Shown here in pieces: positions 1 through 64,000 of a stretch of DNA of 64,000 nucleotides; within the stretch, counting starts at the first letter, position 1, and each line of letters opens with the position of its first letter. The stretch covers positions 28,706,001 through 28,770,000 of the forward strand of contig NC_135365.1 in the NCBI RefSeq assembly GCF_051622035.1, read 5' to 3'. Under the pieces are notes generated by a model. The model ran no database searches, had not been told where the DNA came from, and saw nothing but the letters and a program-made list of their open reading frames with translations. Made by a program: the position numbers and the translations under genes. The DNA is from Arctopsyche grandis (taxonomy: Eukaryota; Arthropoda; Insecta; Trichoptera; Hydropsychidae).

Positions 1-2095
1 TAGCAACCGGTGTGGAGTACGCTGCAAAGTTCATCAGGAAAAGAAGGCGTGCAAATGACACAACCCATGAAATATACCACGAAGTTGCAGTATTGGCAAT
101 GTGCAGTGACTCGTCACGTTTGGTGCGTTTGCACGAAGTCTTCGAGACCCGTTCGGAGATAGCTCTAGTTCTCGAGCTGTAAGTCAAATACCAAATTTTT
201 TGATATCAAACACTCTATTATGTAATATATAGTTGCAATAATATTTGATTGTGTTTCAGTGCTGCTGGCGGCGAGCTGCAACGAGTTTTGGACGACGAGG
301 AGTGTCTCGCAGAGAGACAGGCCCGTCATGTCATGCGACAGATTCTAGAAGGCTTGTCGCACTTGCACGCTCGCAATCTGGCACACCTCGACTTGAAACC
401 TCAAAATTTGCTACTCACTGCTGACTTTCCCGAAGGGGAAGTCAAGCTTTGTGACTTTGGCATCTCCAGATTGATCGAGAGTGATGTTGAAGTCCGTGAA
501 ATATTAGGAACCCCAGATTATGTCGGTTAGTGTACAAAACCACTCAACAACTAAAATCAAATTTTAATACTTTTGATTAGTGATTTAATAACGTTGTGTA
601 TTTATTGCAGCTCCCGAAATCCTAGCATATAATCCCATTTCACTAGCCACTGATATATGGTCAGTCGGAGTGTTGGCTTATGTGCTCCTCAGCGGATACA
701 GTCCCTTCGCCGGAGATACAAAACAAGAAACTTTCCTCAATATATCACAATGTTCTCTCACGTTCCCTTCTGATCTTTTCGAAGATGTTTCCGATACAGC
801 GTTCGACTTTATAAAAGCAGCACTCATCGTAGACCCCAAGTAAGTAAAGAGCAATATGTGCATATATATGTAAATGTCAGTTTTTATCCAATGCATCCGA
901 TTCAGGTTATCAATTGCGTGACTTAGATTATTAAACTGGAAGTTTTCTGAACTGACGGTTTCATATACAAAAAAGTGGGCTTATTTTAGGGCGAAAACAC
1001 ACTGAGTGGTACGTGTTTTTTTTGGATACGAAAAAAACGCAACACCCCTAGCCCATATACATGGTTCACAGTCCCGAAAATCACCCCCTGAAGTGTTTTC
1101 GGTGATATTTTATCCTTGTATTTAACGGTGAATCCTATATTTGAAGAAATGTAAGAGAAACTTGTCGGTTGCATACAGTTGTTTATGGAAAGCCGAGGAC
1201 ACGTGATGTCCCATACCACTCAGTGTGTTTTCGCCCTTAATCAGAAGGCAGTTTGATTTGATATTAGAGTAATATATGTGACATTTACATTTAATAAATT
1301 ACATTGTCTTGAGACACTATGGGCATTGTTAGGTCGGACAATGAACTATAAAAAGGTTTTTTACAAACATTGATCAATGACGTGAGCTCGATCTGAAATT
1401 AAGTGTACATTTAAAACCAAATAAAATTAATAATATAAATTTACCTTTTCAGAAAACGCATGACCGTGCAAGAATGCTTAGATCACCCTTGGATCAACGA
1501 CACGGCCAAGCTGTCCACACCACACTCCATGAGCTCCCTATTGACTCCGCCGCAAGAGAAGTACGAGGGTTTTTTACGCGTCGTCCTGCCCGAAACCGAC
1601 AAACTGTTCGACGTTAAAGACAGCATCGACAAAATCGACGAGGGCTCCTCACTACTCCTGAAACACTCACACCACAAAGACAAATCGCCTCCATTTCCCG
1701 ACGCACCGTCAACGCCCAAAGTGAGTCGAAAGTCACACCCGGACTCCCCACCTACGATGCTTAACCACTGCAAGTTGTACCAGATGGACAAAAATTCCAT
1801 ATTCAGCCCGGATAAAATCCTCGGATGCAAGAATCGCGCCGACAGCTGCGACGGAGTCTTCACCAGTGGCAAAGTAGTGTTGGAGGTCGCAAAGTTCGAA
1901 AGCAAGATCCATACCAAAGAAAATCATCCGCTGACGGCGAAGAACGGCACCAACGGAGTCGGATACGACAGCGACGTGATCAAAGTCTCCGCCGACTCGT
2001 CGTATCCTCAGTGCGAGTGCTGCAATCTGATGTCTTCACACAACAAGCACACTACCAGTAATATAAACCACGTCGACAGGGCGATCCTTTGCTAA
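1..2095 (+). CDS. Drak: DRAK/STK17-type death-associated protein kinase, 3' part
   Basis: Serine/threonine kinase of the DAP-kinase-related (DRAK/STK17) family; the family acts in apoptosis and, in flies, in myosin light chain phosphorylation. The gene runs off the left edge. Exons: 1-178, 260-525, 611-839, 1453-2095 (stop TAA 2093-2095), all with GT/AG borders and matching phases. The visible protein starts inside the kinase N-lobe (GVEYAAKFIRKRRR, with the ATP-binding Lys), then HLDLKPQN catalytic loop (the DAPK-family Leu in place of Arg), DFG in LCDFGISR, GTPDYVAPEIL activation segment and a closing LDHPWI. The roughly 195 residues after the kinase domain are Ser/Pro/Lys-rich and I recognise no domain there. 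HLDLKPQN rather than HLDLKPEN favours STK17/DRAK over DAPK1-3. The 5' exons, including the glycine loop, are missing from the window. Confidence 0.92.
989..1236. mobile_element. Harbinger-type MITE, family G1, in Drak intron
   Basis: 248-bp element with inverted ends beginning GGGCGAAAACACACTGAGTG, flanked on both sides by TTA (986-988 and 1237-1239). A 3-bp TTA duplication fits PIF/Harbinger. It lies in the last visible Drak intron. Related copies occur at about 37698-38517 and 56305-56590. No coding capacity. Confidence 0.75.
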
Positions 2096-4560
2096 TATAC
2101 GGCACTTTGGATTATACTTAGGGATTACTGTGTAATTCAGCAAATGAACATTGATGTGCCATTCGACTTTGTGTATCGATTTTAAAAAAATACAAATGCG
2201 GCTAGCATAAGTTCTACGAGAGACTTTTTTATTATTATTTTGCTTTGTATGGAAAATGCTTACACATCGGCCATTTCATTCTAAATTGACCTTTTGTAAC
2301 GTTTAAAGTAGTTAAATGAATGTACATTTTTATTGGAATTGAAATGTATAGAAAATTTTAAGGTTATGTTTTGCACGCAAAATGGCGTGTCTATACATTT
2401 TCATTTAATTTTATATCTTTTATCAATAGTGTGAATTATAAAACTTTTATATACATTTGCCATACTTTGATTACATATGTAGGAATATGCTGATAGACGT
2501 TACATTCCCTTTCTGTGCCTATTTATAATATTCATATGCTGAAATCAAACTTAACCTCAAATTGTAAATTTAAAAAAAATCATCAAATACATATTTGTGT
2601 GTACTTATGATGTATTTTTATCAATTTTATTCTATAAAACAAGAATTGTATGTGTATAATAATTTTCTCAACTTTGATTGTTACATTTTGATTAAAAAAA
2701 AAAAAGACCGGTTTGTATGCATGATTATTCAAAGCATTTTCAGAGTGTTGTATTATAATTATTATTGTGAACAAAAGTCCTCGTATGATTTAAATAGACC
2801 CGATGAGACCTAGATGTTGGTGTTCATCTTAAATGTACAAATACCAGTGATTATCAATCATTTTTTTTATTAGGAAAAATTGCCTTAATTGTAGTGTTAA
2901 ATGTAAATTAAAACAATATTAAAAAAAAAGACAATTTGGGTATAAACATGTATCGGAGTGTCTCCGAGATGCCTTTGCCTTTTACCAGTGTGTCTTCATT
3001 GCAATCAAGGCCTTCTATCTGTAATAAATATACGACACGAATATTCCCGAGCGAAAAATCAAACGTATTATTTTTTTTTGTTTGAAAAATTGGCAATATT
3101 TGTGTTTGGATCCATTCCCTAGTTGAATACTTATGATAATTTTGTATATATATGTGTATAACTTGTAAGTGTATGACTGTCGTTCAGGGTCTTGCGTCTA
3201 TGAGCTGCCTTATTATCTTAAATATTATACGGTATCGGCCGACCGAATGAATCGTATGCTTTAACAATTTGAGTTTAAAGATTTTGTTCTAAAGGCCGAG
3301 CACCGCTGCAACGCACAAATCTTCACCAATCAGCCCCTTTAAAATTATTAAAAATAAACAATAATATATTTATCAAAAATCCACAAGAGCTTTATTATAT
3401 ATGTATTCTTAGGAATTGACTGTTATTTCGCAATGAAAAAAAAGTTGACCAATATATAAATTTGTATAAAAAGAAAACAAATCTGGAAAGAGCTTTAAAT
3501 TGATAGTATTTTTATATATTGTATTTAAATTGAAAATAAAATCTACGAATAATATTTATTCATCGATCAAAATCCATTCGCTTTCTGCAGTTATCGATTT
3601 TTATATTATGTTCTTGTGTGAAAATGGTGTTTTGAATAAGAGGCGAATTACGAATTTGAACAATGCTGTACAAAAACTTTCAAGGTTCACAATTGAATGC
3701 TCTTATTCTTGCTCGATTTTCGCAGTGTATATGCATGTATGTACGTACGTGAACGATCTGTAAGAAATATTAATATTTTAATATTTTATAGTAGTTCTCG
3801 TAGCAACTATTTTTCTTTATCGTGTTACAATTTTACCGTTTACGATAGCGAACTTGAGTTTCGCCTTTATTTTATTTATCCGTTCTGAACAAATATTATA
3901 TAAAGATATCTTCAATTAACTTAACATTTAAAAACAATTCTCATGTTAAAGGAGAAAAAGTTGGTTTTTATTTTTGTTTCATTTTTCTTTTTAGTATTAT
4001 TGTAATGTATTTTATTTTAAATTATTAATTTTCTATAACATTCAATTTCATATTTGCCTAAGTTTCTAATTTTTTTTACATAGAAGTTTGTTTTATTTTT
4101 TTATATACATGTGTGGAAAAATGCAGTCTGTTGTAAACTAGTTTGTTTGGGATGAATGTCTCCTTAAATATTTCTTTTTTTTTTGTAAATTGAGTATTAA
4201 TTTCATGGAATTGCTTGTACATGTAAAAAGATAAGTTTATTTTGTAATATGTAATATAGAAAACTGCTTATTTATTTAATTTCTTTTTAATAAGTCCTAA
4301 TTTTATGTTTCATTCATCGAATCAGCTCGTTTTCAATTTAACGTAGCTGTCATTTTCAATTTAAGCGATGTTAACTGATTTGTGCCAGTTTTTACGACTC
4401 AGATATAAACAAAACATCAAAACATCATTCTTTAATATAATGTTTTTAAGTTACTTTTTAGTTTTTTTTTTTTTGTATTATAATTACGACTACTTTTAAG
4501 TCTTTCACAGTTGTTTGTAACACACTTGTATAAAATAAATTATTGTGATACACTATTTCG
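2096..4560 (+). other. Long AT-rich 3' UTR / downstream region of Drak
   Basis: About 2.4 kb of very AT-rich sequence without a supportable gene. Several AATAAA-type signals occur, the last clear one near 4535, so a long Drak 3' UTR with alternative poly(A) sites is plausible. The short open frames here look random. Confidence 0.4.
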
Positions 4561-4837
4561 AATTTTTATTTATTTATTTTGGGTTTATAATTATGTCGGA
4601 ATATACTAACAATTAAACTTGTTTCTAAATATACATATGTAAGTCAAGATTCATTCAGTAATCAACACATCCAATATGAACTCTATAGATTAGGCAATGA
4701 TCTCAGATAACTATTTGCAATTAAAATTTCAACATTACAATATAATTTTCCACTACATACACATACATACATATCCCCATAATTACAAATAAATTTGAAT
4801 GAAGACAATGACAGTAAAACACAGGGCCCAGAACGGC

Positions 4838-6228
4838 TGCAGCCAGGATTTTTTTAGGGGGGGAACTGAAACACAGATGCACCCCCCCCCCCATAAATGC
4901 TTTTTCAAAAATAAAAGTTTTTCTTAAAATTGGCGTAAAATTAGGTACATTTCAAAGAAATAAATATTCAGTCAATTCATTCGGCTAGAATACCAAGTTG
5001 CATAGAATAAACGAATTTTCATTATTTTTATGTCTTTTTTGGACCTAGTTATCCTGTAGGGCAGCGGTTTCCAAACTTTATGCCACTACGCCTCCCTAAA
5101 AAAATTTTTTTTTCCGCGCCTCCCTACCTTTTATTTTTTAATAGATATAATAATATAGACACGTTTTAAATAATAAACCTTTATTTAAAAAAAAAATACT
5201 GAACACTACAACAGACAGAATAATAAAAAGGTTTTGCTATAACATAAATTTATACGAACACGTATATTTATTTTTATATTAAATTACTAATTAAACTACA
5301 TCTAACACATGTTGTTTATTGGCACAAAGTTTATCAAATCTTGGGGGCAATATGGAGAGTGCCACTCGTAACTCCTTTTCGACTATTAACCTGGTTCGAT
5401 ATTTGGTTTTCATTGCAGCTAGTGCCGAAAAGCCCGTTTCGCATAAATAAGACGTTACAAACAGTGCCGGCCTTACACCCAATGGGGTCCCTGGGCAATT
5501 TTTTCTAAACACCCTTAGAGTAAGTAGGCTACATCAACTTGTTGTCCACCGTCAACTTTAGACATGGCATAATATGAAAAGCAGGCAAGATTAGTGGTAG
5601 TGGAACGACATGGTGAAAAACCATGCTGCTCATCACACAACAATCTTTTGAACTGCAAAAGAATCAAACGGTGAAGGATATTATCAAAAATTTTGGGAAT
5701 AGCCGAGATGATAGCAGTAGGTCATGTTAGTTTTCTTCGAGAAAAGTTGCTTATTAAATATGTATATAAAAATGAAAGAAAAATAAAAATAAACATTCAT
5801 GCATTGAATTTTTACTATTAAGCTACGATATGAAGTTTTATTTATTTGTAGATATTATGGTATGAAAATTATTTTTTTATTAAAAAGTTTTGGCGCCTCC
5901 CAGTTTGGAAACCGTTGCTGTAGGGGCTCTACGACATGATCGAGCTTGGGTTGCCCATCCAGTTGGGACCGATTCGACCATGTTGGTGACTCCTACTTTA
6001 CTTTCTTCCCAACCGTCATATTAAATAGTTACATTAAACCACACTGTCATTGCATTCCTTTCGCCCACACAATGCTATTTTTTCGAAAAAAAATTACGCC
6101 TGTTGTGCTTTAATACGATTTTATACAAAAGTTTATGAATCATATTGCGAATTATCAAAAATAAGTTAACGTCTTCATATTTCATATGTTTTTTTTAGTT
6201 ATCCTAGCCCCCTGGCTACGACTGTGGA
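4838..6228. mobile_element. Possible outer DNA transposon enclosing a hAT
   Basis: The left edge carries GCAGCCAGG followed by a T run and G run, and the right edge near 6205-6228 carries the approximate inverse (CTAGCCCCCTGGCTACG). The two ends resemble degraded inverted termini of an older element into which the hAT at 5062-5917 inserted. Homopolymer tracts (C run near 4884) mark the interior. Weakly supported. Confidence 0.3.
5062..5917 (-). mobile_element. hAT transposon relic (ZBED5/SCAND3-like transposase)
   Basis: 856-bp element with imperfect inverted ends (CAGCGGTTTCCAAACT left; AGTTTGGAAACCGTTG right) and a perfect 8-bp target duplication CTGTAGGG at 5054-5061 and 5918-5925, diagnostic of hAT. 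The minus strand at 5291-5512 encodes a C-terminal transposase piece containing YLCETGFSALAAMKTKYR and LRVALS, the dimerisation end typical of ZBED5/SCAND3-like hAT proteins. The rest of the transposase is missing, so this copy is non-autonomous. Confidence 0.85.
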
Positions 6229-6288
6229 TTTTAGGATAAAAGGAATTTTAAAACAGAATTGATTTAAACATGTCATAAATAATAATAT

Positions 6289-6587
6289 TGTTGCTTGGAC
6301 GCGAAGAGGGGGCTTCCAGGATCGGAGAGAAAGACGCAGGAGAGTTGTAGAAGTCGTTTATTCGTCTGATCTCGTCGGCGCTCGGAATGGTTTCCAATTC
6401 GAGAGCGCCCCATATTTATACACACTTGGGCTCAACAACTATTGGTCGATGATTCAGACGATCCCATTGGCCGTTGCATACGGCTCATTCATACGTAGAG
6501 GCCATTTTGGCGGGAACGAGAGATCGGGTGATCTGCGCTAGTAAACCATCGGTCCACGAGTGCCACTCACCTAATCTCTACGTTACA
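6289..6587 (-). mobile_element. Solo LTR, family C
   Basis: 299-bp solo LTR (TGTTGCTTGG at the left, CTACGTTACA at the right in plus orientation) flanked by ATAT at 6285-6288 and 6588-6591. On the minus strand a TATAAATA box precedes an AATAAA signal, which sets the orientation. LTR-retrotransposon fossil; superfamily not assigned. Confidence 0.75.
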
Positions 6588-7339
6588 ATATTTTAAAATT
6601 TTAATACACGTAGTAAAGTCAGTGCAAGTGTAGAAATGTACTACAGCTTTACAATATGATAATATGTGCTGTACTACAATTTAAAAATACATTGTACAGG
6701 TCTGTTACCGAGAGTTGGCGCGAACCAATGCGCTTGTGTTTTGTCGGTGAATACATAGGTGTATAGCATGCTGTCACATTGCATTCAATAATAATGATAT
6801 GAGATTTATAAAAAGACGCTCTGTCCCTTTCGCGTGCTATGAATGCGAAACTTGGAAATTATAAAAGGTTCGATGTTCTCAGGAAATGTCTAATCTAATA
6901 AGGAGAACTAAACATGTACGTATGTACATGGATGAGAGGTACGATTAGGGTAAACGGACTATTTCGCACATATCAATCTCGGACACCACAATATTTGCCA
7001 CGAAAATCTCGAATACTGAATATCTGTCACTCGAATTCTCGTTAGTGAGGTAGTAAGCATGGCTGATTCTCAGTAGGTGGAATTTTCGAGTGCAAGATAT
7101 CCTGTGATCGAGATTTTAACGACGTGTGCGAGATGGCCATGAGCGAAATATTCACTGAACCATGACTAGAGTGAAAAGATTGAAATGGCTATTACTTATT
7201 GATATTATACGAAAAATTAACAAGAAATGTACTTCAATGAAAACTATATAAGACCTTTGCTTCATTCATCAGAGTACACTGAAATTGATGATGATTATAT
7301 CTTAGGCTAAATTTATTTTGTCTAAAATGAGAGGACATG
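6588..7339. other. Intergenic AT-rich spacer
   Basis: No gene recognised. A stretch near 6950-7165 has GCGAAATA-type motifs at both ends in opposite orientation and may be an old MITE, but I could not define termini. Confidence 0.3.
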
Positions 7340-7574
7340 AGGAATGCCGGGGGCGTCATTTCAGCTTTTCCCAGGGGAGGGGGCAAAATTTTTGACCAGT
7401 ATGGAATGATTTTCGAGGGGGTGTATATTAAAAAAATGAATGTGTATTAATTTATTTTAATATTTTTTTATTTACATATTTTTATCAATAAAATTAATAG
7501 TAAAATAATTTTAAAAAATCTATTAAGAGCATAAACGCATATTTGTAAAGTACAAAATAATCTTTTGAAAATAC

Positions 7575-7959
7575 TGTTACGTACGCCGCGGATTGAGCGA
7601 ATTGCACTTAGACCAACGGATATCTGTTATCGGGTTAACTAAGTGCTCGTACTTACTTCCAAGAATTATATCTGGACTCTAAGTGCATTTGGGCTAAACA
7701 ATGACCGTTATTAGTTATTTCTCAGAATCGGTACGGGGAGACCCAATGTCGTGGAAATACATATCCGAATACGTGACTATACAACAGGTAAACAGATTAG
7801 GCGTCCTGAAAGATCTACCCTTTATAAGGCGGTACGTAGGCGATATCAGGTCAGTCTGGACTGAGCACTGTCAGTACGTATATCTCCTGAATCATTAATA
7901 AATGCTGTGAAACGACTGTTGGCCTTTTACTTGGATCCTCCACCCACCCCTACGCAACA
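7575..7959 (+). mobile_element. Solo LTR, family A
   Basis: 385-bp solo LTR, TGTTACG to CGCAACA, with 4-bp duplication ATAC (7571-7574, 7960-7963). A TATA-like box (TTTATAAG near 7820) and AATAAA near 7898 fit plus orientation. Related sequence ends at 20428 and 47328-48421. Confidence 0.78.
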
Positions 7960-7966
7960 ATACATT

Positions 7967-8127
7967 TATGGGGGATGAACGAATGAGACGACTGGCATGT
8001 TGATGCACGTGCTTTATTTATGACAGCTGAAGGCAGAGTGAGGTAGCTACTCTGAAACACAGTCGAGTTGGTCCCCACTTGCAGGAAGGTGACCAAACTC
8101 GACCATGTCGTATAGCGAGCCGCCACA
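7967..8127 (-). mobile_element. Solo LTR, family B (same family as the TRIM at 45595)
   Basis: 161-bp solo LTR starting TATGGGGGATGAACG and ending GAGCCGCCACA in plus orientation, with 4-bp duplication CATT (7963-7966, 8128-8131). Clearly related along its length to the 162-bp LTRs at 45595-45756 and 46525-46686. Its left duplication overlaps by one base the right duplication of solo LTR A, so the two LTRs abut. Confidence 0.82.
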
Positions 8128-8512
8128 CATTGAACGTTTTTTTTAAACTAAAAATTTGCTATACACTCCCGTTTCTGAGAAAAGCGAGAACAGTAATATA
8201 AAGGAAATCCTATTCAACAAATTGTTTCGTAGCTAGTTTTACAAATATCTTACAAAGCAAGACAAATAACAAAACAAAATATATTTGGGAGTTAACATTT
8301 TTTTTCTGGGAAAAATTGACGTGTTTATACCTGACAGTGCTCTAAAGAATTTCAATATTCTATTTTTTTGGTTTAGTATTTTAATTCAAATTCATAATAA
8401 TACATTAAACAACGTGGATAGTCCCGTTTAAATCTAGGGGAGGGGACCACCCCCAGCTCCTGCCAGCCCCCCCCCCCCCCCAAATGACGCCCTTGAGGAA
8501 AGCCATAAGTAA

Positions 8513-8937
8513 AGCGGGTGAGAACAAAGATTCGGTGATTATTGATCACAAAGCGCTCTCCCAAAAGTCACTAAAATCTCTGTAACGGAACATCTGGCAG
8601 CCGAAAAGTCCATCATACTAACAATAACTATCATACTAATGAGAATTCGAGTGCCAAATATTCCATATTCGCGATTGTCATAGCAAAAATTGTCTTTTGG
8701 GCAATCGTAATTTGAATAATATAATTCAAATACCGAGAACAAAGTATAAGAACAAATTTTGGAAGATATGGAAAATTTTAAAGAGCTGTTATAAATGCCC
8801 CTTCGATATATTTTTATAAAACGACAATGGGTGCAAACGATTCGAGAATTTATTAGTAAACGCTTAGTAGGGTGTTGAATGTATTGTTACGACCATCAGC
8901 CGCGGCATCAACTGTCAAGCCGGTGGCGCGCGTCAAC
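8513..8937. repeat. MITE relative and HIRA upstream region
   Basis: About 8520-8715 is similar to the MITE at 51288-51507 (shared AAAGTCACTAAAATCTCT and GAAAAGTCCATCATACTAAC), less well preserved. The remainder up to the HIRA start codon at 8938 should hold the HIRA promoter and 5' UTR; I see no clear TATA box. Confidence 0.5.
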
Positions 8938-11900
8938 ATGAAATTATTAAAACCCAATTGGGTTTCCCACGATGGTAACACATCAACTCTTCAAACAAAT
9001 TATCATCTTATTATATATCCCCTTTTTATATTTTACCTCTCCCCCTCCCCCTGTGCCACGCCCCCAACCCATCCAGACATAACCTCAATCGGCTTTCAAT
9101 CATACTGATTATGTTTTAGAAAAACCGATATTTTCAATCGATATTCATCCCGCCGGATCCCGGTTTGCCACCGGAGGTCAAGGTGGGGATTCCGGACGTG
9201 TCGTCGTCTGGAATTTGAATGCCGTCCTGGAAGAGTCCGTCGAACAGGATTCAACTGTGCCTAAAATGCTGTGTCAAATGGACAATCATCTCGGTTTGAA
9301 AATACATCTTTTAAATTTTGCATTTAAAAATTGAATAAAAATTTGTTTATAAAACAGCATGAAAAGTTGTGCAAGCTATCTATTGAAATACATATGCTAT
9401 ATTTTCTGCTTCAGCGTGTGTGAACTGCGTTCGGTGGAGTTGTGGCGGTCAGTATTTAGCATCGGGTGGAGACGATAAAATAATCATGATTTGGAAACTA
9501 AGCAGTGCCGGTAGCTCCACAGTATTCGGCGGCAACGGAAAGATGAATGTTGAAACGTGGCGATGCGTTTCTACGCTTAGAGGACATGCTGGTACTTTTT
9601 TTAGAACATCACTCAGTAGCGTCGCTAGGCCCGTGCGGGGAATGCCAAATTGTTCAAATTGAAAAACGCTAATTCGATGGGTCTACCTCACGGGACCGAA
9701 AGTGAAAAGGTCGAAAAAGCAAATATCGGCAAAGGCAAAGATCGAAAATCGATAGATCTTAAGTCGAAAGATCAAAAAAAAGGGTGAATGGTAAACGGTA
9801 CTATGTATATATAATATATATCAGTGCCATGCGGTGAAATTATCTCTCTTTTGGTCATACAGCCTTGTTTAATGTACGCGCGCAGGATACGGGAGGAAAA
9901 GCCTGTTCCTCTTGTATCCTGCTCGCGCAGATTAAGTGAGGATGTACGACGGGGGGAGAGAGAGTTTTACCGCACGCACTGATATATATATATACTAACC
10001 GTTTTTCATATGTATGCATGATAAACGAATATTTTCGACTTTTTCACGGTCACCCTAATTCGATATATTCGTTGTATGACGCTCCTCGAGCGGCTACACA
10101 CCTCATTGTAATATCTGTATATATACAGCTTTCTGTATATATACACAACTTTCTGTATATATACGGCTTTCTGTATATATACAGCTTTCTGTATATATAC
10201 AGCTTTCTGTATATATACAGCTTTCTGTATATATACAGCTTTCTGTATATATACAGCTTTCTGTATTTATATAGCTATCGCGAAATCCATCTGGTGCAGC
10301 TATATATATAGCATCGATTATGATCCATAATTGGCTTTTGTTCGAATTCCTGAGAAATCAGTGTACTTACCTAAAGATAAGAAGGTTAACTGGTTCAGTA
10401 AATACAGAAACAACGTGTGAACTTACCTTCTCTTTTGGCGTTTCTCTAGTAAACAATTAATAAAACATCCACCACCTAGCGACGCCACTGCATCACTTAC
10501 CATATAGATTTGATTACACGCTTAAATCATTTGTTGACATGTTTCTAGGTGATATATTAGATCTTTCTTGGTCGCCGTTGGACAAATGGCTCGCCAGTTG
10601 CAGCGTCGACAATTCCATCATCATATGGAACGCCGAAAACTTTCCCGATATGATTTGCGTCCTTCAAGGTCACTCCGGTCTTGTCAAAGGCGTCGCTTGG
10701 GATCCCGTCGGAAAGTATCTAGCCTCTCAATCGGACGACAAGTCGTTGAGGATATGGAAGACCGTCGACTGGACACAGGAAGCCGTTGTCACGGAACCTT
10801 TCGAAGAGTGCGGCGGTACCACTCACGTTTTGCGACTGTCCTGGTCTCCGGACGGACAGTATGTAGTGAGCGCTCATGCGATGAATGGTGGCGGCCCGAC
10901 AGCTCAGATCATAGAACGAGACGGATGGAGATGCGATAAAGACTTTGTCGGCCACCGCAAAGCTGTTACTTGCGTGGTACAAGACTTTTCCTTTCGTATA
11001 CATTTTCATGGTCGATATTTGGTTTATATTTTCAATTTTTTTTTAGCGTTTCAATTCGAATATCCTCGGCCGTTGCTTGGAAAACGGTGGACGAGGACCT
11101 CAGTGCTATTGCTGCGTCGCTATAGGCTCTCGGGATCGCACACTCAGCGTTTGGTGCACGGCTCTCAAAAGACCATTAGTCGTTATCCATGAGCTGTTCA
11201 CCGACAGCGTGCTCGATCTGTCGTGGAGTACCGACGGCTTGAACCTTCTGGCTTGCAGTTGGGACGGCACTGTAGCCTCGATACAATTCACCAAAGAAGA
11301 AATCGGCCTACCGCTGTCCAATCAAGAAAAAGTAATTGTTGTTTTTCATTTGCAATCTTCAACGATTTTACTGTTGATTTGGTCGAACTTCATAGTTCAA
11401 TACATTTTACCAGAACTAAATATTTAAATGTTAATCCAACTAAACTAGCAGTATAGCATGTGCTGCTACTGACTTAGAAGTCTTACGTTAACTCTTTGAG
11501 TGCTGACGTCTTTTATGTTGAAAGCCTGCCACGCTGAAAATTTCGCCAACTAGAATTATTTAGAAATCCAATAGAAAACAGATATAAAATTGTGGCTAAT
11601 TCAAAAAAACCCTAGATAACTACCGCCGAGGATTTCGAGTTTTGTAAAGGTGTGTTTAGACTCTCTAATATATCTTGCAACAATATAAAATAAACAAAAC
11701 AAGTCTATTAATGAATGTATTTTTTGGGGGGGTGGTGGCCTCATGTTGAGGGCTTTAAGGGTCAAATTCCTTGACCTTCAAAGTGGGCTTAGAATGTATT
11801 TTTTCAACACTAGTTCCATCTTCTTTATTATTGTTAAAATGTAAGCAACAATCTAAAATACTCAGCAGCTAGGGATTTCCATCGGAAAATTCTTCTATGT

Positions 11901-14900
11901 TTATAAATTCAGAAATTGCGGTGTAAGCGAATCTTTATAAACGTTGACAATTGAATGATACGGATTACACGACCCATATTCAATGCTACCTTTAAAGGCT
12001 TTTAGCAGGCAGTATTCTTGTTTACTCTGTACATGCAAAATTTATGAACTTATTGAACTTGTTAGCATTCAAAGGGTTAATATAAAAGAGGCATCCTTAT
12101 CATATTTCCGTTCCATTTCTATTTAAGTATTACTACAACGGAAACAAATCACAGAAGTCATACCTTATTTATCTTATCTAGCATTTGTATTGTATTTCAA
12201 TATCGTCCTCGCGGTTAACATTATCAGCAAAACTACAAGTACAATATAATTTTTCAATTAGAATGCACTCTACGAACGCATGTACGGAAAGTCTTTAGCA
12301 TGCGCCAACGATCATGATTTATCATCCGCTACATTGCTGATAGAAAGTCCGGAAATATTACGAGTACGAGAGGAGATAGAGAACAAGGAATCAACTAAAG
12401 CAGCCATCACTCAGAGTTCGTCTCCAGAAAACAAACTCAAGTCAGTGCATATCATCATTGAATTCAATTAGTGAGACAATTATGTACTCGGTTTTGACTT
12501 TGCATATTTTATAGATCCACGACGAGTAATAGCAACTCAGTTGAAGAGAAACCTACGCCGAATTTAAACACGACGGTGACTTCTTCGTCTTTGGAATCTC
12601 CAGTGCGTCCGACAAATCGTCAGATTGAAACGAGGACGTCTGATGGCAAACGCAGAATCACGCCGATGTTCATCCCTCTTCATCATCTGACCGATCACAA
12701 GTAAACATCAGACCGTGTCTTTCAGTTACCAAAACTTATCAGCGTGCTATTTATTCATTCGTGTGCGATTTCAGCGAAATAAACAACGCGACGAACACAG
12801 ACGGATGCTTCAGCACGTCCTCGCAATCGAAGAGTAAAATCATCGTCGAGAAACGTGACGATATAATCATCGTGCCAAATGTTAGTAATCACGCTAGCGT
12901 ACTGCCGCCGGCTCCGCAAGGTCCGAATAACTTCACCGGAGTTACCAAGCCGCCTCCTGAAAAGTAAGGCTTTAGCGTTGTCTTCCGGAAAGTTCGAATG
13001 TTTCGTTGCAATGTTTCAGTGGTATTATTTTGTTTAGCGAATTGGACGGGCGTTTGAAGAGACGTGGAGATAATTTGCCGGGTCCGAAGGTGAACGAAGT
13101 TTCCAAAAAGCAGAAAGTCACTCCGACGAAACAAAAGTCTGAATGTATGACCGTCAAATCTGTGACTATTCACGACACTGGAGGTAGATTGGCTATGCCT
13201 ACTTTAGGAACTGCTGGGCCTATTGTTCGTCACGCTGGAAAGTTTAGAGTTCAGGTGAATGTAGTTATATTTGATAAACCGATCTGGTAAATCAGCTCAA
13301 TCCATCAGATGAAAGCTAATTACATGATGCAAGTAGAAAGCCACGCTTATATTATATATTACAACTTGTATATCAGCATATGTGTATGTAAATATAAAAT
13401 TTTTAGGTGCTGAACAACGCTTGTAATACTCCCCATGGTAAATTGACAAGAATCCAACTACTTCCAGGAAATTCGGCATCTAATGACCCCATATGGGAAA
13501 GTTTCTTAGGTATGTTTTAAATTTTCAACAAAAACCGACGCGAACAAAACACACCGCAATAATATAATAATGTATGTATATATAAAAACGGACGCGATGT
13601 ATGTATGTTTGTGGGTATGTGGCAGATGCGTCGACCAGTATATATGTAGATTCAAAAAAAAACAAATATTAGAATGCCAAGAGTATATGTTGCCTAGAGA
13701 TATTTAATAAAATAAATACACGCGAATAAAGTGGACAGCTAATCAGCGTTTAGTGGTCCACATGGACTGAAACGTTTGTCCAATTAGGTAATAGGTGCAT
13801 TTAGTATCGAGGAGATGCGGGGTAGTGGGGGGGTTTGGAGCGTCTGACGTGTGCTCCTGATATTGAGCACCTGACTTGGAATGAGTGAGTTCAGCATCAG
13901 ATGCGCTGCGCGGGAGCGTACACATATCCACAAAGACACACACATTCATTCATCATTTCGAATTGGTGAACGGGCTGGATTGGCGAACGTGTAATGCGCA
14001 CACTCAACATTTTACTATTTAAGGTATGTTCATACTTAACAGCACTGCACGGCTTCAGCACTGCACGATTCCGTTTCAAATATGTCATTTTATTACATTT
14101 CTATTCATATCTACCTACACGTCGCGGTCACGTCACGTTTACAGCAATTTGGCCGAGTGCAAGGCAAAATCGGCTTACTTATACATTACAGGCCATGACG
14201 ATACGGTGCAATATTGCTTACGTCGTATTGTCGAGTACTTACAATATGAATGCATACACGTGCATTCGTAGCTACGCGTCAGAATACAAGTCAGCAAAAA
14301 TTTTTCGGCGTTTATCGAACGAAAAATTATGTATAATCGCGTTGTTGTTGGAAGAAGAATCTCAAGAAGGCAATAAAAAAGCACGGAGTCGTTTTGATGT
14401 GCATCCCATGTTAAAAAATAGAAAAACCGAAGGAGAGTTTTGGACACTGTATAAAGAGCTTGTGGATGATCGACAAAATTTTTTTAAATATTTCCGTAAA
14501 AAATTTTAAATTTTTTTAAATATTTGCGCCAAAACCATGTCGAAAGATTGAACAGCTGTCAACTGTCACTATCGATAATTGGTCCAAAACAGCAAAGCGG
14601 CAGACTCATGGCACGTAATTCGCGTGTATATTTCCACGATGGCCAAAAAAACGGATACGATACGTTGACGGATGTTGCTGTAAGGTATGAACAGGAAATG
14701 TCGGGTACTGCTGTAAGCCTGCCGTGGCGTAAACGTGACGGTTGGTATGAATATACCCATACAAAATGTACCAAAGAATACTTTTCTTACGGCCGGATAC
14801 CTGCTGAAGTCGGTACGTGCTGACTAGGTATGAACAGACCTTAATACGTGCGCGTACCTATAAATCACCTTACATTATATTTATATATGTACTAGTGTTG

Positions 14901-17900
14901 TGCCCGATGAAATATTATCGCATGGGTTATGACATGTTAAGCTATTACCGCTAGCGTTAAGCTAGATCCGCATGCGGTCGTATTTTTTGCAAATATTTTT
15001 TAAATATACTTATTTTAATATTTATATTTAATTGTTTAATATGAAAAAAAAATGGTAAAAACTACCTATCTACATATAAACAATATAAAACACCAATAGA
15101 AAAATGAATTTATGGGGACTGATCTAGTTGTGAAGGTGTTCTTCACCACCAGTCCGCCATGTATTATAGATGAGTTCGTCTGTGTTTTAGTAGTTATTAC
15201 TGCTGTTTGTTTGGATAAGGTACTTTATTGTTTGAATATACAAGTGTATAAATATGTTGTTGAAGCGGCTGGAATCGTAGTGTTCTCGAGACGGCTATTG
15301 GCTGTTGACTTGGTGTCGTGATGGCCGCTGGATCTGCAATGTGTCGTTGCTCTGGATCCGGCTGAGCTGCAAGCGTTCTTCCATTGTAGGGTAGTGTAGT
15401 GGTAGCTGGTCAGATGCTGGATGTCGACTGCTGTCGTGGTGGTTTCTGAAGTCTGACTGGTTGTTGTTCACTCGTGGTGGCTGTTGGAGCTTGACTGGTT
15501 GTCAATTTAGCATGGTCTGCTGCTGCCTGTTGACTGAAGTTGTCTGGGTTGGATCTCCTTTTATATTGTTTTTGGGGGTCCATGTGACTTGTTTCTGAGA
15601 ACCGCAGGTGGTGTTTGCTTCTTGGAAGTGCAAGTTGTGCGAGGAATGTGGTTCGTTGTTAGGGTGGAATATTCTCGAATATGTGGCGTCGTTCCACTTG
15701 ATTTAGTTTTTATCGCCCTTTGTTCCAGTGAGTCTAGATGTTTGTTCAATGGGTTACAATGTAGTTGTTGTTTGTGCATTTTAATGGATGCAGGTGTTCT
15801 TCGACTTCGCGTCGTTCTGCTTGATTTGTTGGGGTGGAAGTTTCTCGACTCAAGATGACGTCAATGGTTGAGCGTGAGAAATGTTTTCTCCGTCGCAATA
15901 GATGTTTCGATTGCGGTGACGAGATTCCTACAAATTAATTAAATAAATTTTCAATAGATGGCCCTAAATGCTCAAAGACTTATTTTCCTAGAGGAAACAT
16001 TAGTAGCAAACAGTATATATAGAAGTTTTTTTGTTGATCTGTTATTATGTTCGTTATTATAATCGAAACGACTATTATAGTACGATGAGCGTTTTCGCAC
16101 ACAGATACACAGACACACAGAATAGAGATATTATATACATACATATATATGATGATAACATATAACTTTATTTTAATTCATGTATCAATTCCTTTCTGAA
16201 ATCAACGGGCACAACACTAGTGGCTAAATAGTGTCTGCGCATACGTTTTATTCGCGTAGGTTTATGGCAGATTTGAAGACTTTGATTTTTTTATTATTTT
16301 GAAGTCTTTTAAGATAGTAGAAATTTAATCCACAGGTTCTCCATGCAGTAGTATAGCGTGCGATTCAAATTGGATTTGCGTCGGATGTGAAGATGCTACA
16401 CTTCATTGCTTAGAAACGAACACGGGCCGGAAAGAAGTCGGCATTATAGCATTAGGCGCTCCAGCAGCTCGTCTTTCTCTCATCACCATCCCGCCAAACA
16501 CGGGCAGTGCTCATTTGTGTGCAATAACAACAGCTGCTGCCGTCACCGTTTGGAACCTGGTCGAGCGGACTTGTGCTCTATCTCCAGTATCATTACGATA
16601 TTTGATGCCTGAAGGAGGTATATACTACTTAAATGCATATTATTTCAACATTCTACATATATTCTTTCATAACGTGTATGGTTTGTGTTACAGTGAATGT
16701 TTCAAGCTGCAGTTTGATGGATGACGGAAATCCGATGATATCGTTGACGAATGGGAAAGGTTATGTTTATAGCAAAAAAATGTCTGCTTGGTGAGTTTAT
16801 TCATTGTGATGAGAATTAGTGTTTGATTGTGTTCTTTGTTTATTTTTGATTCAATTTTTTAGGATTATTGGTTGTGATGGGAACGATCCGTTGTGGCGAT
16901 GTGCTCGAGTTGGTTCAGGCCGTCCGTTGGTGTCTATGCCTTCGTCTGGTCCTGCTCCGTTGACGTCACTTCAGCATGCAACGCTGCGAGGATCGTCTTC
17001 CACGGGACATCAGTCTCATTATCAACAGGGGTAAGTCTATTGAGACGCCATTTTTTATATTTAAAAGGCGTATCAATGGTGAAATATCCTCAAGTGAAAT
17101 ACACAGGTAACCCCAATGCGCTTTCCTGGCCAGAAACGTTGTATATTTGATACAAGTGTTATTATAGAAAGTAAGTACATATCAATTAGCATAATCAGAG
17201 ACATCTATGGTCAAATTTATAAAGTTGCAGCATTTTATACTATTCAGCGAAACTCGAGATTGCTGAAAACTCGAGATTTGCTATAAAATCGGTAAGGTTG
17301 CCAATTTGTTGGAACCGTTTCAATGAAAATCATATAAATTGGTAAATTCTGATGGGAAACGATCGACCTGGAGCCACAAATCTAAGGTCTGGCCAGCAGA
17401 AACCAGTGGGATTTGAACTCGTGACCATTTTGCTCATTATATGCTAAACGCTAGTCTATTCGTTTTTTACATTATTTTGAATTAAAATTTTCAGGAATCA
17501 TTCCGGAGCTATTCAGAGCTATTTAGAAGGTCAATTGGCTACCAGTAAGCTTATAAACTCACCGACCGAATACAAACATTGGCTTTTGGCATTAGTATCA
17601 CATTTAATGCAGCAAGGTGAGCATTTTATTTGCGTTTAATATTATTATTCTTAGCTCGTTTTAATTTGATCTCTTCAATGTTTAATCAGGTCCTGAAGCG
17701 AGACTTAGATGTATTTTAGACGATTTAATGGGTCCCAGTCACTGTACATCTTTGTCGGAGAAGTGGAGTTCGACCGTTCTGGTATATAAATATTTAATAT
17801 GCATTTATTATTTATTGAACGACACGTGTTTTAAAATGTTTATTATGTTTTAGGATCACAAAAAGCATGATTTATTAGACGACATATTAATTCTGCTCGG

Positions 17901-17985
17901 CAAACAACTTCGATGGCAACGAATGTATATCGAATACTCCGAGCAGATTTCGGCAATCAAAGAAACCCTCACGAACGGAAAATAA
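8938..17985 (+). CDS. Hira: HIRA histone H3.3 chaperone subunit
   Basis: WD40 subunit of the HIR complex, which deposits H3.3-H4 independently of replication together with ASF1, UBN and CABIN1 partners. Sixteen exons: 8938-8974, 9120-9293, 9415-9591, 10549-10976, 11047-11331, 12262-12440, 12515-12700, 12775-12963, 13038-13254, 13407-13509, 16336-16617, 16694-16790, 16863-17030, 17495-17616, 17690-17781, 17854-17985. All have GT/AG borders, and the sum (2868 nt) gives 955 aa plus stop. The protein opens MKLLKPNWVSHDG as in animal HIRA. WD40 repeats fill about residues 1-370 (GGDDKIIMIWK, SCSVDNSIIIWN). The ASF1-binding B domain is visible near residue 470 (ETRTSDGKRRITP). The Hira C-terminal domain follows (about 670-950), which in the family mediates oligomerisation and CABIN1 contact. 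Human HIRA is 1017 aa. Introns 3, 5, 10 and 13 hold transposons. Confidence 0.97.
9679..10055. mobile_element. Mutator-like (MULE) MITE in HIRA intron 3
   Basis: 377 bp with inverted ends (GGGTCTACCTCACGGGACCG left; TTTTTCACGGTCACCC right) and a perfect 9-bp duplication TAATTCGAT at 9670-9678 and 10056-10064. Nine-base duplications are typical of Mutator-like elements. A shorter copy with longer matching ends lies at 23298-23538. No transposase. Confidence 0.75.
10115..10277. repeat. 18-bp minisatellite in HIRA intron 3
   Basis: About nine tandem copies of an 18-bp unit built on the self-complementary core CTGTATATATACAG plus CTTT. Both DNA strands and the transcript could form stacked hairpins. 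It lies between the MULE MITE and exon 4. Confidence 0.9.
11492..12076. mobile_element. piggyBac-type MITE in HIRA intron 5
   Basis: 585 bp flanked by TTAA on both sides (11488-11491, 12077-12080) with inverted ends CTCTTTGAGTGCTGAC and GTTAGCATTCAAAGGG. The TTAA target fits the piggyBac superfamily. An internal segment around 11740-11775 matches, inverted, a segment near 48320-48370. No coding capacity. Confidence 0.65.
14023..14840 (+). mobile_element. Harbinger-like element with transposase N-terminal remnant, copy 1
   Basis: 818 bp between inverted ends GGTATGTTCATAC and GTATGAACAGACC, flanked by TTAA (14019-14022, 14841-14844); a 3-bp TTA/TAA duplication is equally compatible. The frame at about 14290-14510 encodes RRLSNEKLCIIALLLEEE, FDVHPMLKNRKT and GEFWTLYKEL, which resembles the N-terminal region of HARBI1-like transposases. 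No DDE domain is present, so it is non-autonomous. A near-identical copy is at 45325-47231. Confidence 0.65.
14892..16155 (-). mobile_element. Helitron, family 2, nested and inverted
   Basis: Read on the minus strand it starts TCATCATATATATG at 16155 and ends GGGCACAACACTAG at 14892, with A immediately before and T immediately after, the standard Helitron A/T insertion site. It sits inside the outer Helitron. The interior (15110-15890) is GT-rich, without a recognised protein. A 61-bp relic with the same two ends is at 36925-36985. Confidence 0.7.
17101..17466 (-). mobile_element. tRNA-derived SINE, copy 1 (HIRA intron 13)
   Basis: Minus-strand copy of the family best seen at 19393-19871: the 3' body end (AACCCCAATGCGC) is at the left, and the conserved core (GAAACGATCGACCTGGAG) and degraded tRNA-like head are toward the right. 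Confidence 0.7.
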
Positions 17986-19392
17986 TATTGTATTAAAAGC
18001 AAAGCTAAAATATTATAACTGACATTGACAAATAAGAGACAGGTGCTGTCAATCTATCATTGGAATCATACAATACTTGAGACAATCTATGCATCAGCAT
18101 CAGCATCAGCTAATGAAATTATGCCTATACTATGTATAAATCAATTGTTGGTTTGAGTCCGATTTGTTGTATATTTTCTTTGTCAAGTATTGGAGATAAA
18201 CCTTCATTCTAAAGCGTTATTATTAATAATTTTTCTTGATAAATTGAGTTTGTATAGATTATAGTGTTAATTTAATGCAATAAATTAGTAGATAATTATA
18301 TGAAATCGATGAAAATTATCAAGACTGAATTAAGTTAAAAATGGCAGCATTTTTAGAGTGAAATTGTCATTGAGTCGTTTTGGCGCATACTCTACGCGGA
18401 AATAGCCTCGAATAAGTTAAATATAAAACGGAGACGATCATCTCCGCGATGTGTATATATTGTATTTTCTTTGTTCCTCGCGTGCTGTTAGTTCTAAGAT
18501 TTGTTTTATGACTCGTCATAAATATTATTTCGTTGTTGCACTCAACTCATCATAGTCGTGCGATACGATTATGAAATTATTTATCAAAAAAATATACCCA
18601 GCAAGAGATTGCAACATTTGAAATACGATTTTATATTATTTATATTCTTCTGCACATACACAAGGGTTGCAATCTCTTTTCTAAATGTAAATGTGGTTGT
18701 TTTTATAGTCTGTGATCTTAGCGGTATGAAATTATAATTTTCTTTATTATAACGTAAGTAGATATACGAATCTATGTAGATTTAAGTTTTCCGTACCCGA
18801 CTTATTCTGGTACGTGTCGTATTTCGATTATTTGCATTATTGTGCCAACTGCAGTACTGATTTTACTCGATGTTAAATAAATTTTTCGCATTTTGTATTC
18901 TCTTTTGTTTGTTTAATTTATCCCTCTCTTCCTTCCTGTTGATTTTTGGCTCGATTTCAAATGAAAATGCAATGGCTCGGACATGACGCAGGGATGACAA
19001 ATAATTAAGCACTTTACTCAGGAACTCTAGTGAGACCCTGTTTTACACAAGATATACATAGAGGAAGTACATAGGTAAGTTAGCTGCTGGTAACGAAGAT
19101 TCATTATCTGCAGCTTCAAAATTTGGTTGTTTGCCATCTTTGTGATATGCCTAAGCCAATGCAACTAATATGTATTGTATCTTATACATTTACAACCAAA
19201 TATTTCGAGAATCAAATTGATTAATGTTGCCATATTTGCAACGGTGTTGGAGACGAAAAGCGCTTGCCATTAGTATTCAAGATATTAAAGAAACGCAATA
19301 TTCGTTGACCCCTTGTATTTAAATGTTTATAAAATCAGATTCGTTTGAAATTATAAAGAACTTTTTATGATCTCAATGGTGCTTTTGTGCAT
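17986..19392 (+). other. HIRA 3' UTR and AT-rich intergenic spacer
   Basis: AATAAA-type signals occur, with a clear one near 18876. Beyond about 18900 the sequence is AT-rich and I recognise no gene or repeat. Confidence 0.4.
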
Positions 19393-19871
19393 TTTGAGCC
19401 AGCAGCGTGGCTCGGTCGTTAAGCTTCTGCTTAACACTGAGAGGCGCCGAGTTCGATCCCTTGAGCTGACCTCGATTGAAAAGAATTTTTCTGAGTATAT
19501 CTGTAATGCTGCTGGTCAGACCAGGATTTGTGACTCCTGTTTGATCGTTTCCTATCAGAGTTTGCCAATTTTCTCTGATTTCATTGATGAAACGATTCCC
19601 GATTAAAAATTGGCTAAAAATCCTTCCTACCCACTATGTCACCACTATTTGAGTATGATTAATGTAAATATTACAATAAAAATGTATGTACAATTCATAG
19701 ATGTCTCGTTAATTGTCGAGTTTAAGTCAGTGTCTCGTAATTTAGCGACTTATATAATAAAAAAAATGCTGTATTGTTTAATTTGGCCAGGAAGGCGCAT
19801 TGGGGTTTACCTGTAATGCCTTCCTGGTATGAAATAAAAAAAAATAATAATAATAATAAAAATAATAATTA
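19393..19871 (+). mobile_element. tRNA-derived SINE, copy 2 (reference copy)
   Basis: Most complete copy, in plus orientation. The head carries pol III promoter-like boxes (GTGGCTCGGTCGTTAAG for box A; GAGTTCGATCCC for box B). The body includes GGTCAGACCAGGATTTGTG and TTGGCCAGGAAGGCGCATTG, and the 3' tail is a run of AATAATA units to about 19871. This identifies a SINE rather than a functional tRNA gene. Confidence 0.82.
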
Positions 19872-20058
19872 TTAACTAATCTAGATTCTTATTTTATAAT
19901 CTAAGTGGCTAATAACTATGTATACATATATACACTTGACAATAGCTTTGGCAATTCCCAAATTCGTGAAAACCTAAGAAATCTCACATTCTAAAATATA
20001 ATAAAATTGGAAGGGAACTCCACATCTAAAAATAAACACTGCAGTATCACAGTGTAGA

Positions 20059-20428
20059 TCTGCTAAAAGGAGCCACCGTTATAATTGGTTTTCGAGGATT
20101 ATCTCCAGGCTTAAGTGCTGTCGGCTAACAATCGAGACCCCCGAATGGATTTAGTGGTCGGTAACGGCATTCGGCCGCTTCCCGCTAGAGTTCTCAGAAC
20201 TGACAGCGCGAGACCGTGGGACTTCATGTCTGGTACGTGACTATAACAATAGGTAAACAAACGCGTCGAGGAAGATGCAGTGAGCGACCTGCCTTTTATA
20301 AGCAGGTACTTAGGCCATATGAAGACATTCTGGACAGAGCACTGGCAGTGCGTGGATCTCCTTAATCACCCAATAAATGCTGTGAAGCGACCCTTTTATT
20401 TGGATCCTCCAACCACACCTACGCAACA
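20059..20428 (+). mobile_element. Partial LTR, family A-related
   Basis: The right end CCTACGCAACA matches the end of solo LTR A, and the left part (GGAGCCACCGTTATAATTGG) matches, inverted, part of 47328-48421. The left terminus was not found. The piggyBac element begins 10 bp to the right. Fossil fragment. Confidence 0.55.
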
Positions 20429-20438
20429 ATAGTATTAA

Positions 20439-22806
20439 CCTTTCCCTTACGGTGCTAAAAAATTACGCGTGCAGCGGTGATGTCGACTCAGTCGTTCTAG
20501 AAATTCGTGATTTTAAAGTCTGATAAATATGAATATTTAACCATTTTTTCTTCTATTCATGACTATAGTTATAGTCCGCATCTATATAAATGAATATATA
20601 TGTATCAATATTGGTAATATACTGCTAAAAACGATCTAAAAAGCATGAAATTGAAGACGCGTGAACGACAATCCCAGAAGGCCGCCCATCTCCAAGTGAG
20701 GACGAACACTAGGCCCCCACTCCGCGACTCGCTGATCAGAAATCACGCCACATCCGCCAGAATTACGCGATGATTCAAAACCTATGCGTAAAAATATATT
20801 CAATTTTTTCATCAAATAAAATAAAATATGTTTATATGTACTTTTCATGTATTTATTTTCACAATAATAATTTTAATACACAAATACATAAATTGATAAA
20901 AAAAAAATGAGAAGTAAACGTAAATAAAAAAAATACAATATTGGGCATAGCTAATTCCAAACTAAGTTCTCTAATAAATAATTTTCGTCGACTTCTGTTA
21001 TTCGCCTTCCATTCTGGATATTTCTGCGCCCATAGCAAATATGCATTTAGCGCAGCTATATTCAGCATCTCCATAAACACTCTAAAAGGCCATCTTCTTG
21101 TTGATCTTGCACAAGAATACTCACTTGTCATTTTATCGCCGGTATCTACTGCACCTTTTGTTTTATTATAAAACATTATTATTTCCGGCTTCTTTTCTTC
21201 ATGACTACTCACTTCACTGTCATGAAATTGAGTAGACAATAGCAAAACTGCTTTATTTTTTTTTGGCACATACGAAACTAATGTCTTGGTTGATGTAAAA
21301 CCAAACAAGCTACTGTGTAAAAGTCTATGTTTCGATGGTAAAAATTCTTTGGGAATTTCCCGTTTATTTTTACGTAGGGTACTAGTTAGAGTTAGCCCTT
21401 TATCTAAAAGGCTATCAGCTAATGCCACCGAAGTAAAAAAGTTGTCCGTTGTTACACCTCTATTGGTGCCATATTGCGGTTGAACTAAATCCATCACTAC
21501 ACGATTCCCTTGATTTATCTCTCGGCAATTATTAACCATACCTGTATAAACCTGTATATTTAATATATATGCTGTTGAAGAGTCAGCCGATACCCACATT
21601 TTTATTCCATATCTACCGGGTTTCGTCTTCATATACACGTGGAATGGGCAATTGCCTTTATAGGTAGCCAAACGTTCATCCACAGTAATGTTGCAACTTG
21701 GAGAATAATTACGTTTACATTCTTCTACAAATTCATTAAAAATTGTCCTGATAGGTTCTAATTTATCAGACGACACGTGTATTCTTTCTTGTCTGGTTTC
21801 TTTGTCGTCAAAACGAATTTGACTGAATATTGTGATGAACCTATCCCGAGACATAGATGCCGTAAAAAATGGTTGGCAAAAAGCGCTGTCATTAGTCCAC
21901 AATTCATTTAAGCTTAATTTTCAGGTCCTATTTCTGCCAGACGCAAGCATTATTCCAATGAATGCAAGCAATTCTTCTGCCAATATCGGCTCGATAATTT
22001 TCGTGGATGTACGATGTAACTGACGATTCGTTTGTTCACATATTTCTCTCACCATATTTGAATTTATAAACAAAGAGAACATTTCTCTAATAGTATTTAC
22101 AGTAGTGCTACTATTTATAAGTCCTGAATTTTCGGTAACAATATTGCACTCTCTACGTCTTGAGGATGATGGTGGTAATGAATTCCATTGAAATCCATGA
22201 TTCGATGTATACACTTCTTCGTCTTCATTTTCACTGGCCTCTAATTCCGAATCTGTATCTTCCATGTCTTCAATAAAATCTTCCGTATCAGTAAAATTAT
22301 CATTTATTTCAAAATCGAGATCGCTATCATATTCCTCTTCATTCATCAAATTTCTTTCAGCCATTTTTTTTTTAAAATTAAAATTGTCTTTGAAAATATA
22401 AATATAATATACAATGTAGCATAGCAAATTAAAAAAAAATAACATTAAATAATTATTACCGTATTTACTATATAATAATCAAGAAACACAAATAAAGTGC
22501 TGGTCCACACGGTACAAAAAAGCTCCGAAACGAAAAAAACAACACGCGCGCACCGAGAACGGGACACGACTGAAGGAAAAAACGTAATAGCACACACTGC
22601 ATTTGCGCATTATGCCCGATTCTTCGATAAAATATTTTTTTCTGTTGCGTCAGATAAATACGTGTATATTATAATAATTCTATCTAATACATCAATGTAT
22701 TGCTGAGGAATACCCAAAATATGAACTCTGTATTTAGTATATTTACAGAGATATTCACACAATTAGAGTAAATGTCGACTATGTTTCTATCACCGGTAAG
22801 GAAAGG
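20439..22806 (-). mobile_element. piggyBac-like transposon, near complete
   Basis: 2368 bp flanked by TTAA (20435-20438 and 22807-22810) with inverted ends CCTTTCCCTTACGGTG and CACCGGTAAGGAAAGG. It contains a transposase gene on the minus strand that is open except for one in-frame stop. Confidence 0.88.
20859..22364 (-). pseudogene. piggyBac-type transposase with one in-frame stop
   Basis: DDE transposase of the piggyBac family (DDE_Tnp_1_7), which cuts and pastes at TTAA. I choose the start MAERNLMNEEEYD at 22364 because the upstream extension is only AT-rich; the acidic N-terminus is typical. The frame is open for about 147 codons, meets TGA at 21921-21923, then continues in the same frame to 20859. 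The three catalytic Asp lie in ITVDERL, VTTDNFFTS and GAVDTGDKM (about residues 229, 307, 407). The C-terminus runs into AT-rich sequence after RRKLFIRELSLELAMP, and no cysteine-rich PHD-like end is visible. With so little decay the element is probably fairly young. Confidence 0.88.
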
Positions 22807-22997
22807 TTAACGCAGAACAAGCTATTTTATATTACTTTTCATCTTCATAAATTGCTCAAAATAAACTTTATCACTGTGGAGTAAAATAAAATTGAATATA
22901 CATAAACAAATCGGTCCTTTCTAGAGTATAGTCGATCGTTTGCTAGCAGGTTTAAAAAGATGAGATCGATTGCTAGCAAGTAGTTATTTATATAGTT

Positions 22998-23811
22998 TAT
23001 AGGACGGGTTAAAGGTTTCGACCGTTTCCCGGCCTATGGAAACTCAGTTGAGTTTGAAAAAGGATAGTTTATTTTTGTTCAATTGTTACAATGGTTATTG
23101 TATGTATGAAGAGGTTGAGCTTTGGATAAGTTAGCTAGTTGAATTCCAGAGGTTCACTCTGGTGTTGGGGGCTGGTGCGTCGCTTTATATACGTTCTGGC
23201 TTGAGGCGTGCCGTGTGCAGATGCTTTGTCTTTGTTTCCAGGACACGTTTGTTAGGAACACGTGTTGACCTGTTTTCGAGGCACGTGTGTTCCATGCGGG
23301 TCTACCTCACGGGCCCGAACGTGAAACGCCCGAAAACGCAAATATCGAAAATCAAAAGATCTTAAGTCGAAAGATAAAAAAAGGGTGCATGGTAAACGGT
23401 ACACACTCACTTAATTTGCGCGAGCAGGATACAACAGGAACAAGAGGAACAGGCTTTTCCTCCCGTATTCTGCGCGCGCACATTAATCCGATATTTGCGT
23501 TTTCGGGCGTTTCACATTCGGGCCCGTGACGGAGACCGGTTCGATACACGTGTGGTTTATAGCTATGGGGTCAGCGCCAGGACGTCGTTCGTTTGAGAAT
23601 GGGGTCGTGCCACGCGTAAACGACTTTTCAAGCATATGTTGCGGTCGCCTGATGACATCACTGTTGGGTTTCGTTCGATTTACGATCAAACGATGATCTT
23701 CTGGAATGGTCGAAGGGGACGTTGCCCTTGAGTTATGCATGTTTGTACAGGATCGATGATGAGATCACTGGTTTTGATTCGTAAAAGCACAAGTTATGCT
23801 AGATTCCTACA
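22998..23811 (-). mobile_element. Solo LTR, family D, copy 2, with MITE inserted
   Basis: TATAGGACGGG at left to TTCCTACA at right in plus orientation, with 4-bp duplication AGTT (22994-22997, 23812-23815). A MULE MITE (23298-23538) lies inside. Related to solo LTR D copy 1 at 31693-32103. LTR-retrotransposon fossil. Confidence 0.78.
23298..23538. mobile_element. Mutator-like (MULE) MITE inside solo LTR D
   Basis: 241 bp with inverted ends of nearly 50 bp (GGGTCTACCTCACGGGCCCG at left; CGGGCCCGTGACGGAGACC at right). The 9-bp flanks GTTCCATGC (23289-23297) and GTTCGATAC (23539-23547) match at 7 of 9 positions. Same family as 9679-10055. Confidence 0.75.
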
Positions 23812-23815
23812 AGTT

Positions 23816-24708
23816 TCTAGTTAGGCAGTTCGATCAAAAGTAAATATACTAACTAGTACTAAATAAATAACAACTCGTAAACGATCTAGTAAACGATCGA
23901 CTGTATATACTTTAGAGCTGACTCAAACCAATGGTGCGTTTCCCTTTTTATTAAAATTTTAATTCAAAAAGTGTACAGCATTACCGCATCACTAAGTTAG
24001 GCGTCTGTTTATTTTAACTGATAAATTTACACTTCAAACCAGTGCATGATTGTATAAAATGTAAAACAGGAAGAATGAGTTTGACATTTCAAATTTTTTA
24101 AGGTGGCAACATTAAGATTTTTGTTGTGCTACGGTTGTCAAGCAGGTGAGGTTGTGTCACTATTGTTGTGTCACCGTACACATATATTTATACAGTGTGT
24201 CATTTTAAGTCTTTCAGTAGTCAGTAGTCGCTCATCTTTCAGTAGTTCAGGTCAGATCGCTTCATATAAACATATAACAAAATTCCCACACCACATAACC
24301 TCACTTTCACTTTTGCCTTCATACAATATCCTATTAACGATGACCTTATAGGCTGTCGATTATAATGCATTATTCAATTTCCAATTGTAATTACTTTATT
24401 ACTCGAATTATTTATGTTCTAACGTAATTATAATAATTGAATTATTATCTTGAATAACAATGCTTTAATAAATCAAATCATAAATAAGAATAAAATTTAG
24501 AATTTACTATCTTAGAACGAGCATAATAAGTGTCGTTCTTGCTCTATTCTATTCGAGGTTCATATTGTGGCTATCAGCGATATATATCCTTATGAATAGA
24601 CTTGATAAAATATAAGCCCATTCTACAGGATGTTTTGCACATATTTTGGTACTGATTAATGATAAGTATTGTTTTTTTTTTTGTTGTTTACAGAAATAGA
24701 TAAGTGGT
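23816..24708. other. Region upstream of TMEM107
   Basis: AT-rich sequence that should contain the TMEM107 promoter and 5' UTR. The T-rich run and TTTACAG just before 24694 could be a 3' splice site for a 5' UTR intron. Confidence 0.35.
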
Positions 24709-27041
24709 ATGCAGGGGCGGCTGATTCCGGCTCGTTTTCTAACACTAATTGGACATCTGTGTATTGTGATTACGTTGCTATGGGAGAGCGAGCAGAGCAC
24801 GCGGCACTGTTTGCCAACGGAATTCCATCAGGAACATTTAAAATCATCCCAGAGGGAGTGAGTCCGATAAAACAACATTAAACTCATTCTTTACTAATTA
24901 CGCCGCTTATTACTACTGCTTTATATTGACATGACATCTGTTTAACGCGGGATATTGATTACAGGTTAGTGGGTGGTTATGGTGCTTCCATTGCCCTCAT
25001 CGGTCTTGAATTAATATTGTTTTTGAGTGGTATTACCATGTTTTCTTCGACTACCGCCCTTGTCTGTATCCTTATGCTAACTAGTTCATCAGCATTTAAG
25101 TGCATTGATGTGTTTTTATTATGTTTTGTACAAAGTTTGAACAAAAAATTCTTTGCATCCTTATTATGTATTACCTTAATCTGATCAGCAATTTATTTAC
25201 AAGTTTTAAGCTACCTTCCTTCAACCCGGATCCTCCTTTAGGCAGTTTTACATCTATTTTAGATCTAAAAAAGTGTGAATTATGCTTATATCATTAAAAG
25301 AAAAAGCAAAGACACGATCCAAGAAGAAATGAGAATATCTGGAGGAGGATCAGAGCTAAATATTAATAAAACTAGAGGAAGATAACTTTAAACTATGTAC
25401 TATATTAGTAGAAGCGGTTTGCAGACGGAGTTGAGATCTTGCAAAAATTTTAGAACCAAAGGAAGAAGATGATAAGCATCTAATATATTTCTTCTATTTA
25501 TTTTTTAATCTAATATATAATTTTGAAAGAGACTTTGTAAGGTTTAAAGTATGTAAGGTTTGGTTGGAAGAATCCGTGAAGTAATCGAAAAAATCTAATT
25601 TTCTATGACGACGATATCGATTCCGTTTCCAGATTACTTTTTCAGTTCCGGTTCTGGATTCTTTTATCGTTTCCGGATCCGGATGCCTTTTTCAATTCTG
25701 GATCTGGATGCCTTTTTCAATTCCAGATCACAATTAATGTTTCAATTCCGAATCCCGATTACTATTTCAGTTCCGGTTCCGGATTCTTTAATCGTTTCTG
25801 GATCCGGATGCCTTTTTCAATTCTGGATCTGGATACCTTTTTCAATTCCGAATTCGGATGCCTTTTTCAATTCCAGATCACAATTAATGTTTCAATTCCG
25901 AATCCCAATCACTGTTTCAATTCTGGATCCGGATTTTTTTTTTCATTTACGGATCCGTATGCCTTTTTCAGTTCTGGTTCCGGATTATTTTTTCATTTCT
26001 GGACCTCAATTCCTTTTTCATTTCCGGATACCGATTACTGTTTTAGTTCCGAACCCGAATTCCTTTAACAGTTCCAGATCTGGATTCCTATTTCAGTTCC
26101 GGATCGGGATTCCTGTTTCAGTTCCGGAATAAAAAACAAATTAATATTTACTATTAAATTAGCAACGTTTAAGTGGTTTTAATTAAAAATACCGTTCGAA
26201 GCCGGCTAATAAATTTGAAATTCAAATAATGGCAGCACATTATGACAGGTGGCCAATTTGCTAGGAACTATTTCAACAATGAAATCAGACAAATTGGCAA
26301 ACTTTGATTGGAAACGATCGATCTGGAGTCACATATCCAAGCCTAGGCCAGCAGCTCCGGGCAGGGATTGAACTCGTGATCCCTCCCAGTTATTGGAATT
26401 ATATGATAATCACTAAACTATCTACATTGATTGATTCTTAAATCTTGTCAGTATCTTTTTTTGATCAAAAGCTAAACTTTCACATAAGATTCAGATGCGG
26501 TTGAATGCTTGAAGTAACAAGAAAGTATCAAAACTGGAATATGTTGTTCAGAAGAAAGTGCTCTAATGATACCCAAGAGAATATAATAAAGCAAGACATT
26601 CTTCTGGGCTATCTAAACTATTCTGCCAACCTAACACAATTATAATTTGACTAAATTCTCTTGGGTATCACTTCTTCCGTAGTAGTAAGGATAAGGTTCA
26701 CTATATTGTTTTTATCTGACCTGGTATATTTGCATGTAACCTTGCTGGCTTTGCGTTCCGTGCTTCAAAACATGTCATATATATGTATATTACAGAAGAA
26801 CATTTATATCATCTTACATAGATAACCTTGCTTGTCCATGAATGCTACATATACTAATTAACATTATCCTTAACCTCGTAATTCAGCTACTGGATGCCAC
26901 GGATCGGCCGCTATAGTCTTAGCTTATTTCATATTGGAGTCGTGGCAGTGCGGATGGTTTTGGTTCATTTTTGTGTCTTGTTCTATTTTTCCGTTTCTAG
27001 TCGATGTTTTGACCGCCATATCTGTGTACGTACGGCAATAA
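24709..27041 (+). CDS. TMEM107: TMEM107, ciliary transition-zone membrane protein
   Basis: Small four-pass membrane protein; in animals it works with MKS-complex proteins at the ciliary transition zone, gating ciliary membrane content. Three coding exons: 24709-24857, 24965-25065, 26887-27041, total 405 nt, giving 134 aa (human about 140). It starts MQGRLIPARFLTLIGHL, aligning with the human PSRFLTLLAHL start. Conserved pieces follow: WESEQSTRHCLP before the luminal loop, LELILFLSGITMFSSTTAL, TGCHGSAAIVLAYFILESW, and a final hydrophobic helix ending SVYVRQ. Phases agree at both junctions. An overlapping frame at 24694-24881 is longer but does not join the next exon. A candidate poly(A) signal AATAAA (27040-27045) overlaps the stop codon. 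Intron 2 carries a Helitron and a SINE fragment. Confidence 0.9.
25509..26209 (+). mobile_element. Helitron, family 3, with expanded minisatellite
   Basis: 701 bp: begins TCTAATATATAATTTTG after A and ends GAAGCCGGCTAA followed by T, the Helitron TC...CTRR/A-T signature. The interior is dominated by the minisatellite at 25610-26130. A shorter relative is at 53915-54132. It lies in TMEM107 intron 2. Confidence 0.7.
25610..26130 (+). repeat. ~24-bp minisatellite (TTCCGGATCCGGAT-type)
   Basis: About 20 diverged tandem units mixing TTTTTCAATTCC with GGATCCGGAT or GGATCTGGAT. The resulting 175-codon open frame (25605-26132) is a by-product of a repeat length divisible by three; its Phe/Ser/Ile/Pro repeats are not a recognised protein. 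Confidence 0.85.
26236..26425 (-). mobile_element. tRNA-derived SINE, copy 3 (fragment)
   Basis: Minus-strand core of the SINE family (GGAAACGATCGATCTGGAG, then GGCCAGCAG and a degraded B-box complement). In TMEM107 intron 2, directly right of the Helitron. Confidence 0.6.
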
Positions 27042-27249
27042 TAAAATAACGATTTTCATTGTTTAAGTGTTTTATTTCTTCTTACACTCCATTTCAGTCA
27101 TTGAACCGTTCAATCAAAGCAGTCGTGCGATGCTATCAGATCAATTTAAGTGCAATATTGGGTTGTTCAGAGTTAAAGTGCTTGGAAATTCAAGTTGGGA
27201 TTCATCAAGATGGGTTTTTTTGGATTAAAATTAGTGCTCGGCTTTGATT

Positions 27250-28546
27250 AGTCTTTTTTGAAGCGATTTGATTATGTAACAGTTTTGTAATGTTTGCTAT
27301 CTTAATCATTCAATCGCTTTTGATTTTGGATAGCTGTAATATTTCCGATAAGCTTATCTATTATACATATATTCAGGGTTGTTTAAATATTATATTTTTT
27401 TTCCTAGAGGTTGAAATGTGTGTTACAATTGAAGCGTATCTTCCAGTTGTAATATATTTGACTAGTTGGAGTATATTCCGTATAATCTGGTAGCAACTAC
27501 CGTTATAGTTGGAGTGTATTTTCAGTTGTAATATATTTTGACTAGTTGGAATATTTTATTTTATTTTAATCTTTAATTTATACCAGGAAGATCTAACAGG
27601 TAGCCCCAATGCGCCTTCCTTGCCATAAATATTGCAAATTTGATACAAATATTATTAGTATTATACAAAGTATACACAATTAATATTCACAGTGACATCT
27701 ATGGTCAAATTTGTAAATTTGCAGCATTTTATACAATTCGAGATTGCTAAAAACTCGAGATTTTGCGAGAAAATGGGTATGGTTGTCAATTCGTTGGAAC
27801 CGTTTCAATGAAAATCAGATAAATTGACAAACTCTGATAGGAAACGATCGACCTGGAGTCACAAATCCAAGGTTTGGCCAGCAGAATTTGAACCAGTGGG
27901 ATTTGAACCCGTGACCACTCTGTTATAAACTAACGTTATAAACTAACCACTAGTCTATTCTGCTATTTATACCCACGAAAGTCGATTCATATGGCGAATT
28001 ACATTCCAACTGGTCAAAATATATTTTAACTGAAAATACAAATCAACTCTAAGTTAAGATGGAGAGTTTAGGTATACGATATTCATTACTATCATTCATA
28101 ATACCTAGCAAATATTAACGCATTAAACATTAAAACTGTCAAAACTCAAGTATTAAATTACAACTGGCGCACATTGTTGAAAGTATATTTGCATTTGTAG
28201 TGCTATAATTTACTAGTTGAATTTTATTCGAATATGAATGATCTAACACACAAGTTGGAATCTATGACAACTGAAAATACACTTCGACTGTAACTTATAC
28301 ATTGTTGTACAAAAAAATTTGTCCATTTAAAATAATGCATGTAACGACTGCTGTGAATGATTTTTTTAGTACAAAAATAGCTGTAATTAATTTTTAACCA
28401 GTTTGTTTACTAGCCCTGTTTATAGCATGTTGATTTTTTATTGCCTCATTTTTTCCAACACTTGCTAACACGTTTTGAAAGGCATTACATATTCAATGAA
28501 AAAATATATATACGGCGTGAAAATTATATCATCTTAATGATTCAAA
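27250..28546. repeat. Repeated TTGTAATATATTT/ACTAGTTGGA motif block
   Basis: Between TMEM107 and the transporter, the motif CAGTTGTAATATATTTTGAC with ACTAGTTGGA recurs near 27435, 27515 and, inverted, near 27990-28040. It may be an old foldback element split by the SINE at 27566-27965. The last 250 bp should hold the SLC2A promoter. Confidence 0.4.
27566..27965 (-). mobile_element. tRNA-derived SINE, copy 4
   Basis: Minus-strand copy running from TATACCAGGAAG through CCCCAATGCGCCTTCC and ACGATCGACCTGGAGTC to a degraded tRNA-like head near 27965. Confidence 0.75.
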
Positions 28547-31500
28547 ATGACCGTCGACGGTGACAACGTGGACTTAAACGAAGAAGTAAGATCTATATTC
28601 GGTTCGATCGTACAGTTATTGCAACTGCTGCTATTAATTTGAAACAATACGTCATTTGACCGTCAACGGTCACGTATATTAAGCATCTTCAAATTATATT
28701 TGGGCCGTTTGTTTTCGACAGTGTTTTGTATGCATGCTAGCAAACATATGCTTACGTACAAATACTCATACAGACGTCTCAAATAAGTAGATGTACTTGT
28801 CGGCTTCGTTCGAGTCATTATGTCGATTTTGTTTACCGATTGAGTTGCTTCGCCGTCGAGTTGTGTGAATATGGTAAATTTTGTATTACACTGTTTGTTG
28901 TGTGTTTCTGCTTCTACTATAGTGTGTGCTTTGTATAATATTGTAAATATTTTGATTTGCAACTCATATTATACTTGAAAAATGAAATAAAATGAGCTAC
29001 ATTGTATTTTTTATTATTGATTATTTCATTTTAATGTACTGGAACATGTGATTAAGTACACACTGTAGAAGAAATTATTGTTGATCTTACAAAATGGCCG
29101 TCTGAAAAAATAAATTATGTGTTAACAAAGGCAATGCGAAACCAATTTAGATATATATCTTAAACTACTTCAAAGTAGTAAGTTTTTTGTTGCCAAAATT
29201 GTGCTTGAAATTAATTATGCGCCTAATTTGAAATTTGAGGTTAAGTTATATTAATTTTGAGGTTAAGTGTAGCTGTTGATCATGATTCAATTGAAAATAA
29301 TATTTTAAATAGTCAAATTGTTCAAAACATTGATTTTAAGTTAGTTAAATATATTTAATAACATAACTACATATAGATTTAGCCTTTTTTTCAAGTCCCA
29401 ACGTTTTGCAGTTAAATTTTTTAAAAAGAAATGTACATTTTATCATACCAAAAGCGTTCCCTTAACCTTTTTGTGTACTAATTGTACATATTGTTCAATA
29501 GAGCAACCTAGAAAGAAGAGAAGACAAAGACAAAAGTGCTTCAACGGGATGGACGGGAATATTGATACTTGCTGGAGTGGCTACGACGTTCGGAGCCTCT
29601 CTACCAGTCGGATACAACATTGGCGTTGTAAATACACCAGCTGAGGTAACATGTGTACACTAGTTATTGGCCAATTTAAAGTTTTAACATTTAAAGACTT
29701 GTGTGCCTACAATGGTACATACGCTCAATACTAATCCATAGCATTAACTTTAAAATTCTACAAAACAGGCTTATTACTGTGTCTTTTCTTTGTATAGAAT
29801 CACATTGCTAGCTTTAATAATGGCGTTTCTTTTTTTGTTTTTTAGATAATTAAGCAATTTTGTAACGAGAGCTTCCATAGCCGATATGATGTTACGCTGA
29901 CAGAATCGTCTCTTAGTATTTTATGGTCTTCCATTGTGTCTATATTTATTATTGGCGGCGTCACCGGTTCATGTCTCGGTGCTTTAGTAGCTGATAACTT
30001 TGGACGGTATTGAATTTACAAACTTATGCAGTGACCATAGATATAGAATAACCTAGATAAGCCATTACGTACACTTTTGGTCGGAGATGTTGTCGCCACC
30101 AACTGAGAGGTGCGGGGGATTTAACTAGCGGCGAAGTAGTGAAAAAAAGGTCGACGCAGCGATCAGCAACCAGTTTATGTACATATGTACGTTTTATTTT
30201 ATTAATAACTTTATTTTATTGGACACTGCGCGTGACAGTAAACCAAACTAATAAAGCCATATTAAGAAAAAAATATTTAGCTATACACACTATATTAAAC
30301 TACAAATGTATGTTACTATAATAAAACCATCATTAACTATTACAATATTTAAACATTAGTAACTTCCACAAGGATCAATTTTAAATCTGACACTTTAATA
30401 TTTAGTTCATTGTTTGTAGTTTTAAACTCAATGTCGATTTCTGAATTTCCTTCAGTGCCAACAAGATCGACCGCTGTTCAATCACTGCATACAACACTAC
30501 ATACATCGCGCCGATATTTCATTATATGTTAAAATACTACTATAATTGAAGACATTATATATTAATTTTTACTTTTGATATGTGATGCCATCCGCCTTTT
30601 TATGTTTTCTTGAGTAATTGTAACACAATTTCACTGAATACGTTGGCATTTTCGAAAAACGTCAATCGACCTTCCGACTTAGAAGCTAACTAGCTACTGA
30701 GAGAGAGTTTGCATGCACCAACAGGGTGATCGGCTTAGAGCGTCAGGGCGTATCTATGTATTCTATATTTATGGCAGTGACGTAAAATATCAATGTGACT
30801 GATATATACTTTTCGATTGCAGAAAAGGAGGTATTATCTTAACGAACGGTGTTGCTTTATTGGCATCCGTTTTCTTCATAAGCAGTTTTCCGTCGAACTC
30901 CGTAGAAATGTTGCTCATTGGGCGTTTACTTGTGGGCTTGTCTGGAGGTATTCACTATACTTCCAATTTGGCGTAGCGATCCAATTCGTAGATGTGTGCT
31001 AATTTTTAAAATTTCAGGTTTGGCGACAAGTATAATTCCAATGTATCTTATCGAATTGGCTCCTATAAAAGTGAGAGGGTCAATGGGCGTACTATGTCCC
31101 CTTGGTGTAACTTTCGGAGTACTCGTAGGACAGATTATGAGTTTGAACATGATTTTAGGTATAGAAGTTTGTTATATATGTTTGATTTCAATGTACAGTG
31201 CATTCACACGAAGCATAATGATGTTGGCTACTATAGTGGATCTGTATATGGAGTTGTTAGTATAGAAAATATGTGTTAAATTGGACTCAAGCCAGTCACT
31301 CGACGTTTGATGTATACGGCAGGAAAGGTGTGTTGACCGTATCCCGGCCTATTGAAACACGGTTGTGTTTTGTAGAGGATCTTTATTTATGTTTAGTTTA
31401 TACACGAGATTATTTTGTAGAGTGTACTCGAGGAGAAGGAAGTAGTTGCTCTGCTTCTCGTGGAGTGGTTGGATGAACTGCTTGTCGAGTCCACTGTGCG

Positions 31501-34500
31501 GGTTTATATATGGTAGTCGGGTGGTAGCCGTGTGCAAATTTTATTTATACCAGGAAGGCTTGACAAGAAGACCCCAATGCACCTTCCTAGACAATGAATT
31601 ACAAACAATGCAGCATTTTTATTACACAAATCACTGTATTTCTAGAAGCCGAAGAACACAAAATTAACATTTAATTAATCCATTGAGACATCTATAGGGC
31701 GGGTGATAGGTTTCGACCGATTCCCGGCCTATTGAAACACTGTTTGTGTTTGTAAGAGTTTATTTATGTTCAGTTGTTACAATGGTAATTGTATGTACGA
31801 AGAAGTTGAGCTTCGGAGAAGTGAGCTGGGTGAACTCCAGAGGTTCCACTCTGGCGTCTAGAGCTGCTGCGTCGGTTTATATACATTGTGGCGTGAAGCG
31901 TCCCGTGTGCAGATGTCTTTGTCTTCAGGTCAAGTGTCGTAGTTGCATGATGACATCACTGCTGGATTTCGTTCGTTTTACGATCAAGCGATGGAATAGT
32001 CAAAGGGGACGTTGCCCTCGAGTAGCGAGGTTGATTCCAGGGGTGATTAGTTCTGGGTCATTGATTTGATTCGGAATAGCACAAGTTGTGCTATATTCCT
32101 ACACATCTATGGATTTTAGATTTGTACATAATTTTTACATTAAATACAGAAGATTTTTGACAGCAGGTAAGACGATTTTTTTTTGCCCATTTTGAGGAAC
32201 CGTTTCAACAATGATCAGATAAAATTGGCAAACTATGATAAGAAACGATCGACTTGGAGTTACAAATATTCAAGTCTAACCAGCAGTATAGCGGGATCGA
32301 ACCCAATAATCACTTGGTGCTAAACATACACGCTACCACTGAGCCATACTGCTGGCTATGTCCTTGCCTAGAGGTCGCGTGGTGCAGCTGCACTTAGGGG
32401 TCGTGTGCAAAGAATGTCGTCCTACAGACATATTAGTACGTCGTGGATCAGCTACTGGTTTGAGTCCAATTTAACATATATTTTAGATATGAACTGTCAC
32501 TTTGCAGATTTAATATGAAAAAAATACAATATGAAGTGTAATGTCACTCTATTATTAACTTCTAGATTGAAATGTACATACATATGATACGCCATTTTCA
32601 TTACACATTTTTACCTTAATCAATTTTGCATCTAAAATGGAAGATGTCCTTTTATTGTGAATGCACTGTGCGGTTTAATAAATGCTGTTTATAAAAGCTC
32701 TGATTGTCAGTGCCAGATATAGCAATGGTTTTATATAATTTTATAATACAATGTCGCCATTATGAATAACATAACCTAAAAGATATTTGCGTACACTTTT
32801 TTCTGGCCCTAAACAAATTCCGGATTTATATACACTTCGACATGCAAAGCTGACGATGGTGAAAAGATACGAAGTCACTCGAGCGTATTTTTTTCACATT
32901 GAAAATGTATGAATACACCATTTTAGATATTATAAATTAGCCTAACCTTCATGCATTTTGGCAATAATTACTGCACGTAAAAGCGCATTTATGATAAATT
33001 GTATGTATATTATTATTTGGTTTTCAGGTAAGCCTGGTGAATGGCATTATCTCTTGGCACTGTATGGTATTTTAATCATCCTCTTCACACCGTTCATCGT
33101 CTTGCTACCCGAGAGTCCAAAATATTTATTAGCCGTCAAGAAAGATTATGATGCAGCTATAAAATGTAAATAATACTTAATATTTCTTTTCTTTTGGATT
33201 TAATTTGTCACTACTAATGTAATATCATATTATATTTTTAGCGTTATGTCGAACACGTCAAAAACCCGCTTATGAAATATCGTCCGACATATCGGACCTG
33301 CGAGGAGAAGTTGGAGAGAATAACAGTGATGATAAGTGGGGCTTGCTTCAAGTCGTCCGGTCTGCTGAGTTACGTCTGGCTTTGCTACTCGTATGCCTGA
33401 TGCAAGCCGGACAGCAAACTTCTGGAATCAATGCAGTATGTGGTTTACATTTAGATCCATAACCTATAATAATATATATAAAAAACGGACGCGATATATG
33501 TGGGTTTTTTATGTATGTGGCGGACGCGTGGACAAGTATGGAGATTTCAAAAAAACAAATTTTATTATTATATATAATATAATAAATATATATAAGTGAC
33601 GTTAAAACCGATGGTGTATCATATGATAATCGATGGTGTATCATATGAACAGCCAATCAGCGTGGAGTGGACTAAAATCTTTGACCAATTAGAGCAATGA
33701 CGATATATTCTGACCAATGGGTGCATTTTAAGCATCCTCTATTGTTATATATACATGCACACATAAATTAAATCCTATACGTTGTGCATAGGGATGTGGC
33801 CTGACGACCGATTGTGTCGAGGAGACGTCTGACATTTATTTTATTAATTACACACCAGGAAAGCATTACAGGCAACCCCAATGCGCCTTCCTGGCCAATT
33901 ACAAATATTGCAGCATTTTTTATTCATTATATAAGTCACTGAAAAACTCGCAAATCAATGAGACATCTATCAAATTGTACACAAACTTATTTATTGCACA
34001 TTAAATCAATCACAAATTACAGGTGACATATTGTATATAGGAAGGATTTTAGCCAATTTTAACCGGGAACAGTTTCAACAATGAAACCAGTGAAAATTGG
34101 CAAACTCTGATAGGAAACGATCAACCCGGAGTCACAAATCCAGGTCTGACCAACAGCATACTCTGAAAAATTAATTTTCACTCGAGGCCCGGCCCTGGGA
34201 TCGAACCTGGCACCTCACGACGCTAAGCAGAAGCTTAACGACCGAGCTATGCTGCTGGCTAATGCTCCTGATATTGAGCACGGAGCAACGGGTGACGTCA
34301 GCGTCAGATGCGCCTAAGCATGTACACACATACAGCCATCCACGAAAACACACACACATTCATTCATCATTTCGAACTGGTGAACGGGTTGGATCAGCGA
34401 ACGTGTAATGCGCGCACTCAACTTTTTACTATTAATACGTGCGCGCGCATATAAATTATCTTACATTATATTTATATTTAGTATGTAACATATAACTTTA

Positions 34501-35497
34501 TTTTAATTCGTGTATCAATTCCTGTCCGAACCCACCCGTTGAAATCAACGGGCACAAATTTAAAACCAGAGGTTGTCATTAATGAATTGTGTAAACATTT
34601 CAGGTATTTTACTACTCCAATTCGATATTCATCAAAGCGAACCTTAGCGAGTCGGCGGCTGAGTTGGCCACCATCGGAGCTGGAGTTGTAAACTGTGTAA
34701 TGGCAATATTAGCAATACCTCTGATGGCCCGCTGCGGCCGTCGTCCTCTCGCCATCGTCTCCACAGCCTCGGCCACCGTCTGCCTCGTATGCTTGTGCAT
34801 CACAATCAGGCTCATCGTAAGTGAAGAAAATACTCGAGCTTCACATTTCAAGGTCGGGCTAATAATATAAACTGGTTCCAATTTGCAGGATTCCGTGACT
34901 TGGATGCCCAAGTTATGCATAGCGGCCGTGTTGCTATACGTTCTGTTTTATGGATTGGGACTCGGACCGATACCGTACTTCATTGCATCGGGTATTTGCT
35001 CAAGATATATTTAGTGTTTGTTGATGTGGTTTTATTTTTGATTGATTGGTTTTTTTTTGTTTGTTTTAGAACTTTTTGAAGTGGGGCCAAGACCGGCCGC
35101 CATGGCTCTTGGTTCACTTTGCAACTGGGCTGGAAACTTCTTAGTCGGTATGACCTTTCCGTTGCTGCAATCTTCGATAGGTCCGTACTCTTTCCTGTTA
35201 TTCGCCACGTCGACTGGTTGCCTGTGCCTTTTCATTAAGTCAGTATTGTTTTTTTTTAGTATTTAAATACAATTTCAAGTCGGGATTCTCGACAGGAAGG
35301 AGACTGGCTAGCCGTTGGTCGCCATTAGGGGTGTGGCCAGTCTCCTTCCTGTCGAGAATCCCGCCTTTTTCCCAAATTTTGATGTATTATTAACTGTGTG
35401 AAATGTTTTTAGATTCTTTTTGCCGGAAACGAAAGGAAAATCGCCGGTTGAAGTTGCTCTACAGTTCCGAGGAGGATTCCGCGTAGCAAGAGCTTAA
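28547..35497 (+). CDS. SLC2A/GLUT-type facilitative sugar transporter
   Basis: Twelve-helix major facilitator moving hexoses across the plasma membrane. Exons: 28547-28585, 29502-29645, 29846-30006, 30823-30947, 31018-31158, 33028-33165, 33242-33435, 34604-34816, 34889-34991, 35070-35238, 35413-35497; total 1512 nt, 503 aa. Family motifs in order: GYNIGVVNTP in helix 1, DNFGRKGG in loop 2-3, GRLLVGLSGG, LIELAPIKVRGSMG, PESPKYLL (about 231), GQQTSGINAVFYYSN (about 306; GLUT1 has GQQLSGINAVFYYST), GRRPL in loop 8-9, LGPIPYFIASELFEVGPRP, and the PETKG sorting/closing motif (about 480). The QQTSGINA version with Thr in the QLS position leaves hexose preference open. It resembles class I GLUTs (GLUT1/3) more than trehalose transporters. 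The N-terminal exon is only 13 codons. Introns 3, 5 and 7 carry transposons; intron 10 carries a perfect hairpin. Confidence 0.93.
30029..30778. mobile_element. Inverted-repeat-bounded element in transporter intron 3
   Basis: The left edge CAGTGACCATAGATATAGAA and right edge TTCTATATTTATGGCAGTG are imperfect inverted repeats about 750 bp apart. The CAG/CTG-like ends suggest hAT, but no 8-bp duplication is evident. No coding sequence recognised. Confidence 0.4.
31322..31535 (-). mobile_element. LTR fragment related to family D
   Basis: Shares CCCGGCCTATTGAAACAC with solo LTR D (31693-32103) and has a TTTATATATGG box, but the termini are not preserved. Fossil fragment. Confidence 0.5.
31541..32362 (-). 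mobile_element. tRNA-derived SINE, copy 5, split by a solo LTR
   Basis: Minus-strand SINE closest to the copy at 61045-61446 (shared AGACCCCAATGCRCCTTCC, AGGAACCGTTTCAACAATGA and GAGCCATACTGCTGGCTA). Solo LTR D copy 1 (31693-32103) sits in the middle; the uninterrupted paralogue near 61184 provides the empty site. Confidence 0.78.
31693..32103 (-). mobile_element. Solo LTR, family D, copy 1
   Basis: 411 bp, TATAGGGCGGGTG to ATATTCCTACA in plus orientation, with 4-bp duplication CATC (31689-31692, 32104-32107). Inserted into a SINE. The TG...TATA terminal pattern on the minus strand is shared with LTR family B. Confidence 0.85.
33462..34556 (+). mobile_element. Helitron, family 2, in transporter intron 7
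   Basis: Begins near 33462 (ATATAAAAAACGGACGCG) and ends after the hairpin CCGTTGAAATCAACGG with GGGCACAA; the terminal CTAG is lost. A paralogue of the outer Helitron in HIRA intron 10. Split by a SINE (33835-34262). Confidence 0.65.
33835..34262 (-). mobile_element. tRNA-derived SINE, copy 6
   Basis: Well-preserved minus-strand copy: ACACCAGGAAAGCATTACAG at left, and the box A/B complement near 34197-34255 (GGGATCGAACCTGGC; CTTAACGACCGAGC). Inserted in a Helitron. Confidence 0.82.
35281..35363. repeat. Perfect 28-bp inverted repeat in transporter intron 10
   Basis: Arms 35281-35308 and 35336-35363 are exact reverse complements (first bases CGGGATTCTCGACAGGAAGG) around a 27-bp GC-rich loop (35309-35335). 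It occupies about half of a 174-bp intron. No target duplication is evident. It could be a tiny foldback element or a structured RNA; I cannot tell which. Confidence 0.9.
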
Positions 35498-36106
35498 CAA
35501 TTGCCTCCATTTTGTTTTAATTTGTACTTAAAAATCGTAACTGCCTGCCGATGTTGAATTAAAGAAGCTGAATACTATGCAAGTATATACATAGATGGTC
35601 AATTGTTAATATCAAGTCCGCGCACAGTCTATTCGGTGCTAGTCGTGATCCACATGACCATCTTTTTAATTTGACATCTCTACTTGCATCGTGTTTAAGT
35701 TCTTATATGCTAGAAAAATGTAACGTTTGCCTAGAATTGTTTACATTATATATACAGAATGTTCAAATTTTAATATATTACCGTGCAATAATTAATGAAA
35801 ATTGAGTGACGGCTCACTAAATCATACATTTGTGATCACAGTGCCTTATTGAATCAGCTTGATTATTTTAATGCGCAAAAATATGCTTTATTATAATATA
35901 TATATACGGCTGTACTTGCCAGTATGAGAACGGAATTAAAGCCAAAGATTGCAAATGAAAAATTTATTATCAACAAAAAATATATTATAAATATAAAATT
36001 TATACTAGATAGACAATAACAATAGTTTGTAGTAACAAAAAATAAATTCTATCTACTTAACATAAAATAACAAAATTTCACTATTTATCACATTATATTG
36101 AAAAAT

Positions 36107-37568
36107 TCATTTGGTTAATATAAAATCTCTCAAAGCTTTCAACTGATCCCAGAACACGAGCACGAGCACCGTGTGCGGCCCTAGTCTCAAATAAGACGGT
36201 CCGAGTCCTTTGTAGAAGCCGAGGAATCCTTCGGTCTTCGCCATCTTGACGAAACAATCCACGACTCCTTTGTACAAGAGACCACTGCCTTTTGCATCGA
36301 CTCCTATATATCGAATACAACGTGATTAATTTTAATACTATTCTTCGTAATAAAACTAATATATTATGTCATCGATTCTCAAATTAGTCAAATTTGACAT
36401 AATCTTAATTTATACACGCATACATATGAACGTATGCCTGCTTTATTGGTAAATGGAGTATTATTATATAACCAGTTTTTAGACAGTAATTTTTATACAA
36501 ATATGAAGTTTTGTAAAATAAAAATTTATTAATAATATACTGCAGTATTTTATTTATATACCTTGGTTATAGAGTCGAGTAGCAACCACATCGAACGGAG
36601 TCATGCACAGAGTCATCACAATGCCTCCGATGTTTGCCGCGACGAAGGAAGTCAACAACGGCGAATTCGAAAATATTTCCTTATTTTGAATGTACTCTTT
36701 GGAACTGGAGAATGTGGCTATCTGAGCTGCCGAACCGACGGCCCCTCTCGGCACTGACGCTATAACACCCCTATATAAACCTGCAACAATATACAGTCAT
36801 TCAAAATTATGTACACACACACACTATAAAATGCAGTCCCATGACAACTGCATACAAGACTATTTTGGCTTTTGGCTCATCTTTCATTACAAATTAATCA
36901 TCAACTACATACATATATACATAACTAGTGCTGTGCTTAGACACACATACGGAATAGCGATATTATATACATATATATGATATGATATAACAAACACCTT
37001 TGATTCCATCGCTCTTGTATATCTTCGTCAAGGCTTCACTCATTCCGGTGTGTTTGTGCTGGTATCCGACGGCTATTTCGGACGCAGCCTGAGCCTGGAG
37101 TTGCGTTTTGATCAGATAGAAAGGACTGCCCGAAGCAGCGCCTAAAACTCCACCCAAAGCTCCGAAAACGATGCTCGGTAGGACTTTAGTTTTGCCCTGA
37201 GAGTCTCGAACAAGACCCAAATCATCGGCCACTTGATATGTTCCCAGCCTGAAATGTGCACTAGATTAATATAACTGATTTTTTATATACATATGTGTGT
37301 GTGTGTGTGGATCAGTTGTTTTGTTTTACCGAAATCCGTTCAGGAAGAGTTGAAACCAAAGAGCTGGTATGAGTCCTTTTTGAAGTGCTGAAATGCCGTC
37401 CGATCGGGCTATTGTCCATATTCCATGCGGCACGTTCCGATAGTGAACGGCGTATCGCCCTCTGGCTTCCAGTTCTCCTTGAAGCTGCATCCTAGTCTTG
37501 ACCACTTCCAAAGGATTTGTAAATACACAAGCGCACATGGCGGCGACACCTCCGATGGCAAAATCCAT
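36107..37568 (-). CDS. SLC25A34/35-like mitochondrial carrier, paralogue 1
   Basis: Inner-membrane solute carrier of the SLC25A34/35 branch, whose substrates are poorly defined. Minus-strand exons: 37568-37330, 37248-36998, 36780-36562, 36303-36107; 906 nt, 301 aa. It starts [19 protein letters not shown]. Three carrier repeats are visible with signatures NPLEVVKTR (about 19-27), SPFYLIKTQ (about 121-129; lacks the usual acidic residue, as is normal in this branch) and TPFDVVATR (about 224-232). Family pieces TRMQLQGEL and [13 protein letters not shown] also occur. It is the first (rightmost in transcription order) of three tandem genes in one orientation. Its second intron interrupts K-G/LYRG, unlike the two paralogues. 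A Helitron relic lies 11 bp from the exon 2 donor. Confidence 0.92.
36925..36985 (-). mobile_element. 61-bp Helitron relic with both ends
   Basis: On the minus strand it starts TCATATCATATATATG and ends AGCACAGCACTAG, with A before and T after. It keeps only the two termini of the Helitron at 14892-16155 and lies in intron 2 of carrier 1, right beside the exon 2 donor. Confidence 0.6.
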
Positions 37569-37697
37569 TGTAGTTTAGCTAAAAATTATAAAAAAAACAT
37601 ATAAATGAAATTTAAGCTTCTATTAGTTTGATTTGAAACCGTTTTTCTCGATTTGTTTCTCAATGCTCCTTTGTATTGAGGATCAACTGGACAATAA

Positions 37698-38517
37698 GGG
37701 CGAAAACACACAGAGTGGGACGTACGACGTGTTTTTTTTTTTAGATACTTTTAAACATCTATATACATGGTATACAGTCCCAAAAATCACCCCCTGGAGT
37801 GTTTTCGATGATGTTTTATCCTTGCTCGACAGTGAATTCCATATTTGAAGAAATGTAGAAGTACACGTCTATTGCATATTTTATTTTTATCTTTAATGTA
37901 TACCAGGAAGGCTTAACAGGTAGCCCCATTGCGCCATATTCAGTAGATATATATCAAATAACATCTACTACATAGACATTTGTGGTCAAATTTGTAAATT
38001 TGAAGCATTTAATACATTTGAGATTGCTGAAAACTCGAGATTTTGCGAGAAAATGGGTAAGGCTGCCAATTTGTTCGAACCGTTTCAATGGAAATCATAT
38101 AAATTGGCAAAATCTGATAGGAAACGATCAACCTGGAGTCACAAATCTAAGGTCTGGCCAGCAGAAACCAGCGGGATTTGAACCTGTGACCACCCTGTTC
38201 AAAGCATTATATGCTAACTACTAGTCTATTCTGCTGGTTGGTCTGGCGAAAAGTGAGAATAGGCTAAAAAAAACGGTGGATAAACGTCAACGACTATCTC
38301 GCCGGGCAGATTTCAAACGCGTCTTACACGATATTTTTGCACCATCGTAATGGCGGAGGATCCATTTACTTATATTGATGACCAAAATGAGCAATATGGC
38401 AAAGTATGAAAACGATCGGATAAGAGATATAAAAAGTCGTCATAATGTGAAACGTAAAGGAGGTTTGTAATAAAAATAAGGACGTGACGTCCCGTACTAC
38501 TCAGTGTGTTTTCGCCC
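37698..38517. mobile_element. Harbinger-type MITE, family G1, copy 2, with SINE inserted
   Basis: Ends GGGCGAAAACACACAGAGTG and CTCAGTGTGTTTTCGCCC, flanked by TAA and TTA. It is larger than copy 1 because a SINE (37877-38236) is inserted and the right part (38240-38470) is not present in copy 1; that part has a short frame starting MAEDPFTYIDDQNEQYGK at about 38352. Confidence 0.65.
37877..38236 (-). mobile_element. tRNA-derived SINE, copy 7
   Basis: Minus-strand copy (TATACCAGGAAGGCTTAACAG at left without its first bases, GGAAACGATCAACCTGGAG core). Upstream of carrier 1. Confidence 0.72.
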
Positions 38518-39822
38518 TTAAAGACGTTGAAAATTTTACGATGGCAAAAAATGAAATAAGCAAAATTATTCGGTCATTTCAAGATTGATATCCAGCGCTA
38601 TACCCAAGCAAGCGAGCTGATGAAGAAAATCGTCAGTGATTTTATAGCATTTTTCAGCGTTCTGACCAGATAGAAAGCCCAACTAGCATTTCAAAAGACA
38701 TTATGTATTACTTATAAACTCACTAATGGTAGAGCACCCGATGATAGCCATTATGTGAATGTAATTTAATACTATTCCATTCACCAGGGTTATATTTTAC
38801 ATACTTACATATACGATACTTAAATTAGCATTAATTAATCCTCAAATACATATGGTGCTAAAACAAGATCGGTTTACAGATCACATTTATCAGAAACCTG
38901 TGAATAAACACTGTTACAGAAATGGATAGAGCTAAACCACATCTTAGAATGTTTTAAAACCTCAAAGTTGATATATCATATAATAATTTGAATTACAAAT
39001 AATAATAGTTTTTTTTTTTTTATTCCAGACGATGAGGAGAATAGTGCAATCCCCAACGCCCATATAAATAATATATAGATAATAAAAAAAAAAAAAAAAA
39101 AGTATTGAAAAATAGTTAACAAATGAAAAACCTCCACTTTCAAATGTGACAAAGTACAAATTTATTCGTGAATTGAAATCATAATACATAGCTTTGGTTT
39201 AGTGATGATTACAATAACAAAAATAAACATACACTTTTGACTCCATTAATATAATAAATAACACACGATAAAATTAAAAAATAAACAATACTAATCAACA
39301 ACAGAGAGGTTAAATTACATGGATCGTCGCCGATCTCACATTACTTATGTAAGTACACACACACCGATATAATTAAAAATTTTTTGTACCATATTTAATA
39401 TCAATTTGTAATTTAATTGAATCGACAAAGACACTCTTCATTATTAAGTACATTATAAATTTGAAAATGTAATAAATACTTCACGAGACGAAACTCAAAT
39501 CTCAAAACTTTTGACCATATGACGGGTCGACGATACATTAGACTATAATATATTAGATGTATAGTAAAATTTTTCTACGATTATTAAATGCTCTACCTTT
39601 GGTAATATAAAATGCACGTAATATAAAATTACAGCAAACGGAAATTTCTGTCGGAGTTACTGTATATATATGTATAGTACATAACATATAATATAACTAT
39701 ATATATATATTTATAATAAAAACTCATTAGCAATACCACATAACTAAAAAATTTAGACGCTATACAATTTCGTATAAAAAAGTATGTAGCATTGCCGCTG
39801 AGCCGTGTTAATAGTAAATTAT
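38518..39822. other. AT-rich spacer between carriers 1 and 2
   Basis: No gene seen. Contains poly(A)/poly(T) runs near 39010 and 39090. The right part is probably the 3' UTR of carrier 2 on the minus strand. Confidence 0.4.
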
Positions 39823-42800
39823 TTAATTATTGGCGTTGTGCTTGGCGTTCAATTGCACATTCAGGTCTTTCAGAGCATCCCAGAAGACGAGCAGCAGCAC
39901 CGAGTGCGGCCCTTGTCTCAGATAAGACGGAGCGAATCCCTTATAGAACGCTAACAAGCCCTCCGTCTTGGAAATCTTCCAAGCACAATCGACCAGGCCG
40001 TTATAGTAAAGACCTCTTCCTTGCGCATCCACACCTAAAAGCAAACCCGGCATCAGCACAGATACACCTCGTAGAAAATGCAGCGGTAAAATATAAAAAA
40101 AGCAAGCGGAACCAACTATATAAAGCATTGGACGGAAGGTTACTTATTTACATTGGCAAACGTATATATTGTGGTTAAGTGCACCAGTAGTTGACAGCGC
40201 TTTATATACAGAGACGCCATTTTGAATTGTAAACTTCAACGCCATTTTGATTTTCTCGAACTACTGGTGCAAAAACTATACTGTTCGTGATTCTTGTTTG
40301 CTAGTGTAAACCTTACAAGCATTTTAAGCATTAGGATAGATAATTTGAAGCGGTAGAAATCAATATTACTCATGGACAGAAAAGGTTCTGAAAATTCAGC
40401 TGACGTTCAAATGTTAGTAGCAAGGTTTTTATTATACATAACTATTTGTTCGTTTAAATAGTTTAATAGAATCAGGATATTCTGAAAGCTAATCTAACAT
40501 TCAATTGTTACAATATGCATTCTAATTGAACTAAAAAGCATAATTTTGAATCATCAACTAATCTAGTCAACACGTATAACCATTATTACAATCACATTTG
40601 GTCAACGTGAACTATGACGCAGATCCACAAATGTGTCCAATTTAAGGCACGAAAACGACACAACGATCAACTGAAACACAAACAAAAACCAAACAATACA
40701 ATCGTTAGCTTAATTGGGCATCAACAAAGCGGAACAAAAAAAAAAAATAGTACACAAAACAAGCTGGGGAACAATTCTAATGCTAATTATTCTAATAACA
40801 GTCCACAATACGGTGCATGCATTGTATTTTATGCACTTTCATTTCGAGAAACATTTGCGAAACCTTGATTGTACAATCTTGTCACGATGACGTCCATCGG
40901 TGTCATGATGACGGCTTTAACGTAGCCGCCGAGCATGCTCGCCACGAACACCAATGTGTATGGCGAATCGGAGAAATATCCGTGCTCCCTCAACAACTCT
41001 TTAGATCTGTTGAAACATTACGTAGAACAATATAAATTACTGCAAATTCACCAAGTATTACATTTCCTATAATGATATTTTCACACTCGGAGGTTTGTCT
41101 TTGAAATTGGTTTAGTTTGAATTCGATTCGTCGCTCGTAGACTCATAACTAATATAATAGGAAGTAAATAAAAGATCTTAAAACGACTCAATATTACACA
41201 TTTGTTGGTCGATTGTAAATATTTTATTAACTGCAGTTTAGTGTTTTGTCGATATAAATAATTTTTTGTTTGGAAAAAGATTCTCCAGAATGCAATTCTG
41301 TCAAACTGTGAATAACTAACATGATAATATAAAGGGTTCCCGGAAAGATGCACTAAATTGCATTGAATAGTAGCGCAGTTTCGAGAAGTCCTCAAAAAGA
41401 ACTTGCGCAATAGAATTCCACAAAAAAAAAAAAGGTTAACACCCTCGGATAACATACAAATACCCCTTGACGCTTTTTTGTAGAATTCTATTGCGTTAGT
41501 TCTCGTTTAGTATTTTTGAAAGTTTGGATGTCTCGAGAGTGCAATTATCTCGAGTGCATTTTTCCGGTCACCAAAATAAAGTTCTATATGTTTGTAATAG
41601 AATGAAAGTATACATATATTCAATACTTAGATGAAGTCATGAGATAAATCAGACTTAAACTGTCAGCTGATGCATTTATATTTCGTATTTGTTTTTAACA
41701 TTAAGATATTTTTGTTGAGTTAAATCATTTTCTTCATTGTGAGTATTGTTTGTGAACTAATGCACAACTATTTATTTCGACAGCTGGGAAGGAAGTGATT
41801 GAAATCACTTAATAACTAGTTTTGAAAAAATTAATTGATCGAGTCTTTCATAGTTAATAGGTAAAAAAAAAAAGTACACTTATTGATTTAATTGTATGTA
41901 GTACATTGGTTTGGGATATAATTAAGTTTTAATTCATAATTTTGGCTTTCGATGCTCAGATCGGACCAACCTGCTGAATGTGACGATTTGGGATGACGAG
42001 CCGATGGAGTTTCTCAGCATGGTGCTGACGGATCCCCTCCACAGTCCCTTCAACCCCTGCTTATTGTATATTTGCTTGAGCGCTTTGAAAGTGCTGTTGT
42101 GACCGTGCTGGTAGCCGACGGCTATGCTTATGTGCGAGTAGGACATCAGTTGGGTTTTTATCAGCAGGAAAGGACTGCCGACTAAGGCACCGGCGGCTCC
42201 GGCCAAGGCACCGTAGAATATACTCTTCGACACGCTGGTGGCCCCCTTTTCATTCCTTATCAGCCCCCGATTGTCGGCCGTTTGATATATGCCCAATCTA
42301 TGAAAATAATGTTTGACTGGGTAAATTAAGCGACGGACCGTGTTATGTCGGAGTAATGTTCAAAGTCTGATCGGAATCAATGTTCAAAGTCGAGGCGGAT
42401 GGTGGTAACTTATTTTGGGCACAAATTACATACATATTACACTGTTCGACAAATGACAATTTTTTTTGGTTCAGAGATCTATGCACAGTGAAAACGAATC
42501 TGGTAATAAAAAATGTTGATTGGCTCGAGATTCGGAGATATGTGTTTTTTAAATCACGCGATTTTTCTATATCTTGGTGTTGTTCGGTCGATGTCTCAAA
42601 ATCTGTCAATTTTCTGTTCAAAGTGAATATTGGAATCTATAGTCGGGTATATTATCTTTTATTTGTAGTACTTTTCAGCTTTCAAATCTCTCTAAGTAGT
42701 CGTCCAGTTCAAATCAAAAGTCAAAAGTACGTATTTTAACTTGGGATTTTTTCCCACTGTTAATACTATTTTATATTTTGTATTTTCTATTGAAACATGT

Positions 42801-43463
42801 TTATTGGGATAGTGTTCTGGCCACAACATTTTTTGTTTTAATTTAAAAGGGTTAATTGGAAGTGTGCTGACTTTTAAATCGGTAAAATTGCGAGCTAAAA
42901 GCTCGTACTAGTATTTACTCGTATTTACACGAATCTGAATTGAATTAATAGGGATAATATATTAAATTGTCTTTATATGAGAATTAAATAAAATTCCACA
43001 TATAAAAATCATATTTCGACTATTCTTGTGGATTAATAAAAAAAATTCGTTTATTTTATCTATGTAGGTAAGCCAGTTATCAATAGAATTTTTGTTATTA
43101 ATCCACAAGAATAGTCGAAATATGATTTTTCTAAGTGTAATTTTATTCAACTCAGTCCGGAGAAAACATGCAAAAGCCCACCGCCGATCTGAACATTACC
43201 CGACGACGATCATGCGAAATGTACCTCGTTCCATTCACGACCAATTGGAACCACAAAGCGGGGACGATTCCTTTCTGGAGTGCGGTCAGTCCGTCGGCTT
43301 TAACGACGGCATACACGGCGTGCACCACGTTCTTGTAGTGAATGGCGTGCTGGCCGCGTGCCTTCAGCTCCCCTTGGAGCTGCATCCTCGTCTTAATCAC
43401 GTCGAAGGGATTGCTAAAGAAGCCAGCGCCGACTCCGGCCAGTCCTCCTATTAAATAGTCCAT
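39823..43463 (-). CDS. SLC25A34/35-like mitochondrial carrier, paralogue 2
   Basis: Same family as carrier 1. Minus-strand exons: 43463-43225, 42297-41971, 41006-40864, 40034-39823; 921 nt, 306 aa. It starts MDYLIGGLAGVGAGFFSNP. Carrier signatures are NPFDVIKTR, SPFLLIKTQ and TPMDVIVTR. The end is FWDALKDLNVQLNAKHNANN. Introns 1 and 3 fall exactly where they do in carrier 1; intron 2 lies 76 nt further on, after TFSR, as in carrier 3. Intron 1 contains a large foldback next to exon 1 and intron 2 contains a MITE. Substrate unknown; the family name is secure, the individual role is not. Confidence 0.92.
41340..41567. mobile_element. Foldback MITE in carrier 2 intron 2
   Basis: About 228 bp with inverted ends CCGGAAAGATGCACT and AGTGCATTTTTCCGG and an inner inverted pair (GCAATAGAATTC and GAATTCTATTGC) around a poly(A) centre. 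Nearly the whole element can fold. Family not assigned. Confidence 0.6.
42979..43155. repeat. Large inverted repeat next to carrier 2 exon 1
   Basis: Two arms of about 75 bp (42980-43055 and 43087-43157), almost identical in their inner 45 bp (e.g. TCATATTTCGACTATTCTTG and its complement), around a loop of about 32 bp. It lies in intron 1, about 70 bp from the donor site of exon 1, and would form a strong hairpin in the pre-mRNA. Confidence 0.8.
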
Positions 43464-44940
43464 TCTCTATGCGCACTATAGAGACGGGATCCAAAAACAA
43501 AGCAGTCAAACGTCACAATACTTCTACACAAATGTGATTCGGAACGCATCACAACGGACATTATTCAAAGACACGCAATACAATTCAAGACGAGCACTCG
43601 ACGATTAGAAAATGAAGGTCAAAATTAAAAATATTATATTACATATGCATTTTAATCGGTTAGCACATAGAAGATAGTTAGTTGTGTTATATATTATACA
43701 TATATACAGTAACTGTTAAAAATTTGTTAATATTTACATATTAAAATATGGACGAAAAACTTTCCGTTGACTTGTTGATGCCTGCATTTCGTCTGCATAT
43801 GAATAATTTGTAGAGAAATTAGAAAGTAGTACGAAATTTTTTGCAATTAATGTAAACATGTGTCTTTTAAGTTTTCTCCGCAACATTTGCAATTTAATGT
43901 AATTTTGCACAATGGCTTTTATGAGTATTTCTTTTTTCAGAATCTACCAAATACTACCATATTATAGACAGTTGCCTTGCCTACTGTGATTAAGTTTTAT
44001 TTTATTCATTTTTATGTATTTTTTGTATACTCACATAAGATAAATATATAATTATACAAATGAAAAAATAATAATTATATAAAATGACCATTCAAACATA
44101 AACAATTAATAAAGAGTAAACACATGCACTTAAGTAAATCAAATTAACAATAAAATGAAGGAAATATTAAGAGAAACATTTGTATGTAGATTAATAATTG
44201 AAGTTCCAACATATTGGATATTATGAGTATTTTAAAATTGCACAAAAAAGTTTAAAACATTATTCATGTGCGGTAAGTCTATTAGGCAAAAATATGTCCA
44301 AATAAAAGTATTCATAGAATAAGTTAAACATCGTATAAAACACCCATTAATTCAGTGAATTCGGATTACTCTGTATAATGTACACATATTAGGTTAGGTT
44401 AGGTTATAATTATAGGCAAAAATTCGTCCAAATAAAATAAGTATAATTGTAAGTTTACATAGAATACGTTAAATATCGAAAAAAACACCCATCAATTCAG
44501 TGAATTCGAAGTACTGTGTATAATGTAAATATATTATGCTAGGTGCATAGTGCAAAACTACGAATGAACTGTGTGAATCTGCGTGGGAATGAATTAAAAT
44601 GATACAGAATATTTTCTTGAAATTTCTAAAAATATATACAACGAATGGGTCGAAGCAGCAAACGTCAAATCGACACGCCAATTACGACGAATATTCATTT
44701 GAAAACAAACATATTACAAACCCACTTAAAAATTGTGAAGAATACATTACGATTTGTACGCGAATAGAAAAGGCACGAGAGCCGATCGAAGGGGTTAGGG
44801 CACCTTTGTGTCTTGGCGATCAGATCACGCGTCATCCGAGTGACGTTTATAGTTCGTCATGTCGAGAGAATGCAGAAGACGCGCGAATGCGACGGCTGTC
44901 AGATGGCGAACGAGGGAACGAGGAAACGAACGCGCGTGAC
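43464..44940. other. Upstream region of carrier 2
   Basis: AT-rich sequence without a supportable gene. Two tandem, diverged copies of a unit of about 110-130 bp lie at 44282-44387 and 44412-44545, separated by three TTAGG units (44389-44406). Confidence 0.5.
44389..44406 (+). repeat. Short interstitial TTAGG run
   Basis: Three TTAGG units plus TTA, the insect telomere motif, between two tandem copies of a longer repeat unit. Confidence 0.7.
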
Positions 44941-45260
44941 CGAGTGACCTCGTCACGCGCGTGACCGGATCGCGATCAGCTGATTTTGACAGATGTGTTG
45001 TGTGACATAACCTAAAGCCTCACCTGAGCGTGCTTCGGGGCGGGGGGTGGGGGAGGGGCGACGGGGAGTCCCCGCGCCGTTGCTTTCGCTATGACGAGCA
45101 GGGACAGCTGCTGGTGCTGGTGCTCCAACGCGACATGCCTATTGCTTTCAAAGAAGCCGACTGGCGGGAAACGAAAAATTGAAACGTGCCCCAACCGCAG
45201 CGGCCATCTCCCATTGGCCGAATCGTTGCCCACTCAAGCTCTCCCACCAGAGGTCTTCAA
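44941..45260 (-). promoter_or_regulatory. GC-rich promoter-like segment
   Basis: A sharp rise in GC within AT-rich DNA. It holds the palindrome GTCACGCGCGTGAC (44952-44965), a G-rich tract near 45038-45065, an E2F-type GGCGGGAAA (45163-45171) and an inverted CCAAT box (45213-45217). It could be the promoter of carrier 2, 1.5 kb away on the minus strand, or leftover TE sequence. No transcript evidence is available. Confidence 0.35.
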
Positions 45261-45324
45261 GCACTTTTTTTCGGCCTAGTACTATTTTTTTTTCTCATTT
45301 TTTAAAAATTGTCAAATCGATTAA

Positions 45325-47231
45325 AGGTCTGTTCATACTTAACAGCACTGCACGGCTTCAGCACTGCACGACTCCGTTTCAAATATGTCATTTTATTACA
45401 TTTCTATTCATATCTACCTACACGTCGCGGTCACGTCACGTTTACAGCAATTTGGCCGAGTGCAAGGCAAAATCGGCTTACTTATACATTAGAGGCCATG
45501 ACGATACGGCGCAATATTGCTTACGTCGTATTGTCGAGTACTTGCAATATGAATGCATACACGTGCATTCGTAGCTACGCGTCAGAATACAAGTTATAGG
45601 GGATGAACGAATGAGACGACTGGCATGTTAATGCACGTGTTTATTATATGACAGCTGAAGACGGAGTGGGTAGCAGCTCTCCGAACCCAGCCGGGTTGGT
45701 CCCCACTCGCAGGAAGGCAACCAAACTCGACCATGTCGTATAAGCGAGCCGCCACATCACTCCCCCCCCAGCATCAGCGATACCAAAATTACAAAGAAAC
45801 AAATTTTACAAAAGAAAAAAATTATTGTTACACAAAGAGAAAAAATTATTACGTGGGGAGAAAAAAAATTGTTGACGTGGGTCATCCGCTGTGTACATAG
45901 GTGTACCGCCCTGAATGGTCGGTAGATTCGAGGGCGGTGACGTCGCGAGCAGGACGGTGGGTGGTCCGATGGTCGCGCCGATCAATGCGATGCTGCGGCG
46001 GCGCCGCTCTTCCGAGGCTGATGTCGGTTGGTGGGGCGGCGGGGGCGGCAGGGGCATCGATGTGGTTGATGATACTCCGAGCTGGACTGTGAGTCGTTGT
46101 GGCTCGTGGAGGTGTTGTAGCGCTACCGCCCGTCTCGGCGTGACGACGCTCGTGGGGACGGACGGGGCCTTGATGATGATGATGATGATGATGGTGCTGA
46201 GGTGGTGTATGTCTTGTGGTGCTGGATGACCGTTCTATGTGTAGTGGATCGCGCATGACTCCACATCCAGCTGTCAAGATCGTCGTCTCATTCGCTCCCC
46301 CATTTTTTAAAAACACCTGTCGTCGACGTTGTGGCTGGACTCCAGTCGATAGGTAGATAGGTAGGTAGCCGTGTCTGCTCGTTTATTGTCACCCGCGGGC
46401 CGCGACGCGTGTTGATGGCGATGGGGGCGCGGCGGGTAGCTTCCCCGCCTGGCTCGGCGAGGCAGGGATGAGCGGCATGTTGAAATTGATCGAGGCTGCG
46501 TGGCTCGATGTCGGGGGTCACCAGTATAGGGGATGAACGAATGAGACGACTGGCATGTTAATGCACGTGTTTATTATATGACAGCTGAAGACGGAGTGGG
46601 TAGCAGCTCTCCGAACCCAGCCGGGTTGGTCCCCACTCGCAGGAAGGCAACCAAACTCGACCATGTCGTATAAGCGAGCCGCCACAAAGTCAACAAAAAT
46701 GTTTCGACGTTTATCGAACGAAAAATTATGTATAATCGCGCTGTTGTTAGAAGAAGAAGCTCAAGAAGGCAATCAAAAAGCACGGAGGCGTTTTGATGTG
46801 CATCCCATGTTAAAAAATAAAAAAAAACCGAAGGAGAGTTTTGGACACTGTATAAGGAGCTTGTGGATGATGGACAAAATTTTTTTAAATATTTCCGTAA
46901 AAAATTTAAATATTTGCGCCAAAACCATGTCGAAAGATTGAACAGCTGTCAACTGTCATTATCGATAATTGGTCCAAAACAGCAAAGCGGCAGAGTCATG
47001 GCACGTAATTCGCGTGTATATTTCCACGATGGCCAAAAAAACGGATACGATACGTTGACGGATGTTGCTGTACGGTATGAACAGGAAATGTCGGGTACTG
47101 CTGTAAGCCTGCCGTGGCGTAAACGTGACGGTTGGTATGAATATACCCATACAAAATGTACCAAAGAATACTTTTCGTACGGCCGGATACCTGCTGAAGT
47201 CGGTACGTGCTGACTAGGTATGAACAGACCT
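45325..47231 (+). mobile_element. Harbinger-like element, copy 2, split by a TRIM
   Basis: Ends AGGTCTGTTCATAC and GTATGAACAGACCT, flanked by TTAA (45321-45324, 47232-47235). Outside the inserted LTR element (45595-46686) it follows copy 1 at 14023-14840 almost base for base and keeps the same transposase N-terminal remnant (about 46690-46920). Non-autonomous. Confidence 0.72.
45595..46686 (-). mobile_element. TRIM-type LTR retrotransposon, family B, whole in structure
   Basis: 1092-bp fossil with two 162-bp LTRs (45595-45756 and 46525-46686) that read as identical, and a 4-bp duplication AAGT (45591-45594, 46687-46690). Minus orientation: a primer-binding-like TGGTGACCCCCGACATC lies one base inside the right LTR and a G-rich polypurine-like tract adjoins the left LTR. 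The 768-bp interior holds a His/Pro/Arg-rich open region and no reverse transcriptase, so it depends on a partner element. The identical LTRs suggest a recent insertion. Solo LTR of the same family at 7967-8127. Confidence 0.85.
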
Positions 47232-47327
47232 TTAATTGTAGTGAAATAAGTAAATAAACGATGCAATATGACATGTTTTGTGGTAGAATTTATGTGCACT
47301 ATTTTGCACTGATTATGGCTTTTATAT

Positions 47328-48421
47328 TGTTGCGTAGAGGTGGGTGGAGGATCCAAGTAAAAGGCCAACGTCGTGTCACAGCATTTAAAGAGATACACGC
47401 ACCGCCAGTGCTCCGTCCAGAATGTCTTGATAGTAGTTGTGGTTGCGTTTTATCGATAGTTTTCTCGGGTTTGTGAAACACCCTTGACCTATTTATCTAA
47501 CGTGTTATATGGGATCGGACTCTCGGTGATGTTGTGGTGCGGGCTGGCGGCTGCTCGCTTTGTTGGTTTTGAGTGGCTAGAACACTAAGCATAGGTTAGT
47601 GCATTAACTATGGGATGTTGTTATGGCTAGTTTTATGTTTAGAGACTATAATTTTGTGTTGGTAGTTTGGTTAACTTAACTTATGGTTATTATTTGTGGT
47701 AAGTGTGTATTTACAGATTAATTCTATCTATCCTAGTTTAGCCTATACCCATCTTCAAAATGTCGATAGGCCTTTGATTGAACGTGAGTTTGGTCTCTCT
47801 GAGGGAATTGATCAAGGGGTTGTCTATCTTGCCGAGAGACTTGAAGTAGTTCACGGCAAGTTTGTGTACGTGTTTGTCAAGGTAAATGTCTTGATATCGC
47901 CTAAGTACCTTCTTATAACATACAGGTCGCTCAGGGCATCTTCGACGTCCGGTTACTTCACCATTGTTTAGTCACGTACTCGGATGTGCAGTCCCCGAGT
48001 CAGTTCTAAGAACTCCACGGGAATGCGACCGAGTGCCGCTACTACGCCAATTCGGTGGCCATTGTTTAGCATACTTGCACTTAGTCTGGAGATAATCCTC
48101 GAAACCAATTATAACGGTCGCACAGTGTCAGGGATGCGCCTCGGCCTAATCCGATTGCACTTAACCGGCGGCTCCTTTTTTAGCATACGCTTTTTAGATC
48201 TTTGGACTCGATGCTCTTTACAGACTAGAATATATGTCGTTTTAATCCAAAACAGCCAAATTTGAAGTACATTTATTTGGTGCTCTCCTTTACTATTAAA
48301 GCCTGCTTTAAAGGCCAAAGACTTTATCTCTTAAAGCCCTCAACATGAGGCCACCCCCCCCCCCCCCAACGAATACAGTCTGAGAGACCCTTTCGTCGGA
48401 GAACGAGACGGTTGTCTAACA
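47328..48421 (-). mobile_element. LTR-like segment, family A-related, long form
   Basis: TGTTGCGTAGAGG at left and GTTGTCTAACA at right (TG...CA) with ATAT on both sides (47324-47327, 48422-48425). The left 100 bp are the inverse of the end of solo LTR A, and an inner part matches 20059-20230 inverted. The segment near 48320-48370 also occurs in the HIRA intron 5 MITE, so part may be an insertion. Fossil; boundaries moderate. Confidence 0.5.
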
Positions 48422-48584
48422 ATATTGCACAAAAACAGCCGCACATTACTGCTCTATACAAAAAACTCTATACACTGTATGTACATACCCAAGTACAAAA
48501 TAAACAACAATGCATGAACACATAAAGGCATACATGCGTTAGAAAATAATAATTAAAACACACCCAAAAAACAAACGCACACTT

Positions 48585-48905
48585 ACACACATTCACAGAT
48601 TCATAAAAACTCATAAATGCTTATGAAATTAAGTGGAGTAATAGCATCCAGGGGAACACAGCTTCCCAATGCATTCTGCGAACCTTTCGAAAGCTCTAAA
48701 CGAAGTTTTATTCCTTATTAAATCTCTATTATGCAGGGGTCAATGAGAGAACCCCTGACGCTGTCTAGCAAAACCCTCCTCTCAGCCTCCATCCCAGGAC
48801 AGGACCACAAAACGTGATCTGCGTCCTGCTCCGGAAAAGAACACGGACAAAAGGATTCAGATACCAAACCCATAGATGCAAGCTTACCGTTAAAGTGGCC
48901 ATGGC
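48585..48905 (-). mobile_element. LINE 3' fragment (R1-like C-terminus)
   Basis: On the minus strand from about 48903 a frame reads HGHFNGKLASMGL, then CPCSFPEQDADHVLWSCP, the C-x-C...H...C zinc-binding knuckle found after the RT domain in R1/Jockey-type LINEs. It ends at a stop near 48718 with a short AT-rich tail. Everything upstream of the knuckle is missing. Confidence 0.65.
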
Positions 48906-50140
48906 CATTACTATTGAAAGTGTTATATTATTTTGTTGACAATGTCGTTTTAGTTCAATTGGCTAATAATTTTAGTGTTTCTCTCGTCTGGGTGATGCGA
49001 CGGCTAAAATATCATATCGCAGCGCAGGTAGTCAAAGTAGAACTAATTTGGTCATTTTATAGGGCTCACTAGTACATAGTACTAGTAGTTGTTCTTTCCG
49101 CACTACAATTACTTAAAATACTCTTGGGAAAAGCCAGAAAGTTCTGTGAAAAGCTAGAATTTCAGCGATGGGTTCTACTGGAGCTACGCTTTCAAATATA
49201 ATATTTATATTAAATTTATACTTACTGGTTGTTACTTATCTCCTTTTGTGGCCATTAGACATACAAGCAACATTTAAAATGTATTATATTATAATGCCAG
49301 TAAAAACAATCATTAAAATAATCATCAAAACCATCCGATTTTTTACGGCTTCCACATTATGAAGGACTATTGTCATGTACATACTAACAGCTTCAAACAA
49401 CCCGATTGTGTAATTTATAAATATTTCATAATCAATATCTCTGACAACAAAATTTTCATTGCTGAACAACTAAAGAGTACATATGTAAAATCAATAAATT
49501 AAGTACTTTTGGATTTTGTCCAATTTTTATTTATACAACTTGAACTTTGGTCAGAAGAGAAAATTTTTTTGGAGCGGACCGTTAAATGAGTAGCACTGAC
49601 CTGAAGTGTAATAGATTTTCATGAGTCTGCGAATTTCTAATTATATCTTTGTTAAATGAATTACCATTTCGGAGATTTGGCAATATGACTAGTTCATCTC
49701 GGAAATTTGCACAAAGACACTAATTTGGGTACGATGTCTGCTTGATGTCTTTACTTCGTTCGCTTTGTCTTCCTGTTTTATTTCTTTATCTACTATTTTT
49801 TGTACGTTAAAAAGAAATATGAAATATACAAGATGAATACTCGTTTGTTTACTATGAGATTAATTTTAAATAAAATACCAGTAACTTCAATGGAATAATT
49901 TATTACAAAATCTAGATAACACTATAATCAATTTTGTTAACTAGAGAAATCCAATCACTGGATAATCTCCCGTGATAACAAAGACCACCTGGAACTGTCA
50001 TCACATTCAATTAGAACTCCGACGCATTTTATCTTGTCTCATTAGCTACTGGAGATACGATAAGCCAAAAGGATGCGATAATCAAAACGAAGCATTTCAG
50101 GAGGAGAATTGCAATCCTCAAATATTGGAAAAAAAGGTGT
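48906..50140. other. AT-rich spacer upstream of carrier 3 3' end
   Basis: No gene or defined repeat recognised. The part nearest 50140 is likely the 3' UTR of carrier 3. Confidence 0.4.
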
Positions 50141-53100
50141 TTAAGACTCCAACTTGTGCCTTCCGAACAAATTTTTAAAATGATCCCAAAATATGAGACA
50201 GAGTACAGTATGAGGCGCAATTCTTAGATAGAATGGTCCTACGCCTTTATAAACTCCTCTGATCCCTTCAGCTCTTAATATTTTTAAACCGCAATCTATC
50301 ACCCCAGTGTAAAAGCTTCCTTTACCAGTCGAGTCCACCCCTAAAACAACAACAAACATATTTTATTGATCAGTATTGAATCGTTGGCAGCTTTGGGTCA
50401 AGGTTAACCAGGCCGAATTGGACTCACCTTGATTGTAAAGACGAGTAGATATAACATCGAAAGGGCACATAAATATGACAAGCGCTATACCACTTATGTT
50501 ACTAGCAACGAAAGCTGTCATGATTGGACTATCGATCAATATACCATTACTTTTTAAAATATCCTTAGATCTGTAAAAATAAAAACAAAAATCATTTCCA
50601 AAACCTCAAAAGAGATGCTTGAGATAATAGCGTAAATGTCTTTTCTGTGGAATGAGGGTGAGCCTTTACAAATGAAATGACTTCTATGAGTTGGTAGAAA
50701 GTAGAGGTATATCATTTACCTGGTAAAAGTTGTAAGTTGTACAGCACTACCCACTCCTGCTCTAGGAACGGAACTCTCTACACCTCTCCACAATCCCTTC
50801 AAACCATCTTTTCGAAATATAACTCTGAAAGCGTCCAAGCTGCCGCTGTATTTGTATTGATGTCCTACTGCTATAGTCTCGTGTGAACTGGATTGCATAT
50901 GAGTTTTTATCAAATAAAATGGACTAGCTATGAAAGCGCCGACTATTCCAGCAGCAGATCCATAGAAGCAACTTTTCAAAGTGTCCGTCTGTCCCTGTTT
51001 ATTTTTCGTCAACGACTGAGATTCTGCCGTTTGATATAATCCCAATCTATGTAGATAAATTAAAAGGGTGCACGTTTTATTTTAAAATAATCAAATTTTT
51101 TTACAAGGCTCTTTTTTATATTTCACTTCGCAAGCAATTCAGCTGAAATTCTTAGATTTGAAACTTTGCCATTTTGAGCGTTTTAGTCAACGCTATAATT
51201 GTAATATGAAAAATAATTGTAATAGACACGTTTAAAAATATGTATGTTCGGCGTTTCGCCACCCTCTCGTTTTGTCAGATTTTAAGTGTTTAAACGGTTC
51301 GGTGATTACTGGTCACAAACGACTCGTCACAAAGTCACTAAAATCTCTATAACGGAACACCTGGCATCCGAAAAGTCCATCATACTAACGATAACGATCA
51401 TACTAACGAGAACTCGAGTGCCAAATATTGTGTATTCGCGATTTTCATGGCAAAAATTGTCTATGTGACCACCTAAATGTGACGAATAATCCAATTACCG
51501 TTTAAACGCCTATGGCTTTATTTTTTTCGCACTATCTATATATATATATATCATCATCATCATCATTTACAGCCATTCGCCATCCACTGCTGGATGAAGG
51601 CCTCTCCAACACGCTTCCACTCGTCTCTGTTTTGCGCAACACTCATCCATCTCATTCCGCACATTTTCCTAATTTCGTTCACCCATCTTCCTTGCGGTCT
51701 TCCTTTTACTCTTTTGCCTTCTCTCGGGTACCATTCAAGCACTTCTTTTGTCCACCTTTCGTCCATCCTCCTAGCTACGTGACCCGCCCATTGCCATTTC
51801 AATCTCTTCACTCTATCCACTATGTCCACTACCCTTGTCATATTTCTCACCCACGTGTTCCGCTTCCTGTCTTTCCTCGTTATGCCAAGCATACAGCGTT
51901 CCATACTTCTTTGAGTGCATTGGATTTTATTTTGCATCTTGGCGTTCAGTGTCCAAGTTTCACATCCATACGTCATCACTGGCAAAACGCATTGATCAAA
52001 GATCCTTTTCTTCAGGCAGAGTGGCATTTTTGATTTAAAAACAGCATTCATCCGTCCAAATGCACTCCACCCCAATTTCATACGTCTCTTTATCTCTTCA
52101 TTTTTACTACCAGACATGTCAATTATTTGACCTAAATATAAATAATTATTTACTACTTCTACTGGTTTATCATCTAAGGGGATGCTATCAGGCATGCAAT
52201 AACTATTGAACATTAGTTTAGTCTTATCTACGTTAATTTTTAATCCTACTTTTCTACTTTCCCTGTCCAGCTGTGTTAGTCTGATAAGTAGGTCAGCTGA
52301 ATCACGAGCTACTAAAACTATATCGTCTGCGAACCGAAGGTGACTCAAAAAGCGACCATTGATGCTTACTCCGGCTGTATCCCAATCCAATTTCCTGAAA
52401 ACTCCCTCAAGCACCGCATTGAATAACTTGGGCGAGATTGTATCTCCTTGTCTTACTCCTTTTCCTATGCTAAATCTATCTGTACCTGAAAAAATTTTAA
52501 CTGAAGCTGTGGCATTCTTATATATTGTAGCTAACAGTCCCACATAGGGTTCCGGCACTCCCTGTGTTTTTAGAGCGTTAAGTACTGCATTATGACTAAC
52601 TGTATCGAAGGCTTTCTCATAATCGACGAAACCTAGGCACAGTGGCCGTTGATATTCGTTGGCGCGCTCGATTAGTTCGCCAACTACTTGGAGGTGGTCC
52701 ATTGTGCTGAAATTTGCCCTAAACCCTGCCTGCTCTATAGGTTGGTTCTCGTCGAGGATATTCTTCAGCCTTTCTGTAATAACCTTCGTGAAGAGCTTGT
52801 AGACCGCTGAAAGTAGACTAATGGGTCGGTAGTTCTTGATATCGCTTTTGTCGCCTTTTTTGTGTATTAAAATGATAGTTGCGTTATTCCATCCTTCTGG
52901 TATAGCTTGGTTCTGGATGCATTTGCTGAAAAGCCTAGCTAAGATATTAATTAGGGGGGGGCCGCCACATTTTAGTAAGTCGATGGGAATATTATCTTCC
53001 CCTGGGGTTTTACCATTCTTTGCAGTTTTTAGCGCGGCCTCTACTTCGCTAGGCAATACTGCAGGAACCCTTTGGCCGTGTGTCGATTCCAGAGTGGGGA

Positions 53101-54927
53101 ATTGGCCGTTGTCGTTCTCGTATAGTTTTGCATAGAACGTGTAAACTCTGTCTATGATTTCTTCTCTATTCCTAATTATTACTCCGCTCTCTGATCTGAT
53201 TGCGATCATTTGGTTTTTGCCTAAGAAAAGATCCTGTTTGCACTTTTTCAGGCTACGGTTATTCTTAATGGTATTTTCATATATATATATATATATATAG
53301 GAATGATTTTTAAACGAGCTGTATGTGTGGTTGGCCAACCTGCTAGGGATAAAGTGTGTGTGGTATGGATGGTTGAGACCGGATGCGTGTGGTTATGGTT
53401 ACTTTTTGGAGAACAAGCCAGACGATACGATGTGTAATAAATATACTTGACCGAATCTGCGCTTTTCACTTGGAATCCTTCACATACGGAACCTAAATAT
53501 ATATAAAAATGAATGTCTGTGTGTGTGTCTCGAATAGGCTCCTAAACCACTGAACCGATTACGATGGAACTTTAAAGATTTGTTGTATGCATGACCGGGA
53601 AGATTACTGTGAAAAAAAAACGGGAAAAACGGGAACGGAAACGTGAAAAACGAGTCTCATTGCAACGCTATATGTACTTTCAAATGTTTTCGCGTTACCA
53701 CCAAGGTGTTCGCTGCTTGCGTTTTACCGACAAATGGGAACGGGAACGAGAACGGGAACGGGAACGGGAACGGAAACGAGAACGGAAACGAGAACGGGAA
53801 CGGTAATTGCATGCGTTTTTGTGACATTGCAGCGCGTGCCGGGTTCAGCTAGTATCTTATAAAATTTGTATTATAGGCTCTCATTATCTTTCATATATAT
53901 TTTTACTTCACTAATCTAATATATAATTTCGAAAGAGACTTTGTATGTATGTTTGTTTGTTTGGTTTGTAGAGTCCGTGACTTTTAATTTAATAAAAAAG
54001 AAATGAATATTCAAATAAATTTAAATAAAATAAAACTATTCAAATAAATTTAATAAAATGTTTACTATTAGATTGGCCATGTTTAAGCGGTTTATATTAC
54101 AAATACCGAGTGAAGCCGGGTAAAAACACTACTATGTATGTAGGTTATAAAATGAATGTTAAAATTTTTATATTATAATGGTGATAATTAATACATGATA
54201 GTGATTGATGGAGATGCATTTCAATTTACCTAAGCACGTTTCCATACAGTTTGTTTTAATTTTATTAAAAGCAGGGGATATACGGAATGTAAATAAAAAG
54301 TTAAAATTTTCTTTGAAAAGTAAAACAAATGTTTATATTTGGGGTGAAATATTTTAAAATGCAAATCAATTAAAAAACACATTGGATTAAATTTTGGATG
54401 TAAGAAAACCTAGCAAATTATATATTTGTTAAATCAAGCTATTATTAATCAACTACTTATTATTTGAAAGTCAATTAAAAACCACTTTAAACTGTTCGTG
54501 ATTGAATTTCAACCATATTTTAACATAAATCGAAAATGCGCGGTCAAGTTCTGGGTCAAACTCCATGACCTATTTCCTCACAAAGAACGTCAATATATCA
54601 TAAATTACATTAACTACAAAACTATTACGAGTGGTCGCAATTTGGGTTTCATTACCAGCAAATTTTGAACTTTATAAAATCAAAATACCTGGTACTGTTG
54701 CAGAACAATTGAAACCCTAAAGCAGGAACCAACCCCTTCTGCAAAGCCAACAATCCATCGTTTTTAGCAATTGTGAACAGCGCGTGAGGCACATTCTTAT
54801 AATGCACCGAATAGTGACCCCTGGCTTGGAGTTCTCCTTGAAGCTGCATCCTGGTCTTGACCACATCCAGAGGATTGCTGAAGAGTCCGGCGCACATGGC
54901 GGCCGAGCCGCCCAGCACGAAATCCAT
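50141..54927 (-). CDS. SLC25A34/35-like mitochondrial carrier, paralogue 3
   Basis: Third tandem family member. Minus-strand exons: 54927-54689, 51046-50720, 50570-50428, 50340-50141; 909 nt, 302 aa. It starts [20 protein letters not shown] take this Met, not the one 51 codons upstream, because it matches both paralogues. Carrier signatures are [18 protein letters not shown] and CPFDVISTR; the third repeat has Cys where the others have Thr. The exon plan (239/327/143 nt before the last exon) is identical to carrier 2. Intron 1 (3.6 kb) holds an RTE LINE in the same orientation, a MITE and Helitron pieces. Substrate unknown. Confidence 0.92.
51288..51507. mobile_element. MITE with GTTTAAACGGT ends
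   Basis: 220 bp with inverted ends GTTTAAACGGT and ACCGTTTAAAC. A degraded relative is upstream of HIRA at about 8520-8715. Family unassigned; in carrier 3 intron 1. Confidence 0.65.
51541..53300 (-). mobile_element. RTE-clade LINE, 5'-truncated
   Basis: Minus-strand non-LTR element whose ORF is open from about 53280 to the TGA at 51563-51565. Reverse transcriptase blocks are clear: [63 protein letters not shown] and the catalytic FADDIVLVA. The C-terminus (RMERCMLG-type block, [16 protein letters not shown], final QQWMANG) is the RTE signature. The endonuclease and start are missing: the 5' end stops at a TA microsatellite near 53279-53300. The 3' tail is a short TGA repeat that begins at the stop codon. 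Inside carrier 3 intron 1. Confidence 0.88.
53495..53852 (+). mobile_element. Helitron, family 1, with GGGAAC hexamer repeat
   Basis: Insect Helitron-like start (ATATATAAAAATGAATGTCTG, then GGCTCCTAAACCACTGAACC) and 3' end GCCGGGTTCAGCTAG followed by T. A run of GGGAAC/GAACGG hexamers occupies 53735-53803. The 5' terminus is approximate. Confidence 0.6.
53915..54132 (+). mobile_element. Helitron, family 3, short copy
   Basis: Starts TCTAATATATAATTTCG after A and ends near GAAGCCGGGTAAAAACACTA. Same family as 25509-26209 but without the minisatellite. Confidence 0.55.
54133..54688. other. Carrier 3 intron 1, AT-rich remainder
   Basis: AT-rich intronic sequence with no recognised gene or repeat. 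Confidence 0.4.
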
Positions 54928-55334
54928 ATCAGTCGTTTCAGTCCATTTGGAACTACGCCATTTCGATTCGCACGACGACCCAAAGTCACACCGTTTGGTA
55001 CATGACTGATATCTGGCGAACCAACTATCTGAACTACGTAACGTCACAGAACGTAACGACGACGAGGTCGCGTGCTCCACTAGCTGAACAACACTGACGA
55101 TTTTGTGTTATCAGGTGTCATTAAATTACTACGGAGCTGTTATCTGGTGATGGAATTTGACGAGTGATGTATTAAATTAATTTATGTGATCTTTTTGAAG
55201 AAACTTACATATGCCTAAATTGTGGTCAAATAAGTTAAGACGAAGATAGGTACAAAATAAACTAAGATGTTCTGGGTCAATTTTCTTTTAGTTTGAATTT
55301 TATTTTAAACATATGTACATACGTAGTGTACATA

Positions 55335-56184
55335 CAGTCTACTCTCGATTATCCGGGTGCGGATTATCCGTGCTTGAAAAATATTAATTATTTTTTTAAA
55401 ATTAATTAAATTTTGTTCTTATATCATAATGAGACGCACCGATTGATTGTGACCGTAAACATGCGTGTTATTTGAAACAAATGATGTCACACAGAAATGG
55501 TTTTTGGTCCCTTTTTAAATGTATTTTCCTATTGCGTCAATTCTTTCAGTCGCTTTTGATCATCGAAGAAGTAACAAGTGCGTTCATTCAGACCAGATTT
55601 TTTCGAACAAACATATGTTTAATTATTATCAATTACAATACTTTGTGTGTGAAATTATTTTCTTTGCTATTAACTTGAAAATATTTCAGATTTACATACC
55701 TGTTCGAAATATATGTAGTTAAACAAAAAAAATAAGTTAGAGGCGTTCGCAAGATTGTGATAGTTCTGCAGGTCCTTCGAAACGAAAATGTATGAAAATG
55801 TCAAGATACGAAGATTTGGTTGCAACTATACTCATATAGTTAAATCAAAAATGAGCAGCAGGAATACCAATTAGCGTTCAAATGTGTATGGAAACAGCCA
55901 AGTTTTTCCAAGAAAAATTAGGATTAGTAGACAACTTCAATGCTTCGTTTGGCTGGTTGAATAGATTTTTTTTATATTTTGGCAATAGTAAGGCACATCT
56001 GCTTAACTATAAGCGTTTTTCTTCATAAATAATGAGTATTAAAATTATGAAACAAAAATTTGTTTTGTTAATATGATGTTATACTCGAAACCAAGTCAAA
56101 ATTTGATGATTCGGATTATCCGTGTTTTTCAATTATCCGTACCTTCCATCCCCAGCTTTAGTCCGGATAATCGAGAGTATACTG
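55335..56184 (+). mobile_element. Tigger/pogo-type DNA transposon relic
   Basis: 850 bp flanked by TA (55333-55334, 56185-56186) with ends CAGTCTACTCTCGATTATCC and GGATAATCGAGAGTATACTG, the pogo/Tigger pattern. A plus-strand piece near 55860-55970 reads GIPISVQMCMETAKFFQEKL and FNASFGWLNRF, the CENP-B/Tc5 helix-turn-helix of this family. The DDE core is missing, so it is non-autonomous. Confidence 0.82.
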
Positions 56185-56304
56185 TATGTACATATGTAGA
56201 TACGAACATTCGTTATTGCTCGGGTGGATGAAAGTTTTAATAATAGTACTTTTCAGAAAATTTTGCTTGGGAGCTGGGTTTACACCTTTCAACAAATCTT
56301 ATAA

Positions 56305-56590
56305 GGGTGAAATCACACAGGGAAGAACGGCACGTCGTGTGCTTGGATCCCCACTGTGGGGGTTCTCCTACATTTCTTCAAATATGGGATACACTCTTAT
56401 TGATCACTGTCAAGCAAGGATAAATTCAAGGATAAAATTTTACCGAAAACACTCCAGGGGGTGATTTTGAGACGGTGTGTACTAGGCATGCCGTGAATAT
56501 GTTCAAGACATGTCACATTTTTTTCTAATGTTTAAAAGTATTTAAAAAAAAGCCGTGATTTCGTTCCTTCCTGTGTGTGAAGCCGAGTAT
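56305..56590. mobile_element. Harbinger-type MITE, family G1, diverged copy 3
   Basis: Left end AAGGGTGAAATCACACAG, right end CTTCCTGTGTGTGAAGCC. The interior matches copy 1 inverted (ACTCCAGGGGGTGATTTTGAG; CATTTCTTCAAATATGGGAT without overlap). No clear duplication. Confidence 0.5.
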
Positions 56591-57397
56591 GAGTAGAGAC
56601 CGGCGTTGGGACAATACTTTTTGCAAAAAAAATGGTTCAATATTGTCAATTAGTAATTACTATAGTCAACCATGATTTTTTGCTCTCTTACTTTGTTAAC
56701 TAATGAAGGAGTCTATTGTTATTTGAAGGACACCAAGCCAATGCCTACGTCTGATCATGACAGGATACTTAAGTAAGTGGTTTTGAACTGTATATTTGCA
56801 TAGCAGACTAACATTTGACTTTATATATTAGATATTATGCAAATAATAGGGCTGAAAGGGAAAAATTATAAAAACTAACTTAACAAATGCCATAAACGAT
56901 TAAATCTCAAAAATATTATATGAAAATCATTACTCACACTTGATCGGTTTGCGCATTTGAATAATTAAATCATATTCTGAAAATACAACCAGACACGTCT
57001 TAAAATAGGGCCAACTCAAGGTTTTCCCTTGAAAATATATTCAACCCACGATGTCATGTGTACGTTCTAACGATTTGAAGTAGGTCGAGTTTAATTTATA
57101 ATTACCCTTATATTTATTAAAGACTAATAAAAGCTAGTGAATTCGCCACATTTTATGTAAAAGCCAATTCATCACTTTATGAAGTTTAGCTATCCATAAT
57201 TGCTGAAAAGATCTCGATGCTTATATTTAAATTTATCAATAAATTAATTTAAATTATGAAAAAGAAGAAAACACTGATACTAGAAAAACTAAAATACATA
57301 AAATGTAGTATTAATACTACATATTATACCTACATATATAATAGCTTTTAAACTATCAATGTAAAGTATCAAAACAATCAGATATTATTCTATGCTA
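56591..57397. other. AT-rich spacer downstream of the attacin-like gene
   Basis: No gene or repeat recognised. It lies 3' of the attacin-like gene on the minus strand. Confidence 0.4.
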
Positions 57398-57403
57398 TTT
57401 ATT
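57398..57403 (-). terminator. Poly(A) signal of attacin-like gene
   Basis: AATAAA on the minus strand, about 64 bp after the stop codon at 57467, giving a short 3' UTR. Confidence 0.55.
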
Positions 57404-57466
57404 TTATAAAATACACACATACATACATATATGGCACATAAATTACTTATTATATTTATCAATACA

Positions 57467-58082
57467 TTAAAAATTATATTTCAGTCCTGCTCCAAAGAAA
57501 GGCTTTCCAGAATTCCCATTCATGAAAGTTTGGGAATATTGACCAACTGCATCCAAATTGCTATTTTTGTTCGGTCTCCAAATCGTAGCACCACCTTGGG
57601 CTCCAACCTAAAAATTTCAATACTAAAATATAGAAAAGACTTGAGCTCAGCCAAGAAAAACTTTGTGGTTTTAAAATATTCACCTGAACTCCACTGGGAA
57701 TTTTGTCAACAGCCAGAGATCCACTTGATCCTCTTCCTTGGTAATTTAACAAACTTCCAGCAGTATATACAGGCTTTTCTTGATGAGCCAATGTTTGAGT
57801 GGCATGAAGTTGTGCACTGAGTCGATTGTGATCATTTTGGAATAGATTACTCCTGACTCCGAATCTGTTCTAGAAATATAAAAATAAGCAAGTCAAAAAA
57901 GAGTATAATTATCAGATCAATTCAGAATTTTTCCAGGAAATTACGTGTAAATTTGGGGAGTCGAATGTTGAAGAACCAAATAAGCTCGAACTGGGTCCAA
58001 GAGGTACATTGAATAAGTTTCCTCCTTGGGCTGCTACACAATAAACTGTGCTTAGTAAAAGTACTGATACTGCGCTCTTCAT
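57467..58082 (-). CDS. Attacin-like secreted antimicrobial protein
   Basis: Small secreted protein resembling the C-terminal domain of attacins, glycine-rich insect proteins that act on Gram-negative bacteria. Minus-strand exons: 58082-57945, 57869-57684, 57607-57467 (138+186+141 nt, all phase 0), 154 aa. A hydrophobic signal peptide MKSAVSVLLLSTVYCVAA is followed by mature QGGNLFNVPLG. Blocks match the attacin C domain in order: SNLFQNDHNRLSAQLHATQ (attacins: ANLFNNGRHNLDAKVFASQ), GRGSSGSLAVDKIPSGVQ, and the final ATIWRPNKNSNLDAVGQ with GKPFFGAGLKYNF (attacins: PNFGAGLGLSHHF). No RxRR pro-peptide site is evident. It is shorter than fly and moth attacins (about 190-220 residues). A TATA box and a kB palindrome upstream suggest Imd/Toll control. 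Assignment rests on recalled family sequences. Confidence 0.82.
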
Positions 58083-58157
58083 GTTTGATTTTTGCTAATT
58101 AGTTTTCACTGGTTTGAATGTGTGATAGATAATGAGTTCTCAGTTGTTGGTTAGTAG

Positions 58158-58165
58158 TATTTATA
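58158..58165 (-). promoter_or_regulatory. TATA box of attacin-like gene
   Basis: TATAAATA on the minus strand, 76 bp upstream of the start codon, giving a 5' UTR of about 45-50 bases. Confidence 0.7.
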
Positions 58166-58204
58166 CTCGAACGTAACAGGAAAATATTTACATATAATTC
58201 TAAA

Positions 58205-58214
58205 GGGGTTCCCC
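58205..58214. promoter_or_regulatory. Palindromic NF-kB (Relish/Dif) site
   Basis: GGGGTTCCCC, a perfect palindrome fitting the insect kB consensus GGGRNNYYCC, about 40 bp upstream of the TATA box of the attacin-like gene. GATA-type motifs (AGATAA/GATA near 58120-58132) lie between it and the start codon. The combination is typical of fat-body immune promoters. Confidence 0.7.
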
Positions 58215-58564
58215 GTTTTCTGAGATGATATTGTTAATTGTGGTCATATAAACTCGTTTTAAGAGATAACAAAAAATGAAGTTCAGCGACGCTTTACATT
58301 TGTACCGAGTGCGTAAAAAATACATAACTTATCTTTTTGAATTAGTTTTAATTAAATGTATTGAATTTCATACGCATAAGTTATCATTTGCAAAATTAAT
58401 TGATCAAAAGTTTTCTCTCCAGATTTAAAAAAAATGGATATTGAATAACGACGATATTATTTACATATATGGACAATAAACCATAAAAGAGCATTGTAAA
58501 AAGCGTGACAACGGAAGCAGATATATCTGAGATGATCTAAATTGGTTTTTTATAAAGAAACTAT

Positions 58565-58565
<1 letters not shown>

Positions 58566-58597
<32 letters not shown>

Positions 58598-59137
58598 TAA
58601 ATAGGCACACATACCGAATAAAATATAAAAAGAAAGTTGTATAATGAGACAAAAAATAATAATAAACATAAATAAAAATATAATATTCCATTTACAGTGA
58701 GCACCACATGGTGATATAAAAAAGTAAAATTACAAAAACATCAAGATTTAAAAAAAAAGAAAACAAACAGATAAAGAAAAAGATACAGATAAAGTAAAAA
58801 AGAAAAAGAAAAAGAAAGACTATAAGGGTGAAGAAGCAAATCAACCACATATTATTTTCTTCACCTTTGTCCTAAAAATACTAAAAGAGTCACTAAAGAG
58901 GTCAAGACAATCATCTAAGCTATCGTAAATACGGCATATACGAACGATTGCACTATTGAAAGAGGTGTTGCTTTGACAAATTGGTGGATAAAAAAGATTT
59001 GTGCATCTGGTGAATCGGGCATTAACGTTAAAATTAATCTCACTTAAAACAGATGTGTCAAGAATACCATTAGCAATCTTATATAAAATTAAGAAATCAG
59101 AAACCTTTCTACGCTTATAGACTTGCAATATCCACAA
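58566..59137 (-). mobile_element. LINE 3' fragment (Jockey/CR1-like C-terminus)
   Basis: The minus-strand frame 59137-58841 encodes KRRKVSDFLILYKIANGILD and later TRCTNLF, NSAIVRICRIYDSL and DLFSDSFSIFRTKV, the conserved tail following the RT in Jockey/CR1-type LINEs. A pentameric ATTTT-type tail (58567-58600 plus strand) marks the 3' end. Truncated 5' where a TTAA-flanked MITE begins. Confidence 0.65.
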
Positions 59138-59153
59138 AAATATTTTCCATTAA

Positions 59154-59674
59154 GAGGGCTGTACACCCGAAACCTCAATTTTGTTGCCGTTCCTTTCTTC
59201 GATATATGTATACAATATATTGAGTGAATGTATATATCGACTGAATGCGACAATATATATATTGAGTGAATGCGACAGTTGCGCTTCGACCAGATAAAAC
59301 GTATTTTAAATCGACAAAATCGAGGTTTCGTATTCTCCTATTTTCTCCTCCGAAATTGTACCAATTTAAAAAAAAATGTCATCATCGGTATGAGAAAGAT
59401 ATTTTCTGTGCAACTATGTGCGTATTTTTTTTTTAAAATCGACCGTTAAATAAGTATGCTGGACTCTTTTCGTGGGTGTAAAAAAGAGGCGATTTTATAG
59501 ATGTTTGGCGGCTCCTAGCTCCTATAAAAAATAACTAATCAAAAAAAATAAAACGATAGATGCATCCCAGGTGGATATACACAGCATATTAAAATATAAT
59601 TTCTCTAGTGCCATAATTGAGGAAGGGAGAAGTGTAATACGTTTGTATGGACAAGGCGCTGGTGTCCAGCCCTC
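59154..59674. mobile_element. TTAA-flanked MITE (piggyBac-type)
   Basis: 521 bp with ends GAGGGCTGTACACC and GGTGTCCAGCCCTC, flanked by TTAA (59150-59153, 59675-59678). It abuts the LINE fragment and may have inserted into it. No coding capacity. Confidence 0.65.
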
Positions 59675-59678
59675 TTAA

Positions 59679-61044
59679 CTGCTACTGACTGAGACTAAAA
59701 ACGTAAATGGTTAATGTAGATGTGTATGTATTAAAAGATTATTCAGAAGAAAACAAGTAAGGTCAAGGGATTGAAATAGGGAAATTTATGGATCATAATG
59801 GATGAAGATATGAAATAATGGAAAAAGGACTTGAAAAGTTTTGGATCTAGCGTTTGATGGGTGAAATTAAAAGCTCACGTGATAATAGTGATAATTTTAA
59901 TCTTTCGTTATCTGTCTTCTTATTTACCTAAGTTATGTCCATAAAATTTTATATATAGACAATATGTCATCGAGGAAAAGCTTTGGAATTGCATTTTATG
60001 AACGGAGGGAATTTTCTTCATTAATATACATACAAATATATTTATTATATAATATAATATGTATTTTAATGTTATGCTTATCTGTAAAATTTGTTTTATG
60101 CACCATACGAATAATGACTTATGTAAGTTAATGTTATAATTAATTACAAACTATGACGCATTAGTTTGTTTAGTAAAAAAAAAAATATCTACAAGTTCTC
60201 GCTCTTTCTATATGGACATCACTTTCGTTCGCATAGTCACATAGGTTGGATCTTAATCGTTATGATTTCGTTTTCGCGTTGTCATTAGTTTCAATATAGA
60301 CACTAGATCATTTTATTTTAACCTAAAAAGTGATTATCTGACCACGTGTAATTTTTTTGGCAAACATCCAAATTTCTAAAGGAAATGTTATTCAAGCGAA
60401 TTTTGAATCCAGCTATTTCAAGTTGGCATTGAAAATATTTAAATTTTTTAAGGAAATTAAGAGTTCGTCCCCCATCACATATTTTTCACATTCATTGAAG
60501 TAAAATTATTGATTTCGGTATTATGCTTTTACGGAATATATTTTAATAGCTTATTGGTTTAGTGACATCACATTTTCTGATATCTCTGTCCATTTCGTCA
60601 TAAATTATAATACTATATCTCTTAATAATAATTTCAAAAGTTATTATAACGTTACGAAATTTTAATGAAAATGAGTGAATACCGGAAATAAAAAAGTGCC
60701 TAAGGGACATTGTTTTAAAATATGGTCCAAATGCTCAAAATCGTTTTTTAATAGTGTATGTCAAAAGCACGGCTATTTTTTCATACAATTGTTGTACAAT
60801 GCACTCTCCTCAATATTAAATACTACACATTTTTCAGATAAAAGTCGTAAAAACTTTCATAAAATTATTCATAAGACTAATTAAAAGTTTATAATCCTTT
60901 TACGTTTTCACGATTCTGTACTCCTTATCACAACATTTCATAGTTTTCCGTCATGATACAGTAATAATAATTGTCTGCAATGATCCCTTTAACCCGATGT
61001 TAAATAAAAAAATAAAAATTATGTACATACATAGATACATATAT
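59679..61044. other. AT-rich intergenic spacer
   Basis: No gene, RNA or defined repeat recognised; the short open frames have no family resemblance. Confidence 0.4.
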
Positions 61045-61446
61045 ACTAGGAAGGCTTGACAGGAAGACCCCAATGCGCCTTCCTAGACAATTAATTACAA
61101 ACAATGCAGCATTTTTATTACTTAAATCACCGTATTTCGATAAGCTGAAGAACACGAAATTAACAATTAATCAATTAATACATTGAGACATATATAGATT
61201 TAGCCTTGTACATATTTTTTTACAAATTGTACAAACATTAAATACAGAAGATTTGTGACAGCAGGTAGGATGATATTTTATTTGCCAATTTTGAAGAACC
61301 GTTTCAACAATGATCAGATAAAATTGGAAAACTCTGATAAGAAACATCCAAGTCTAACCAGCAGTATTAAAGATTAGCCCGCGATCGAACCCAATCATTT
61401 CTTGATGTTAAACATAAACGCAACCACTGAGCCATACTGCTGGCTA
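61045..61446 (-). mobile_element. tRNA-derived SINE, copy 8
   Basis: Uninterrupted minus-strand copy from ACTAGGAAGGCTTGACAGG to GAGCCATACTGCTGGCTA, closest relative of the split copy at 31541-32362. Confidence 0.8.
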
Positions 61447-61561
61447 ATGGTTAATAAAATATTTTCGTTTCATTTGTGATCAAGTTCTCGTATTTTATAT
61501 CATTCGAAATTTTCGGATGGTTATTTTATTTGAAATGAAATATTCGATGACGTGATTTAAC

Positions 61562-62378
61562 ATTGTCAGGTATAAACACGTCGATTTTTCCCAGAAAAAA
61601 AATGTTCACTCCCAAATATATTTTGTTTTGTTGTTTGTCTTGCTTTCAAAGATATTTGTAAGACTCGTTTATCCTTTAAAATTATTTTATTGATACAAAT
61701 ATATAAATAAAAAATGATTAAAATAAATAGTGTAACGCGACGTTCTCCCGAGTGTCCCTTCAGTTGGTAGCGGTAGTAATATTTAGGGTGGCACCAGTGA
61801 CTTTACCGCGCCAACACCATGCTCCTCTCGAGCGCATCGAGAGCGAGTCTCTCACCCGCCAGCTACCGACGAAGAAAGATTTCTCCTGTGCACGTCTCCA
61901 CGGGGAGACGGGGCCCAGAGATCCACCATCTTGCTGAAGAACCGCTGTGAGGTCGAGTGCAGCATCACTCCCTCCCAAGAGTACCAGCCTAACGTCTCCG
62001 GTATTCCTCACGCCGTTTCTGGAGAAACATCAGCCGTGAGAGGACCGCAGAGCCAGCTCCCAACCACGAGGAAGCTGTTATCAACGAGATGATTTGCAGT
62101 CAGGAACCTCCCCGACTATATAAACTGTATCTCAAGGTTAGTCCACGTTTCCCTATAACCCGACCCTTGGAAGAAGAACGACGTATCCGCCCTCTGGACC
62201 TCCCACCGCGAGATCAGATAACGCGCGTAAAACCGTTCGTTACAATAGTCAAAATTCATGTACACTTTTCATTCATGTACATTTTTTTAATATAACACCC
62301 CCCCCCCCCCCCCCACAGGAAGTCATTCCATACTGGTCAAAATTTTTGTGACTGTGAAAAGCTGAAATGACGCCCCTG
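61562..62378. mobile_element. hAT-type MITE, family H1, inverted copy with solo LTR
   Basis: Inverse of parts of 7348-8495: 61565-61670 matches 8220-8340, and 62325-62378 (ending AAATGACGCCCCTG) matches the left end. The left terminus is lost. Solo LTR E is inserted in the middle, at a different point from the LTRs in the other copy. Confidence 0.65.
61731..62244 (+). mobile_element. Solo LTR, family E
   Basis: 514 bp, TGTAACGCGACG to CGTTCGTTACA, with 4-bp duplication ATAG (61727-61730, 62245-62248). GC-rich, with a TATATAA box near 62116. LTR-retrotransposon fossil inside the hAT-type MITE. Confidence 0.8.
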
Positions 62379-62981
62379 CCCGTGACATTACGGAGTGAGG
62401 ACCTTTTGTGTCGTCAGTAATGCTCCTGTTTATTATTAACTGATACGAAAGCAATATTTAAATTCAAAATTAATTGGTTTTAATGCATTATTTTAATTCA
62501 AGCCTCCAATGAATGTCACATGGCTAATAACTGTAACATTTTCCCTAAATACAGATGTATATTTTATTCATTAATGATGAATACTATTTTATTTATGTCT
62601 CCTACCTACATATAGCTACTTCATTTAATTATACTGGCTCATGTAAAATTGTGAATGTTGAGAAAATTTCAGTGAACGAAATAAATAAAACTCTTCATAT
62701 AAAGTTGGTATTCACTTGCTGAATACATAAATTTCAAGTTGTCAGCGCTGTATTGTGACATTTGCTTGTGTTTTGGTACTATCTCTTGAGCTGTCATCGC
62801 TCATTAGCTCCACTTATAAAAATACGCAACGTATCGATTGAAACAGAAATAAAAATATACATAGCATTAATATCTAATTTATTCAGATTTAGTGTGTTGT
62901 TTATTATGGCACTTTCGTGATTATCATCACTTTGCAGATGTCATTAATGTTCTGAACAAAGTCATATGTATATCGATTTTT
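62379..62981 (+). other. Upstream region of the zinc-finger gene
   Basis: AT-rich. No ATG-initiated coding extension is in frame upstream of 62982; promoter and 5' UTR probably lie within the last 200 bp. Confidence 0.35.
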
Positions 62982-64000
62982 ATGATGTGTGAACAGTATA
63001 ATAAGATTTCAACAAACGAATCGTCAGATGATGTAAACATCAAAGTGGAAGAAGTAATACTCGATAGTGAAGATTGGAATGATGACAGTTGCCATAGTTC
63101 AAACGTTGATATCAAAGACTTTAACATAAAGTTTGAAAGCCAAAGTGATTTTTTGACAGATAATAAAGTCAACGCTTGGCATTTACCCCAGACGAATGGA
63201 AATGTTGAAGGACTCAATTTTCAAAAGAATCTTGAAATTAAAATAGAGTACGATAGAGATTCTTGTGATGAGGATAAACAATTAAATGTATTTGAATCAA
63301 CGTATTGTGCCGAACCAAAAAATAGCAATATTAAGATTGAACTAGTGAAGGTAAGTTTTAAGCCTGTAACTATTTATACATAATTTGGCCAGTAAGTACT
63401 ATTGTAATTTGTCACCTAACATAAGAATATTTTATCTTCCAGGAAGAGATAAATATAAAATCTGAAAATATTATAGATAATAATCACAGTTTAGACGATG
63501 TTCTGTCACCTCCAAATATTCAAGTAAAATGTACTGAAAATAAAATTTTCAAATGTGATTACTGCCCAGAATGTTATACCGAGAAGCATTTGTTGATAGG
63601 CCATATCATTTCACACACTAATGAAACAGTCATATCAAGGAAAAATGACCTGGAATCTAATTCTCCAATCAACAGCACGCAGCCTCATAATCCTCACGTA
63701 TGTCAGATCTGTACGAAAACGTTCGCTGCCGATAGATATCTCAAAAGACATATGAAGATCCATGTCGAGGGCAAACCGCACAAATGTGAGATCTGTTCGA
63801 AGGCATTCGTAGACGCGTACCATTTAAAACAGCACGTGCAGATTCACTTTGACGACAAGCCGTTCAAGTGTGAGATCTGTTCGAAGGGATTCGCCTTCAG
63901 CCGAGACGTCAAAAGACACATGAAAATACACTCGGACGACGGTTTCAAGTGCGACATTTGCTCCAAGAAGTTTCAAACGAAACAGAACCTAAACACACAC
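62982..64000 (+). CDS. C2H2 zinc-finger protein, 5' part
   Basis: Probable sequence-specific DNA-binding transcription factor. Exons in the window: 62982-63350 (123 codons, phase 0) and 63443 to beyond the window end. I start at MMCEQYNKISTNE because no earlier in-frame ATG exists. The N-terminal 150 residues are acidic, lack a recognisable ZAD domain and carry five spaced IKxE motifs (IKVE, IKFE, IKIE, IKIE, IKSE), which fit the SUMO-acceptor consensus. Fingers begin with an odd CDYCPECYTEKHLLIGHIISH-type unit (63556 on), then CQICTKTFAADRYLKRHMKIH-type, CEICSKAF, CEICSKGF and CDICSKKF units; the fifth is cut by the window end. No orthologue can be named because the array is incomplete. Confidence 0.88.

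What the first reader, a model, noticed from the sequence alone, without database searches (positions are those of the whole stretch)
57467..58214. Attacin-like immune gene with a perfect palindromic NF-kB site and TATA box
Seen: three phase-0 exons giving 154 aa with a signal peptide, blocks matching the attacin C domain, TATAAATA 76 bp before the ATG, and GGGGTTCCCC about 40 bp further up. Known: insect antimicrobial genes are induced through kB sites close to TATA boxes. Inference: an immune-inducible single-domain attacin lacking the usual pro-region.
Basis: partly seen in the sequence, partly recalled or inferred. Interest (0 to 1): 0.75.

Follow-up and report, generated by a model that had tools for sequence, protein, structure and literature searches.

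The report
Ordinary insect attacin antibacterial gene
This is a small, intact-looking insect gene for a secreted antibacterial protein of the well-known attacin family, with a promoter that looks switchable by infection; it is a new member of a known kind, not a new kind of thing.

Summary
On the minus strand three phase-0 GT-AG exons (58082-57945, 57869-57684, 57607-57467) encode 154 aa matching Pfam Attacin_C at 43.6 bits, E 4.1e-11, cut-off 28.8; the reversed protein matches nothing at E up to 1. TATAAATA (58165-58158) and GGGGAACCCC (58214-58205) lie 39 bp apart. A kB-type 10-mer turns up in 0.3-0.8% of simulated 200-bp stretches. Its centre is not palindromic.

No RXXR or dibasic site and no Pfam match for exon 1: the moth-type pro and N regions are absent. 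But signal peptide plus Attacin_C alone is described in cockroaches, proposed as ancestral, and close to a soldier-fly attacin with a 130-aa mature protein. Exons 2 and 3 correspond to attacin's G1 and G2. The species was not identified; no insect relative could be fetched. An ordinary attacin gene.

The parts
58205..58214 (-). kB-type site GGGGAACCCC (GGGGTTCCCC on +), putative Rel/NF-kB binding site, -81 to -72 of the proposed start
   Evidence: sequence and motif scan; function inferred
58158..58165 (-). TATA box TATAAATA
   Evidence: sequence; a TATAWAWR box alone has 6-11% chance in 130 bp
58131..58135 (-). initiator-like TCATT, A at 58133, 32 bp below the TATA start; proposed transcription start
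   Evidence: TATA plus spaced initiator in 0.09-0.15% of simulated 130-bp stretches; pattern recalled and chosen after seeing the sequence
58083..58133 (-). proposed 5' untranslated region (51 nt)
   Evidence: inferred
57945..58082 (-). exon 1 (46 aa): signal peptide (about residues 1-18, 58082-58029) and a 28-aa linker without a furin-type site
   Evidence: signal peptide by eye; no Pfam match at E up to 1
57870..57944 (-). intron 1, 75 nt, phase 0, GT...AG, 24% GC
57684..57869 (-). exon 2 (62 aa): first half of Attacin_C (profile 12-65), corresponds to G1
   Evidence: G1 naming from PMC7924397
57608..57683 (-). intron 2, 76 nt, phase 0, GT...AG, 26% GC
57467..57607 (-). exon 3 (46 aa plus stop TAA): second half of Attacin_C (profile 72-116), corresponds to G2
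   Evidence: G2 naming from PMC7924397
57398..57403 (-). AATAAA polyadenylation signal, starting 63 nt after the stop

Best explanation
An intact-looking insect gene for a short attacin: a secreted, basic, cysteine-free antibacterial protein of the Attacin_C family made as signal peptide, 28-aa linker, G1 (exon 2) and G2 (exon 3), without the moth-type pro-peptide and N domain. Shown: the gene structure, the domain match, the presence of the promoter motifs. Inferred: infection activates a Rel/Relish-type factor, which binds the kB site about 80 bp above the start and drives a TATA promoter; the pre-protein loses its signal peptide (near Ala18/Gln19) and is secreted; [quoted passage not shown]
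For: Attacin_C 43.6 bits, E 4.1e-11, cut-off 28.8, residues 52-152. Exon 2 and exon 3 alone match the profile colinearly (12-65 and 72-116; E 2.7e-4 and 3.5e-4, each below the cut-off on its own). Reversed protein: no match; opposite-strand ORF 57410-57820: no match. Exons 40-41% GC against 24-27% for introns and 500-bp flanks. Predicted mature protein 136 aa, 14.5 kDa, pI 9.9, no cysteine, 13% glycine. Exons 2 and 3 encoding G1 and G2 is the described attacin layout (PMC7924397). kB, TATA, initiator-like site, AATAAA. Outer-membrane damage by a comparable attacin (PMC10690985 passages) and activation of two Manduca attacin promoters by Rel-type factors in cell culture (PMC4742911 passages).
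Against: No transcript, protein or induction data. Signal peptide not tested with a predictor. No homologue could be fetched, so no conservation test: no relative confirmed in viral contigs or genome contigs, neither of which is a collection of insect genomes. The exon 2/exon 3 internal repeat is only marginal here (158 of 5000 shuffles score as high with BLOSUM62, 97 of 5000 with BLOSUM45). AlphaFold of the exons alone gave low-confidence helices, not the expected beta structure (mean pLDDT 59.6 and 60.1), uninformative without an alignment. In Manduca, Dorsal and Rel2 together abolished activation of the attacin promoters tested in Sf9 cells, so a kB site does not by itself predict induction.
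Confidence: 0.93

Rival explanations
1. It is a real attacin gene, but the kB site is a chance motif and the gene is constitutive or tissue-specific rather than infection-induced.
For: GGGRNNYYCC occurs at six further places in this window; no expression data exist here. Manduca work shows that kB sequence, direction and a neighbouring GATA site matter, and that of five predicted kB sites in the moricin promoter only the proximal one responded (PMC4742911 passages).
Against: The site is proximal, and a match within 200 bp turned up in only 0.3-0.8% of simulated stretches; GATA-type motifs also lie upstream at 58269-58264, 58334-58329 and 58386-58381, though their chance rate was not computed and such short motifs are common in AT-rich DNA.
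Confidence: 0.15
2. It is a gloverin rather than an attacin.
For: A weak Gloverin match, 17.1 bits, E 0.0057.
Against: Below the Gloverin cut-off of 25 while Attacin_C is well above its own; without exon 1 the gloverin score falls to 14.3 bits while Attacin_C rises to 46.2.
Confidence: 0.02
3. A recently dead or isolated attacin pseudogene copy.
For: It is a lone copy here: no second copy in the window by tblastn, and transposon sequence lies within a few kb (reverse-transcriptase ORF at 51563-53392).
Against: Open frame throughout, consensus splice ends, start, stop, AATAAA and promoter motifs all present.
Confidence: 0.04

Closest known systems
Blattella germanica attacin-like proteins (PMC7712779, passages)
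   Same: signal peptide followed by Attacin_C alone, no Attacin_N
   Different: 118-119 aa against 154 aa here; three attacin-like genes there (plus four Glx-rich blattellicins), one copy in this window; sequence identity not measured
Hermetia illucens attacin Hill_BB_C10074 (PMC10690985, passages)
   Same: 20-aa signal peptide and 130-aa, 14.8 kDa cysteine-free mature protein with no pro-peptide mentioned in the passages; here about 18 and 136 aa, 14.5 kDa
   Different: sequence identity not measured; that protein has assay data, this one none
Classical attacins, first described in Hyalophora cecropia (as reviewed in PMC7924397, section 5 part 1 of 2)
   Same: exons 2 and 3 of attacin genes encode G1 and G2; no cysteine; glycine-rich
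   Different: those are pre-pro-proteins with P domain, RXXR furin site, N domain and a mature part of about 190 aa; here no RXXR and no N domain
Gloverin (PF10793)
   Same: weak profile similarity
   Different: below the curated cut-off

Membership tests
Attacin family in the broad sense (Attacin_C, PF03769) | Attacin_C match above the curated cut-off | tested here: met
   43.6 bits against 28.8, E 4.1e-11
Attacin family in the broad sense (Attacin_C, PF03769) | secretory signal peptide | tested here: inconclusive
   hydrophobic N-terminus with a plausible AA|Q cleavage seen by eye; no predictor run
Attacin family in the broad sense (Attacin_C, PF03769) | cysteine-free, glycine-rich mature protein | tested here: met
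   0 Cys, 18 Gly of 136 (13.2%) after residue 18
Attacin family in the broad sense (Attacin_C, PF03769) | G1 and G2 on exons 2 and 3, similar to each other | tested here: inconclusive
   exon-to-profile order met; mutual similarity marginal, 158 of 5000 (BLOSUM62) and 97 of 5000 (BLOSUM45) shuffles score as high
Attacin family in the broad sense (Attacin_C, PF03769) | immune induction and antibacterial activity | not testable with these tools
   needs RNA-seq and recombinant protein
Classical moth-type attacin (P-N-G1-G2) | pro-peptide ending in an RXXR furin site | tested here: not met
   no RXXR and no dibasic pair in the 154 aa
Classical moth-type attacin (P-N-G1-G2) | Attacin_N domain (PF03768) | tested here: not met
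   not listed at E up to 1 for the whole protein or exon 1
Gloverin (PF10793) | Gloverin match above the curated cut-off | tested here: not met
   17.1 bits against 25

The most novel reading that the evidence does not exclude
The protein ends in GAGLKYNF (residues 147-154). From memory, this resembles the C-terminal beta-signal of bacterial outer-membrane proteins (a glycine, then an aromatic residue, then a final Phe, at matching spacing). If short attacins mimic that signal, they could jam the BAM machinery that assembles outer-membrane proteins, which would fit the reported block of outer-membrane protein synthesis by attacin (cited in PMC4874388). The consensus is recalled, the match was noticed afterwards, and neither its chance rate nor its conservation in other attacins was tested. 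Related prior ideas exist: a soldier-fly attacin model resembled outer-membrane beta-barrels and was proposed to form porin-like trimers (PMC10690985 passages). The one search pairing attacin with BamA listed 8 papers; I read passages of one of them, and no title or abstract start in the list stated this idea for attacin, though one describes designed peptides aimed at BamA.
Probability: 0.04. Interest if true: 0.7.

Novelty: new member of a known kind. Interest (0 to 1): 0.17.

Why it matters
Modest. It adds one clean gene model of the short attacin form, exon by exon, with its promoter motifs. It fits the published view that Attacin_C alone is the common core, and it corrects the expectation that an attacin should carry a pro-region. 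If the species proves to belong to an order where attacins are poorly documented, the gene would help to place gains and losses of the family.

Tried and rejected
Own-genome search for PF03769: error, no genome is held for this window. Search for relatives in viral contigs and genome contigs: 9 and 33 stretches matched a peptide pattern, none was a relative by tblastn at E up to 1e-3. PDB sequences: no match at E up to 1. tRNA scan (bacterial settings) and Rfam scan of the window: nothing. Second attacin copy in the window: none; the best tblastn hit outside the gene has E 0.96. AlphaFold on exon 2 alone and exon 3 alone: mean pLDDT 59.6 and 60.1, single-sequence helices, treated as uninformative, so no fold search was run.

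Species: not identified. Window CpG observed/expected is 1.14, which from general knowledge would fit Hymenoptera among others; I rejected it as proof. A search for attacin with hymenoptaecin and sawfly gave 0 papers. A sawfly AMP annotation (PMC10542623, passages) reports hymenoptaecin, abaecin, tachystatin and hisnavicin types, found from hymenopteran sequences; the listing counts 'attacin' 0 times in it.

Other literature calls: 11, 19, 21 and 26 were used as listings to choose papers; (attacin G1/G2 exons) listed 7 papers, all with 0 occurrences of attacin; a look into PMC10090678 for domain terms found no passage.

Internal duplication of exon 2 and exon 3 was considered as independent support and left as weak.

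Full report
What is there. The minus strand of 57467-58082 holds three exons with GT-AG introns of 75 and 76 nt, all in phase 0, giving 154 aa. Exons are 40-41% GC in a region where introns and 500-bp flanks are 24-27% GC. The start, the stop TAA and an AATAAA beginning 63 nt after the stop are all present.

What it encodes. The spliced protein matches Pfam Attacin_C over residues 52-152 at 43.6 bits, E 4.1e-11, against a curated cut-off of 28.8. Exon 2 alone matches profile positions 12-65 and exon 3 alone 72-116 (E 2.7e-4 and 3.5e-4; each by itself is below the cut-off), so both lie in the order the family requires. Exons 2 and 3 without exon 1 score 46.2 bits, and the reversed protein has no match at E up to 1. 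Gloverin is matched weakly, 17.1 bits against a cut-off of 25. No PDB chain matches at E up to 1.

The promoter. TATAAATA is at 58165-58158. An initiator-like TCATT puts the proposed start at 58133, 32 bp below the TATA start. GGGGAACCCC lies at 58214-58205, with 39 bp between it and the TATA box. It is not a perfect palindrome in the strict sense, because the central TT/AA breaks the symmetry. The exact 10-mer occurs once in 64 kb and was found in 1 of 100 shuffles. A GGGRNNYYCC match on either strand turned up in 0.8% (window model) or 0.3% (local model) of 200-bp stretches, from 20,000 simulations each, and TATA plus a spaced initiator in 0.09-0.15% of 130-bp stretches; the span and the initiator pattern were chosen after seeing the sequence. 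TATA alone is unremarkable here (6-11%). GGGRNNYYCC matches lie at six further places in the window, so the motif alone proves nothing.

How unusual is the missing pro-region? The 154 aa hold no RXXR and no dibasic pair, and exon 1 matches no Pfam family at E up to 1, so the moth-type P and N regions are absent. But this is a known form. Blattella attacin-like proteins are described as a signal peptide plus Attacin_C, and that paper repeats the view that Attacin_N is an artefact (PMC7712779, passages). A 2016 review proposes that an Attacin_C-like peptide stood at the base of Neoptera and that attacins with N and C domains arose separately in Brachycera and Lepidoptera (PMC4874388, passages). 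A soldier-fly attacin has a 20-aa signal peptide and a 130-aa mature protein of 14.8 kDa (PMC10690985, passages); the predicted mature protein here is 136 aa and 14.5 kDa.

One refinement. [quoted passage not shown] The same split is seen here by profile position. The mutual similarity of the two exons is only marginal in this gene: 158 of 5000 shuffles score as high with BLOSUM62 and 97 of 5000 with BLOSUM45. 'Single-domain attacin' is therefore true for Pfam but is better written as signal-linker-G1-G2.

How it most likely works. Inferred throughout: bacterial sensing activates a Rel-type factor that binds the kB site and drives the TATA promoter. In Manduca, Rel2 and Dorsal domains each activated attacin promoters in cell culture, but the two together abolished activation in Sf9 cells (PMC4742911, passages). 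The protein is secreted after signal-peptide removal and acts on the Gram-negative envelope; a soldier-fly attacin disrupts outer membranes in vitro, and its trimeric beta-barrel is a prediction only (PMC10690985 and PMC12940664, passages). Folding the single exons here gave low-confidence models that neither support nor refute this.

Limits. The two collections searched for relatives hold viral and prokaryote contigs, so their silence says nothing about insects. The neighbourhood fits an animal nuclear genome: WD40 ORFs resembling HIRA (the CAF1B/HIR1 and Hira matches are both just under their cut-offs), one mitochondrial carrier ORF, a sugar-transporter ORF, a reverse transcriptase and a DDE_Tnp_1_7 transposase of piggyBac type, a name that I recall. 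That the animal is an insect is inferred from the attacin itself.

Verdict. Real, correctly located, correctly identified, and ordinary: a new member of a known family in a known architectural form.

Noticed in passing
20859-22478 (-): A transposase (DDE_Tnp_1_7, E 3.1e-69, on the 20859-21920 part; piggyBac type by recall) and the ORF just before it lie in one frame split by a single in-frame TGA, so this copy looks recently dead. The upstream part was not searched.
   Followed up: partly
36963-37265, 39823-40143, 41934-42359, 43152-43466, 50716-51081, 54652-55107 (-): Six ORFs look by eye like mitochondrial carrier exons, perhaps a tandem array of related carrier genes; only 41934-42359 was tested and matched Mito_carr, E 7.8e-17.
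   Followed up: partly
10464-16724 (+): WD40 ORFs and a Hira-domain ORF, probably a HIRA-like gene; the CAF1B/HIR1 propeller match (72.8 bits against 80.5) and the Hira match (24.1 against 25) are both under their cut-offs on these unspliced pieces.
   Followed up: partly
13970-14823 and 46582-47213 (+): Two stretches share near-identical translated blocks, seen by eye in the ORF list, and look like copies of one repeated element.
   Followed up: no
25620-26128: A 25-bp tandem repeat of about 20 copies (71% matches) over which two frames stay open for 162 and 177 codons.
   Followed up: no
56359-56368 (+): A second kB-type 10-mer, GGGGTTCTCC, about 1 kb beyond the 3' end of the attacin gene; no gene was assigned to it.
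   Followed up: no
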